DNA from: Datnioides undecimradiatus
Lineage: Eukaryota; Chordata; Actinopteri; Lobotiformes; Datnioididae
DNA length: 64,000 bases
Assembly (NCBI GenBank): GCA_008933995.1
Contig: WARS01002947.1
Span: forward strand, 579,884-643,883
Reading direction: 5' to 3'
Below, in pieces: positions 1 through 64,000 of the stretch. Position 1 is the first letter of the stretch; each line of letters begins with the position of its first letter. A program made the position numbers and the translations under genes. The notes beneath the pieces are model-generated. The model did no database searches. It saw only the letters and a program-made list of their open reading frames with translations, and was not told the DNA's origin.

Positions 1-39
1 GCACATTTTAAGTCACATGCCCCTTTGCATCACAGTTAG

Positions 40-332
40 GGGAAATGTCATGGTTTGAGTTTAAGCTCTGTGTTTTTGGTTATTTCCTGTTTAATTGTGC
101 AATTATTGAGTGTTTTTGCCTTTTGTGTCTCTGTGGGATTGTTTCCTGTTCCCTCTTGTGTCAGTTTCACCCATGTCTCCTCAGTTGATCTGTGTCCTTG
201 TGTATTTCCCAGTGTTTCTTGAGTTTTTGTGTGGTTTTTGGATTTTTGTTCTGAGTTTAACCTTTAAAACTGTGAACCCTGAGTCTTTTGTCTGCATTTG
301 GGTCCATCCCCTAGTGTTTCCCTGCTCTTTGT
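40..332 (+). repeat. LTR-like fossil fragment (possibly Gypsy-type)
   Basis: A T/G-rich block from GTCATGGTTTGAG to the phrase TGCATTTGGGTCCA resembles the long terminal repeats of fish Ty3/Gypsy-like elements, as I remember them. No internal coding part is attached. It looks old and broken. The family is uncertain. Confidence 0.3.
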
Positions 333-1484
333 GTGGCTTCTCTGTTACAGGAAATGCCCTTTTGAACCACTACTGTAAATCTCTGTCAAATAATTGTCCT
401 CCAACAGCACTTCTCTGAGTCCTAACATGAGCAGAGATGATTTACGCATCCCCTGCATAAATCATGGCAGGAGTTCAGCTACTCTGAGTTTGAATACAGT
501 GTTCATACCTAGAGTCAAAACCAGCACTTTAAGGGCAAGAGCCATTTCCATGGAGGGGTTTTCCCTCCTCTTCACAAGAATGAGATGCCATCCTCTCTGT
601 CCAGTGCATGTGCTGTTACAGTATGTGGCAGCACAGCAAGCTTCAAACAGAGGTGTAAATAGCAGCAGGGAGGACCCCTGCCTGGTTTTAGTGCCACTGT
701 ACCAGGACATCTTCCTCTACAGCGCTCCTCAGAAAGATGGCAGTGGAGGACATACACACACAGCAGTATCATGGGCCTCATCGCATCTGTTCATGTGATT
801 CCAGCCCTATGACATGTCTGAGTTCTTTCTTACTCAATCAATGTTGAACATGTTTGGCGACCACTGACACATTGTCAATTTTGGAAACCTTCTGTGCACA
901 CCATGCTGCTCTCTCACTGTTTGTATTTATATTTGTACTTGCTTGGGCATCCTAAAGCCATATGAAACCTATTTACACCATTATTGTTCAATGAATAATT
1001 TGCCCTTCTCTTCCTGTTCTGCACGTATTTTGCGACTTTTACTGTGTGTAAATACCAGCAATGTAACTCAGTAATATCTGATAAAGCAGGGAGGGCCATG
1101 GTGCATCTTGTGTTATTCTGCATGTGTGCTTATGTAGTGGTGTGTGTCATGGACTTGGGTTGTTTAGTGGGGCAATCACTACATCCAGCTTCACCCTTAT
1201 CCCAGTGACAACACCTCTTAAGAAAGAAAGCACGTAAAAAGTAGAACATTGGTTATGTATTGTAATGCCCATGCTATGAGTGGATCAGCTGAAGAAAAAG
1301 CTGGCTTAATGAGGAAGCTGGATCTATGCCATGCTGGTGTTTTATACCAGAGTGGCAGTAAGAGTGGCCCATGCATGGCAAAAGAGCAGAAAAAGTCACA
1401 TTCACATTCACTTGACTGTCACAAGGTTACACAGGAAGCCCGACTATCTTCTCCACAGAGATGGCTACAAATTTGATCCTCCAT
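333..1484. other. Gene-free stretch, no feature recognised
   Basis: Only short open frames with no recognisable domains. It lies between two retroelement fossils and may include eroded parts of one, but I cannot show that. Confidence 0.5.
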
Positions 1485-1690
1485 GCAAAAGCTTAATTTT
1501 GTTGTACGTTGATGATATTTTGCTGTGTTCCAAAACCGAGCCAGACTGCATGACAGATTCTATTGTGTTGTTGAAGTTTCTGGCGGTGCAAGGTCACAAG
1601 GCTAGTAAAGAGCAAGCTGCAGCTGTGTCACCAAACTGTTAAATATTTGGGCTATCACATAAGCCAAGACGGAAGGTGTTTTACCGAAAT
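1485..1690 (+). mobile_element. Fossil retroelement pol fragment (retrovirus-like reverse transcriptase)
   Basis: A short piece translates to a reverse transcriptase core with the YVDD box and downstream text typical of retroviral-type pol. Only this part of pol is recognisable; no LTRs, gag or env were found beside it. It is broken and looks old. Retroviral versus LTR-retrotransposon origin is open. Confidence 0.55.
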
Positions 1691-2289
1691 CTTTGTTTAG
1701 ATATGCTGCTGTTGTGAGTCATAGGTTATCCCATGTCTCAACAGGAGGGATGTGTGAGCAACTAAACAAAGTATTTTGTACAATTGGGTTCTCTGTTTGT
1801 GTTGTCGTTTTGTGTCTCAGGTCACACTGAAGTTGTTCTGAGATTGAAGAAGGGGAAACTGAACCTGCAGTTCAAATGTCAGATTTTTAACTTTTTTAGG
1901 GACTGGCTTTAAGTTCCAACTTGGCCACTATTCCACTTTAGTTTTTTCTAGGAAGCAATGAAATCATTTGAGTCTTTGCAGCTCAGATTTCAGCTTTATG
2001 TCACCAATGTTTAATAACTGATCAGCTGTCAGTGTTCACACTGCATTTTTCAGCAGGAACTTATTAAGAATCAATTTAAGAAATACTACTAAGAAAGCTT
2101 TGTTTCTTTCTGATGGGGAAACATAAAATACCATATTTCCTTGATTTCCTTCCACTGGGTATTCCCACTCTCAATTCAGATATTCAGATCGGCCTTGGAA
2201 AAAAACACTTCCTACCAGTGAGATACAAGCTGAAATCAACAACATCCACAGCAAACTATCACCCAGTCTTATACCAATATATGATGAAC
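1691..2289. other. Gene-free stretch, no feature recognised
   Basis: No coding potential, splice-bounded exon or named repeat was seen here. Confidence 0.5.
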
Positions 2290-2448
2290 TATTAGAAAGT
2301 GTCTACTGCCAGCCCTCACACTAGCAACTGCTACTTATTATCATTTTTATTATTATTAACAAGCCCCCTCTGATGACTACTGTAAATTTAGCTGTCACTC
2401 CATCCTTACATAAATCTTGCACTGTGTTGCTGTGTGTTGTCTTTGCTC

Positions 2449-2493
<45 letters not shown>

Positions 2494-2712
2494 AACCAAC
2501 CCTTCCCAAACTGGTCAAGGCAAATGGCTGCCCACCTAGAGGCAGGATCTGCCTGAGGTTTCTACCTGTTAATGGAAGTTTTTCATTGCTGCTGTCACTA
2601 AGTGCTTGCTCATGGTGGAATGGGTGAGTGTAATTAATTTAACTGGTGGATAACCTCTGTTGTGATTTGGTGCTGTACAAATAAAACTGATTGTTAGTTA
2701 GTTAGTCAATTA
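2290..2712 (+). repeat. LINE 3' tail / SINE-like fish repeat
   Basis: The segment has the layout of a very common teleost repeat end: a TC-rich run (2450-2493), then GGCAAATGGCTGCCCACC, GAGGTTTCTACCTGTTAA, CTTGCTCATGGTGG and GTGCTGTACAAATAAAACTGATTG, ending in short TTAG repeats. This matches the 3' region of L2/Rex1-type LINEs and their SINE partners as I know them. No reverse transcriptase frame is attached, so it is a 5'-truncated insertion. The left boundary is uncertain. Confidence 0.6.
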
Positions 2713-4994
2713 GTTAATAATCTCTAAATCATCAAAATTTGTGAGTTGGCACTGACATGGAATATTCTTCTTTGAAGGCATAATCGACAATAATTTATTT
2801 CTTTGGATTCTACTTGTAAAGAACAAAAGATTTCAACATCAAATATCACACCTTTTCATGAGTTTTGCTTCCAAACGTTTTCCTATCTACTGCCAAATTT
2901 TAAAGATTTTACATATAAACAAATAACTTTGAATCAAAGCTTGGTAACCAGCACACATATTATCCAAAATAGTCATTCATCAGCTAAGAGTAAAATACAG
3001 GAATTCTGGGACCATGAGCTAACCATCAGTCAGCCCCACCTGTCATAGATGCTGAATGCTTAAACTACCTCTTAGCTATATGCAACAAACCTCTGCAGTT
3101 TAAGAACCTAAGACATACACTCAGTGGGTCTAAACAAGCTTACATTAAGTATCAACTATAGCCCTCATTTAGTGACTATGTAAACAAAGTGACTCTCTCT
3201 ATTTACCGTGCCCTCTGGTCAATATTTATCTATTCAATTAATGCTTCAACAACTAATGTTTATTATTTTCCTCATTTTTAAAAATTTATTCATGTTCCCA
3301 TTATCTGTTTGTAATCCTTCAATCCATTGTTTTGCTTTGCCCATAGTTCTTTCCTTTGAATGTGCTCCTTAAATTAAATTACAAAAGAAAAGTGCATTAT
3401 CAGATAAGTAGGTATTACATTACAACTTCATCTATTCTGGACTCGTCTTATAGAGTGGGCTTGTGTATCCAATTGGTTGCAATCTGCAACCTCACCACAA
3501 GATGCAACCTAATTCCACACACCGCACCACTGTTGCTTTACTCATATACCAAACTTGAGTAATGGAATTAGTTACATTCCAACAGTGGTTGGAACAGTGG
3601 TCCTCAGCTACTTGAGGACTACATTTGTAAGATTCCATCACCGTATCCCCTTAGAGTTTGATAAGTAGAGAGCAGTTTGTCTGTAAACATCTAAGATAAA
3701 CTTTATCTTAGCCTTGAATCACTAGCAGCAGCATGAGCAGCTGGAACTCTGAAATGTGGAACATAATAATCTGGGGGAGGGGTGTAACCACCTCAGTGCT
3801 TTCATTGTCATTTTTAATCAGACTCACCCAACACAGTTATTACAGCTTACACTCTTTGGTTGGTACCTTTAGGCGAGGCTTGTTTTTACCAGTGCCAGCA
3901 GAAAGCAGGTTCAGGCAAAGCATCTGCATAACTCACCAAGTATGAAACAAGTCAGATTTGACATTCAGTGAGTAAAAAAGAAAGTGGCTCTTAAAGGGGT
4001 TACAGGTAGGTTTAATTCCTGTCACAGCCTGCCTTAATGCAGAGGCTCTGGGCTTTGTGCTGTGAGGAGTGGTGCAAAAACGATGATAAAAGACCGATCA
4101 GAAAAAGTCATCAATGAACATCTCAGATGACCAACAAAGAGCAGTGAATAGTAGAAAACACAAATTCTGCTGTAGCTGACCTTGATGTTATTTTACAATT
4201 CAGCTTTTCTGATCCAAAATGAAGCATATAATGCAGACTAGTGTGAGCGTGAGGTGTTGGTGCATGTTTGTGGGTGTGTGTATGGGTGTGAAAGGGTGTG
4301 GAGGCATAAATCAGAAACAAGAGGCAGTGATTCCAAACCCTCATGAATGTGTAGTAAAGTACAGGAACTCACAAAGGTTGTGTGGAGACCAATATCTCCC
4401 AATGTTTCCCAACAACATTCCCTCGATATCTAAAATCATATTTTTCATTTGGTGTTGACATCTCTCTTTGCAATCAGCACAACAATTGTGGTCTCCACCC
4501 TCACCTTTTTTCTCGTGTGTATGAGTGTGATGGCAGCTTCTGCCTTACAGCGAGTGTGAGTAATCAGACACACTTTTCATAAATCTCTCTTTGGATTTCT
4601 GTGTTCTTTTGTGTTAGGTAAAGAATTATTGTTAACTGGTTACTTTAATCAATTCATATACTTGAAAAACCAACATATGTGTGTTGTGGACAGAAGAAGG
4701 AAAGGTACAGCTGATGAAGTCAGAAGCTCTGCAGCTACTCTCCAATGGGAGTCAGCTGCAGATGGAAAGCACTAGTTGATGGGTGGCTTTTCCTCTTGCC
4801 GTCCTTGTTTGTCTAGAGTTGTGAAACAATAGGACAGATCATTTTATTTCTTTGGAATAAAAATAAACCACAGTTCAGTAAAAGAAAAACACCAAACTTT
4901 GCCAGCTGCCAAACTGTAACACATTACTTGTTCGGTTCCCATACAAGGGATTGGAGGAAGGAGGAGACCTGTTCTGCATCCTTTATAAAATCAA
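2713..4994. other. Gene-free stretch
   Basis: No supported exon. A TG-rich low-complexity patch lies near 4230-4300. Open frames of 66-81 codons here show no domain or codon pattern. Confidence 0.5.
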
Positions 4995-4995
4995 C

Positions 4996-5037
<42 letters not shown>
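4995..5037 (+). repeat. (ATCT)n microsatellite
   Basis: About ten uninterrupted tetranucleotide units. Likely polymorphic. Confidence 0.95.
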
Positions 5038-8000
5038 TTGAGGAACATAATAAAAACCTCTAGGGATGTAAGTCCTGGGTCCTTAATGCTAACTCAAGTT
5101 CATGACTCCATATTTCCAAATTTCATAATTCTCCATGAAATTCTACACAAACAATGTAAAAATATAAAATGTTAAATGCAACTCAGTGTATCTTGGGCTT
5201 AAACCCACATAACAGTCAGTGTTTGCTTCAGCAGTTTAGTCATGAGCATTGTCATCTCAGCCAGTAAAAGTGACTCCAGTGGCATGCACTTAATTGCAGA
5301 CGCTGAATGAATGTAACAAGTCATGAGTGGAGGAGAAAGTGAGAGAGAGATGAAATTTACTGTGCTAGTTTCAGATATGTGACGAGGTGTGGTTTTACCT
5401 TGAGGTGGTTGGCATTCTTTTCTGACAGAGTTGGTCCATTAGATGCCCCAGGGAACCAAGCCTTAACGAAGGGTGGAGAAAGCAGAAATGACCATAAATC
5501 AGTCCATCAGGACCATTTGAAGACATATTGCAAGGTAGAAATGCTGAAGTAAAAGATGACAGGCTTAGATGATAACTCATAAAAAAGAGTGTGATACAGT
5601 GTTAAGAATGGGACCGGTTTGAAATGGTTTCTGCCAAGTTGCATTACTTAACACAGTCTCTACAGCACATATACTTACAATACAATATATACTTTGCTCT
5701 ATTATTACTCAATATTGTCAGATTTATCAAAAGTTGTCAAAATCAATCACTGCACAGTTTGGCCTTCAGTGTTGTAAAAGTATGACATTTTTTGATGTTT
5801 AGATATCAGCTTTAATTCTCCTGTATCTGCTGACACTTATCTAGAATATTTGTCTCAAGATTTCTCAGATAAGTTTATATTTATCCCATTTCTCAAATGT
5901 GCACATGGTCTGAAAAATGCATTTGATCCCCTTTGAATGTGCAGCCACACAGTGAGGTCACTATACTGTAACTGCTTTAGGTGAATAATAGGCCGGGTTG
6001 TTAATCAGAGGTGAGAGTGGAAGCTTGGTCATTGGGATAAGTCGCTCTGAGGTGATTAATCATGGGAAAAGAGAAATGATTAGTACCTTATTAAGTGTCT
6101 TGGGTGCAGACTGTAGGCACGTTCGTGTAAGGTGTGGGGCGGGATGAGGAGGACATGGAGTGGTGCTGAGTGCACATCACACCTTGGCTCAAAAAGCCCT
6201 CTCAGCAGTCCGTGCAATTACAACCAACCGTATGCTCACGTCAACAAACAGATAAAGAGAAGCATAAACAATGTGTCAGTTTGATTCAAGTGAGATCACT
6301 CGACAAAAGAAGCCTCGTATTGAATGCTTAAATAATTGTCTGTAAAGCAACCGTTGAGAATTGCTTACAAAGAGAGCAAAGCACTGCATAGCATGCTGAT
6401 ATTCCAACAGCCAGTTTCAATAACAATAATGTAAATGTAGTAAGATACCAGTTTGTTAGCATTGGGGGATATGGCCTGAATTTAAAGCATGAATAATTCT
6501 GGATTTTTGGGGTTAATGGTCATTCTGTCCTGCAGCTTCTTGTAATTCATCAACCCACACATATGGATAGATATATATGGCTGATATATCAATCTAGCTT
6601 TACCTGAAAGGCATATAAAGCCAATAGAGATGAATTATAAGATGAATAATTGTGATAGTAATGGTTTGATACATCACAAGTTCCTCAGTTTGGCTCATTT
6701 TTCATCTTTTCTTGACTGGCTGAAGAAACTGGGCTGTGGTAAACTGACTGAATTGGGCTCATGGTCTCACCATACATTTGATACATTTTAAAATTCTTTC
6801 TCAACTGGAACGCAGACAGTTTTAAAGGTTGGAACAATATTCCTGAAGACCATGATTTATGATGACTTATTTGTTGCTGTTTTTGTAAATTGGGCTGAAA
6901 ATTGTTGTGGTCCTGCATCTGGTGGGTCCATAATGCCAATAAAACAACCTCATGCTTTAAGTAGCTGAAATGAACTGACGTTAACAGTGAAATCAATAAT
7001 CATATTTTGCTGATCTCCTTTTTTTGGCTTGCACACTCTTATATAATATTTGTTATCTCTGCAGTAGCAGGGAAGCCTCCAGGTGTATCGTCAATCATCG
7101 CCAAGAGTGTTATGCTAAAGCCAGTGTAATCTTGTACACTATGTTGAATTGCACACAATTCACAGTAAACCTTGTTTGTTTTACAGTGATTGACAAGGAC
7201 AACAAATTGAGTATCCCCATTTTAAGCTGTTGTCTTTTAATAAAACAAATATGTCACTAGATTAATCCTACCACCTTCACTCAATCTGCACAATAAACTG
7301 ACTTAGCACTCATGTTAACATACTGTTGGGTGCATGTGTGCATACTGTACCTTCGAGAATGTTGCATCAATTGCCTTGAGCTATTTCAGGGAGTGACGTG
7401 GTGACAGCCTGACATTAAAACAATAAAACACTGTGATCCACTAATTTAAAAAAACGTAAACGTGTTGTGCAGGTGCTACACTGGAACATTAAAGTCTGAA
7501 ATGATGTGTATCACAGTGTGTGTAAGTTCACAGTAAATGTTGATCTGCTCTCATAGGTGAATCACAACCCCAGGGCAACCTGTAGGGGACTGTACAGTTT
7601 GATTATGCAGCTTCACTGATGAGATATTACATCCCAGCTGTACTACGGCAAGCTGCGTCACACCCTGACAGTGAGCAGGTACACTGAACAGTCCCTCTGT
7701 AACTTATGTCTGGGGTACATGTCACTCGAACATGTAAAATCTCCATCTAAATTAATAATATAAAATAATGTAAAAATAATGTACTCCATCTGTGTGTGCA
7801 ATCATTTTAAATTTAACAGTCACTTGTGCTGGTCTCAATCAATCACAAACAACACACAGACACAGCTCAAATGGATACCGACACTCAAAATCTGTTACAT
7901 ATCTGTTAATCTGCTACATATTCACACTACAGATCTACACATATGTTTGCTTGTCAAAGGAATATGTGAGGCTCTTGTTCTGCACTGCCACCCTCAAGAT

Positions 8001-9919
8001 TAGCCCTCACTGTGCCAGTTTGGCCTCTGGCTGTTGTAGCACTGGGTGTGGTTGCAAAAAAATTAGAGCAGTAGAAAGGTGTATCTCAGTGACTGGCCCA
8101 TTTTCACAGTGATGACAGATCGTCATCTTGTGCCACATTCATGGCTGCAGAAGCAACAGTATGCTCATTGCTGCATTATTAAGGTTATGTGCCATAGCAC
8201 TGCCTGTGATGAGACATATTCTGCAGTCTATTAGTAGCATGATATATAGTGCAGAGTGTGGAGAACAGTGACAGTGATATTTTTGTGGGTGTGTTGACTT
8301 TAAACAAATGAAGACTATAGCATTGATGTGATCACATCCAGCTTTAATATGATGATGTCTGCATCCACCTCAGACATTAAGAAGCTGTTAAAGTCAGTTT
8401 ATCAGTCAGGAATACACATTTAAATTAAATAAATGTATGTCTCATTTACATCCTTTGGATCCTTGGTCTTCTTCATGATGCTCTCTACAGACCTCTACTG
8501 CATTCTTGGAATGCGGAATTCAAGCTCAGTTCCATTTGGACTGGGCGGCAGACATGGCCAGTGTCTGTCTCAAAATTTGTTGTTTGTATTGTAGGTTTAG
8601 TCTTGCACCAAGGATAAAGAAGTTAACCTTCCTTATTCATGTAGAGGTGTGGCAAAAATCATAATCTTCCCTTTATGCAGTCGAGTAGAATTTCCCTCTG
8701 GCTTGATGGACTTGGTCCACTAACGCTCCCTTGTAGCTGCTTTTGTTGAACAAGGTGATTTAGCTTGTGTGTGTGGGATAGAGGGAGTAGCAAGCGGTAA
8801 AGTGAGTGAAAATGTAGTCAGCGCCACACCTTAATCAAAGAAATGTAAGTGTTACTGGGAGATAACAGCTTTAGGAAGTCCAAGGACACAGCTCAATTGT
8901 TTTATATCTCATGTTCATCTGCTAAAAAAAGAAAAAAAAAAGATAAAAGACATACACATTCTTTTTTACTTCATTCCTGTACTGCAGTCTGGCAAATCAA
9001 CCACAAGGAACACGAAACGTCCATGGACTGACCTTTACTTTTACTTGTGTTGCCATTGCTGCCTTTCCAGGACTTAAATACATTATGAGCATGCAGTGTT
9101 ACAACATGTCATGCTCTTTAGCAGCTGCCCTAAACAATGTTTAGTGGTTTAACCTTTAGTGCACTGCCTAGAGGAGACTTGTACAAATGAACAATGACCT
9201 TTATAAGATAACATTTCCCTACAGGAATTGGCAAGACCCACCAAGTGACAGTGGTATAAATGAATTAACAATGGGGTGAATAAGAGATTCTAGCTTCAGT
9301 TATTGGAATGTATTTGACAGATGTGCTTGGATTATTTGACACCAAATAAATGCACTGTGGAAAATAAAGTAGCTCTTCATACTGGCATGGCGGCTGATTG
9401 CAAGGAGGTAATTTAAGTACAAACGTGAGTCTCAATTCATATTCCGATCTTCTTTCTGGATTTACTATGAATTTGTCAGACTTACAATTCCATTAGACTC
9501 ATATTACACTTGCAAGTAATCAGTATGTCAAATCAAATGTCCTGTGAGTCACGTGACCTTTATTTATCTCCTCATCTAATGTCTAATTAGTGAAGCTTCC
9601 TATGTGGGTTCTGACTTTTTTGTATTTGTGAGAGCATCCTGTGCGGGAGTTACATTTCAGATGAAACAGAATTTGTTTCCAGTGGGGTCACAGCTATTGT
9701 AGGTCTCTTGCCATTTGTGTCCACCTAGTCTTAAAGTTATTGCAGCAGCAGTTGTAGACTTACAGTTGTAAACATGTGAACAGACAAACACTTATTTTAA
9801 CCTGCTTATTAATTATTTATTTTATCCAGGTAATTAGTCATAGAAGTCTGATTGTACAGAGACTTTGTTCTATGATGAAAAATAATGAATACAGAAGATG
9901 GTTGTTACATCAAGGATTG
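5038..9919. other. Gene-free stretch
   Basis: No supported exon on either strand. The part at about 5940-6130 is rich in homeodomain-like ATTA sites (GATTAATCA, ATGATTAG) and could be a conserved non-coding element, which is inference. A short A-rich run lies near 8924-8943. Confidence 0.45.
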
Positions 9920-10160
9920 ATCAGTAGCTGACAGTAGCTGACAACAACTCCTTCCATTCCATCAATGTTGCTCTTGACCTCCATAATAATAGGCAGCATC
10001 TCTGGAGCCATATTTCCTCCACTGATTGATGATGGTTTGGACAGAGCTCCATGGTCCATCCAAAGCCTTCAATATTCTTCTTTATCCCTCTCCTGAAGTC
10101 TGTACTCTTCAACAATCAGATCTCACAGTCTCTTTGGTAACTCTTTGTGGTCCATGGCTC
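9920..10160 (-). mobile_element. Tc1/mariner transposase N-terminal fragment (fossil DNA transposon)
   Basis: On the minus strand the text from near 10155 translates to fragments such as MDHKELPKRL, DLIVEEYRLQE, and in another frame PWSSVQTIINQWRKYGS. These match the helix-turn-helix (paired-like) DNA-binding part of Tc1 transposases (KELTK, RDKIVEKYR, PWSTVKSIIKKWKEYG). The pieces fall in different frames, so at least two frameshifts and one stop separate them from a working gene. The catalytic DDE part is absent nearby. Confidence 0.65.
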
Positions 10161-10364
10161 TCCCAGTAGGATGCAACCCCAAACATTTATTGCATCATGC
10201 AGGAATAACGGACTTCAATCTGGTTTAGATCAGAATCACTGTCATTGATGGAAGGTGTTTGCTGTTTACCTTCAGGCAGTATTCCGAATATGTTTGGTTA
10301 ACTTCATATATAATAAGAGCCCCATCATGGAAGAGTGTGCAGACTTCTGCAAACAGGGTGTTTT

Positions 10365-10860
10365 ATTTAACAGTGGCTCTGGTGTTCCTACGCTCACCTA
10401 TGGTCATGAGCTTTGGGTCATGACCGAAAGGACAAGATCACGGATACAAGTGGCCAAAATGGGTTTCCTCCGTAGGGTGGCAGGGTGCACCCTTCGTGAT
10501 AGGGTGAGAAGCTCTGTCGCCCGGAGGGAGCTCAAAGTAGAGCCACTGCTCCTCCACATCAAGAGGAGCCAGCTGAGGTGGCTTGGGCATCTGTTTCGGA
10601 TGCCTCCCGGACGCCTCCCTGGGGAGGTGTGCCGGGCATGTCCCACCGGGAGGAGGCCCCAGGGAAGACCCAGGACACGTTGGACAGACTATGTCTCTCA
10701 ACTGGCCCGGGGATGCCTCGGGATCCTCACGGAAGAGTTGGAGGAAGTGTCTGGGGAGAGGGAAGTCTGGGCATCCCTGCTCAAGCTGCTGCCCCCACGA
10801 TCCGGCCCCCGGATAAGCGGAAGAAGATGGATGGATGGATGGATGGATGGATGGATGGCT
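10365..10860 (+). mobile_element. Rex3/RTE-like LINE, 5'-truncated 3' end with GATG tail
   Basis: An open frame encodes the C-terminal end of a non-LTR retrotransposon polyprotein: LTYGHELWVMTERTRSRIQ, then MGFLRRVAGCTLRDRVRS, LRWLGHLFRMPPGRLPGEV and GRRPQGRPRTRWTDYVSQLA. It ends at a (GATG)n tail (10825-10858). Short GATG repeats directly after the ORF are known for the fish LINE Rex3. The C-terminal part is still open, so the insertion is fairly young, but the RT core and 5' end are missing, as usual for truncated LINE copies. Rex1 or another RTE-type LINE is possible. Confidence 0.75.
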
Positions 10861-13800
10861 CTGGTGTATTTTTGTGTGGACTGATCCCTCAGTCCACACA
10901 AAGCTTAAAGTGTGAGGATTTTGTTGCACGCTAAAGGATTAGCTAAAAGAATGAGAGTTCTTTTTTAAAAAAAGAATAATCATATTTGCAAGGTCTGTTA
11001 AGATTTAGGCATCCAAAAATATTACTTTCAACAGACAATCTACAAGATGAAATGCAATATCCATGCAACATGCAACATTCCCTCCAGCAGGCCTTTCTGA
11101 GGCCCGCATGTGTCCCATTTCCTCACGACTTCTGCCTTCTCAGTAGTAGAGTCATAATATTCCAAATAGGGAATTATTGTTGTTGACCCTCTAATGCACA
11201 TTTCATGCCTCTGCAAAAGAGAGTTGCTTGAGTTACTGCAGCCCTGGTGCATAATACATTGGTACATAACAAATTTTCCAATGGATTATTAAGGTAATAC
11301 TCCCAAAAAAATTGTGCTCAAGTTGTGTTCTCCAGTGTATCTGAAGGTGCTTGACTCACCTGACTCACTGGGGTGTGGCACACAGTGTATGACTAAATAG
11401 ATGCCCTTTACCTGGCCAAGACAAACAGCACAATAATTTGACATTTTTACCACAACGTAGTACTATTGCTCTCAAGTGTAGTCCTTGGTACAGTGAAGTA
11501 TCAAATTACAACATTATATAATACAAACGCTGTCCTAATTTGCACTAGACAATGGCAAGTATTGCACGTCAGAATCAACTCCTTGTCTTGATATAATTAC
11601 TCTCTCTTTTCTCAGCAGTTCCTCTTGCCAAGTTTCAGTAGAGTAAACTCCCATTTCAAAGCTGGTTCTCACAGAGAAAATGAGCTTGTGAACATTCCAC
11701 TACATGTGCTAACTAGAAACCCTGAAATGTTGCCCATCATATCATGTGAGCTCAAATACAACCCTGCACCACATTTGTGAGTGCCACTGCCTTTAAGGAA
11801 TGGTGCAAAGCTTTCAGTTTAAAGTAATGATATTTCTTGTGATAGCTGTCAGTTTTTATGAAAAGGACAAAAATGTGTCACATCAAATACAAAGTGGAGA
11901 TGCATATATCTTTAGTGCAAAAGCCTTGCAGAAAAGCAAGACAGGTTTTTAAGGCTTCTGTGTAACATGAGATAGCCATGAGAACAGCTACTTGTAATTT
12001 TAACAGAAAGTTCAATAGTCTACTGTAATGTAGGTGTGTGTTGTGGAGCTAAAAGCATTTATAATACTGAGAGTGTGTGCTCCACTTGACAAAGACCAGT
12101 CAGGTGTTAACTTGGTTGATCTAACTCATCAACAGGCCGAACAAGGTACATGACAAAAATCTCTCCTTAACCATAAACAGGTGAATTTAGTTGCCAAGTC
12201 TTAACCATACATTAACTGTCTTTTTGTTGATGTATAATGTTACAAAAACATGCAGATGCAGATGCAAGTGCAAACAATGTAAACAGCAAACAACATATTT
12301 AATATGTTACCACCAAAACCCGTTTAACTAATGCAAAGATACATATGTTGCATATGTGCAGGGTGCAAGTCATAGATGAGAGGATGTTAAAAGTGAAGTA
12401 CTGGCATTTTCTTTTGGGGTGTGACACCATTGTGCCTTTGAGCTCATTTAAATGCAACTACAGTACAGAGACTGAAGCCAACACCTACACCTGAGCTGCT
12501 GAGATGTGTTTCAACAGGTATTAACAGCTTCATTTCTGACTAAACAAGAAATCTGATTTCTACTTTTATCTCCTGACTTTCTTTTAGCTGCACGCTTACA
12601 GTAGTGCAATCAAGATCTGAGGTGTAAATTATGTTTATAAAGTTTTGTATGGTCAACTATATAGTCCTAACATATTACAATTCATCACACAACTCATTTC
12701 AAAAGCAGTAACACTTACTGAACCCTGGTGATGATGGAAAACTATTAACAGACATGGAGAGATATGAGTATTAGTAGTAGCAGTACCCATGAGCAACTAC
12801 AAGCTGCAGGCCTCAACACATAAGCAACAGCATGGTGGAAAATTAACCCTGGAATCATGACCCATTTCTGTAATTCTTGAGCTTTTTACTCACGTTTGCT
12901 GTTGGTGCCAGTTTTTGCAGCAGTGAAAATGAACCCCCTACTCACTAACAAAACCAGCAACCTAACTATTCCTGTTAAAATGCCCTGTTTTCTGCTACAG
13001 ATATTCCAGATGGCTTTGAACATTCTGTTGATTAAATATTTGCTGGCTTCCTGACTGTTTTCCTTCATTTGTGAAGGATTAGAGAGATTATGATGTAATT
13101 TTTGGTATGACGAAAGTTGTTCCCACTTTTATAGTCAAGTGCCTCTACCCTCTAAATGACTGCATTAAAACATATTGGGAGAAATTGTGATAAATGATAA
13201 ATGAACTATATTTATGATAAGCTATGCAGGTAATTTCAGTTAAATTTGTCTCTAATTTTTAATGTGTCTTTCTCTGAGATTTCTGCTTCCACTTCAGTAT
13301 ACCAGTTATTATACATAGAATTCCCGACTCCCGACTGGCTCACTGACTCAACAGGACTGCCCTGATAATGTCAAACATGTTTGAAATTTAGCATTTAAAA
13401 TCTTAATGATTATGTTTGTCATTCTGAATGGGACCCATGAGAGACAAGCACGGATGTATCCATGGATACAAGCATACATGGAAGTCAATGAGAGGACAAA
13501 CAGCTGTTGGTCTGGATGCTTTGCCTATAGCCTCACCCCTCAGGGTAAAGCTAGTTAGCATGCTACTGTTGATAGATATTAAAACTGAGGGTTCAGATCT
13601 CACCTCCAGCTCTTATTGAAGAACAGAAGACTGCTGACCGCACCTCTCCAATGAACCATGTTTTCAAGTTGTTGTAGTGTATTACTGAGAGAAGAAGTCT
13701 GTAAATATTCTCATTCATGTGTGAAGCAACCATTGGGCTTGTAAAACTCCTGTCATCTGAACCAAGCCTGAACAGCTGTGAGTGTTTGGTTGGCAGCTTA

Positions 13801-14342
13801 TATTTTTATGTATTTGTATTTAGTGTAATGTGGTCTGAGTTAATGCTTAAGTTCTGAGCATAAAACAAATGTTTGTGTTGTCTGGAATCTATGCACAAGT
13901 CAGGGTCATCAGTAAGATCTGGTAACTGTAGTTACACCTTTCAATGTTCATATTTCATCAGTTTGTAAGTAGATGAAAAACAGAAAATGGTGGAACAAGG
14001 AGCATATATTATATATAGTAGGTCCCCACTGCACCTCTTATGCCTTTAACCACCCACACCTCTCTGAAAGCCCCCAGCTAATCAAGATAAATGTCTTTGC
14101 CAAGATGTCTTTCCTCCCTTCTCACCCCAGGCTCTGATGCCATTCCTCTGCGAGCACCTGGGTGTGTCCTGCCCCGATCACTTTACAGGGGTGGCACTCT
14201 TACCTGTCTGACAGGGTAAGCTGCTTTAAGCCAATCTACCTGCCTCCAAATGCACCTTCCAGGATCCAGGTAACTGGAGGAGAGTTGAGGGGGAGGTGCA
14301 GGAGAGGTGGAGCCTATTGGGAACTCCTACACACTAGAGGCA
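10861..14342. other. Gene-free stretch upstream of the keratin gene
   Basis: No supported exon. The last few hundred bases contain GC-rich, CACCC-like text that is probably part of the keratin promoter. Nothing else was recognised. Confidence 0.5.
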
Positions 14343-14349
14343 TATAAAA
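14343..14349 (+). promoter_or_regulatory. TATA box of the keratin gene
   Basis: TATAAAA lies about 120 bases before the keratin start codon. Transcription would begin near 14370-14375, giving a 5' leader of roughly 95 bases. CACCC-like and GC-rich stretches precede it at about 14155-14310, as expected for an epithelial keratin promoter; specific factor sites are inference. Confidence 0.7.
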
Positions 14350-14466
14350 ATCCATCACTGACAGGGAGAAGACACTTAGAGGGATTTGACTCTCCTCTGA
14401 GTGTGCTCTTTCTCTGCTCCCCTCTTCTCTGTGACTCCTTCCCTTTCAGAGGAAACAAAACCAGCC

Positions 14467-17400
14467 ATGACCTCGCTTAGAACGAGCGTGAAAACTGTCC
14501 AAAGGTCCAGCTATGGAGGCGGTGGTGGAGGAGGTGGCGGTTTCAGCAGTGGTGGTAGCTTTAGCGGTGGTAGCATGAGTGGTTTTAGATCTGGAGGAGG
14601 TGGTGGTGGAGCAATACGGTCATTTTCCTCAAAATCTGCCGTGTTTTCATCCAGGCCGTCAATAGCGTCATCCAGCTATGGTGGTTCAATGCGTATGTCA
14701 AGCATAGGTGTTGGTGGTGGTGGTTTTGGTTATGGCAGTGGAGGTGGTGGTGGAGGTGGTGGTGGTGGTGGTGGTGCTTTTGGTTTCAGTGCTGGTGGTG
14801 GTGGAAGTTATGGTTTTGGTGGTGGTGGTGCCGGTGGACTTCTGGCAGTCCCTCCAATCACGAATGTCCAAGTCAACCAGTCCCTGCTGGCCCCCCTGAA
14901 CCTTGAGATTGACCCCAACATCCAGGTTGTCCGTACTCAGGAGAAAGAGCAGATCAAGACTCTAAACAACCGCTTCGCCAGCTTCATTGACAAGGTGAGT
15001 GCTCTTCTTCTGTCAGTTACTGAAATTATTGAAGCTTCTTCTTGAAGGTTTTTGTTCTACACTTTACATAAAAATATTGTTGACTGATTTTAAACTGATG
15101 TACTTTATTTAAATCCATGATATTCTTTATATGTTAACTCTAAAGTTTGTTTAGTTGAATAATAGATGGTGATATTAAACTGAAGAAAATAAAATATACA
15201 GAAAAGACGGAGGGCACACTGCAGACAGTAGAGTTTCTTGGTTTCGCAAGCATGAATAGTTGCAAAAAAGTGCCTCCACCAGCTGGGCTCATTAAATATT
15301 ACATAGCAACTGATCCAAACCCGAACAATGGCGCACCAAGAGTGTAACTAGAGCTAGCTCTGAAAATGAGCACTAATAAGTACGTCGTTAATATGAATAT
15401 GATTTAGTCAGTACCAAAACTGGAGTGTGCCGGAGATAGCGCTCATCACAAACAATGTTCTCAAACCACATTACAATGAGCTAGCCTCAATGTTAAAGCT
15501 AAAAGTAGACCATGGCTCCTTTAACTTCTTTTTGGCCATAATTGGCTCCTTGCCAGCTGTGTAGAGTGAGAGGCAGGAAACAAGAGAGTGGTCATATCCA
15601 GTGACTGCTGGCTCTCAGCAAGAGGGAAAGAGTGGATCAAGTTACCATTGCAATGACGGCAAAGACTCCCAAGTTTCCAGTGGTCCTGCAGAAAGCAGAA
15701 GAAACATTCTGCGTCAGCTTGTGCACTTTGTTTGGAGGACAATACAGTAATTTAGTTGTTTTACTTCACCCATGTTCCTTTTCATGTTCAATTGAGGATC
15801 TCGTAAAGAAGATGAGGGACCTTTTCTCACATGCAAAAGTTACCAAGTTAACCACACCCTGCACGAGAATCTGCTCAGCTAGCCTTTTTTGCAGTGTTTG
15901 CATACCACACCTTATCTGTCTTCACACAGGTGATCCGATCCCATTATGTTCATTCAAAGCAGATTTCTTAATATTAAAGGATTTAAATTAAATATTGTGC
16001 ATTTAAGCATTCAAACAATTACAAGTGGCACTATTAGGAAAGTAAAGCTCGAGTGTGTATTGAATACTTTGATTTAATATTTCTATGAAATTATGAATTA
16101 TTACATAAAATACATATTCTATAAAGCAGCAGCACTCAACAGATGGGACAGTTAAGAACCTCAGGGGTGCAGCAGTAATTACTGAGGGCCGTGGCAGGCA
16201 AGTTCACTCAGTGAAAGTATTCATCCTGAAGGCAAGGGAGCGGTAATGTCAGGGGAGGGGCTTAAGCTGAGGTGTGGCACTGTAGATTTAAAGCCTACAG
16301 ACACACATACACGCCCTAAATGAAGGGATGGGCTCCAGCTTCTGGCAGAGGACTGTACTCTGCGTCTCCCATGCATCTTCTGTCTAAAATAAACAGGCTT
16401 TGAAACATGTTTTACATCATGTCAGGGGCTCCTCAAAAACGATGTTATTAGAGTACAGCACTACTGTGCAGAGAGACTCTCTGAGTGTAGAACCACCCCG
16501 CCCCACAGAGTACTTTAATACAGAAGCTGCTAATATTAGTGCAAACAGGAGCTTTTTGTGTGGGAAAGTCACACACAGGTGTGGCCTGATGGATTACCTA
16601 AGGAAAGTCAAACAAAGAAGACAAACATCTTGGATAACTTAATGTGTCACATCTTAGAGCATACCTAATGATGAAGAACAGCAAGGGGCAGCCAATATAA
16701 TCTACTGATTTGCCTTTTTTATTTGTGATCTGCTGAGAGTAATTAAGTGAAAACATTGCCCACAAACCTCCACAAATCTCTGGATATGTATTTCCACTGT
16801 ATTATGGTGTTGTATTGATGCATAGTTAAATAATTTAATTAATATGGTTTCGCAGTGATTTTCGAAGCCATTTGGATGTTGTTACTGCCCTAAACTTTAT
16901 TTGGTGTAATAGAAATAACTGACCGACCTTTCTTGAATGATTTTCCCTTTTAGGTCCGCTTCCTGGAGCAGCAGAACAAAATGCTGGAGACTAAGTGGAG
17001 CCTGCTGCAGGACCAGACCACCAGCCGCTCCAACATTGACGCCATGTTCGAGGCCTACATCGCCAACCTGCGCAGACAACTGGATGGGCTTGGCAATGAG
17101 AAGATCAAGCTGGAGGGAGAACTGAAGAACATGCAGGGCCTGGTGGAGGACTTCAAGAACAAGTGAGTTGGTAATAGCAAAGGAAAACAAGCATGCCGTC
17201 TCTTTGCAGCTCTAAGACTCACCCATCAAATATTTCTACTGTGTGTCAGATATGAAGATGAAATCAACAAGCGTGCCGCTGTGGAGAATGAGTTTGTACT
17301 TCTCAAGAAGGTGAGACTGAATCTGTGATTATAAAGTCTGTCACTCAGCCATGTCATTGATGACAGGAGAATAAATTATTGCTTTTCCACTGATCCATGA

Positions 17401-19035
17401 CCTTGTTCTTGCCATACAGGACGTAGATGGTGCATATATGAACAAGGTTGAGCTGGAGGCCAAGGTTGATGCCCTTCAGGATGAGATTAACTTCCTCAGG
17501 GCTGTCTATGAGGCGGTGAGAAAAATGATTACACCTTAGTTCTGTTACAACAGTTTCATTACAGTCATTTTTAGAGCAACACGTCTTCATTTAAAAATGA
17601 CAGGACAATAGCGACACTGTGGGATTGTTAAAGAACAGAATAAGATATTGTTACACTTTTACTCAACAATGCTTTAAATTCCTTCTGTAAAAGTGATATA
17701 TATTGTGTTCAGGAACTACGTGAGCTACAGGGACAGATCAAGGACACTTCAGTCATTGTGGAGATGGACAACAGCCGTGGTCTGGACATGGATGCCATTG
17801 TTGCTGAAGTCAGGGCTCAGTATGAGGACATCGCCAACCGCAGCCGTGCTGAGGCAGAGTGTTGGTATCAACAGAAGGTCGGTAGAGAGAGAATCTCACC
17901 AACAACTCCAATATAAAAGACACATTGCATAAGGTCAAACAAAATTGGTTTGTGGAATTTGGGCTGACAGTTGTTTTTGATCTTATTCCTTCAGTTCCAG
18001 GAGATGCAGACTTCTGCAGGCCAGGCTGGAGAAGACCTTCGCAATACCAAGAGTGAGATTGCTGAGCTCAACCGCATGATAAGCCGCCTCCAGAATGAGA
18101 TTGAGGCAGTAAAGGGACAGGTAAAATCACAGTTACAGCTGACTAACCTTCAGTTTAAGCCAATTATAAAGTTATCAACTGTGCACAAAAGTTTTATCAT
18201 ATCTAAAGTGTCTAACTTTCTGACCTCTTAGCGTGCCAACCTAGAGGCTCAGATCGCTGAGGCTGAGGAACGTGGTGAACTGGCAGTGAAGGATGCCAAG
18301 GCCCGCATTAGGGATCTGGAAGAGGCCCTGCAGAGAGCCAAACAGGACATGGCCCGACAGGTCCGTGAGTATCAGGAGCTCATGAACGTCAAACTGGCTC
18401 TGGACATTGAAATCGCCACCTACAAGAAGCTTCTGGAAGGAGAGGAATCCAGGTAAAAGATGAGCTACTTTACATTGATTAAAACATTTAATCTTGACAG
18501 TACTTGTATCACACTGTACAGGCAGCAACATCAGTTAAAATTACTCATCTATGAACCCTTTTGCAGAATTGCTTCTGGTGGAGGATCTACCACCGTCCAC
18601 ATACAGAGCTCAAGCAGCAGCTTTGGTATGTATTCAAATCTATATACTATATAAGTCATCTCTGTTCCAAGTTATTCATGATAATATAGGCAGCAGCGTA
18701 CTTTCAGTGAAGCTCTCAGTATGGTTGAGTAGTTTTAATGGCTCACAAGGAAATTCAAATTGCATCTCATCTGAAAAAGTCTTTTTTCTATTTATGCAGG
18801 TGCCGGCGGTGGAGGTGGTGGCGGCTATGGTGGTGGAATGGGCATCGGCGGCGGCGGCGGCGGCGGCTTTGGCTATGGTGGTGGAATGGGCATCGGCGGC
18901 GGTGGAATGGGCCTCGGCGGCATTGGCCTCGGCGGCGGTGGCATGGGCCTCGGCAGCGGCGGTGGCATGGGCCTCGGCGGCGGCAGCAGCAGCAGCAGCA
19001 TGAGCATGAAATCTAGCATCACACGGCGCTATTAA
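14467..19035 (+). CDS. Type II keratin (krt4/krt5/krt8-like), complete, 9 exons
   Basis: Encodes a type II (basic) intermediate-filament keratin, which pairs with a type I keratin to build epithelial filaments. Coding exons read from GT-AG sites: 14467-14994, 16954-17162, 17250-17310, 17420-17515, 17713-17877, 17995-18120, 18232-18452, 18567-18625, 18800-19035. The frame stays open through all joins and gives 566 aa. Exon sizes 209, 61, 96, 165, 126 and 221 for exons 2-7 match the known type II keratin layout. The head (residues 1 to about 158) is Gly/Ser-rich with long glycine runs. The helix-start motif [20 protein letters not shown] spans the exon 1/2 join. The helix-end motif [18 protein letters not shown] closes the rod near residue 468. 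The tail is Gly-rich (GGGMGIGGG repeats), then a Ser run, and ends TRRY. The start was chosen because [10 protein letters not shown] is a typical keratin N-terminus; an upstream in-frame ATG near 14401 lies in the expected 5' leader. The intron 5 donor is a weak GTCGGT. Intron 1 is nearly 2 kb. Orthology within krt4/5/8 is not resolved. Confidence 0.95.
14995..16953 (+). other. Keratin intron 1
   Basis: The longest intron of the keratin gene, bounded by GTGAGT and TTTTAG. Short open frames inside it have no recognisable product. The middle part (about 15190-15660) has the look of an old dispersed repeat, but I cannot name a family. Confidence 0.8.
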
Positions 19036-19655
19036 AAATAGCAGTTGTGTTTCTCTTCATTCTTCTTCCCTAATCTTGTTCTCGTCCTCTTGACCCTCCC
19101 CACACCTAAGCAACTACACACAAAAGCTTTTGTAAACCCCACCAGCCCTGCACACACGGCAGCCACAGAAACATTTACCACATAATGGAACAGCTCTCTT
19201 TGGCGTTCAGTTCCTATGTCGCTGCGCAGTGTTTGGCACCACGCACCCACAGAGAGTCAGAGATTACATCACAAAACAAGTAGAGACAGAGAGATTATTA
19301 GATCTAAAACAAAGAGCAGCAGAGATGTGAGTCAGTCCTCTCTTCTTTTAATCAGTCAGCCTGGCTGTCTTTTGGTTTGCTGGATGTGCTGTCATGCAGA
19401 CAAGAGGAAACCTGTAGTGTCATGACAGAGAATCCTTTAAAGGCAACAATCACTGCACATAAACATCTCACATTTGTAATCTTACTGTGCATTTTGACAC
19501 CATCAAAAGCAGCCACATGTAACACTTATATTTCATTTTTGAGATCTTTTTCCCCTCCTGTTCAGTGAGAAAATGAGCTCTCCAGCTTATAAATGGTGTT
19601 TTGATTCTGCTTTACTTCTGTTACAACTCTGAATAAACAAGAAACATGGTCATGG
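19036..19655 (+). other. Keratin 3' untranslated region with poly(A) signal
   Basis: AATAAA at 19632-19637 lies about 600 bases after the keratin stop codon, and no earlier canonical signal was seen. The stretch has no conserved reading frame. The cleavage site near 19655 is inferred from the signal position. Confidence 0.6.
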
Positions 19656-19944
19656 CTGACTGGGAAAACCAGATTTATTGTGAATTTGTACCATCAAAAT
19701 CTCTGGAATAAATCTGATTTCATAATTATTTTGGCACCTCTGTTTCTTCTTACTGATGTGACTGTATGCTGTACAGTGACTTTTAAACAGTAGAAATAAT
19801 TTGGATTTATAATTGACAGCTTGCTGCTGTTGCTACATCTTGCAAGATTTTCTTTTTTAGTATAGCAAATAATGCTGCTACAACTATAATGGCAAACAGT
19901 GGTGGAGTTATTTTCAAAATTTGCTCTAATTTTTGCAACAGTAT
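19656..19944. other. Short intergenic stretch after the keratin gene
   Basis: Nothing recognised. It lies between the keratin poly(A) signal and an LTR-like fossil. Confidence 0.5.
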
Positions 19945-20510
19945 GACAAGACTGGACTCTGAACCCAAACGCACGACTCGAATCAAAGATTTCAAAAGCA
20001 CAATATTTTATTAAAAAGTCACAACAGAAATTCACTCCATCTAGGAGGCGAAAATACAAACTAAAATTCACTCTGACGAGGATGAAGAAAAAGCTAACAC
20101 AAATCTCTCTTTCGAGGAAACTAAAAATCACTCTTTTGAGGAAAACGGTAATGAACAAAGTATTAACAGAAAATATCTCTAACAGAACCGATGACTTAAC
20201 AAAATACTTTACGATGGCTTGGATCATGGGCATGGATACGGAGCAAGCTGTCAGCATCACTTGACGAGACGAACTGGCACAAGACAAGGGAAACGCGGAC
20301 AATATATACACATTGGGATCAGGGGAACGGGTGGAAACAATCAGGGCAGGGAAGACAATCACACTGGCGGGAAGCACACGAGGAAGGGCAAGTCACCTGA
20401 AACGAGAGGGAAGTTAATGCTTTCAAAATAAAACAGGAAGACTGAGACCAGACGAACACTGGACAGCATAAAACATGACTGACTTAACTAAACCATGACC
20501 CAGTAGGGTT
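19945..20510 (-). repeat. LTR-like fossil (possibly solo Gypsy-type LTR)
   Basis: Read on the minus strand, the block runs from CATGTTTTATGCTGTCC to GTGCGTTTGGGTTCAGAGTC, with a TATATA box-like patch near 20300. It resembles long terminal repeats of fish LTR elements and shares phrasing with the 40-332 block. No coding interior is attached, so a solo or broken copy is likely. The family is uncertain. Confidence 0.4.
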
Positions 20511-23500
20511 TTGTACATATTAATAGGGCACGGGTGGCCAACACATCACCCGCGAGCTACCGGTAGCTCACAAGGTCCTTTCCAGTAGTCGCCAAGGGGT
20601 CAATAATATCTGTCTGCGGATGCGGTGGGACAGCTGGAGTCGGATCTGAACAGGTGCTTCTGGTTTTCACTCCAGTGTGATGAGTCTGTGGCCTCCAGTG
20701 ATACAGCACTGTTTTCATACAGATGCTATTTGCACAAATGAACATACAGGTGTATGTTATTTGGTTTTTGATACACAATACATACACAATATGTGTTCTG
20801 TATTAACATTTTTGATTGTGTTATATGCAAAACAAGCATATTCACTTGTTTTATATGGAAATTAGCTATGTGAATAAATGTTACTAAACATGAGTAGCTC
20901 TCTGGTACTTTCATTGTGTAAAAGTAGCCCAAAGAATATAAAAGGTTGGAGACCCCTGGAATAGGGTAACCCATTAACCAGTAATGCAGGTTTGGCTGGG
21001 GTTGCTTGAGCATGACGAAATTCAAACAGAGAGAAGGAGAGAGCCGCTAACTGTTTAAAGTTAAAACTGTAAGCTAGTTAGCGGGGCATGCTAACTATAA
21101 GGACTCACATTAGAGCAGAAAAATACACAGCTGAATAAATTCCTTACACTTTGGTGTCTGCGTGCGACATTGTATGACTTAAAAATGATGAGCAATGATT
21201 AACATAACTTTAGTTTGTTAGTGCGGCTGTGACTGGGTTAGGGGTAAATAAGGGTTCAGCTTACAATCAGTTACGTAGTCTTGTGTAGTCAAGTACAAAT
21301 GAAGAATGAGCACCACACAGTGGGTTACTGCTCCACATTCTCCCCCTTTTCATCCCACTGTTACAGTACAAAATTAAGGTAATACTCTAAAAATATTCCC
21401 TCATCACAGGACAAAAAACACTGAACTATATATATATATATTTTTTTTTATTTTTTTTTTGCTGGGTCCATCACTGTGCATAGTTTGACACTCAAAGGTT
21501 GGAGTCACCTTCATCTACAAAGGTTCCTTGCCAGTGCTCAGAGATGAGCTCATCTCATGTTGGCATGAGCATGAAACCATGACATCACAACTTGAAGTCA
21601 ATCATCCAATGAGAGGACTGAGGTATGAGGGTCCAGTATTTAACTGAGTGCAGTTCACTAAAACCAGAGTTTTCAGAAATGCTGGAGAGTGCCAGTGTGT
21701 TTCTCGGATCTCCTTTTTTAAGCCCTGTATTTAAAATCACTGCATGTACTAAAACATGTTCTGAGAGCATCTGTATGATCTGTGTTTTTCATTTACAAAT
21801 TTTGAAAATATGTTGGTAACAAGAAGAGGATGTGGACTGTGAGCTCTTATTTGGACGCTGGTCAAGTTTGTATCTTGGATTTTGAAAGATGCAACATAAA
21901 TATAGATTTTACTATTATTAATAGATACCACTCATGATTAACAAGTCTTATAAAGATAGGGTTTAGTCTCATAAGCCTTTCAGTAATAGAACAGCAAAGT
22001 TTTGACTTATTTCTCAATATTATCCAACTGCCATGTTTGATGCTCATTTTCACTTCTTTACAGCAGGAGATCAGGCAAATACAAAACATCCTGTAAAACT
22101 TCTATACTTACAACAAAAATATGAAATAATGCTGTGGCTATATTCAGCTCTGAGCAGACATTCATGGTTTAATTGGGAGATTAGAGGACTGGGGAAAATT
22201 AACTTTCAACACAGCTTGAACCTCTTGCAAATTATCCTTCATCATTCATCTCTTCAGCGACAAGTTCTGCAAAATGAGGGAAGGGAAGTTTCTGAAAGGC
22301 AGAAATATACACTGTTGGCCATAAAGTTAAAGAATAATTTTGTTTTCAGACACATTCCTCTTTTTATTCCTATTTATACACATCAGTAATCACTTTTTAC
22401 CAGGGGCAATGATGAGTTTTGAGAAGATATACACTTTATCTATCAAGAATTCAAAAATCACATTGTCACAATCATTTCATGGGCAACAATGTATAATAAA
22501 AATCTGAGATCTTGTCCCTGTAAGAGCCTTAGATTTACAGTGTAAACACAACCATCTTACTGTGTAGTTATATTATGGCCCTGGCAGACAGAAGTACGAC
22601 TACAGGGATGTAGAGCTGTGCCTGTGCATGATGACAGTCTGACTACGTTGACTGTGTTGTGCATAACCAGATTTTAACCCCTCATCGGGCAAGTGACCAT
22701 ATTTGAGCACTTGCGCACATGTTGAAAACTAAATTTTTTTTCAAAATGTTACAAAAGTGAAATGGTCATGTTATGTGATTCAACAACACTCTGGGGTTGA
22801 AATTTTGAACTTACAAGTATTTCAATGAGTGCCCTTTAAAGGGTTAAAGTCACTAACAGGACAATCAATGTGAATGAACAACAGACTCAGTACTGAAAAA
22901 CAGTAGTCACCGCAGCCTTCCTGACGAGAATACTGAGCTAAGGAACCTCCAGACGATGATTGAGCTTTTCTGCTGAGTGAAGCCACTGTGACCCTTTGAA
23001 CTACAAGCTACCAATTTGCTGCTTATTGATTTGTCGGTTCTTTGAGAAGACCAAGGTCAGCACGGAAAAGAATCCTGTGTATTGACGAAGAGCAACCAAC
23101 AAGGTTTCCACACTCAGGATATCTAACTACAGCTGTAAACATTGTATGCCCTGCAGTGTGAATCCAGCCAGACCTACATCACCTAAAGTACCTGCCAGAT
23201 CGACCCTACAGCCACTGCAGCAGCCACAGCAGTTACCAGCACACCTACTGCAAAGACTGACACTTCCTGGATAGAGCCCCTACAGAAGCAGCATACACAC
23301 CAGAGAAGCAGCTGCAGTTGTTAAGTGCTGCCATATCACATTGGGACAACACCAAACAACAAATATCAAAAGTGAGCAATCATAAGAGATATCACAGTTT
23401 ACCCCAAGGAGAACATGAATGTCTGTGCCAAATGCCATGATCCATCTAATAGTTGCAGAGACGTTTCAAAACATCATATGGCAGCCTAAAGGTGGTGGCT

Positions 23501-24465
23501 CTTGGCTCCACAAATGTGCAATATTTCCCGAACCACCTGCTGATCGACAGAATGGCGTAGCCTCTCTGCTAATGTGGCTCAAATCTGTTGTGAACTGCAG
23601 CAGCAGGGCTACTGTATTGCAGACAATAAACACAGACTTTGGCATTATTAATAAACTAGTGAACATAGTGGACATAAGTGGGTCACTCCAGTATGTGAGA
23701 CTGTGTGTGAAGGTCAATCATCCACCACTATGTGACATCAAATAGCCGGTGCAATATACAATGTACCATATGTCTCAAATTATACTGTGCTATTGTACTT
23801 TATCCCTCTATTCTGTATATATTCATTGTGCCATTGTTTAAAATAGATGCATACACATACTGGACATTTCCCAGTTGACATAACAACCCTATGAACCAAT
23901 CTCCTGCCTCCTAAAAGAGTCTTTGCTGTGATACAATGCTGCGCTCTAGTGATCAATGATCCTATGACACCTTGTGCAGGTTTTATTATGATCTCTTTCT
24001 CACACATTAATCTACTCTCACCATTCTAGCTTTTCTAACAATTCAAACATTGTTCATTTAACAACATCTCATTTTCATACAGTTTATTATTTGAAAACAG
24101 TTCAGGATGTTCAGACAGTGGAATGATGATCAAACATAAATTCTTCTTTAAAAGAATCTTTAAAAATCATCCTACCCTTAAACATACCCATAAACATATT
24201 ATTGTTATTATTAACAAAGCCATGGTACACAAAACATAAAAATTAGACATTTACAAAAACCCTGTAAAGTCAAGAATATGTGTATTATATAGCAGGGTTA
24301 TCGCCCCACTGTGAAGTTATGACAAGGCTGTCTATGCCACATTTATTAATTCATCATTCCAAACTGACGTTTACACAATTATTATGGTTTGCAGCAGTCA
24401 ATAACATAAATACTTTTGTACAAGGTGTCGGTTCATCCTTGACCCTGACAATAGAAGTTTCATTA
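20511..24465. other. Gene-free stretch between keratin and p38 genes
   Basis: No supported exon. An AT/T-rich low-complexity patch lies at about 21428-21460. Text near 23405-23480 (GAATGTCTGTGCCAAATGCC and following) resembles a dispersed fish repeat that I cannot name. Confidence 0.45.
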
Positions 24466-24613
24466 AAGCAATCTTAACTCAAGGTCGGCACAAGGTCAAA
24501 CATCTCGTGTTTCACAGAAATAACAGTTTGACACTTCTGCTGATGAGAACCACGAGATGCTGTCAAAAGCCCCAGATAAAAAGCCGTTAAATAGACCTTG
24601 AGTTAAGATTTTG
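24466..24613. repeat. Foldback (imperfect inverted repeat), possible MITE or hairpin
   Basis: The arm AATCTTAACTCAAGGTC (24469-24485) is an exact reverse complement of GACCTTGAGTTAAGATT about 110 bases downstream. A second inner pair, CATCTCGTG and CACGAGATG, nests within it. The whole can fold into one long stem with bulges. It lies about 300 bases beyond the p38 stop codon, past its nearest poly(A) signal. It could be a small MITE or a transcribed hairpin. Confidence 0.6.
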
Positions 24614-24803
24614 CAGTTTGAAAGAAAGCAACATTTAAACTGAGTGGCTCTGCATATTTGATCAAGTCTGAGGTGCAGGCCAACTGATTTCTGCTGAAAT
24701 CCTTTAGAGAATAAAAAAGATTATTGCAACATCTCAAACTGTGTTTTCTACTGTCCTCTGCAGGCCACCATACCAAGGAAAGCTGCCCTTTAGTAAAATG
24801 CAT

Positions 24804-24809
24804 TTTATT
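24804..24809 (-). terminator. Poly(A) signal of the p38 kinase gene
   Basis: AATAAA on the minus strand, about 110 bases past the kinase stop codon. It implies a short 3' untranslated region ending near 24785. Longer forms using distal signals cannot be excluded. Confidence 0.5.
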
Positions 24810-24917
24810 TGTAGTGCACATGAGATGCATCAAGATATTTTATCTGAGCTTAACCTTTGTTGCATATATATGTATTATAACCAAAACACTGGGAGGCACC
24901 CGCATCACCACAGCATC

Positions 24918-27900
24918 CTACATGGCTGTCTTACTGGGATTGTCAGGGTCAAAGGTCATGATCTCCATGTGGATAAGGCCTGATGGGAGAAGAGGACAGT
25001 GGGATTAAAAAAGTGCCAATTTGTTTTAGTGAGAGCATAGCACAGAGTCACTCCCTACACTTCCACAGCAAGCACAAATCATTTTTAATATACTGGAATA
25101 CCTGAGAAGTAAGGTTGAGGTTTATGCTTCATATGTGCACTGTAAGACTCACAGCATCATTGTAACAGTCAACTCTGGCCTCTTATTTGCAGCCATACTT
25201 ACTCTTCCACTCCCCAACAGCAAGCTCCATGCTCTCAAATGAGTCGTCATAGGGCTTAGAGTCTGGCTCGCTCTCAGGGTCGTGATATTCAGCCAGGAAA
25301 GGGTGCGACAGTCCCTGTTTAGCTGTCAGCCTTGTCTCCGGGTCCAACAGTAACATCCCCTCCAATAGGTCTACAGCTGGAAGCATCAGCACAGAAAAGA
25401 ATTCCATTATTCATAATACTTTCAAAATATTTTTTTTATTTCTTTAATAATTTTTTCTCTTAGCTTTCACTTGGCCTGTATGCATAATCTAAACTTCCTA
25501 TTAAGTAGCTATTCTCACCAAAGTTTGAAGAATTAAAAATACTCTGTAGATTTATCGCAGTGAAAATAAGGTGAACACATTTCATATTCAAGACGTTTTA
25601 GGGCATTGCAAAGGCATGCAAAGAAATTAGGTAAACTGACTATATTATGATATAATGTTATAACTGTCAATTAAAACTATGTAATGAAAACAAGCACACC
25701 ATTTGCATCCATGGATGGAAATACTTCCTTGAAGTTTTTCTTCTTTTGTGGAGGAAGACTTTGCACATAAGACTGCGCCTGGAAAACAGTTTAAACCATG
25801 CGTTAAAATACAGTGTAGTGCACACTGAGGTGAGATTCCTCTTGTGAGTCTCAAGGGCATTTCTACACCTCAGCTGCACTATTAACTTCTTCGTATTGTG
25901 AAGCTGTGTTTCTGCTGCTTTCTACTGTTTTATTGCTGAAAAAAATTAATTAAACGTTTGTCATTTTCCACTGATATTAAAAATGCAAACTGCATTTATG
26001 AGTGGGCTTGAATACCAAATAAGAAAGCTGTACGTCCTGACATCAGCCAGAATAATAAGCAAGTACACTCAACAAAACTTACATCTTTACTCTGCATCCT
26101 CTGAACCAGGGACGAGTCTGGTGTTCCTGTAACACGGAGGATCCTGTTTAGCTGATCAATACCTGAACAGGCTGGTTAGGGAAGTCTGATAGAGCTCAGC
26201 ATACAATGTGTGAGTCTCACATTCTGCACTTGACGTGGCAGTCCTTGGTTACAAAGTTTAGCAGCTGCTTCTGATATTGACTTCAGATGTTAGTAATTGA
26301 TTTGTTATATTTCATTTAGGCGTCATTTTTGTTGACTGGATGCAGGAAAAACAGTAGGATTGGCTCAACTGGTTAAACAAGCACTCCATTGATTTAGTGC
26401 AACACTTCTACAAAGTATGGGCACCAGCAAGAGACATTAAAAAAGGCTTAAGTAGTGCATCTCTAGTTTGACTCCCAGGCATAACTGAAGCTCCAACTTG
26501 GATCTTTCATACCCTGTATAACATGCTTTTTGTGTAAGTGCCCACCTTTTGTAAACTGACAACTGACAACTGAACTGACAACACTGATGACAACACTGAA
26601 GCTGTCATTTTCTTATATTAACAAAGAAACTCCCCCACAAACAACATGAGAGCTTGTAAACTGACCTTTAAGTATAAATGGATGAGGTGGTCCTGACAGA
26701 CTGACAAAGCTGCACTGAATCTTTCACATTTTAAACATTAAACAAATGGTTCACACTGAAATTAACGACATAGTGTTACAACACAGTGAGCTGAATATGT
26801 GAGGATACTGTCATGTCCTTGGAAAAGCACCTGGCCAGTGATCAGCTCTGCCAGGATACAGGCAGCTGACCAGACATCCACTGTGAGGGAGACAGGGAGA
26901 GAACTTTAGAAATGAAAATGTGTAAGACATTGTTGTAACTCACTGCAACATCCTGTTGTATTTTTAATAAACTTAAAAAATGACTATTTGTATTAAAAAG
27001 GGTAACATTATTACCTGTCTGACTGTAGTGCATCCAGTTGAATATGACCTCTGGTGCTCTGTACCAGCGCGTCACAACATAACCAGTCATCTCACTCTCC
27101 GTCTGTCTGGCCAGACCAAAATCCAGGATCTGAGAACAGATAGAGGTCAGAAGATGCCTCAATTGGTTTTTAATTTATTTTTTTATTCTTTTGCAATTTT
27201 GTAAGTCTTATGGTCCTCATGACCTGCACGATCTGATACGCAACATACCTTTAATTCGCAGTTCTCATTCACAGCAAGGTTACCAGGCTTCAGATCCTAC
27301 AATCAGACCGCATGAGGTTTGTTAATGGCACAAATCATGTTTTGTAATAAATGGGCTATGAAATAGTTCCAGAGACAGTTCAGCATTTCATGAAATACAT
27401 TCATTTTCTTTCTTACTGAGAGTTTGATGAAAACATTGACACTACTGTCATATCTGCAGACTAAATATGAATCTGCAGTCAGCTGGTAAGCTTAGCTTAG
27501 GATAACAAGTGAAAATAGCTAGCTCTGTCCACATGCAACAGAATCTGCCCATCGATGCCCTTGATGCTTTAGGACAAGTTACGTGAAAAAATGTGTAACA
27601 TTACTCTTACATTACTGTTGGCATCAGAACAGCTCTATCATAGCTGCCTTTAACACCTACAAAGTCTGGTATGAACTCACACATCAAACAAACTGACTGT
27701 TGGATTCAGATTCTGTCAGAAGTGAAGTCTCAGCAAGAAAGAAAATAAGAATGTTCCCAAAAACATCAAAATATTCTTTTGAAATTAAGTTAACACGTGG
27801 ACTATGAGGTGACAGTACGCAGTGTATTGAAAAAGGTTTAGATACCAACCCGGTGAATGATCCCTGCTGAGTGAATATACTGCAAAGAAGGAGAAAATAG

Positions 27901-30900
27901 ATTAGGATAGATAGGACACAGTACAGTGCACGTATACAAAGTGTAGCAGAGTACACAGACTGACACTGCTAATGGCTTTCCACACACAGACTCCACCCAC
28001 AGCCCCTAAAACAGGCAGATCACACAAAAGCTAGTCAAGAAGGTGCTCAGGGCCAACAGTGGTCCCAAAACAACACGAAACACCTTCAGGCAGACAGAAA
28101 AATAGACTCTTATTTTGGGGACTATGCCTAAACGAATGGAACAAGTTTAATATTCAATGCTATATTCACTTTTCTTTTATCACAGCTTTGGTCTCCACCA
28201 ACTGTCTTTAGCTGCTCAATGCTCCACTGAATTCATCAGCTGGTCACTAAATCAGTCTGTCTACCATTTGGCTTTAGGCAGGATGCGTAGATTGGGTTTA
28301 TCAGTGCTACAGAGAGCTATGAAAGTAAAGTTGGGTGAAGAAAGACTAAAATGATCATCTAAACAACACTAAAAAGCTCTGTAGAGCAGGTGAAGCTGCA
28401 CAATCAGGCTGTAACTTCAAATTCTGTGTCGGCCCACACAGGCCTTAAATAGATTGTGATATGGTCGGTGATTGGGAACTCCACTCATAAATAGAATAAC
28501 AAAACTTTATATTCAGTGCAAAGCATAGTTGTCCTACACCTTCTGCATTTGACTTCCCTTTGTCTCTTACAGGACTGAATTTCTGTAGAGAAAACATTCC
28601 ATACTCCTGCTGGAGTTCTTATCAAGTCAGTCTCTGAATCTCAGCACACACATGTGATGGAGACAATGGTCTATTTGGTGGTCTAAGGATCACTTAAATG
28701 CTCTTTGAGGGTGGTCAGTCCTTCTGGAATAGACAGGCCAGTGCACTTTGGGATGGTTTGGGATGGTTTGCAGTTAAATGTGAAGTTAAAATTAGGATTT
28801 GGTTCTTCCTGACTGAGTTGCTGCCTTAAATAAAAGTTTCACTTCAATTTATTTATTTTCGTTGTTGTTGATGATACTGACTGTCTTCGAAGCCTGAGCT
28901 AAATAATTAGGACCAGGTTCTTTGATTACATTTTAGGATCAAATACTCTCTTATGATCATGAACTTTGAGTTCTTACAATTTCTGCCAGTGTATGTAGTT
29001 AAAATGAACCTTGTATGCAAGCTGTCTGGTGTCTGGTCTCTACTTAAAATAATAAGTAGTGTTAACAATAAGAAATATATAGTAAAGTGAACATGTGGAC
29101 ATTTCAACTTCATTTAACACCTTCACTTCAGTTCTTCAATGTATTCTTTCAGTTTATTCAGTTCTTAACTCTTAATGACACATCAGCTTCTTTCAGTCCC
29201 TCATCTTTAACTCCCATTCCACTCTCTGCATCACAACTACCACCTCTATTTAATTCAGCTTTTCAGCTATTTCAAATGTGTCAGCAACAAATTTGACATT
29301 TTATTGTTTTATTGTCAATATGGCTCATTGGTTTCAGAATGTGTATTTTTATTTACAGTGTGAGTTTTTGTAAGAAACAAATAAACAGAGTAACAAACTT
29401 ACCTTGAGTCCCCTCAGAAGCTGGTAGATCAGGTATGTGATGATGCGTTCAGTTAATCTCCGCCTCTTCATAATGTGGCCCAGATCCTGGGCTACAAACG
29501 GCATCACCATATAACTGAAGAGAGAAAGAAGGTGAGTGAGTGAAACAAACAATGAAAGAGACAGACACAAATTAACAAATACATAATGGACAAAAAGTGG
29601 ACCAAGATACAGGCGATTATTGCTATGGTGAGGAAATGCAAACCAACAACTACCATGAAAGGGATCGCTCTCACGTAGCCTTGCTTTAACATTTCATACA
29701 TGCACACACACGCATACAGGGTCCCAACAAGCTGCAGCAACTAGCAGAGGAATGTGGTTTTTGACTCCCCAACTCACAAGGTTTGGAATTTTTCCAATGT
29801 GGAATCAGGTGTGAAGACGTTGAGGAGGCAGATCACCTTTAAGGAGAAACATACAAAGTGTTTTTAAAACACAAATCATGGAGGCTTGAAGGGGTAACAT
29901 GCAGTGCACAGTCAGTAATACAGCTTTACCCTGGAGCAACATCCAAGACAAATGTCATGTTTACAGCTCTGAAGCTTCTGGAGCTGCTGCAGCTCTGTTT
30001 CCATACTCAAGTTATTTGTTATGTATTCTGTTCTGAGACTGAATATAAGGCTTTCAGGCATCCAACACTGATAGCATGGTCCTTGGACTTTCAATTTAAG
30101 AAGTTGGAGTCTAAAAAGTTACAGTTGTTCCTTTTATTTGAAACAGACAAATCAAGAAGTAAAAAGAAGAAGTGTCCCTGTGACAAAAGAACAACAATAT
30201 CAATTCTCTCATCACATCTTCAGCAACATTACCACACATACTGACAGTGCAGTGTTTCAGACCATTGCAAACTAAGGACTGTTCCTGATCGCTTGGTTTC
30301 TGCTCTGTTGTATTACAGCCTACTTTCTACACCACACGTGACTGTGGTGCCCTCCAAAGATGAGCTACATCAAAGCAGATCTGTTAGTGTTTGTAGTTCC
30401 TCAAGGTTTTCAGGAAAAATAATGAACTATGAGGGTTCCTACAATACACAACAAGGTCAGCTTGTCAGGGAGCATTTATGACATATAGAATTCTGACACT
30501 TTGTTGAATTGTCAACAAAAGTTGCTTTTTCTAAGAATCTTCTCATGTCTTTTTGACTGTCATGTCTTCCTAAGCTTAGTGCTTACATTTTCATGCTGTA
30601 TGTGACGCAGCAGTCTGAGCTCTCTGTAGGCCCGTTTAGCATGGATGAGGGACTGGAAGGGACGATACAGCTTCTTGATGGCCACCTTTTCCTTGGTCTT
30701 CTGGTCAATAGCAGAACTAAATGGGAATAAAACACAATGACAAGGGCCTGTCACACAGTGCGATGGAACGGAATAAATCATGTGGTTACTAACTAGCTAT
30801 TGTTATTTTTGATCAAATTGTGGATGAAACAAATACTTAAAATTAATTAAAACAACTTTTGATAAACTGTTGGAAAATAACGCAAAAGACTTGCTGAACC

Positions 30901-31975
30901 AAATGGGATGATTTCTAATTCGTCTGATCAACACAGCAAAACCCACAGATATTCAATTTAGAATCATATAAACCAGGAAAAAATGTAGTTAAAAAAAGTA
31001 AATGAAATTAATAATTGTGTTATATAAATACATTATTTAAATGATGATCATTTCAGTCTCATTTTCATTTGCTTCCTAGAAAGACTCAACAGTACATTGA
31101 GAATGATTTGTTTAGGGATTTGCGGAGTCAAATCATAAACTCGTCAGGACTTGCCTCTACACTGACCAAACATGATAATATCAGTAAGACCTTGTCTGTC
31201 AGTGGTGTATCATTAGATAGAACTGTATCTCAGATATCTTGGATTCCTGTGGGCTGGGTCTCTCTCTGTTGGTGGAGGAGATTCTTGTGTTCCAGAGGAC
31301 CTGCACTGACTTGCTGACTTGCCTCAGGCAGACAATAGTGCTTCTGTTAGCAGATGTCAGAGTAATCTAGGACTCTTGGACTGCATGCAGCCTAGTCTGG
31401 GACTGGAATGCAGACTCAGTGCCTGCATTTATGTACAGAGCCTATAGAAAATCATTTGTGATACTAGCCATTCAAATGTTGATCGTGACACACATTTTAC
31501 CACGTTTATCACGCCTGGGTAAGAGCTTATGATTGGTGTATGAGGTGGGTAATTGTAATCCAAAGACGTTCATCTGTTCTCTGTGTAAAATAAAACATTA
31601 GAATTATCCAATGAGGAGCAGTTTTATCCTTGGATTAATTCTCTGTGTAAGAGTACAGACGCATTTACTGACAGGTCTAATTATTATAGCAGTATCACAC
31701 TGTGCTATGGGATTATTTGACAAACACGCTGAAAGAAACTGTACTTTACTGTACAAAACATTAAATAACTGGCACAAACTCTTCGACTCTTTCCTCGTCA
31801 GTGTGCCCGAAGTCGTGTGGCCCCTTGTTGGGTAAACTCACCAGACTGTCCCGTAAGCTCCGGAGCCGATCGACCGCAGCGCAGTGTATCGCTCCGGGAT
31901 GTCCCAGGTCGTTTTCTGGACCTCCAGTCTGTGAAAACCCGGTCTGACGGGGGAATCCTTGATTGGGGACTCCAT
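24918..31975 (-). CDS. p38-class MAP kinase (gamma/delta type; mapk12/mapk13-like), complete, 12 exons
   Basis: Encodes a stress-activated Ser/Thr kinase of the p38 family, acting in cytoplasm and nucleus downstream of MKK3/6. Exons in gene order (minus strand): 31975-31842, 30716-30587, 29836-29778, 29514-29403, 27879-27850, 27296-27249, 27129-27015, 26880-26809, 26162-26083, 25778-25700, 25376-25203, 24979-24918. They total 1095 nt, 364 aa plus stop, and sizes match p38 genes (130, 59, 112, 30, 48, 115, 72, 174). Landmarks: Gly loop GSGAYGTV at 37-44, VAIK lysine K59, HRDLKPGN with catalytic D156, DFG at 174-176, and the TGY activation motif at 186-188, which is diagnostic of p38. The gatekeeper is Met112 (FYMVMPF), and [17 protein letters not shown] matches gamma/delta rather than alpha/beta (Thr gatekeeper, VATRW). 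[19 protein letters not shown] and a C-terminal KTAM resembling a class I PDZ ligand lean to gamma (mapk12). The paralogue is not settled, so no symbol is given. Exon 3 has an unusual AAAG acceptor; all joins keep frame. Confidence 0.93.
27395..27600 (+). repeat. Dispersed fish repeat in p38 intron 5
   Basis: The phrases ACTGTCATATCTGCAGACTA, CAGTCAGCTGG and AAGCTTAGCTTAGG, then AAAATAGCTAGCTCTGTCC, match a short interspersed repeat that is very common in teleosts (TTAGCTTAGCATAAAGACTGG type). The class (non-autonomous DNA element or SINE) is not settled. It lies between exons at 27249-27296 and 27850-27879. Confidence 0.5.
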
Positions 31976-32100
31976 GGTCTTTCAGTCACAAAACGTCTAC
32001 AGTCCCGGACTTTGAATCAAACAGGTGAGCTTTGGCAGCAAAGGTGGACACGCCCCTTTTCTCCACAGCCTGCCCCCTGGTCACGTGTCTGAGCTGTCAT
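31976..32100 (-). promoter_or_regulatory. 5' leader and core promoter region of the p38 kinase gene
   Basis: Sequence directly before the kinase start codon is GC-richer than its surroundings and holds a CGCCCC motif near 32052-32057. No TATA box was seen at a sensible distance, which suits a broadly expressed gene. The extent is inferred. Confidence 0.4.
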
Positions 32101-33943
32101 TCCTTCCAACCATCAGCTGTCAAAAACACGTCCGACATCTGACCCCTCAAATACACAACAAATGCCAATATAGCCAATGACTGCAGGTCACTAGGTAGCG
32201 CAGGCCGGCTGAGGGAGGCAACTAATCTGCGCTCAAAGTACTTTAGTTAGTTTAGTTAGTCACTTTACATGTTTAGATTTTTAGAACACATATGAAGAGC
32301 TCGTAAAATAGATGAAAAATACTTGTTTTGCATTAATACAACTAACAAGAGTTTAAATAGTCCTCATTCATCCAAAAACAGCTTCCTCCATGTGGGCATA
32401 TGTGCCTGTGTGACACAACCACAATGTTCCATATTGTAGTGTTGATTAGTGACAAAGCCTCTTCAGACTCAGGCTGTGTAAGTGGCCACTGGATGTTCTT
32501 GGATGCATAGTATAGTTTGAAAGTCGACCATGTTAGATGTATCTCTCTGGTTACATGGGGCAGTAATGACAGACCATTTGTTCATTTAATGACAGTCCCT
32601 GGTGGGATTCATTCAGTAAGCAGAGATCAGTGTGTATGACTGAGCAAGAATTCCAGCACATGTAAGTTCAGTTTTCTCAATTCAGATCTTCAGACTTCAC
32701 TTCTCATTGTCGGGGATCCCACTGAGCCCACTGCTGTATGTGTAACAATGATAATAAATGTAAAAACAACATTTTCTCTTCTTTAGAAACTTTAGCTGCC
32801 TGGAAACCTACAAACATTCTAGCTAAATGTCTCTTTCTAAAGTTCACACTCACAGCTGGAACATTTGTGAGACTTGACATGGGTCTTTTTTCAGTATGCA
32901 TGTAGCGTATAATCTATTATTTTGCTTTTACTGTCAGTGGATAGACACTCAGTGGGAACTTTATCAGTGACTCATGTACAATATGTTGCAATTCAAAACA
33001 CAGTTCATCTGTAGGCATGACAGAAAGCATATTCTGCCTGTCCTGAGTTTAGAATGTTCACTTTGTGTCATCAAAAATGAATAAATTCTGTTATGTGTTT
33101 GATAATGTATCCATTTTCATCCCCTATTTACACAAAGAGGGAAGGAGGAATATTAGAAGCATCTCTGAATGAAATGAAAATAATGTAGTACTGTACAACA
33201 ACAACAACAACAACAACAGCAAAACACATAATTTAGTAAACACCTTATAAGACCTGTTGATGTGTCCTATTTAAGTGGTCACCGAGTGTATAATAAAGGC
33301 AGTTGTGACTTCTCTCTCAATGTCTGTGTATTAGTAAAGACTTAATCATCAGACCCTTTCACAAGCACTCCAGCAGTATGGGCCTTAACAGCGCGGGACA
33401 CCTGCACGTTCCACAACGTTTAATCTGGCATCTGTGCCATGGACCAGCAGGGGGCAGTCACACGTCACCCCCGTAGGCTGAGACAAGGAAGACAGTCCGA
33501 AATCATTGTTCACTCTCATCCCCGAGGATTTCAGGGCAGGAGTCAGAGATTTAAATAGAACTCACTTTCTACCACAACAGAACATAACGACAAACAATGA
33601 CAGCACACTCACACAAGAGAATTACATAGAAACAATATTTGGTTTGGTTATAGAAAAACTAAATGATTATAGCTTGAACCGAGTGACCAACTGACTATAC
33701 AGTGTGAATAGGATCACACACCCGAGTCTCATCTGTCACTCGGTCTTTATTAGGTTCATGCTTCTACAATGAGTCCACGCCGCGGCTCTCTGTCTGGAGC
33801 GGCCACAATGCGCACATACACACACAGCGTCAAGCCAGCAGAGGCAGAGAAACATGTCTGAGGAGGAGGTTTCAAAATAAAAGCCTGAGGTTCGAGCGCC
33901 TCTGTACTGGAGGCAGAGGCACAGGCTAGGAAATATCTATCTA
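32101..33943. other. Gene-free stretch upstream of the p38 gene
   Basis: No supported exon. A (CAA)n run lies at 33195-33219. The text at about 33350-33480 is slightly GC-richer, but I see no clear promoter or exon. Confidence 0.5.
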
Positions 33944-34800
33944 CAGTTGCAATCAGAAATATATAGGGATGTGGATGAAAGATAATGACAAGAGAAAAAG
34001 AAGTTGACTTCACTTTGAAATTCAAATGAAAAATGCAACTAATTTAACACTTGTGCATGTGTAGTATTATCCCCCCAGCTTCAGTATTTTGTGGAGCATC
34101 CTTTAGCTTTTATAACTTCGAACAAACGTTTTGAGTAAGTGCTGACAAGCTTCTTCCACCTGTCGATTGGAATCTTTGCCCATTATTCACATGCAAAAGC
34201 CTCTAGCCCAGTGATGTCTGATGGCTTCCGTGCTGTCACTACCTTCTTAAAACCCCACCAAAGATTTTAAATCCGATTTAAATCTGGTGACTGAGAAGGC
34301 TTTTTCTCAGCCAAGCTTTGGCTGACTTGAAAGTGTCCTTTGGATCATTGTCTTGCTGGAAAGTCCAGTGATCACCAAGGTTTAATTTGTCAACAGCAGG
34401 CATCACATTTTTCTTTAAAATGGCCTGGTATTTCCAGGAATCGATGGTTCCGGTACATGATCAAGACTGCCAGTTCCTGCTGCAGAACAACAGCACCATA
34501 TCAAAGACCCACCTCCATGCTTGACCATGGGGATGGTATTCTTCTGGTCATTCACACGCCAGACATACCACTGGTCCATATGTCCAAACAGTTCCAGTTT
34601 GGTTTCTTCTAAACTATAGATCTGTCTCTCAAAACTCCTCCTCCTCCTTCTAGTTGACTTTGGACATTCCATGTGTGAAGTCCTTGTTTATTAAGTGCAT
34701 GTCTTATGGTTGCCACTGAAGCACTTGTACCAGCCTTCATCAGGTCATCCCAGGTGTCTTGCAGTCACACGGAGTTTTCTTAGTTTGACAGCGAACAAAT
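33944..34800 (-). mobile_element. Tc1-like DNA transposon, degraded
   Basis: The left end reads TA then CAGTTGCAATCAGAAAT, a terminal sequence of a known fish Tc1-like family inserted at TA. The minus strand encodes transposase pieces: GHMDQWYVWR, DQKNTIPMVKHGGGS and CCCSAAGTG, the region between the catalytic acidic residues of Tc1 transposases. The reading frame is broken in several places and the right terminal repeat was not found. From 34395 on the sequence is also present, with changes, at 44948-45362. Confidence 0.8.
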
Positions 34801-35329
34801 GAAGGATCATTATAGAGTTCCCTATATTTACTCATATTAACTCCACTTTAGCCCATAAACTAATGAAGGCTTTAAAAGCAACAGTATTATATAGGGGTTG
34901 GTTGCATATGGCTATCTTAACAAAATATACTGTTACACACAAGTACGACATTATCCATTTTATGTGTTGATTTTATGTATCACTCAACACATAAATAAGT
35001 CATCCGAAGCAGAATCTTGCTTTCTGAATATTTCCAAATGCAACTGTATGTTATTGCATGATAGCTCAGTGGAGCAAGAACACATTATAGAAATACATAT
35101 GTAAAACTATAAGTAGCCTAGACCACTCTGCTAATGCATGAAATTATCCATTTCAGAATAATATATTTTACATTTAGCGATCAGTTATTGATGCTTTCAC
35201 GTGTACATCACTAACGTTGCGCTTATTTTAATCCACAGTAATAAATTCTATCTATATCTTTTACTTCCAATCATTCAGGCTGCAGGTTTCGGATTATATT
35301 TTGAAGGCGAGTCAATTAGATTTCCTGTC

Positions 35330-35668
35330 CCACCCTGTCTGACTCCGTACCTCTTGTCTCAGCAGACTGTCCGCTGCTCTGACTGTTGTTAGTGGAGACC
35401 GGAGCGTGTCCGGAGCACCTGCGATCGCACAGCAGAGACTGCTTAATGTGCTGACGGGAACACACAGACATACACAGACACACACATATACAGACACAAC
35501 CTCTGGACTTGGACTGTGTTTCTCTCAGTAGGACGGTGACTCTCCCCTAGTTTTCCTGAGGGAAAACTAAAAGTATCGCGAAGTTGTTGACCCTCTTCAA
35601 CGTGGATGTGGGTCTATGTTTCGCTCAACACCGTGGACGGCTGATCACACACATTGCTCATCTCACAG
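35330..35668 (+). other. Candidate 5' untranslated first exon and promoter, copy A
   Basis: A CpG-richer block in an AT-rich region (GGAGACCGGAGCGTGTCCGGA, GCGATCGCACAGCAG) ends in CTCACAG followed by GTAAGA, a near-ideal splice donor. There is no long open frame, so it would be an untranslated exon of a + strand gene whose coding exons lie beyond this window. The start is approximate. No transcript evidence is available here. Confidence 0.4.
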
Positions 35669-36874
35669 GTAAGACCCATCATTTGTTAATAAATGAATGA
35701 AAGAGGATGTTGTTGTTTGCAGTGTCACGTGGGCTAAACGATACTTCTTGATACCGCTTTTGTTTTTACACTGCAGACACGGGACTTCAAAGGGAACGCT
35801 GAGCTTGTCTCCTGTTGTGGTACAGAACCCAAAGTGATTGGTGTGACGCTTCATGTCCTACCTGCCACAGACCCACACCTCTGACCTCTCGTCTCATGGC
35901 TTTGCACTGGGAGCACTGTCCCTTTGTCAGCTGATGTAGGAATGTGTGTGAGCCAAATGTCAAATACCTAGATCACCTGCTAGCAATCTGCTGGACACAC
36001 ACAGCTGAGTGTTTACTGCCTTCTTTACAAAACACTGGTGATCTTTTTCCCATGTTTGCTGAACTTGACAGGAGTTCATAGGCTTTTAGATGTGTTTCTG
36101 GCATTTCTGGGTGATGATGATGGACAGTGTTTATTCATATTTGGCTGTGAAATATGAGGATTGAAACAGCTTCATTACCTGTTTGAATATTATGAGGTTT
36201 CTTTTTCTATATTATACAGTTCATGGGAAAGCACCAGTGTCAGTTTAACCTGTGTTTAGAGCCAGTGGTACCATGATTTCACCTGTTCACAGACAAGGTG
36301 AGGTTTGGCCTATGGAGAACCTCCCCTCCAGTCTGTGTTTTGCACCAGCTGAGTGTGTGAGTGTATGGAGATGCTGAACCTAAAGTGAGGAAGCTTTTCA
36401 GTGTGGGGTAAAAAAGGAACATGGAGTTGAGTTCAGCTGTTGGTTCCCTTCTTCTTTACCAGCTGTTAGATTTTATCTCGCAAAATGATAAACATCTTAG
36501 AAACTGATCAAAATCAAAACATCTGAAAACATGATTTCATGCAAAACAGTGTTGCGTTGTGGGAAGAGGGTTTTCTTCACAAATATACTGGAAGAAGATC
36601 AAATGTCTGAGAGCAAATTTCATTTCCAACCTCTGTACAGATTCTTGTGGTAGTGAAGCCCAAACCTTGGCACGTAATCTCCTCTTTCCTCTGCCCTTAC
36701 ATGGGCTCCCAGCATCCACACATTTTTGAATAGCAGGCCATCTGCTTGCTGAGCGTCCAAAAGCACAATATCACATTACCCACACTGGCTGTGGGGGATG
36801 AATGGAAGTGTGCGTGGTGCTGGCATTACAGTGTCGGAGACTGTGTGGAATAGTTCGATTGTTCACAGACTTGA

Positions 36875-37226
36875 CCTGTGTGTAGGATTTAGTGGCATCT
36901 AGCTGTGAGGCTGCAGATTGCAACCAAGTCAATATCATTCCACTCCCCCTCCTCTTCTGAGCGTGCAGGAGCTATGGCTGCGATTAATGCAAATGGGTCT
37001 CAGTGTTTGGTCTGTCTGTTCGACTGTAGAAACATGGTGCTGCAACATGGCGGTCCCTGTGTAGATGTAGATGTACTGAACCTGTTCTAAGCTAACAACA
37101 ACACACAATGTCTCTTGACCTCATGACTTTTATTTTATATTTTCATACTCTAACTAATGCATATCCTATGAGTTTTTTATGTTCAGTTTCTGCCAATGGT
37201 TCTCCTAAAACCCACATACTGGAAAC
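36875..37226 (+). mobile_element. MITE-like non-autonomous DNA element, copy A
   Basis: The left end CCTGTGTGTAGGATTTAGTGG and the right end, whose reverse complement reads CCAGTATGTGGGTTTTAGGA, form imperfect terminal inverted repeats of a type very common in teleosts (CCAGTGTGTAGGATTTAG). The interior includes AACATGGCGGTCC-like text seen in that family. The 61-codon open frame inside is not a gene. Confidence 0.6.
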
Positions 37227-40200
37227 TTAAAGCCAGCTTATCACCTTAGCCAATGGGTGACAACTGTGTGGAGCCCCAAAATGAGAATTAAAATGTCAAA
37301 AAAAAAACCCTTTTAATACGACAATCAATCATAATGATGCAGATTTATCATAAAAAAGTGAATTGTACTGAAAGAGAATATGTGGGACATAATGTTTTAT
37401 GAAATTAAAATAAAGAGTCTCTTAACCAAATAAGAACCAAAATGCCACAGTTGTATGCAGAACAGCAAAGGGATGGATACCATTACACATACACACCCAT
37501 TTCATACTGATACTGAAGTATTAGAAAAATGCAAAATGAGTTGAGAAAATGCAAATGTTGCAAACAGAAAAATAAACCATAAAATGTGAGCTAAGACTGA
37601 AAAAATGGAAACCTGTGGAGCTGGAAATTAAAAGAGGTAATGAAAGATAAGAAGAAGACTAAACTAAATGTGTTTTCATTTATTTGAATTCAATTTGGAT
37701 TTTGTCGAAATTAAATAGATTCCTTGTACCACCTCTGTGATTGAGGTTAAAGGTTTTTACAGTCTGTTCTAATCATTGAACAGTATTATTTATTGATGTA
37801 GTCAGTTTTATATATGACAAGTCAGATAAGCTTTTGCAACAGTTTCTCCATATAACCAGACATTTTGTGCCTCCACATCCCAAACAATATTGCAGGTTTT
37901 TGCCATTTCTGCATGAAGAGCTTTTGAAATCAAACTGTGGGATGATTATTCTCATTTGGTGGCATACAGGAAGTGGTTAGGTTACCATCCGGACCTCAAA
38001 CCTCTCAGACACAGAGGAATGGGTCGGCGGCCACTTCAGCTGCAGCTGGTCATTGAAAAGCGATGCTCTGCAGCTAGTGCTGCCATTTTTCCTGTCCTTC
38101 TATGCGAATCATAAAGTAAGACTGCTATCTTGTATATTCGCAGTAAGGGTAGGGGTGTTATGATTTACAGATGTCAAGTGAGAGCACACTGTAGGTTGCG
38201 GGGTCTGCCTTCTGGCAGCCTGGAGAACTGGAAATGAGGGGGACAAATGAAATGTTAATGCTTTTGTAAATCGATGCCATGTGAGCTCTCAGTGAGCTCT
38301 CACATTAGATCATCTCAGGTGTCAAGCATATACCGTAATAGGATGTTAGATGTATTTTTAGCAGTTAACGAGGTGGTGGAAAACAGGAAAGAAATGGCTG
38401 GGATGCAATCTGATGACCCGCTGACTTTCTGATGAGCTCTTGCTCGTTAATGAATGATTGTATTGGTAACTTGTTGTGTGAGCTCAAGTTATGATCTCAT
38501 TGTAATTATTAGCTTAACTGTAACATGAAAGAACCACTGGAGTGTAGAGAAGTTGAGCATGTTGATCTGAGTAAGTGTGAGAGAGAGAATGTGCATGTCA
38601 GATTTTGATGATAGTATTTTGGGTGTTCCCTGTATTGGTCCCTGCAACAGCTGGTGGTCCCTCATGGTGCATTCTTTCTCTGTGCGTGTGTGTGGGCTGT
38701 CTTTGTACTGTAATGGGTGTGGGAGCAGAGTTTCTGCAGAGAAGACTTGCTGAGGCACTGAGAAGACGAGGAAAATGATCAGCATTGTGCAAATCATAAA
38801 CCCATATTTTCCTCTCCTATGTGCAAAAGAAGTGTAACTTCAAGTCACTTCTATCATTTTTACAAGCACAGTGGAAATGCTTTGGGAATGGTTGACCCTG
38901 GGTCAGATGTGCTCACTATCTGCTGGTTCCAAGCCCTCAAGGGAGTTTGGCTGACGGGCAGATTAGCAGCTCAATAAATGCTTCTTTTCATTAGCAGCAA
39001 GCTTCTGTGCACTGTACTTAAAATGGAAATCCCCTCTATCCTCTCATCCTATTAGCAGAGGTACGGCACGAGTAGACTCCTGTGTGTACATGCACAAATG
39101 TATCATGACACATAATAGTCCTTCATGAGACCAGATGCATGTGAAACCACCATGAGGGAACAAAGTAGTTCCTGATAGTTCACAGTACACATCTGTATGA
39201 TTTAAGGCAGGGCCTCCAGTTACTCCAACAGATCAGTGTTCACTCCTCAGCAGTGTTGCCTCAACTCAGCCCAATGAAACAGACTTATCCATGTTCGTTG
39301 GTGGGAAGCTGTTGAGGGATCCTTGAGTGAGTTCCAGTTGGTCTGTCTGCATTGTGTTGTTTTGTCTACACTGTCCTAGGCTAAAGTGGGCAACAACTGT
39401 AGTGTTTGGGAATATGTCTATTCTGAATTGTAGGGAAAAGTGAAAAAATAGTGCTCACATTGTTTTTTCTCAATATTGCCTGATGTGGTTGCAGGCCACT
39501 AGTATTTTTCAAATTACTAATTGTAGCACTTATTACAAGTTAGCCAGTGCTCCACCATCTTCAGCCTTTGTTGCTAAAGATGCTCTATAACTTAATATTT
39601 CTTTTTATGCTAGTGCCTATAGTTTAACGGAAATAATATACTGATACACTGTCTGGTCTATGAGCACTCTGCTATGATGTATATTTGATTTTTGAGGTTA
39701 GGGAAGCATTAAGCCCAACGTAAAGGACCACTCTGTTTCACTGCCCATGGAGATGGTACTCCTGTTGTACCTGAAAAATTTCAGGTAAAAATTGGTAAAG
39801 TGCAAATATAAACCTGCGTCAGTGTGACTAAAACAAGGTTTTCAATATGAAAATCAAGGTTTAAAGAATTTGATTTCTAGAAATGTTCCAGATGGCATTT
39901 TAAAAATTTAAATTACATCAGTGAGATTAGTCACTGTGTGGATGTTAAAAATAAGCATCTAATATGGTCAAGATGACGCCAGTGATGTAAATCCTTTGAT
40001 CTAATCTGCTTATATTAGGTCAGAAGAAGGCATGCCATATGAAACCCAGAGAGCTGCATTTTTTTATTGTTCCTGAGCAGCCCTTTGTCCTTGGGACAGT
40101 TATCTATGAACATGGCACCACCGCCCTCAGCCAGCCTAGTCCCTGTCCCCTACCCAGCTCCCCGGAGAGCCTCAGCCCAGCCTGCAGCACAGCCTCTAGA

Positions 40201-43200
40201 CACTATCCTAAACCCTCGGCTGCTGATTGTTAAACCTGTAGTGTGAAACAAATGACCAGTCACTTGTTAGTCTTAGTACGAGTTCCCATTCTGTCTGTTT
40301 ATTTTCTATACTGTAGCCCTCAATGTCTCGACTGTTGGACTGTTACATTTAGGTCCCAGTTGCCTGTACAGAAACATAAACCCTTTCTGCCCTGTTGTTG
40401 CTCCCCTGACAGGCTGGGGAAGCAGGCCTGTGGACAGTTGCCTTGGGCCCAGTAGCTATGCCTGTAATCTTGACTGACCCACAGGTGGAGCATTCCCCTT
40501 TCTTATATAAATGCCCTGCATCTGTGTGTGGGGTTTCTGCTGTGAGGGTATGGCAACTGTCATCAATGTCCCAAAATGTAATGCTAATAGTGACACCACT
40601 GCTGACATTTGATTTGTGTCATTGTTAGTTCTCAAGATCATCCTTGAATTAATTACTTCTGCTGCTAACAAGGAGACTGGCTAGCAGTCAATGAATGATC
40701 AATATCATTTGCATGACGAGATAACATTCTCTGAATTGATTGATCAAACAAACCCAACTGAGCTGCTTTACTTAGCTGTCAATTGGACTAATGGATTTGG
40801 AATTTACTTGTTTGTACACACAGAAGGCAGGTCCAGAGGCTAGTGCTAAGTCATTTTCTTTCTTGATTGTCTGTAGGCTCGCCAGATACAGGGGTTCATC
40901 TGGATCCTCAGGTTCATCAGCAGTGAAGACCTAGGATTCTCAGAGTACAGTTAGATCCCAGTAGGTTAAATCCCCTTAGGCCACTCGGGAGCAGGGCATG
41001 AAATGAAAAGAAGCTTTCCCTGCAGGGCCACATCTGTCTAGGACACTTGATTAGCTCATTGATTACCTACAACTATGTTGCCTGCATTGGCTCTGCTGAT
41101 GTTTAACAATCACTGGCATTACTGGGTGATTTTATTGACAGTTAAATTAAGTTTTGAGTTCTATTTTTAGGATTTTACATTGGCTCATTGAATTACAAAC
41201 TCAAAAATGCCCTCTTGGGCTCCATACTTGCTGATGAGGTCATCCACAAGGACATACATTCTCATAAATTAATTAATGAAATTCACATAAAGTCAAATTT
41301 CATTAATTAACACAATTTTTTGGTCTGCTTTAAAGTTTCTCCCTTTCATGTCGTTTTAAGAAGATTCTTGTTGTGTTTACACTGTGGAATCAGCTCAGTG
41401 GGTACTTTAGATTTTTATGTTGTAATATTAGTGAAAGTAAAATCCTCTTAAGTCTCCTGCTGATTAATGAAAAGCTGAGGGGAAGTAATGCGGTTGAAGA
41501 TTAAACCATAAAACCCCCAGTGCAAATTTACCCGCTTCCCAGTATGAAGTCCACCGACAGCCTCTGGCAGGCTGCTGGTTTATTTAAAGGCATTCAGCTG
41601 CTTGCGTACTTTTAGTAAGGTCACAATATTGGAATTCTGTTGTTTGTAAATCACAGGATGCAACAACCAACACAAAACCAGATAGTTTCCCAAGATCTTC
41701 CTTCCACACTGCCATTCTCTCCTGAGAGTTCATTAAACCAACAACATATTGACTGGGTGACACTTGAGTGATGAGATCACAAGTAATCCCACAGCATAGG
41801 GACTCAAACTCATCAAACATATCAGAATTTTTATCACATAATGACTCATTTACAATCTTTATCTTTTCCAAAATAAATATCAAGTCTGTTTTGGCAAACA
41901 AACACAAACAGCTGTTTAATAACTATCATGCTTCACTTTCTTGGTTTCTTTTCACAAAGCATTTCAACCATTAAAATTATGTAAATGATGCAGTCCTCAC
42001 TTTCTCGATGCATTATGTTGATACAGATACCGGCTCTCCACTTACTGTTCAAACAGTAGCTCAGTGGGAAACGCTGATCTCATTTGGTTGCGCGGATCTG
42101 TCCGTGAAAGGTTGGTATTGAACCCGAAAGTGGCTTTAAATGACTCTGTTCTTGGCTTACAGGAACTGACAAGTTGATGCTTTTCTGTCAAACTATTCCA
42201 GGCTTTTTGTGAGTGACTGCCCACTCACTGCTCTTCACAGAAAGAGGAGAGGGAGAGGCATACTGTTCTGAGCTGAACAGTATAATTTAGTAAAGGACCT
42301 TGGCCCATGGGCAGAGTTTAGCAGAAAACTCATGATTTTGTGTGTTTCCTCCAAGTGCAGCAGCTGCAGCAGAACGAGGAGGAACTCATTTAGATGGTTT
42401 GTTTGACCGGTTTGACCATGGCAATGGAAAAGTCTGCCTAATTGTTATGATCCACTTGGCCCTGAGCCACAGCAAAACATGCCTGCTTATTAACATAAAG
42501 CCCTGCAAAATCGGTTTTATCCTGGATTTGTTTTCTTGCTCAGGTTAGTTATATGCTGTATGGCTTATATAACAAGCCAGTGTAATACTGATCTCTGAAT
42601 CACATCTTGAATTGATCAGTGATGAGATTTCAGGTCTGCTGCTCAGCAATTTCTTCCAAGCACTAAACAACAACAAAAGAATGTCTCAATAATTTTTAGT
42701 TTGCAAAGGAAACCAATAGTTCACCAATAATTGTGTTTTTTTTTGAAAGAAGCATTCCAGGACTTTATCTTTATGGCAAAACGTAGGAACTGGCAGGTGA
42801 CTGACAAAGTTGGAATTCTGCTTCTTCATAGATTGACATAGATTGTGAACCCAGATCTAGCAGGGTGATTATGGGTGACGAGGCGTGTGTAGACCTGTGC
42901 ATTACATTGTTGACTGAAACTTCCAATTCAGGGAAGTTAAATGTACTACAAAAGAAATGTGGGACAACAGTGTAATTAATTTGTACTGAGCAACAGTCAA
43001 CATGAAATATGTATTGGGTTCAATTTCTGCTACAACGAGCAGAAAGTTTATTTCTTAAGAAAAATGAGATATGAACGCTCAGCACATTCCTCTGCTCCTG
43101 ATCAAGCAGTAGGAGAGGTGCAGCAGTCTGTGGGGGGCTAAACCAACAGACTGCAGCATGTCTGGGTGTAGGAGAGAAGGGATTGTCACAGTGGTCACAG

Positions 43201-44150
43201 CATAAAGGACCACACAGTGAGAGAGCAGAAGGACATGACACAAACACAGGAAAACCAGATCATTATAGTCCTGAATAGGAACAGCGGACGGCCTTCTCTG
43301 CTCCCTCTGTAAAATGTTTATTTCATACAGTAAAGTTGCAAGCACACCACTACACCATTAACAAATGTCAATTACATCAAGTTATTCAGGTCTACATTCA
43401 GTCAGTTGCTTGATATGCTGCTGCAGAATAACACAGCCTACAGGGTGCATCTGTATTCTGCTGCATTCAGGCTCTGTATGGAGGAAATGAAAGAGATTTG
43501 AGAGACCCTTTGGAATCCAGTCCAGAGCCAGACTGCTCTCACTTCTAGGGAACAAGTTTTAAATTATACAGGACACTAAAATCATCTGCATTTGACCTCG
43601 CAACGGAAGGACATCTCAGACTTCACAGATTATTGGCCTGCAGTCATTAAGGCATCTTGCAGCTCATGAAGGATCCAATTGCCTTAAAAACAATAAAAGG
43701 CCCCACGCAAGAATGTTTTTGTAATCTTGTCCTAAAGCTGCCTTTCTGTTTTTCATGCCGGATTGTAATTTCACGAATGCTTTAAAGTGTTGCCGTATAA
43801 AATCATCAGACAATAACCTTTAGCAGCGACAGTAGTTGTATTAGGCTGTAGCTGAAATAATACAATAAAGAAATATTATTACAGCTGCAAATAGAGTGTC
43901 ATCAGAGCAGCAGCTCAGGGTTGCAATCCAAGATTTCATACACGCGAAGATTTTTTAAATTATTACTTTTGTTAATTATTTTATTTCAGCTGTGATTCAA
44001 CTGATTTGGCATTATGAATCTGAATTCAGACAAGTTGTTTGCCAGCTGTGGAGCAAAAATCTCAGACAACATAAGCTGGGGAGAAAATGCTAAAAATATA
44101 TCAGGCTTCCTCTGAAGAAAAACTTCCTGATTTTAGGAGCACCACATAAA
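37227..44150. other. Gene-free interior of duplication copy A
   Basis: No supported exon. Several AT-rich blocks with homeodomain- and octamer-like motifs (for example 40680-40860 with ATTTGCAT, ATTGATTGATC and GGACTAATGG, and 41890-42045) match copy B exactly over 100 bases or more and may be conserved non-coding elements. This is inference. Confidence 0.4.
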
Positions 44151-44154
44151 AACC

Positions 44155-44345
44155 ACAGTGTGTTAGCTTAGCGTAGCTTAGATCAATGTAAAAACTGGAA
44201 ACATGGAGTTACAGCTAGCTTGGTAAGGTAACATACCAGCTCACATACCAGATTAATCAACTAAATATTATGTGTTCATTTGGACAAACAGGCTAGCTGT
44301 TCCTCCCAAGTTCATTGTTGCAGGTACATTTATCTTAGCTTTGTT
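44155..44345 (+). repeat. Dispersed fish repeat (TTAGCTTAGC type), copy A
   Basis: GTGTTAGCTTAGCGTAGCTT, ACTGGAAACATGGAG and CAAACAGGCTAGCTGTTCC belong to the same short teleost repeat family as 27395-27600. The counterpart in copy B lies near 54725-54915. Confidence 0.5.
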
Positions 44346-44560
44346 GACTGCACAGTGCCCAGGTCATAGGACAGATGGTAGCTGCTCACTGTGCGTCTAT
44401 CTCCAGTGCCCCCCTGTGTTGTTCTTGGCTTTACTCAAATCATACCTCCCACCAGGTTCAGCCCACAAGCTATGCACCATGCTTATTATTGTAATATCTT
44501 GCTTTTCACATGCAAGTGGGTGAATGCAATATGAGACGCAGACCAGAAGTTGTTGTTATT

Positions 44561-44582
44561 TTGTGTGTGTGTGTGTGTGTGT
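44561..44582 (+). repeat. (TG)n microsatellite, copy A
   Basis: Eleven TG units. The copy B counterpart at 55141-55158 is shorter. Confidence 0.9.
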
Positions 44583-44884
44583 TTGAGGCCTTCAGTGGTC
44601 TCCATTAGTCGAACAGTAGTCGGGTCAAGTCTGTTTGTCCAGCTGCTGATTCACCCCCTAGTAGGCTCTCACACACTCTCACACAAACACACACTGTTGC
44701 ACCTGGCTCTAGTCATTCCAAGTCCTCAAAGTACTAAAGTTGAACTTAACCCTTGACTAACCCCGCAAAAATCCTAAAGCTCAGCCAAAATCTCTTTTTG
44801 TTCAAGATTACAATTACTTTTCCATAATGTTCGTGCTTTTGAATGCCCTACAGGCTTTCTTAAAGAGGGCTGTCCTATACCTCT

Positions 44885-44887
44885 ACA

Positions 44888-44918
<31 letters not shown>

Positions 44919-44919
44919 T
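44885..44919 (+). repeat. (CA)n microsatellite near the end of copy A
   Basis: A CA run interrupted once by TA. It lies only some 30 bases before the junction between the two copies. The counterpart is 55441-55471. Confidence 0.9.
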
Positions 44920-44947
44920 GTGGCTTTCTGCTTTTGTGTCCCATCTA

Positions 44948-45362
44948 AGCAGGCATCACATTTTTCTTTAAAATGGCCTGGTATTTCCAGGAATCGATGG
45001 TTCCAGGTACACAATCAAGACTGCCAGTTCCTGCTGCAGAACAACAGCACCACATAATCAATGACCCACCTCCATGCTTGACCATGGGGATGGTATTCTT
45101 CTGGTCATGAGCCTGGCCTTTTGCACGCCAGACATACCACTGGTCCATATGTCCAAACAGTTCCAGCTTGGCTTCTTCAGTCCATAGATCTGTCTCTCAA
45201 AACTCCTCCTCCTCCTTCTAGTTGACTTTGGACATTCCATGTGTGAAGTCCTTGTTTATTAAGTGCATGTCTTATAGTTGCCACTGAAGCACTTGTACCA
45301 GCCTTCATCAGGTCATCCTGTAGGTGTCTTGCAGTCACACGGGAGTTTCTCTTAGTTGACAG
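44948..45362 (-). mobile_element. Tc1-like transposon fragment in copy B
   Basis: The minus strand reads GHMDQWYVWR without its beginning in frame, then AKGQAHDQKNTIPMVKHGGG, CCCSAAGTGSLDCVPGTIDSW and KYQAILKK. This is the Tc1 transposase catalytic region. It is the same insertion as 34395-34800, cut at its left side by the duplication boundary, and is better preserved than in copy A. Confidence 0.8.
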
Positions 45363-45914
45363 CTGAACAAATGAAGGATCATTATAGAGTTCCCAAGGCT
45401 TAAATTAAGTATTAACTCCACTTTAGCCCATAAAAACTGTCAGAAGGCTTTAAAAGCAACAGTATTATATAAGGAATAATTGTGACATGGGCTATCTTAA
45501 CAAAATATACTGTTGCCATTGGGCACGATGATTATCCATTTTATGTGTTGATTTTATGTATCACTCAACACATAAATAAGTCATCCCAAGCAGAATCTGC
45601 TTTCTGAATATTTCCCAAATGCAAATCAGGCTGTTATTGCATGATAGCTCAGTGAGCAAGAACACATTATTATAGAAATACATATGTAAAACTATAAGTA
45701 GCCTCCAGACCACTCAATGTGAAGAATTATCCATTTCAGAATAATATATTTTTACATTGTATGATCACAGTTATTGATGCTTTCATCGCGGTACATCACT
45801 AACGCTAGCGCTTTATTTTAATCCACAGTAATAAATTCTATCTATATCTTTTACTTCCAATCATTCAGGGGCTACAGGTTTCCGGATTATATTTTGAAGG
45901 CGAGTCAATTAGAT

Positions 45915-46263
45915 TTCCTGTCCCACCTGTCTGACTCGCACTTTGCAGGTCTCAGCAGACTGTCCGCTGCTCTGACTGTTGTTAGTGGAGACCGGAGCGT
46001 GTCCGGAGCACCGGCGACCGCACAGCAGAGACTGCTTAATGTGCTGACGTAACACACAGATACACAGACACACACACATAGCTGGCATACAACCCTGACT
46101 TGGACTGCTTCTCTCAGTAGGACGGTGACTTCCCCAGTTTTCCGGGTATTTGAGGGAAACTAAAAAGCATCGCGGGTTGTTGACCTCTTCAACGTGGATG
46201 TGGGTCTGTGTTTTCGCTTCAACACCGTGGGACGGCCGATCACACACATTGCTCATCTCACAG
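45915..46263 (+). other. Candidate 5' untranslated first exon and promoter, copy B
   Basis: Counterpart of 35330-35668 with the same donor (CTCACAG then GTAAGA). The CpG-rich core is well kept, while flanking parts differ by short indels. If the duplication is real, the downstream gene would have two alternative first exons; if not, only one exists. Confidence 0.35.
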
Positions 46264-47438
46264 GTAAGACCCATCATTTGTTAATAAATGAATGAAAGAG
46301 GATGTGTTGTTGTTTGCAGTGTCACGTACAGATAATTTCTTTTGATAAAGCTTTTTGTTTTACACGACATCGGACTGTGGAACGCTGGAGTTGTCTCCTG
46401 TTGTGGTACAGAACCCAGAAGGATTATGTGACGCTTCATGTCCTACCTGCCAGACCTAACACACCCTCTGACCTCTCGCTGCCCCATGGCTTTGCACTGG
46501 GAGCACTGTCCCTTTGTCAGCTGATGTAGGAATGTGTGTGAGCCAAATGTCAAATACCTAGATCACCTGCTAGCAATCTGCTGGACACACACAGCTGAGT
46601 GTTTACTGCCTTCTTTACAAAACACTGGTGATCTGCTCTGACAGTGTTTGTTGAACTTGACAGGAGTTCATAGGCTTTTAGATGTGTTTCTGGCATTTCT
46701 GGGTGATGATGATGGACAGTGTTTATTCATATTTGGCTGTGAATGAGGATTTCGAAACAGCTTCATTACCTGTTTGAATATTATGAGGTTTTTTCTATAT
46801 TATACAGTTCATGGAAAGCAATTCAGTGTCAGTTTAACCTGTGTTTAGAGCCAGTGGTACCATGATTTTCACCTGTTCACAGACAAGGTGAGGTTTGGCC
46901 TATGTAAGAACTCTCCAGTCTGTGTTTTGCACCAGCTGAGTGTGTGAGTGTATGGAGATGCTGAACCCAAAGTGAGGAAGCTTTTCAGTAAAAAAGGAAC
47001 ATGGAGTTGAGTTCAGCTGTTGGTTCCTTTCTTACCAGCTGTTAGATTTATCTCGCAAAATGATAAACATCTTAGAAACTGATCAAAATCAAAACATCTG
47101 AAAACATGATTTCATGCAAAACAGTGTTGCGTTGTGGGAAGAGGGTTTTCTTCACAAATATACTGGAAGAAGATCAAATGTCTGAGAGCAAATTTCATTT
47201 CCAACCTCTGTACAGATTCTTATGGTAGTGAAGCCCAAACCTGCACGTAATCTCCTTCCTCTGCCCTACATGGGCCCCAGCATCCACACATTTTGAATAG
47301 CAGCCATCTGCTTCGTTGAGGTCCAAAAGCACATCACATTACCCACACTGGCTGTGGGGGGATGAATGGAAGTGTGCGTGGTGCTGGCATTACAGTGTCG
47401 GAGACTGTGTGGAATAGTTCGATTGTTCACAGACTTGA

Positions 47439-47788
47439 CCTGTGTGTAGGATTTAGTGGCATCTAGCTGTGAGGCTGCAGATTGCAACCAAGTCAATATC
47501 ATTCCACTCCCCCTCCTCTTCTGAGCGTGCAGGAGAGCTTACAGTGGCTGCGATTAATGCAAATGGGTCTCAGTGTTTGGTCTGTCTGTTCGACTGTAGA
47601 AACATGGTGCTGCAACATGGCGGTCCCTGTGTAGATGTAGATGTAATGAACCTGTTCTAAGCTAACAACAACACAATGTCTCTTGACTCATGACTCTTAT
47701 TTTTATATTTTCATACTCTAACGAATGCATATCCGTGAGTTTTATGTTCAGTTTCTGCCAATGGTTCTCCTAAAACCCACATACTGGA
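47439..47788 (+). mobile_element. MITE-like non-autonomous DNA element, copy B
   Basis: Counterpart of 36875-37226 within the second duplication copy, with the same imperfect inverted ends. A burst of changes near 47531-47541 separates it from copy A. Confidence 0.6.
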
Positions 47789-50700
47789 AACTTAAAGCCA
47801 GCTTATCACCTTTGCCAATGGGTGACAACTGTGTGGAGCCCTAAAATGAGAATTAAAATAAACAAAAAAATTTTTAATAATTTAATAATCAATCATAATG
47901 ATGCAGATTTATCATAAAAAGTGAATTGTACTGAAAGAGAATATGGGACATAATGTTTTATGAAATTAAAATAAAGAGCTCCTTAACTAAATAGCGACCA
48001 AAATGCCACAGTTGTATGCAGAACAGCAAAGGGATGGATACCATTACACATAGCTATCAATCTATTTCATACTGATACTGAAGTATTAGAAAAAATGCAA
48101 ATGAGTTGAGGAAAAATGCAAATGTTGCAACAGAAAATAAACCATAAAATGTGAGCCAAGACTGAAAAATGGAAACCCTGTGGAGCTGGAAATTAAAAGA
48201 GGTAATGAAAGATAAGAAGAAGACTAAACTAAATGTGTTTTCATTTATTTGAATTCAATTTGGATTTTGTCGAAATTAAATAGGATTCCCTTTGTTCACC
48301 TCTGTGATTGAGGTTAAAGGTTTTGCCAGTTCCGTTCTAATCATTGAACAGTATATTTATTGATGTAGTCAGTTTTATATATCAGATAAGCTTTTGCAAC
48401 AGTTTCTCCATATAACCAGACATTTTGTGCCCACATCCCAAACACACAGCAGGTTTTTGCCATTTCTGCATGAAGAGCTTTTTGAAATCAAACTGTGGGA
48501 TGATTATTCTCATTTGCTGGCATACAGGAAGTGGTTAGGTTACCATCCGGACCTCAAACCTCTCAGACACACACAGAGGAATGGGTCGAAGGCCACTTCA
48601 GCTGCAGCTGGTCATTGAAAAGCGATGCTCTGCAGCTGAAAAGGCCATTTTCCTGTCCTTTCTATGAATCATAAAAGTGCACTGCTGGTCTTGTATATTC
48701 GCAGTAAGGGTAGGGTAAGCGTGATTTACAGATGCCGATGAGCAATGCCAAGTAGTCTGCCTTTCAGCAGCCTGAGAACTGGAAATGAGTGGGGACAATG
48801 AAAATGTTAATGCTTTTGAAATCGGATGCCATGTGAGCTTTCCTCAGTGAGCTCTCACATTAGATCATCTCAGGTGTCACATACTGTAATAGGATGTTAG
48901 ATGTATTTTTAGCAGTTAACGAGGTGGTGGAAAACAGGAAAGAAATGGCTGGGATGCAATCTGATGACCCGCTGACTTTCTGATGAGCTCTTGCTCGTTA
49001 ATGAATGATTGTATTGGTAACTTGTTGTGTGAGCCTGCTATGATCTCATTGTAATTATTAGCTTAACTGTAACATGAAAGAACCACTGGAGTGTAGAGAA
49101 GTTGAGCATGTTGATCTGAGTAAGTGAGAGAGAGAATGTGCATGTCAGATTTGATGATAGTATTTTGGTGTTCTGTATTGGTCCCCCCAAACAGCTGGTG
49201 GTCCTCATGGCATTCTTTCTCTGTGCGTGTGTGTGGGCTGTCTTTGTACTGTACGTGTGGAGCAGAGCTTGCAGAGTAAAGACTCTGGTTGAGGCACTGA
49301 GAAGACGAGGAAAATGATCAGCATTGTGCAAATCATAAACCCATATTTTCTCCTCTCCTATGTGCAAAAAGAAGTGTAACTTCAAGTCACTTCTATCATT
49401 TTTGCTAAGCACAGGAAATGCTTTTGGGAATGTGGTTGGACCTGGGTCAGATGTGCTCACTATCTGCTGGTTCCAAGCCCTCAAGGGAGTTTGGCTGACG
49501 GGCAGATTGGCAGCTCAATAAATGCTTCTTTTCATTAGCAGCAAGCTTCTGTGCACTGTACTTAAATGTAAAATCCCCCATCCTCATCCTGTTAGCAGAG
49601 GTACTGCACTAGTAGACTCCTGTGTGTACATGCACAAATGTATTTTATCATAATAGTCCTTCATGAGACCAGATGCATGTGAAACCAATTATGAGGGAAA
49701 CAAAGTAGTTCCTGATAGTTCACAGCACACATCTGTATGATGGCTAAGCAGGGCCTCCAGTTACTCCAACAGATCAGTGTTCACTCTCAGCAGTGTTGCC
49801 TCAACTCAGCCCAATGAAACAGACTTATCCATGTTCGTTGGTGGGAAGCTGTTGAGGGATCCTTGAGTGAGTTCCAGTTGGTCTGTCTGCATTGTGTTGT
49901 TTTGTCTACACTGTCCTAGGCTAAAGTGGGCAACAACTGTAGTGTTTGGGAATATGTCTATTCTGAATTGTAGGGAAAAGTGAAAAAATAGTGTCACATT
50001 GTTTTTTTCTCAATATTGCCTGATGTGGTTGTACACTTAGGGTATTTTTCAAATTACTAATTGTAGCACTACAAGTATTACAAGATAGCTTGTGTGCCCA
50101 CCATCTTCAGCCTTTGTTACAAGATGCTCTATAACTTAATATTTCTTGCGTTGTGCTCATAAAGGTTTGAACGTGAAATAATATACTGATACACTGTCTG
50201 GTCTATGAGCACTCTGCTATGATGTATATTTGATTTTTGAGGTTAGGGAAGCATTAAGCCCAACGTAGCGACCCTCACCTTAGCCCACTGCCCATGGAGA
50301 TGGTAAGATTCTGCTGTACCTGAAAATTTCAGGTAAAATTTTGGTAAAGTGCAAATATAAACTCAAGGCCAGTGTGACTAAAACAGGTTTTCATTATGAA
50401 AAATCAAGGTTTAAAAGAATTTGATTTCCAGAAAATGTTCCAGATGGCATTTTAAAATTTAAATTACATCAGTGAGATGAGTTCACTGTGTGGATGTTAA
50501 AAAATAAGCATCTAATATGGTCAAGATACCAGTGATGTAATCCTTTTGATCTAATTCCGCTTATATTAGGTCAGAAGAAGGCATGCCTATATGAAAACCC
50601 AGAGAAGGCATTTTTTTATTGTTCCTGGAGCAAGTCTCTTGTCCTTGGGACAGTTATCTATGAACATGGCACCACCCCCTCGCCCTCAGCCACAGCCTAG

Positions 50701-53700
50701 TCCCTGTCCCCTTACCCAGCTCCCCGGAGAGCCTCAGCCCAGCCTGCAGCACAGCCTCTAGACAATATCCTAAACCCTCGGCTGCTGATTGTTAAACCTG
50801 TAGTGTGAAACAAATGACCAGTCACTTGTTAGTCTTAGTACGAGTCCCATTCTGTCTGTTTATTTTCATACTGTAGCCCTCAATGTCTCTGGACTGCTGG
50901 ACTGTTACATTTAGGTCCCAGTTGCCTGTGGCCAGAAACATAAACCCTTCTGCCTAAGTTGTTGCCCTGATTGCTGTTACAGGCCAGGACAGTTGCCTTG
51001 GGCCCAGGAGAGCTATGCTCTGCATCTGACTGACTCACAGGTGGAGCATTCCCTTTCTTATATAAATGTCTCTGCATCTGTGTGTGGGGTTTCTGCTGTG
51101 AGGGTATGGCAACTGTCATCACTGTCCCAAAATGTAATGCTAATAGTGACACCACTGCTGACATTTGATTTGTGTCATTATAGTTCTCAAGATCATCCTT
51201 GAATTAATTACTTCTGCTGCTAACAAGGAGACTGGCTAGCAGTCAATGAATGATCAATATCATTTGCACAATAGACGAGATAACATTCTCTGAATTGATT
51301 GATCAAACAAACCCAACTGAGCTGCTTTACTTAGCTGTCAATTGGACTAATGGATTTGGAATTTACTTGTTTGTACACACAGAAGGCAGGTCCAGAGGCT
51401 AGTGCTAAGTCAGCTTTTCTTTTCTGATTGTCTGCAGGGGCTCGCTGTGATACAGGGGTTCATCTGATCCTCAGGTTCATCAGCAGTGAAGGACTCAGGA
51501 TTCTCAGAGTGTCAGTTAGACCCAGTAGCGAATCCCCTTAGGCCACTCGGGAGCAGGGCATGAAATGAAAAGAAGCTTTCCCTGCAGGGCCACATCTGTC
51601 TAGGACACTTGATTAGCTCATTGATTACCTGCGAACTATGTTGCCTGCATTTATTTCTGTTGATGTTTACCAATCACTGGCATTAATGGGTGATTTATTG
51701 ACAGTTAAATTAAGTTTTGAGTTCTATTTTTTAGATTTTACATTGGCTCATTGGAATTAGTAAACTCAAAAATGCCTCTTGGGTCTATACTTGCTGATGA
51801 GGTCATCCACAAGCAAGACATACATTATAATTAATTAATGAAATTCACATAAAAGTCAAATTTCATACTAACACAATTTTTTTGGTCTGTTTTAAAGCCC
51901 CTTCATGTCGCTTTTTAAGAAGATTCTTGTTGTGTTTATTAATTGTGAATCAGCTCAGTGGGTACTTTAGATTTTTATGTTGTAATATTAGTGAAAGTAA
52001 AATCCTCTTAAGTCTCCTGCTGATTAATGAAAAGCTGAGGGGAAGTAATGCGGTTGAAGATTAAACCATAAAACCCCCAGTGCAAATGTACCCGCTTCCC
52101 AGTATGAAGTCCACCGACAGCCTCTGGCAGGCTGCTGGTTTATTTAAAGGCATTCAGCTACAGGTACTTTTAGTAAGGTCACAATAAATTCATTGGAATT
52201 CTGTTGTTTGTAAATCACAGGATGCAACAACCAACACAAACCAGATAGTTTCCCAAGATCTTCCTCTTCCACTGCCATTCTCCCCTCCTCTCTGGAGAGT
52301 TCATCATTTAAACCAACAACATATTGACTGGGTGACACTTGAGTGATGACTGCTGCAGTAATCCTACAGCATAGGACTCAAACTCATCAAACATATCAGA
52401 ATTTTATCACATAATGACTCATTTTACAATCTTTTATCTTTTTCCAAAAATAAATTGAATAAGTCTGTTTCTGGCAAACAAACACAAACAGCTGTTTAAT
52501 AACAACTATCATGCTTCACTTTCTTGGTTTCTTTTCACAAAGCATTTCAACCATTAAAATTATGTAAATGATGCAGTCCTCACTTTCTCGATGCATTATG
52601 TTGATACAGATTTTTCCACTTACTGTTCAAACAGTAGCTCAGTGGGAAACGCTGGATCTCATTTTGGTTGCGTGATCTGTCCGGAAGGTTGGTATTGAAC
52701 CTGAAAAGTGGCTTTCTTAAATGACCTCTGTTCTTGGCTTACAGGAACCGACAAGTTGATGCTTTTCTGTCAAACTATTCCAGGCTTTTGTGAAAGTGAC
52801 TTGCCCACTCACTGTTTCACAGAAAGAGGAGAGGGAGAGTATACTGTTCTGAGCTGAACAGTGCACTTAGTAAAGGACCTTGGCCCATGGGCAGCTTAGC
52901 AGAAAACTCATGATTTGTGCTTCTCAAGTGCAGCAGCTGCAGCAGAACGAGGAGGAACTCATTTAGATGGTTTGTTTGACCGGTTTGACCATGGCAATGG
53001 AAAAGTCTGCTCAATTGTTAGATCCACTTGGCCCCTGAGCCACAGCAAAACATGCCTGCTTATTAACACATAGCCCTGCAAAATCGGGTTTATCCTGATT
53101 TCATTTTCTTGCTCAGGTTAGTTATATGTTGTATGAAGCTTATATAACAAGCCAGTGTAATACTGATCCTCTGAATCACATCTTGAATTGATCAGTGATG
53201 AGATTTTTGTGTCTGCTGTTTCAGCAATTTCTTCCAAGCACCAAAACAACAACAAAGAATGTCTCAATAATTTTTAGTTTGCAAAGGAAACCAATAGTTC
53301 ACCAATAATTAGAGCTTGAAAGAAGCATTCCAGGACTTTATCTTTATGGCAGGAAAAACGTAGGAACTGGCAGGTGACTGACAAAGTTGGAATTCTGCTT
53401 TCATACTGACATAGACAGAACCCATCTAGTGCAGGGTGATTATGGGTGACGAGGCGTGTGTGTGTAGACCTGTGCATTACACAAGCTGACTGAAACTTCC
53501 ACCAGGGGAAGTTAAATGTACTACAAAAGAAATGTGGGACAACAGTGTAATTAATTTGTACTGAGCAACAGCTCAACATGAAATATGCATTGGGTTCACT
53601 TTTGCTACAACGCAGCAGAAAGTTTATTTCTTAAGAAAAATGAGATATGAACGCTCAGCACATTCCTCTGCTCCTGACTGCTAGAGAGGTGCAGCAGTCT

Positions 53701-54724
53701 GTGGGGGGCTAAACCAACAGACTGCAGCATGTCTGGGTGTAGGAGAGAAGGGATTGTCACAGTGGTCACAGCATAGCTGACCACACAGTGAGAGAGCAGA
53801 AGGACATGACACAAACACAGAAACCAGATCATTATAGTCCTGAATGTGGAACAGCGGGACGTGCCTCTCTCTGCTCCTCTGTAAATGTTTATTTCATTGT
53901 GTGTCAGTGTTAGCCACCACTACAATCATTAACAAATGTCAATTACATCAAGTTATTCAGGTTCACATTCAGTCAGCTGCTTGATATGCTGCTGCAGAAT
54001 AACACAGCCTGTATTACAGGGCAGTAATCTGTGTATTCTGCTGCATTCAGGCTCTGTATGGAGGAAATGAAAGAGATTTGAGAGACCCTTTGGAATCCAG
54101 TCCAGAGCCAGACTGCTCTCACTTCTAGGGAACAAGTTTTAAATTATACAGGACACTAAAATCATCTGCATTTGACCTCGCAACGGAAGGACATCTCAGA
54201 CTTCACAGATTATTGGCCTGCAGTCATTATACCTTGCAGCTCATGAAGGGATCCACCGTTCCTAAAAACAATAAAAGGCCCCACGCAAGAATGTTTTTGT
54301 AATCTTGTCCTAAAGCTGCCTTTCTGTTTTTCATGCCGGATTGTACTTCACCTATCAAGCTTTTAAAGTTGCCGTATAAAAATCATCAGGTATCAATAAC
54401 CTTTAGCAGCTACAGTAGTTGTATTAGGGTTGTAGCTGAAATAATACAATAAAGAAATATTATTACAGCCAGTAAATAGTGTCATCAGAGCAGCAGCTCA
54501 GGGTTGCAGTCCAAGATTTCATACACGCGAAGATTTTTTAAATTATTACTTTTGTTAATTATTTTTATTTCAGCTGATTCAACTGATTTTGGCATTATGA
54601 ATCTGAATTCAGACAAGTTGTTTTAAGGCCAGGAGCAAAAATCTCAGACAACATGTTGGGAGAAAATGCTTAAAATATATCAGGCTCTGAAGAAAAACTT
54701 CCTGGATTTAGATACCACATAAAA
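47789..54724. other. Gene-free interior of duplication copy B
   Basis: Counterpart of 37227-44150. No supported exon. The same candidate non-coding blocks recur near 51245-51415 and 52480-52610. Confidence 0.4.
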
Positions 54725-54915
54725 CCACAGTGTGTGTTGAAGCTTAGCTTAGCTTAGATCAATGTAAAAACTGAAACATGGGAGTTGGTTGTTAGCTTGG
54801 TAAGGTAACATACCAGCTCACATACCAGATTAATCAACTAAATATTATGTGTTCATTTGGACAAACAGGCTAGCTGTTCCTCCCAAGTTCATTAAGCTGT
54901 AGGTACATTTATCTT
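54725..54915 (+). repeat. Dispersed fish repeat (TTAGCTTAGC type), copy B
   Basis: Counterpart of 44155-44345; GAAGCTTAGCTTAGCTTAG and CAGGCTAGCTGTTCC are kept. Confidence 0.5.
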
Positions 54916-55440
54916 AGCGAGCCTGACTGCACAGTGCCCAGGGTCATAGACAGATGGTAGCTGCTCACTGTGCGTCTATCTCCAGGTGGCCCCCCCCCGT
55001 GTTGTTCTGGCTTTACTCAAATCATACCTCCCACCAGGTTCAGCCCACGTTATGCACTATGCTTATATTATTGTAATATCTTGCTACATGAAAGTGGGGT
55101 GAATGCAATATGAGACGCAGGACCAGAAGTTGTTGTTATTTTGTGTGTGTGTGTGTGTTTGAGGCCTCAGTGGTCTCCATATCGAACAGGTCAAGTCTGT
55201 TTGTCCAGCTGCTGATTCACCCCCTAGTAGGCTCTCACACACTCTCACACAAACACACACTGTTGCACTGGCTCTAGTCATTCCAAGTCCTCAGCACAGT
55301 TGAACTTAAACCCTTGACTAACCCGCAAAACTTAAAGCTCAGCCAAAATCTCTTTTGTTCAAGATTAAGAATTACTTTTCCATAATGTCTGTGCTTTGAA
55401 TGCCCTACAGGTTTTCTTAAAGAGGGCTGTCCTATACCCC

Positions 55441-55471
55441 CACACACACATACACACACACACACACACAC
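55441..55471 (+). repeat. (CA)n microsatellite near the end of copy B
   Basis: CA run with one TA interruption, followed by the last bases of the duplicated unit. Confidence 0.9.
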
Positions 55472-55501
55472 TGTGGCTTTCTGCTTTTGTGTCCCATCTA
55501 A

Positions 55502-58136
55502 ATGGACCCCCCCCCCAGAGGCATGTCTTGATAGTCCGTGTCCGTCTGCCTCTCTGTCCTCCCACTGTCCCTCCCTCCTGTCACTCTTTGCATCTTTTCT
55601 TTAGCTCGGGTCTACAGTTTGACCCCAGTTGCCCTTGACACATACATTTCTAAAGATTCAGCCAATCAATACAGACTCCCGTGGCTCGGTGTCAGATGTT
55701 GGGTCCACTAATTGAAACCAACAACAACCCAGGGTGAGCGACAATGAGCATTTTTAGGGTGTGTGTGTTGGATTGATGAATGAGGAGGCTAGAGGATCTG
55801 CTATATTCACATGGTGATCACCCGGTCATCAGCTTTTGTTCAGACCTCTGCTTTTTGCAAGATTAGCGAGAAAAATTGTACCGCAATCACGTCAGCTGTA
55901 TGATGCCAAGATGAATGTGGCCAAAGTGAGAATTATGCATGAAAATGTGGTAATAGCATCTTTCTGAGAGGGATAGTTTGGGTTTTTTGAAGTAGTTATG
56001 CTGTTTTCTTCACACCCACTAGACTCCTTTCGTTCATTGTGTTATTATGTGACTTTAGTGTTTTAAAGGCTTAGCTCAGATTCAGTGAAGTCACAGACTA
56101 TCACAAACAGAGGTAGATAAGCATCTCTGGTCTTCTGCCAGGTAAAATTAATGTAAATATGAATTTTGCATATTAATGAAATTAAATAATGAGAAGTCCT
56201 GCCAGAAATTATGCTGTAACATTATTTAAACACATCAAATTATGAATGTACAAAACAGAGATATCAGTTAACAATATCATTTTTTGCCTTTATTGTCTGT
56301 TAAGTGTCTCTTGTGAACAACAGAACAACACAGAATGTGGCAAATAAAATTCATAATAAAAAGTAATATATCTAATATCTGTAGAGTTGAATAAAGGCTG
56401 AGGAACAGAGGAGGACCTGAAATTCACCTGAGAACATGATTTATTGAGCAGTTTGTTGCCTTAAATGCCATGATATATTTTATTACTCATAAATACTGAG
56501 CGCCTGAATAAATAATAGAAGAGAACTCTTTCACTAAAAGGACCTCAGCACATGTTAATTATGTTGCATTTGCCAGCTGCACTTGTAAGCATGTCTATTG
56601 ACAAAAGAGGATGCAAATAGCCAATGAAGAAGCTCTTGACTTTTAAGCTCTCCTGTGTGTGACCAAAGCAGGTGACAAGAGTGCGGTCGCTCTGCTGAGT
56701 GTGGAAGTGCAGGGCACGCCTGGCCGAGTGGGGAGTAAATCATTTAAGCAGACAGTAATGTCTGTTAGGTTGTCCTCAGTATCAGGCCTCCTGCAAACCA
56801 CGTGCACAGTTTAACTTGGAGCCTGAATGAGAAGAGGAATATTGTGGGCTTGGTTGTGTTGAGGCAGAAGAAAAGGAACAGCGCTGCTTTCAAAGCTACC
56901 GTAATTAATCCCAAGCATCAGTCAGACCGTTCTCATTAATAATGCATTTCTGAGCAGCAGTCCTGACATAGGGAGTGAATTCAAGTCTTTATTCAATGAT
57001 TCAGCAGCAATGTCAGGCAACTCTCAGAGCCAGTCTGCTTCCCCTGAAAGTCAGCAACCAGCAATCAAGAACGTTATTGAGTTGAGCCATGTTCAGCTTT
57101 TGAAACAATAAGACAAACAGCTTAGGATTAAAACAGCATTAAAATGCCTACTTCTGTGGTCATGGTTATGTCCAAAACTCAGTGTATTACTAATGCCTCA
57201 TGCACTACAGTGCTGTGGCTCCTTACTGTTTTTTCTTGTGTCTTTAGGTTCAGAGATGTATGGCACCGGACACGGCACCAGCATCCTTGCACCACTGAAC
57301 AGTTTTAACAGTTTAGCACAATGTTGACAATTACATAATCTGGCAACTGCAGCTCCGTTAGCTGTAAGAACGTACTGTTGCAGGATAGCCACAGTTGTTA
57401 AAGTGGAAATATTCAGGTAAAATTCAAGTGTTTACACCGCCATCCTTGACTGTCTGCTGCACGCCTGGTGCTTGATCACAGATGCAATGCAAAGGTCCTG
57501 CATTGTCATATCAAACCAAATACACTACTCAGTGAGGTAACATACTCCCTGTGTTTCTTTTCAACCATTTAAAACAAAGCTTGAGGAAGAAAGGGGATTT
57601 ATTTTCATTATGGAATTAAAACCTTGAGTATTTACATTTGATCTGATTTCTTTTAACCTTTCTGACACCAAACAAGCTGTGCCTTCAGCATGAATCCAAG
57701 AAGCAATAGCTTAAAGAGGTGGTTGAAATAGTGATATTTCTCTTTTGAATATAGTAATATATACATTATGTCACTTTAAGGGAATTGATATGTGTGTGCG
57801 TGTGTGTTTTGTATTTCTCAGAATAATGTTCTGGTCTGTCTGGACTAGTTTGCAATTCTGTTTGTCTTTCGCTGCTCTGAGCACAGCCAAAACCATGCGG
57901 GCAGCAGCAGGGTCTCTGCAGAGCTACAGCGGTTTGGCTTTGATCAGGGTGTTTTCTTCCACAGCGGCCTCTCTCAGGTCTCAGCTCAATCTGGCTTTTT
58001 ACACACTCTTTTGTTCAGAATGGGTTTTGTCCCGCTTTGGTCAAATTTGTTATTTTTCCTCTCCATTTCTGCCCGTTCACTTGTTAGACCTTGCTTTCTC
58101 TCTCTCGCCCTCCTTTTCTTCCTCATTATCACTCTC
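55502..58136. other. Gene-free stretch after the duplication
   Basis: No supported exon. GAGGGATAGTTTGGGTTTTTTG near 55968-55990 resembles the edge of a dispersed fish repeat. An AT-rich block near 56890-57060 (CCGTAATTAATCCCAAG, CATTAATAATGCATTTC) looks like a conserved non-coding element, which is inference. Confidence 0.4.
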
Positions 58137-58157
58137 AAACAGACAGACAGACAGACA

Positions 58158-58194
<37 letters not shown>
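58137..58194 (+). repeat. (CAGA)n followed by (CA)n microsatellite
   Basis: Compound repeat of CAGA units running into about 17 CA units. Confidence 0.95.
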
Positions 58195-58198
<4 letters not shown>

Positions 58199-58346
58199 TC
58201 CTTTGTATTTCCTGCCCCCTCTGTCCCTGTTTTTTTACCCACCTCTCTCTTGGTTAAAGCCTCTAGTTTGATCAATCATTGATGATCCCAGGTGTCCTGA
58301 GAGCTCAGGGGAAATCCTGATTGGCTATACCCCCCTACCCAGCCTA

Positions 58347-58408
<62 letters not shown>
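58347..58408 (+). repeat. (CA)n microsatellite
   Basis: About 30 uninterrupted CA units. Read in frame it gives meaningless His-Thr or Cys-Val runs. Confidence 0.95.
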
Positions 58409-58411
<3 letters not shown>

Positions 58412-61400
58412 TGCACCCTCCCCACAGCCCCTCCTTTCTCTTTGAGATCAGAGGTAAACCCTCACTTCTTCCTCTCTCCCTAGTCTCACCCTCTCCTTTG
58501 CTTTTTCTTCTCTCCTCTCTCTCTCCACTGGACGCTGGAGAGCCAGCTTCAATTAAAGAAGCAGTGGGGTTCCCTAAGCCATTAGCCATATTAGTGTTGG
58601 GTCCATGCCCATGCCCCTCCTTGAACAAAGACCTCTCAATGCTTCCTGGAGTGGTTTGGTTGGCATTTGTCTAGATTTACTGATTTGTAGCCACACACCC
58701 TCTTGGGGATGCAGTTGACGGCTGTCTAATAATGCAGCACATCGTCCATGGTGCCTTGCCATGTTAAACTGAAGGCCCGGGTGGATTTTACCACTATAAC
58801 TGAATCCCACAAAACACCAATAGAGATGTTGTTGGTTATTGATAGAAAAAGATGACATCTGGGTGAAAAGAGCGAGTTCCTGTGATTAATGACATCTAGC
58901 ATCCTCTCCCTGCTTCCTGAGGGTTTTATCATATGCTTAACCTTTGGCAATGATTCCTTTGTCCCCAGATCACAATCACACACTGCAGACTTTCAACACC
59001 GCCAGACTTCAATCATCAATCATCTTTGATTTTCTGCCAGAGGTTCAGAAACTGTGGTTATGGGTACTGTGTGTCTGTGTGTGTGTGCAATTCTCTCATG
59101 CATGTTCTTGAGCAAGATGGAGAGAGCACAGTCTATTAAGCATTTGACAATTGAAGACCTCCCACTCTAAAAGACCTGCTCAGATTGTCCTCCCAGTCCC
59201 AGGAAGCTGGGGGGTGGGGGGGACAAGGGCGTGTTTCCAGGGGGCGTCCATTTTTTTTCTAATGAAGCTGTCTGTCACACGGCTTGTTGACAGAAGGCCA
59301 GGGTATCACGCCCACCTGCCTACACTCCAAAACCACCAGTTCAGGACCTGAATGAGTCATTTTGAATATAAAAAAGAAAAAGGAAACGGGAATAGGTCAA
59401 AATATTGTGATTGGAGCATTTTGTAAAGTTGAGCTGGGGATTTTTTCACAGCTGTGCAGCCAAATTATGTTACCAGCTCCACACTCAGTCATCTCCCACA
59501 GGAGAGTTTTCCTTAAAAACGAAATCAGCACAGTTTTCCCTCATTATATCAAAAAGTCTGTCATAACTTCATCACAGTGTCACTTTTTATGAAATGACTC
59601 AGCTGAATTCTTCATCAGATATACAGATGTTCAAATTATATGTGCTTTATTGGTATTTAATGAGAGCTTTCATTGATACACAGGTCTGTACATTTAAGAT
59701 GATCATGCAAAGTAAAATTCAGCTTTTTTGTGTTTTTAATTTTATAGAACCATCTGCATCTAGTAAAGTCACAGTCATATTCATCATCATTGCTGCAAAT
59801 GCTGGTTGGACATCATGAAGTTAGTCTATCTTAAATCTATCTAATCAATCACTTGATTCATCAACTTATTGTTTCATCTCTAATGCTAACACACTATTAG
59901 GTGTGAACAGTGAACATGGTAAACATCAAAAATGCTAACAAAATCAACAAATCAGCCTTGTATTTGTGAGCATGTTGCCAACATGCAACTGTTAAGTTAC
60001 TGCTCAGTCGATTGAATAAAAATAATTGCAAACTTGTTTGGTAAATAATGACAATTAATGCCTTATAGTTTCAGTCATTTTGCATTCAAAATGTCGAACA
60101 TTTGCTGGTTCCAGATTCTTAAACACGAGAATTTGCTGGTTTTCTTTCTCATTCACAACGGTAAATGAAGCATCTGAGTCCTGAGCAGCTGCTTAGAAAA
60201 AAGAAGCAGCTCTAAACAGCTTGTTTGACAATTAGTGACATTTTAGGAGTTAAAGCTAATTATTAAGAGTAATTGTCTGATAACCAATTATGAAAATGTT
60301 TGTTTGTTGCAGGATTAGTCTTGTTGGACTTTTGTATTGTATTGTGTGTGCTGTGTATGTGTGTGCTACTTTCTGGATATGTTTGTATTAAGAAATGATG
60401 ACACAATAATAAGAACATTTGAATATTTTAACATTAATCAATAATCAATGATCAATCAGTGGTTCGTGACTTCACTGTTTTCTGAGTGAGTTGTTCAATC
60501 TACTTGGGACTAAATATACTGAACAACAGAGCTCAGTCGGACATACAGGTTTCTTTCTACTTCAGTAGCTGCTTTCAGCTGGCTCCTGTTCATTTTAAAG
60601 CTGTTTAACCAGTCAGATCCACCTTGTCTAAAGGCCACACTAGGACCAGGAAGTACTCACCAGTAGCTGTCCAGTGAGCAAAACCTTTCTGGGACCGAAG
60701 AGTGTGATCCAGAATGAAATGTGAATTAGGAATGCCTGTCACTGGTCCCCTTTTAGGGATTCAGTGGGATTATGTCTGCATGGGCGCCCTGGCTGCAGAT
60801 GAAGCATGTCTGGGATGAAAGAAGGCAGCGTTTGCATTCATGCACACTGTGGTTACCAGCACCGCCAGTAACCAGCCACACCAGGGATGTATTGAGGCCA
60901 GACATTGTTATATTGTTTTCACCATGGTTTAACAGTTAGGTACAAGTAAGAAATGCTGACAAAAACAAAAGGTGCTCCTAAAAATGCCTGAAATGTAAGC
61001 CCTCAAATTGATAGAAATTGTAATTAATTTCAGGGCAGAGCCACAAACACCTTAAAGGTTGCAGACGCCCATGCTGATATTTGATTTTTCCCTGGACAGA
61101 CAGAGCAGTTGGTGTTTTAGCAGGGGTGACAATAGCTCTTTCATCAGGCTGCCACTGGAGTAGCAGGTTCAGGCCAGTGCTTTCAGTTCTGGTGACTACA
61201 GCAGAAATTAGCACTGCTTTAAAAACATAAAGTTAATAAATAAATTAACTTCAATATCCATTTTCAAGAACTATTTTACATGCGTTTCAGTGGGTTTATT
61301 ATAATAATGAACAGTTGCTCACTAGGAAGTCATTAATGTCTGAAATGAAAATGAATTCAATTTGTTAACCGTTCCCTAGTCCCATCTGTGATTTCATTTA

Positions 61401-62896
61401 TGGTACTGCCTGTTGCTGGCTTTTGACAGCCTTGTCATTTGCCCTCGCCACTTCTGGAACCAGCTCACGCTACCCAGCTCTTCTATCTATCTAATGCAAG
61501 AGACAGTATGAGCTGCCAATGATTCAGCAAACGTGACCATCTAGTTAGCATTAGCACTAATGTTAGTGAGGTAGGTTAACTAGAATTCTCTTCCAAATGT
61601 AGACGTTAGTTAGCTGAGTGTTCTAAAGTAATTGTTCTTCCTTACTTGTCTGAAATCACTAATGATGCATAATTAATGCAATGAAGGTTGTAAAAGGGAA
61701 AAATACATTGGATTTGCAGGCACAGGATGTGTAGGGTGACATACTCCAGTTCACTATGCTAGTTGACAGAGTGTCTTTGCTATGCTGGCTCTCAGATATC
61801 AGTCATCCACTGCCTTCTGAAGGAGATCTACTCACTCTGAGGCCTGGAACTTGTTGAAAGGTGTGTTTCTGCAAATATATGCAAATATATAATGAATGTC
61901 TTTTCTATAATAATAAAAAAAATATGGACAGTACTTGCAGTATCACTGTATTTTGCTACTCATACAATAAGAAGAATTAAAATTTCAGTTAAACATTAAA
62001 GCCATTGGTCTGGCTTAACCTCAACGTTAGATTTTCCCTGTTAAAGAATGGTGTAATGATATAATGCTGCAGTGTTCCTTGCCAACAGTCCTGCAGGGAC
62101 AACAGCAGCAAAGAATCCCTGACTAAACATTTAGAAAATGTGTGGCATCCAGATAGGCGCCTGAGATACCAGGCACGATGACCAGAGGGGGAGAGACAGG
62201 AGAGTAGATTGGTTGAGAAGGGTGAGACAGAAGGGCCGGGCTCCACTTAGCATGCTATGAGTCAGGTTCGCCAGGGTTCATGAGCTGCAAACTCACTCAT
62301 GAATAAAACAAATCATGTTCTCAGGTCCTTGTACCAAACTCAAACATACAATAAGCTCCTCTGGGAATAGATGCAGGGTCTTTTATGCTGTTTATGGTCT
62401 TTTGAGAGGACACACTACATGTTTCATAACCATAAAACTTATTAAACTTGGAGGATAGAAAGCAGAGCAGATTGTCTCTCCTCAGTGCAGGCGTATTAGC
62501 AGTAATACTCTGGTTCACTATCATTGCTCTTGTGGCTGGATATGGCACTTTTTTCCATTGTCGGCTGGGTAATTTAATAACAGAGCAGAAAATCAGGCAT
62601 GATGTTTCCCAGAGCTCCCTAGATCATAAAATGACACTGAAATCCATTTTCTGAAGACACGCTTACTCTAGAACATGGAGAAAAATAGTGAAGAAGCATC
62701 TGTGGATGTAGAAAGGGACAGAGGAGAGCAAGTGTTGTTGGACCACAGACAGTGTGACAAGCTGATTAAAATGCCCACAGACTGGGAGAGCTAGACCTCC
62801 ACTCTCTATTCACTCGACCCAGGCACGTCGTCACGACAACGAAGGACGACAAAGGGCTTTCTCAGGCTATTGAGTGCTGTGAAAGACGGAGGCGGC
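58409..62896. other. Gene-free stretch
   Basis: No supported exon. An open frame on the minus strand at 60978-61214 has a plausible non-repetitive composition (for example LLLQWQPDERAIVTPAK) but no recognised domain and no convincing splice sites on both sides. Text near 58540-58620 and 58860-58940 looks like conserved non-coding sequence. Confidence 0.4.
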
Positions 62897-62924
62897 TGTG
62901 TGTGTGTGTGTGTGTGTGTGTGTG
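62897..62924 (+). repeat. (TG)n microsatellite
   Basis: About 14 TG units. Confidence 0.95.
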
Positions 62925-63529
62925 ACTTGGAGTGGACATGTGGCTGTACAAGCCGTAGGTGGTAATGTATGCGAACCGTCCACAAACAAATGAATACACA
63001 TGCACGTCCTACTGCCTCCTTCTTAGCATTCTGCCACACAATGACCATACCAGCGCGTCCTCGGTGACGTGAGGCTTCATCCCAGCATATGGCCAGTTTG
63101 AATTCAAACCCCAAACTAGCCATAGACAAGCTATTATGGCTGTCTTTTTTTTCTGAGGCAGAATGCAAATTAAGTTTGTCTGTTCACTCTGCCACTCACT
63201 TTTCCCCTCTTTACTGTGGAACAGCTGTGGAAATGACCAGGATAGACTCAGTGGGTTTGACAGTGCTTTTAAACACTGTTGCTCTAAATTATGGGCAATA
63301 TTTCTAATCTATCAGTGAACTCAACATTTGTTTCTTATACCTCCGAAGTAAGTAACTGCTCTGCTCAGCTCAGCTCAGTCTTGGTCACAGTATATTTGAC
63401 AATGCTGTACTTTTTTAAATTGCTTTTGGTCAGTGTTGGATTTGTTTGAGGTTTGATTGACTTAAAAGCAATAGTTTTTTGGTAATTTTAGGAACTGTTT
63501 ATCGGCTTTCCAGCCAAGACAGAGACAAG
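62925..63529. other. Gene-free stretch
   Basis: No supported exon or named repeat. Confidence 0.5.
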
Positions 63530-63690
63530 TAGATTGAAACACATCTCTGTTCTTTTAATATGAACGGAGCTAGGCTAGCTGGGTTGGCTGTCTCCCTCTC
63601 CTTCAGTCTTAAGGCTGAGTTAAGCTGGCCATCTCCTGGCTGCAGCCCGTGCTAGACTGTATTCATCTTCTCATTTAACTCTATACTAAA
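63530..63690 (-). repeat. Dispersed fish repeat (TTAGCTTAGC type), minus orientation
   Basis: The reverse complement contains AAATGAGAAGATGAATACAG, GGCTGCAGCCAGGAG, GAGACAGCCAACCCAGC and TAGCCTAGCTCCG, the order known from the same short repeat family as 27395-27600. It is an old, diverged copy. Confidence 0.45.
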
Positions 63691-64000
63691 AGCAAAAAGT
63701 GCAAAAACAAAAACGCACAAATTAAACCTTTAAATAGAATATAAATACATATGAAGATTCTAGGAGAGCCTTGAAGGCACTAGGCCTGAAAAACTCCATA
63801 AACTGCATGACTGTGTTTTTCAAAACAGCTCATATAGCTTTATTTTTGAATGGTTTAACATATGTGTGAATTCAAAGGTGATTACACACTTAGTTCTACC
63901 CTCCTACCAATCAGGAATTAGCAGTATTTTAAATCTGAATCCTGATCCTAATACCTAAAGATGTTTTTAATGATTTGTCTTTGGTTCTTACATATTATAA
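63691..64000. other. Gene-free stretch at the window end
   Basis: AT-rich sequence with nothing recognised. Confidence 0.5.

Follow-up and report, generated by a model that had tools for sequence, protein, structure and literature searches.

A head-to-tail 10.6-kb repeat that is probably a false duplication left unpolished in a nanopore-based assembly

The window analysed here, a stretch of 64,000 bases (C224:579884-643883 of an assembly of 581,297,614 bases in 497 contigs), contains a unit of about 10.6 kb twice in succession. We propose that this repeat is probably a false duplication of a nanopore-based assembly, whose embedded copies stayed unpolished after cleaner copies of the same sequence drew the reads. 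The differences between copy 1 and copy 2 look like uncorrected read noise and are not evolutionary change.

Results

Geometry of the repeat and content of the window

Self-BLASTN of the window gave one long alignment, pairing 34395-44948 with 44948-55501 at 90.8% identity, with 334 mismatches and 463 gap openings. Copy 1 (34395..44947, plus strand, 10,553 bases) and copy 2 (44948..55501, plus strand, 10,554 bases) adjoin head to tail, which confirms the two complete, collinear copies without spacer reported in the preliminary description. The junction 44947/44948 shows neither spacer nor N, and C224 is continuous there. The 120 bases over the junction (44888..45007, plus strand) occur whole only once in the assembly, the transposon-side half having six dispersed relatives at 83-90%. 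Within 55502-55520, a run of ten C starts six bases past the end of copy 2.

The exact run starting at 36481 and 47056, first estimated at about 165 bases, measured 166 bases, and the word pair cited as an example of scrambling, GAGCTATGGCTGCG against GAGAGCTTACAGTGGCTGCG, was found between copy 1 and copy 2 as described. By comparison with a geometric law, exact runs reached 100 bases or more 13 times (0.95 expected) and 50 bases or more 42 times (25.3 expected), and 209 were of 3 bases or fewer (112.5 expected). The alternation of exact runs with bursts of small indels, noted before by eye of the sequence, thus goes beyond chance.

At its left end, the unit carries a relic, which we take to be a Tc1-like transposase, on the minus strand. 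The frame is broken by small indels in copy 1 (34395..34687), where the relic extends into the left flank below 34395, and is open over 83 codons in the loose contig C385 and in copy 2 (44948..45196), where it is cut off at the junction. A Pfam search of the Tc1-like pieces gave no match, and Rfam and tRNA scans of the window yielded no hits. A type II keratin gene was located at 14401-19000 of the window (about 14.4-19 kb) from Pfam matches and homologues, with a glycine-rich head and tail and nine open pieces amounting to 568 codons; these pieces were chosen by eye as open and are therefore a weak control for the quality of the flank sequence. Among the 120 matches listed, of 5616 to the keratin query, the highest rod-domain identity was that of Enoplosus armatus, at 95% with 63% of the query covered, and the keratin homologues indicate that the window is teleost. 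A protein-kinase exon on the minus strand (26842-27174), presumably p38-like by its motif, scored 31.0 bits in Pfam, just under the 31.7 cut-off. As to the regulatory function proposed earlier for the unit, we found no evidence for or against it.

Spectrum of the differences between the copies

One scoring scheme separated the copies by 239 substitutions and 481 indel events, and with five schemes the counts were 342 to 550 for indel events and 239 to 418 for substitutions. On the plus strand, T/C differences outnumbered A/G differences (103 versus 38, p = 4e-8). A diverged segmental duplication is expected to be substitution-dominated and strand-symmetric, and this expectation was contradicted by indels leading in four of the five schemes and by T/C being ahead in all five. 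Such a strong strand preference is absent from evolutionary change and is expected from reads of one strand. In the parts of PMC8486125 consulted, where the strand of the nanopore reads is retained, A/G substitutions are 3-5 times commoner than transversions, C/T substitutions are only slightly commoner, and the errors rank as deletions, then mismatches, then insertions. Because the nanopore bias is towards A/G on the read strand, the T/C excess on the plus strand points to minus-strand reads, and we infer nanopore as the sequencing platform.

The isolated events amounted to 138, with 55 one-base homopolymer indels and 27 single substitutions. By themselves, these 27 substitutions comprised 9 T/C versus 5 A/G on the plus strand, which is not significant, and one of the 14 isolated transitions fell at CpG/TpG. 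Among 49 sites where a CpG was aligned to something else, 10 faced TG or CA. Markov models trained on the flanks were tried for polarising the differences and preferred neither copy, the bursts favouring copy 1 and copy 2 in ratios of 124:125, 124:126 and 131:119 at orders 3, 4 and 5, respectively. This outcome fits errors in both copies, short of proof.

Two loose contigs as third and fourth copies

The assembly contains four occurrences of a 200-base piece taken from the unit, two in C224 and one in each of the loose contigs C362 and C385. These contigs, both of 10,644 bases and one base apart, cover the unit end to end and stop at its ends, and their ends meet exactly at 44947/44948 with one base in common. 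Possibly they represent the two haplotypes. A 301-base probe from the left flank, 3.1-3.4 kb outside the unit, is single-copy in the assembly, beside which four copies of the unit are in excess.

As C385 gives a third sequence to compare, nearly all differences could be ascribed to one embedded copy. Of the three-way columns, 9472 agreed, 557 set copy 1 apart from the other two sequences, 730 set copy 2 apart and 61 set C385 apart, and in 15 all differed. This assignment upholds the earlier suggestion of incompletely polished long-read sequence. Deletion events against C385 numbered 134 (234 bases) in copy 1 and 157 (268 bases) in copy 2, substitutions 120 and 151, and insertion events 105 (143 bases) and 131 (178 bases), respectively. 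In both copies the order is deletions, substitutions, insertions, as in the nanopore order given in the consulted parts of PMC8486125. In the orientation of C385, A/G exceeded C/T in copy 1 (45 versus 24, p = 0.015) and in copy 2 (65 versus 21, p = 2e-6). Isolated substitutions against C385 numbered 12 in copy 1 and 6 in copy 2, about 0.2% together, a count in which substitutions within bursts cannot be judged.

Distribution of errors and CpG sites

At short range, errors in copy 1 and errors in copy 2 avoid one another. Bins of 25 bases with errors of both copies numbered 38 of 425 versus 59.2 expected, and not one of 424 circular shifts gave so low a number; for bins of 50 bases it was 43 versus 54.8, again with no shift as low. 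With bins of 100 and 200 bases the overlap was not significantly low (45 versus 48.8 and 34 versus 35.7; 11% and 15% of shifts), and this count partly hides columns where both copies err. The error counts of copy 1 and copy 2 were negatively correlated at all four bin sizes (-0.16 to -0.42). The short-range avoidance fits polishing with reads drawn to the locally better copy.

CpG accounted for 32 of 1258 and 30 of 1259 changed dinucleotides, versus 84 of 9294 unchanged ones. The nearly equal CpG totals (113 in C385, 116 in copy 1, 114 in copy 2) argue against the creation of CpG by random errors, and the rise of 0.06 in the CpG ratio simulated under the random-error model was absent from the copies. 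A mixture fit, which gave random shares of 0.48 and 0.38, was withdrawn as a measure of the error share. The CpG of C385 is the dinucleotide most often hit, with 15 of 113 (13.3%) in copy 1 and 22 of 113 (19.5%) in copy 2, compared to 7.3% and 9.8% for all dinucleotides. These hits possibly come from base-calling at methylated sites.

Other contig pairs in the same assembly

A second head-to-tail pair was found at C334:17898144-17908809 and 17908811-17919475, with units of about 10.67 kb that are 91.3% identical. The identity of these copies with their own loose pair C363/C364 (10,730 bases) is 94.7-95.8%, with A/G over C/T of 76 to 23 and 65 to 26 in the loose-strand orientation. The C334 locus thus repeats the arrangement and figures of C224. 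C363 includes 47 bases of the C334 junction, reading into the next copy. The pair C371/C372 has a noisy relative inside C135, with A/G over C/T of 41 to 10 and 34 to 18, and another relative, C111 (18.8 kb), from which the strand bias is absent (6 to 9 and 6 to 12). The single embedded copy of C394/C395, in C17, is clean (99.8%), hence loose copies alone do not cause the noise. For C357/C359, the 300/301-base piece probed had no embedded copy, and one 62-base match at 84%. These other loose pairs were each tested by one 300- or 301-base piece, C394 by two, and in all the head-to-tail pattern occurred in two of the five loose pairs probed (C362/C385 and C363/C364).

When 40 contigs were sampled by their first 300 bases, 22 of them made 11 pairs within the sample, with lengths matching within 0.3% in 9 of the 11; the partners of C362 and C371 lie outside the sample. 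The contigs C473/C474 measure 2,808,140 and 2,811,551 bases and C215/C218 1,967,540 and 1,965,268 bases, and their starts are alike over 200 bases at 100% and 98.5%, respectively. These megabase pairs look as if both haplotypes had been kept. Another duplication of the C224 kind may be present in C285, where the stretches 1548600-1556600 and 1596628-1604628, at a distance of 48,028 bases, align over 8 kb at 98.0% identity with 57 mismatches and 51 gap openings.

Discussion

In the explanation that we favour, an assembly keeping paired contigs would have placed a segment of about 10.6 kb twice in succession in C224, perhaps by setting both arms of one bubble in series, and would have output the same segment twice more as C362 and C385. 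At polishing, several near-copies would have vied for the same reads, and the cleaner ones would have captured them, leaving both embedded copies with stretches of raw noise from minus-strand reads. The animal itself would then have a single copy. This type of artefact is already in print: in the parts of PMC8081667 consulted, false duplications acted as attractors in read mapping, and the primary locus stayed unpolished because of a better alternate copy (legend of Extended Data Fig. 11a for the polishing artefact). We also considered PBJelly-type gap filling and set it aside.

Several observations weigh against a false duplication. The evidence comes from assembled sequence, and no N gap separates the copies, while published cases mostly have one. 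A true tandem loop in the assembly graph would likewise yield loose contigs that stop where the unit ends, and C363 has 47 bases of the C334 junction. In addition, the isolated substitutions alone do not show the strand bias, the bin overlap of errors is no longer significantly low at 100 and 200 bases, the C371 relative C111 lacks the bias, and the embedded copy in C17 is clean despite its loose pair C394/C395.

Some of these points would be accounted for by a real and very young tandem duplication, correctly ordered, with nearly identical copies and perhaps on one haplotype only, in which the 9% would be noise kept because reads could not be assigned between the copies. The unit acts like a single segment of the graph whose ends are exact, C363 reads into the next copy of the C334 case, and the single-embedded copy of C394/C395 is clean and both head-to-tail cases are noisy, as ambiguity between embedded copies predicts. 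No real copy-specific variants stand out, however, in view of the 12 and 6 isolated substitutions against C385, and redundant contigs are common in this assembly, so that we consider this reading rather unlikely. Since the single-embedded copy is clean, polishing may be blocked by ambiguity between embedded copies, whether these are real or false. We likewise consider it doubtful that the noise conceals a real tandem duplication of about 10.6 kb with essentially identical copies, or circular DNA of the unit, perhaps variable between haplotypes, with C334:17898144-17919475 as a second case of nearly the same size. The recent segmental duplication put forward in the preliminary description falls as far as a real divergence of 9% is concerned, and a near-identical one under the noise keeps a small chance.

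A heterotype false duplication, with two haplotypes set in series and real heterozygosity as the source of the differences, would agree with the many near-identical contig pairs of the assembly, up to megabase size. We judge it very improbable, as the spectrum is indel-rich and one-stranded, C385 sides with either embedded copy where the other one differs, and C362 and C385 are only one base apart. A wrongly retained haplotype, the other origin suggested earlier for the divergence, is for this reason not retained, the spectrum being that of read noise. The interleaving of perfect runs with diverged stretches could also be read as gene-conversion tracts in a real segmental duplication about 9% diverged. 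We reject this reading, to which we give next to no credence, on the spectrum and on the errors private to one copy against C385: single substitutions are few among the isolated events (27 of 138), isolated transitions hardly touch CpG/TpG, CpG sites aligned to anything but CpG seldom face TG or CA (10 of 49), and the transition excess lies on one strand. Under both likely readings, the false and the very young duplication, the 9% divergence is technical.

A false segmental duplication of 9% divergence is thereby removed from the record. Moreover, such cases can be recognised without reads, from an excess of indels, a one-strand skew of transitions and a third, cleaner copy that is present in the assembly as a loose contig. 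With at least one further locus of the same pattern, duplication counts and ages taken from this assembly would be wrong there. If instead a real duplication lay under the noise, unpolished bursts would mark very recent copy-number change in draft genomes.

Among the closest known systems is the homotype false duplication. In the consulted parts of PMC8081667, homotype copies are about read length and lie at contig boundaries, and in those of PMC9516828 a gap mostly lies between the two copies, which are sometimes joined without read support. The C224 repeat resembles the cases of these two sources, as far as the parts consulted describe them, in being tandem copies of one locus, in exceeding the expected number of copies in the assembly, and in copies that differ by sequencing error, judged here from the indel-rich one-strand spectrum and the private errors against C385. 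A unit size of 10.6 kb is plausible for a read-length duplicate and equals that of a loose contig, and C224 is continuous at the repeat. The repeat departs from the homotype cases described there in that no gap separates the copies and two further clean copies exist as loose contigs. Unlike the polishing example in the consulted part of PMC8081667, which concerns a haplotype pair, C224 has two noisy embedded copies, and the attraction of reads would here be deduced from the assembled sequence. With young tandem segmental duplications as generally known, the repeat shares the head-to-tail order, the adjoining copies and the unique junction; it differs from them in that its divergence is technical and that nothing in C224 shows a second copy in the animal.
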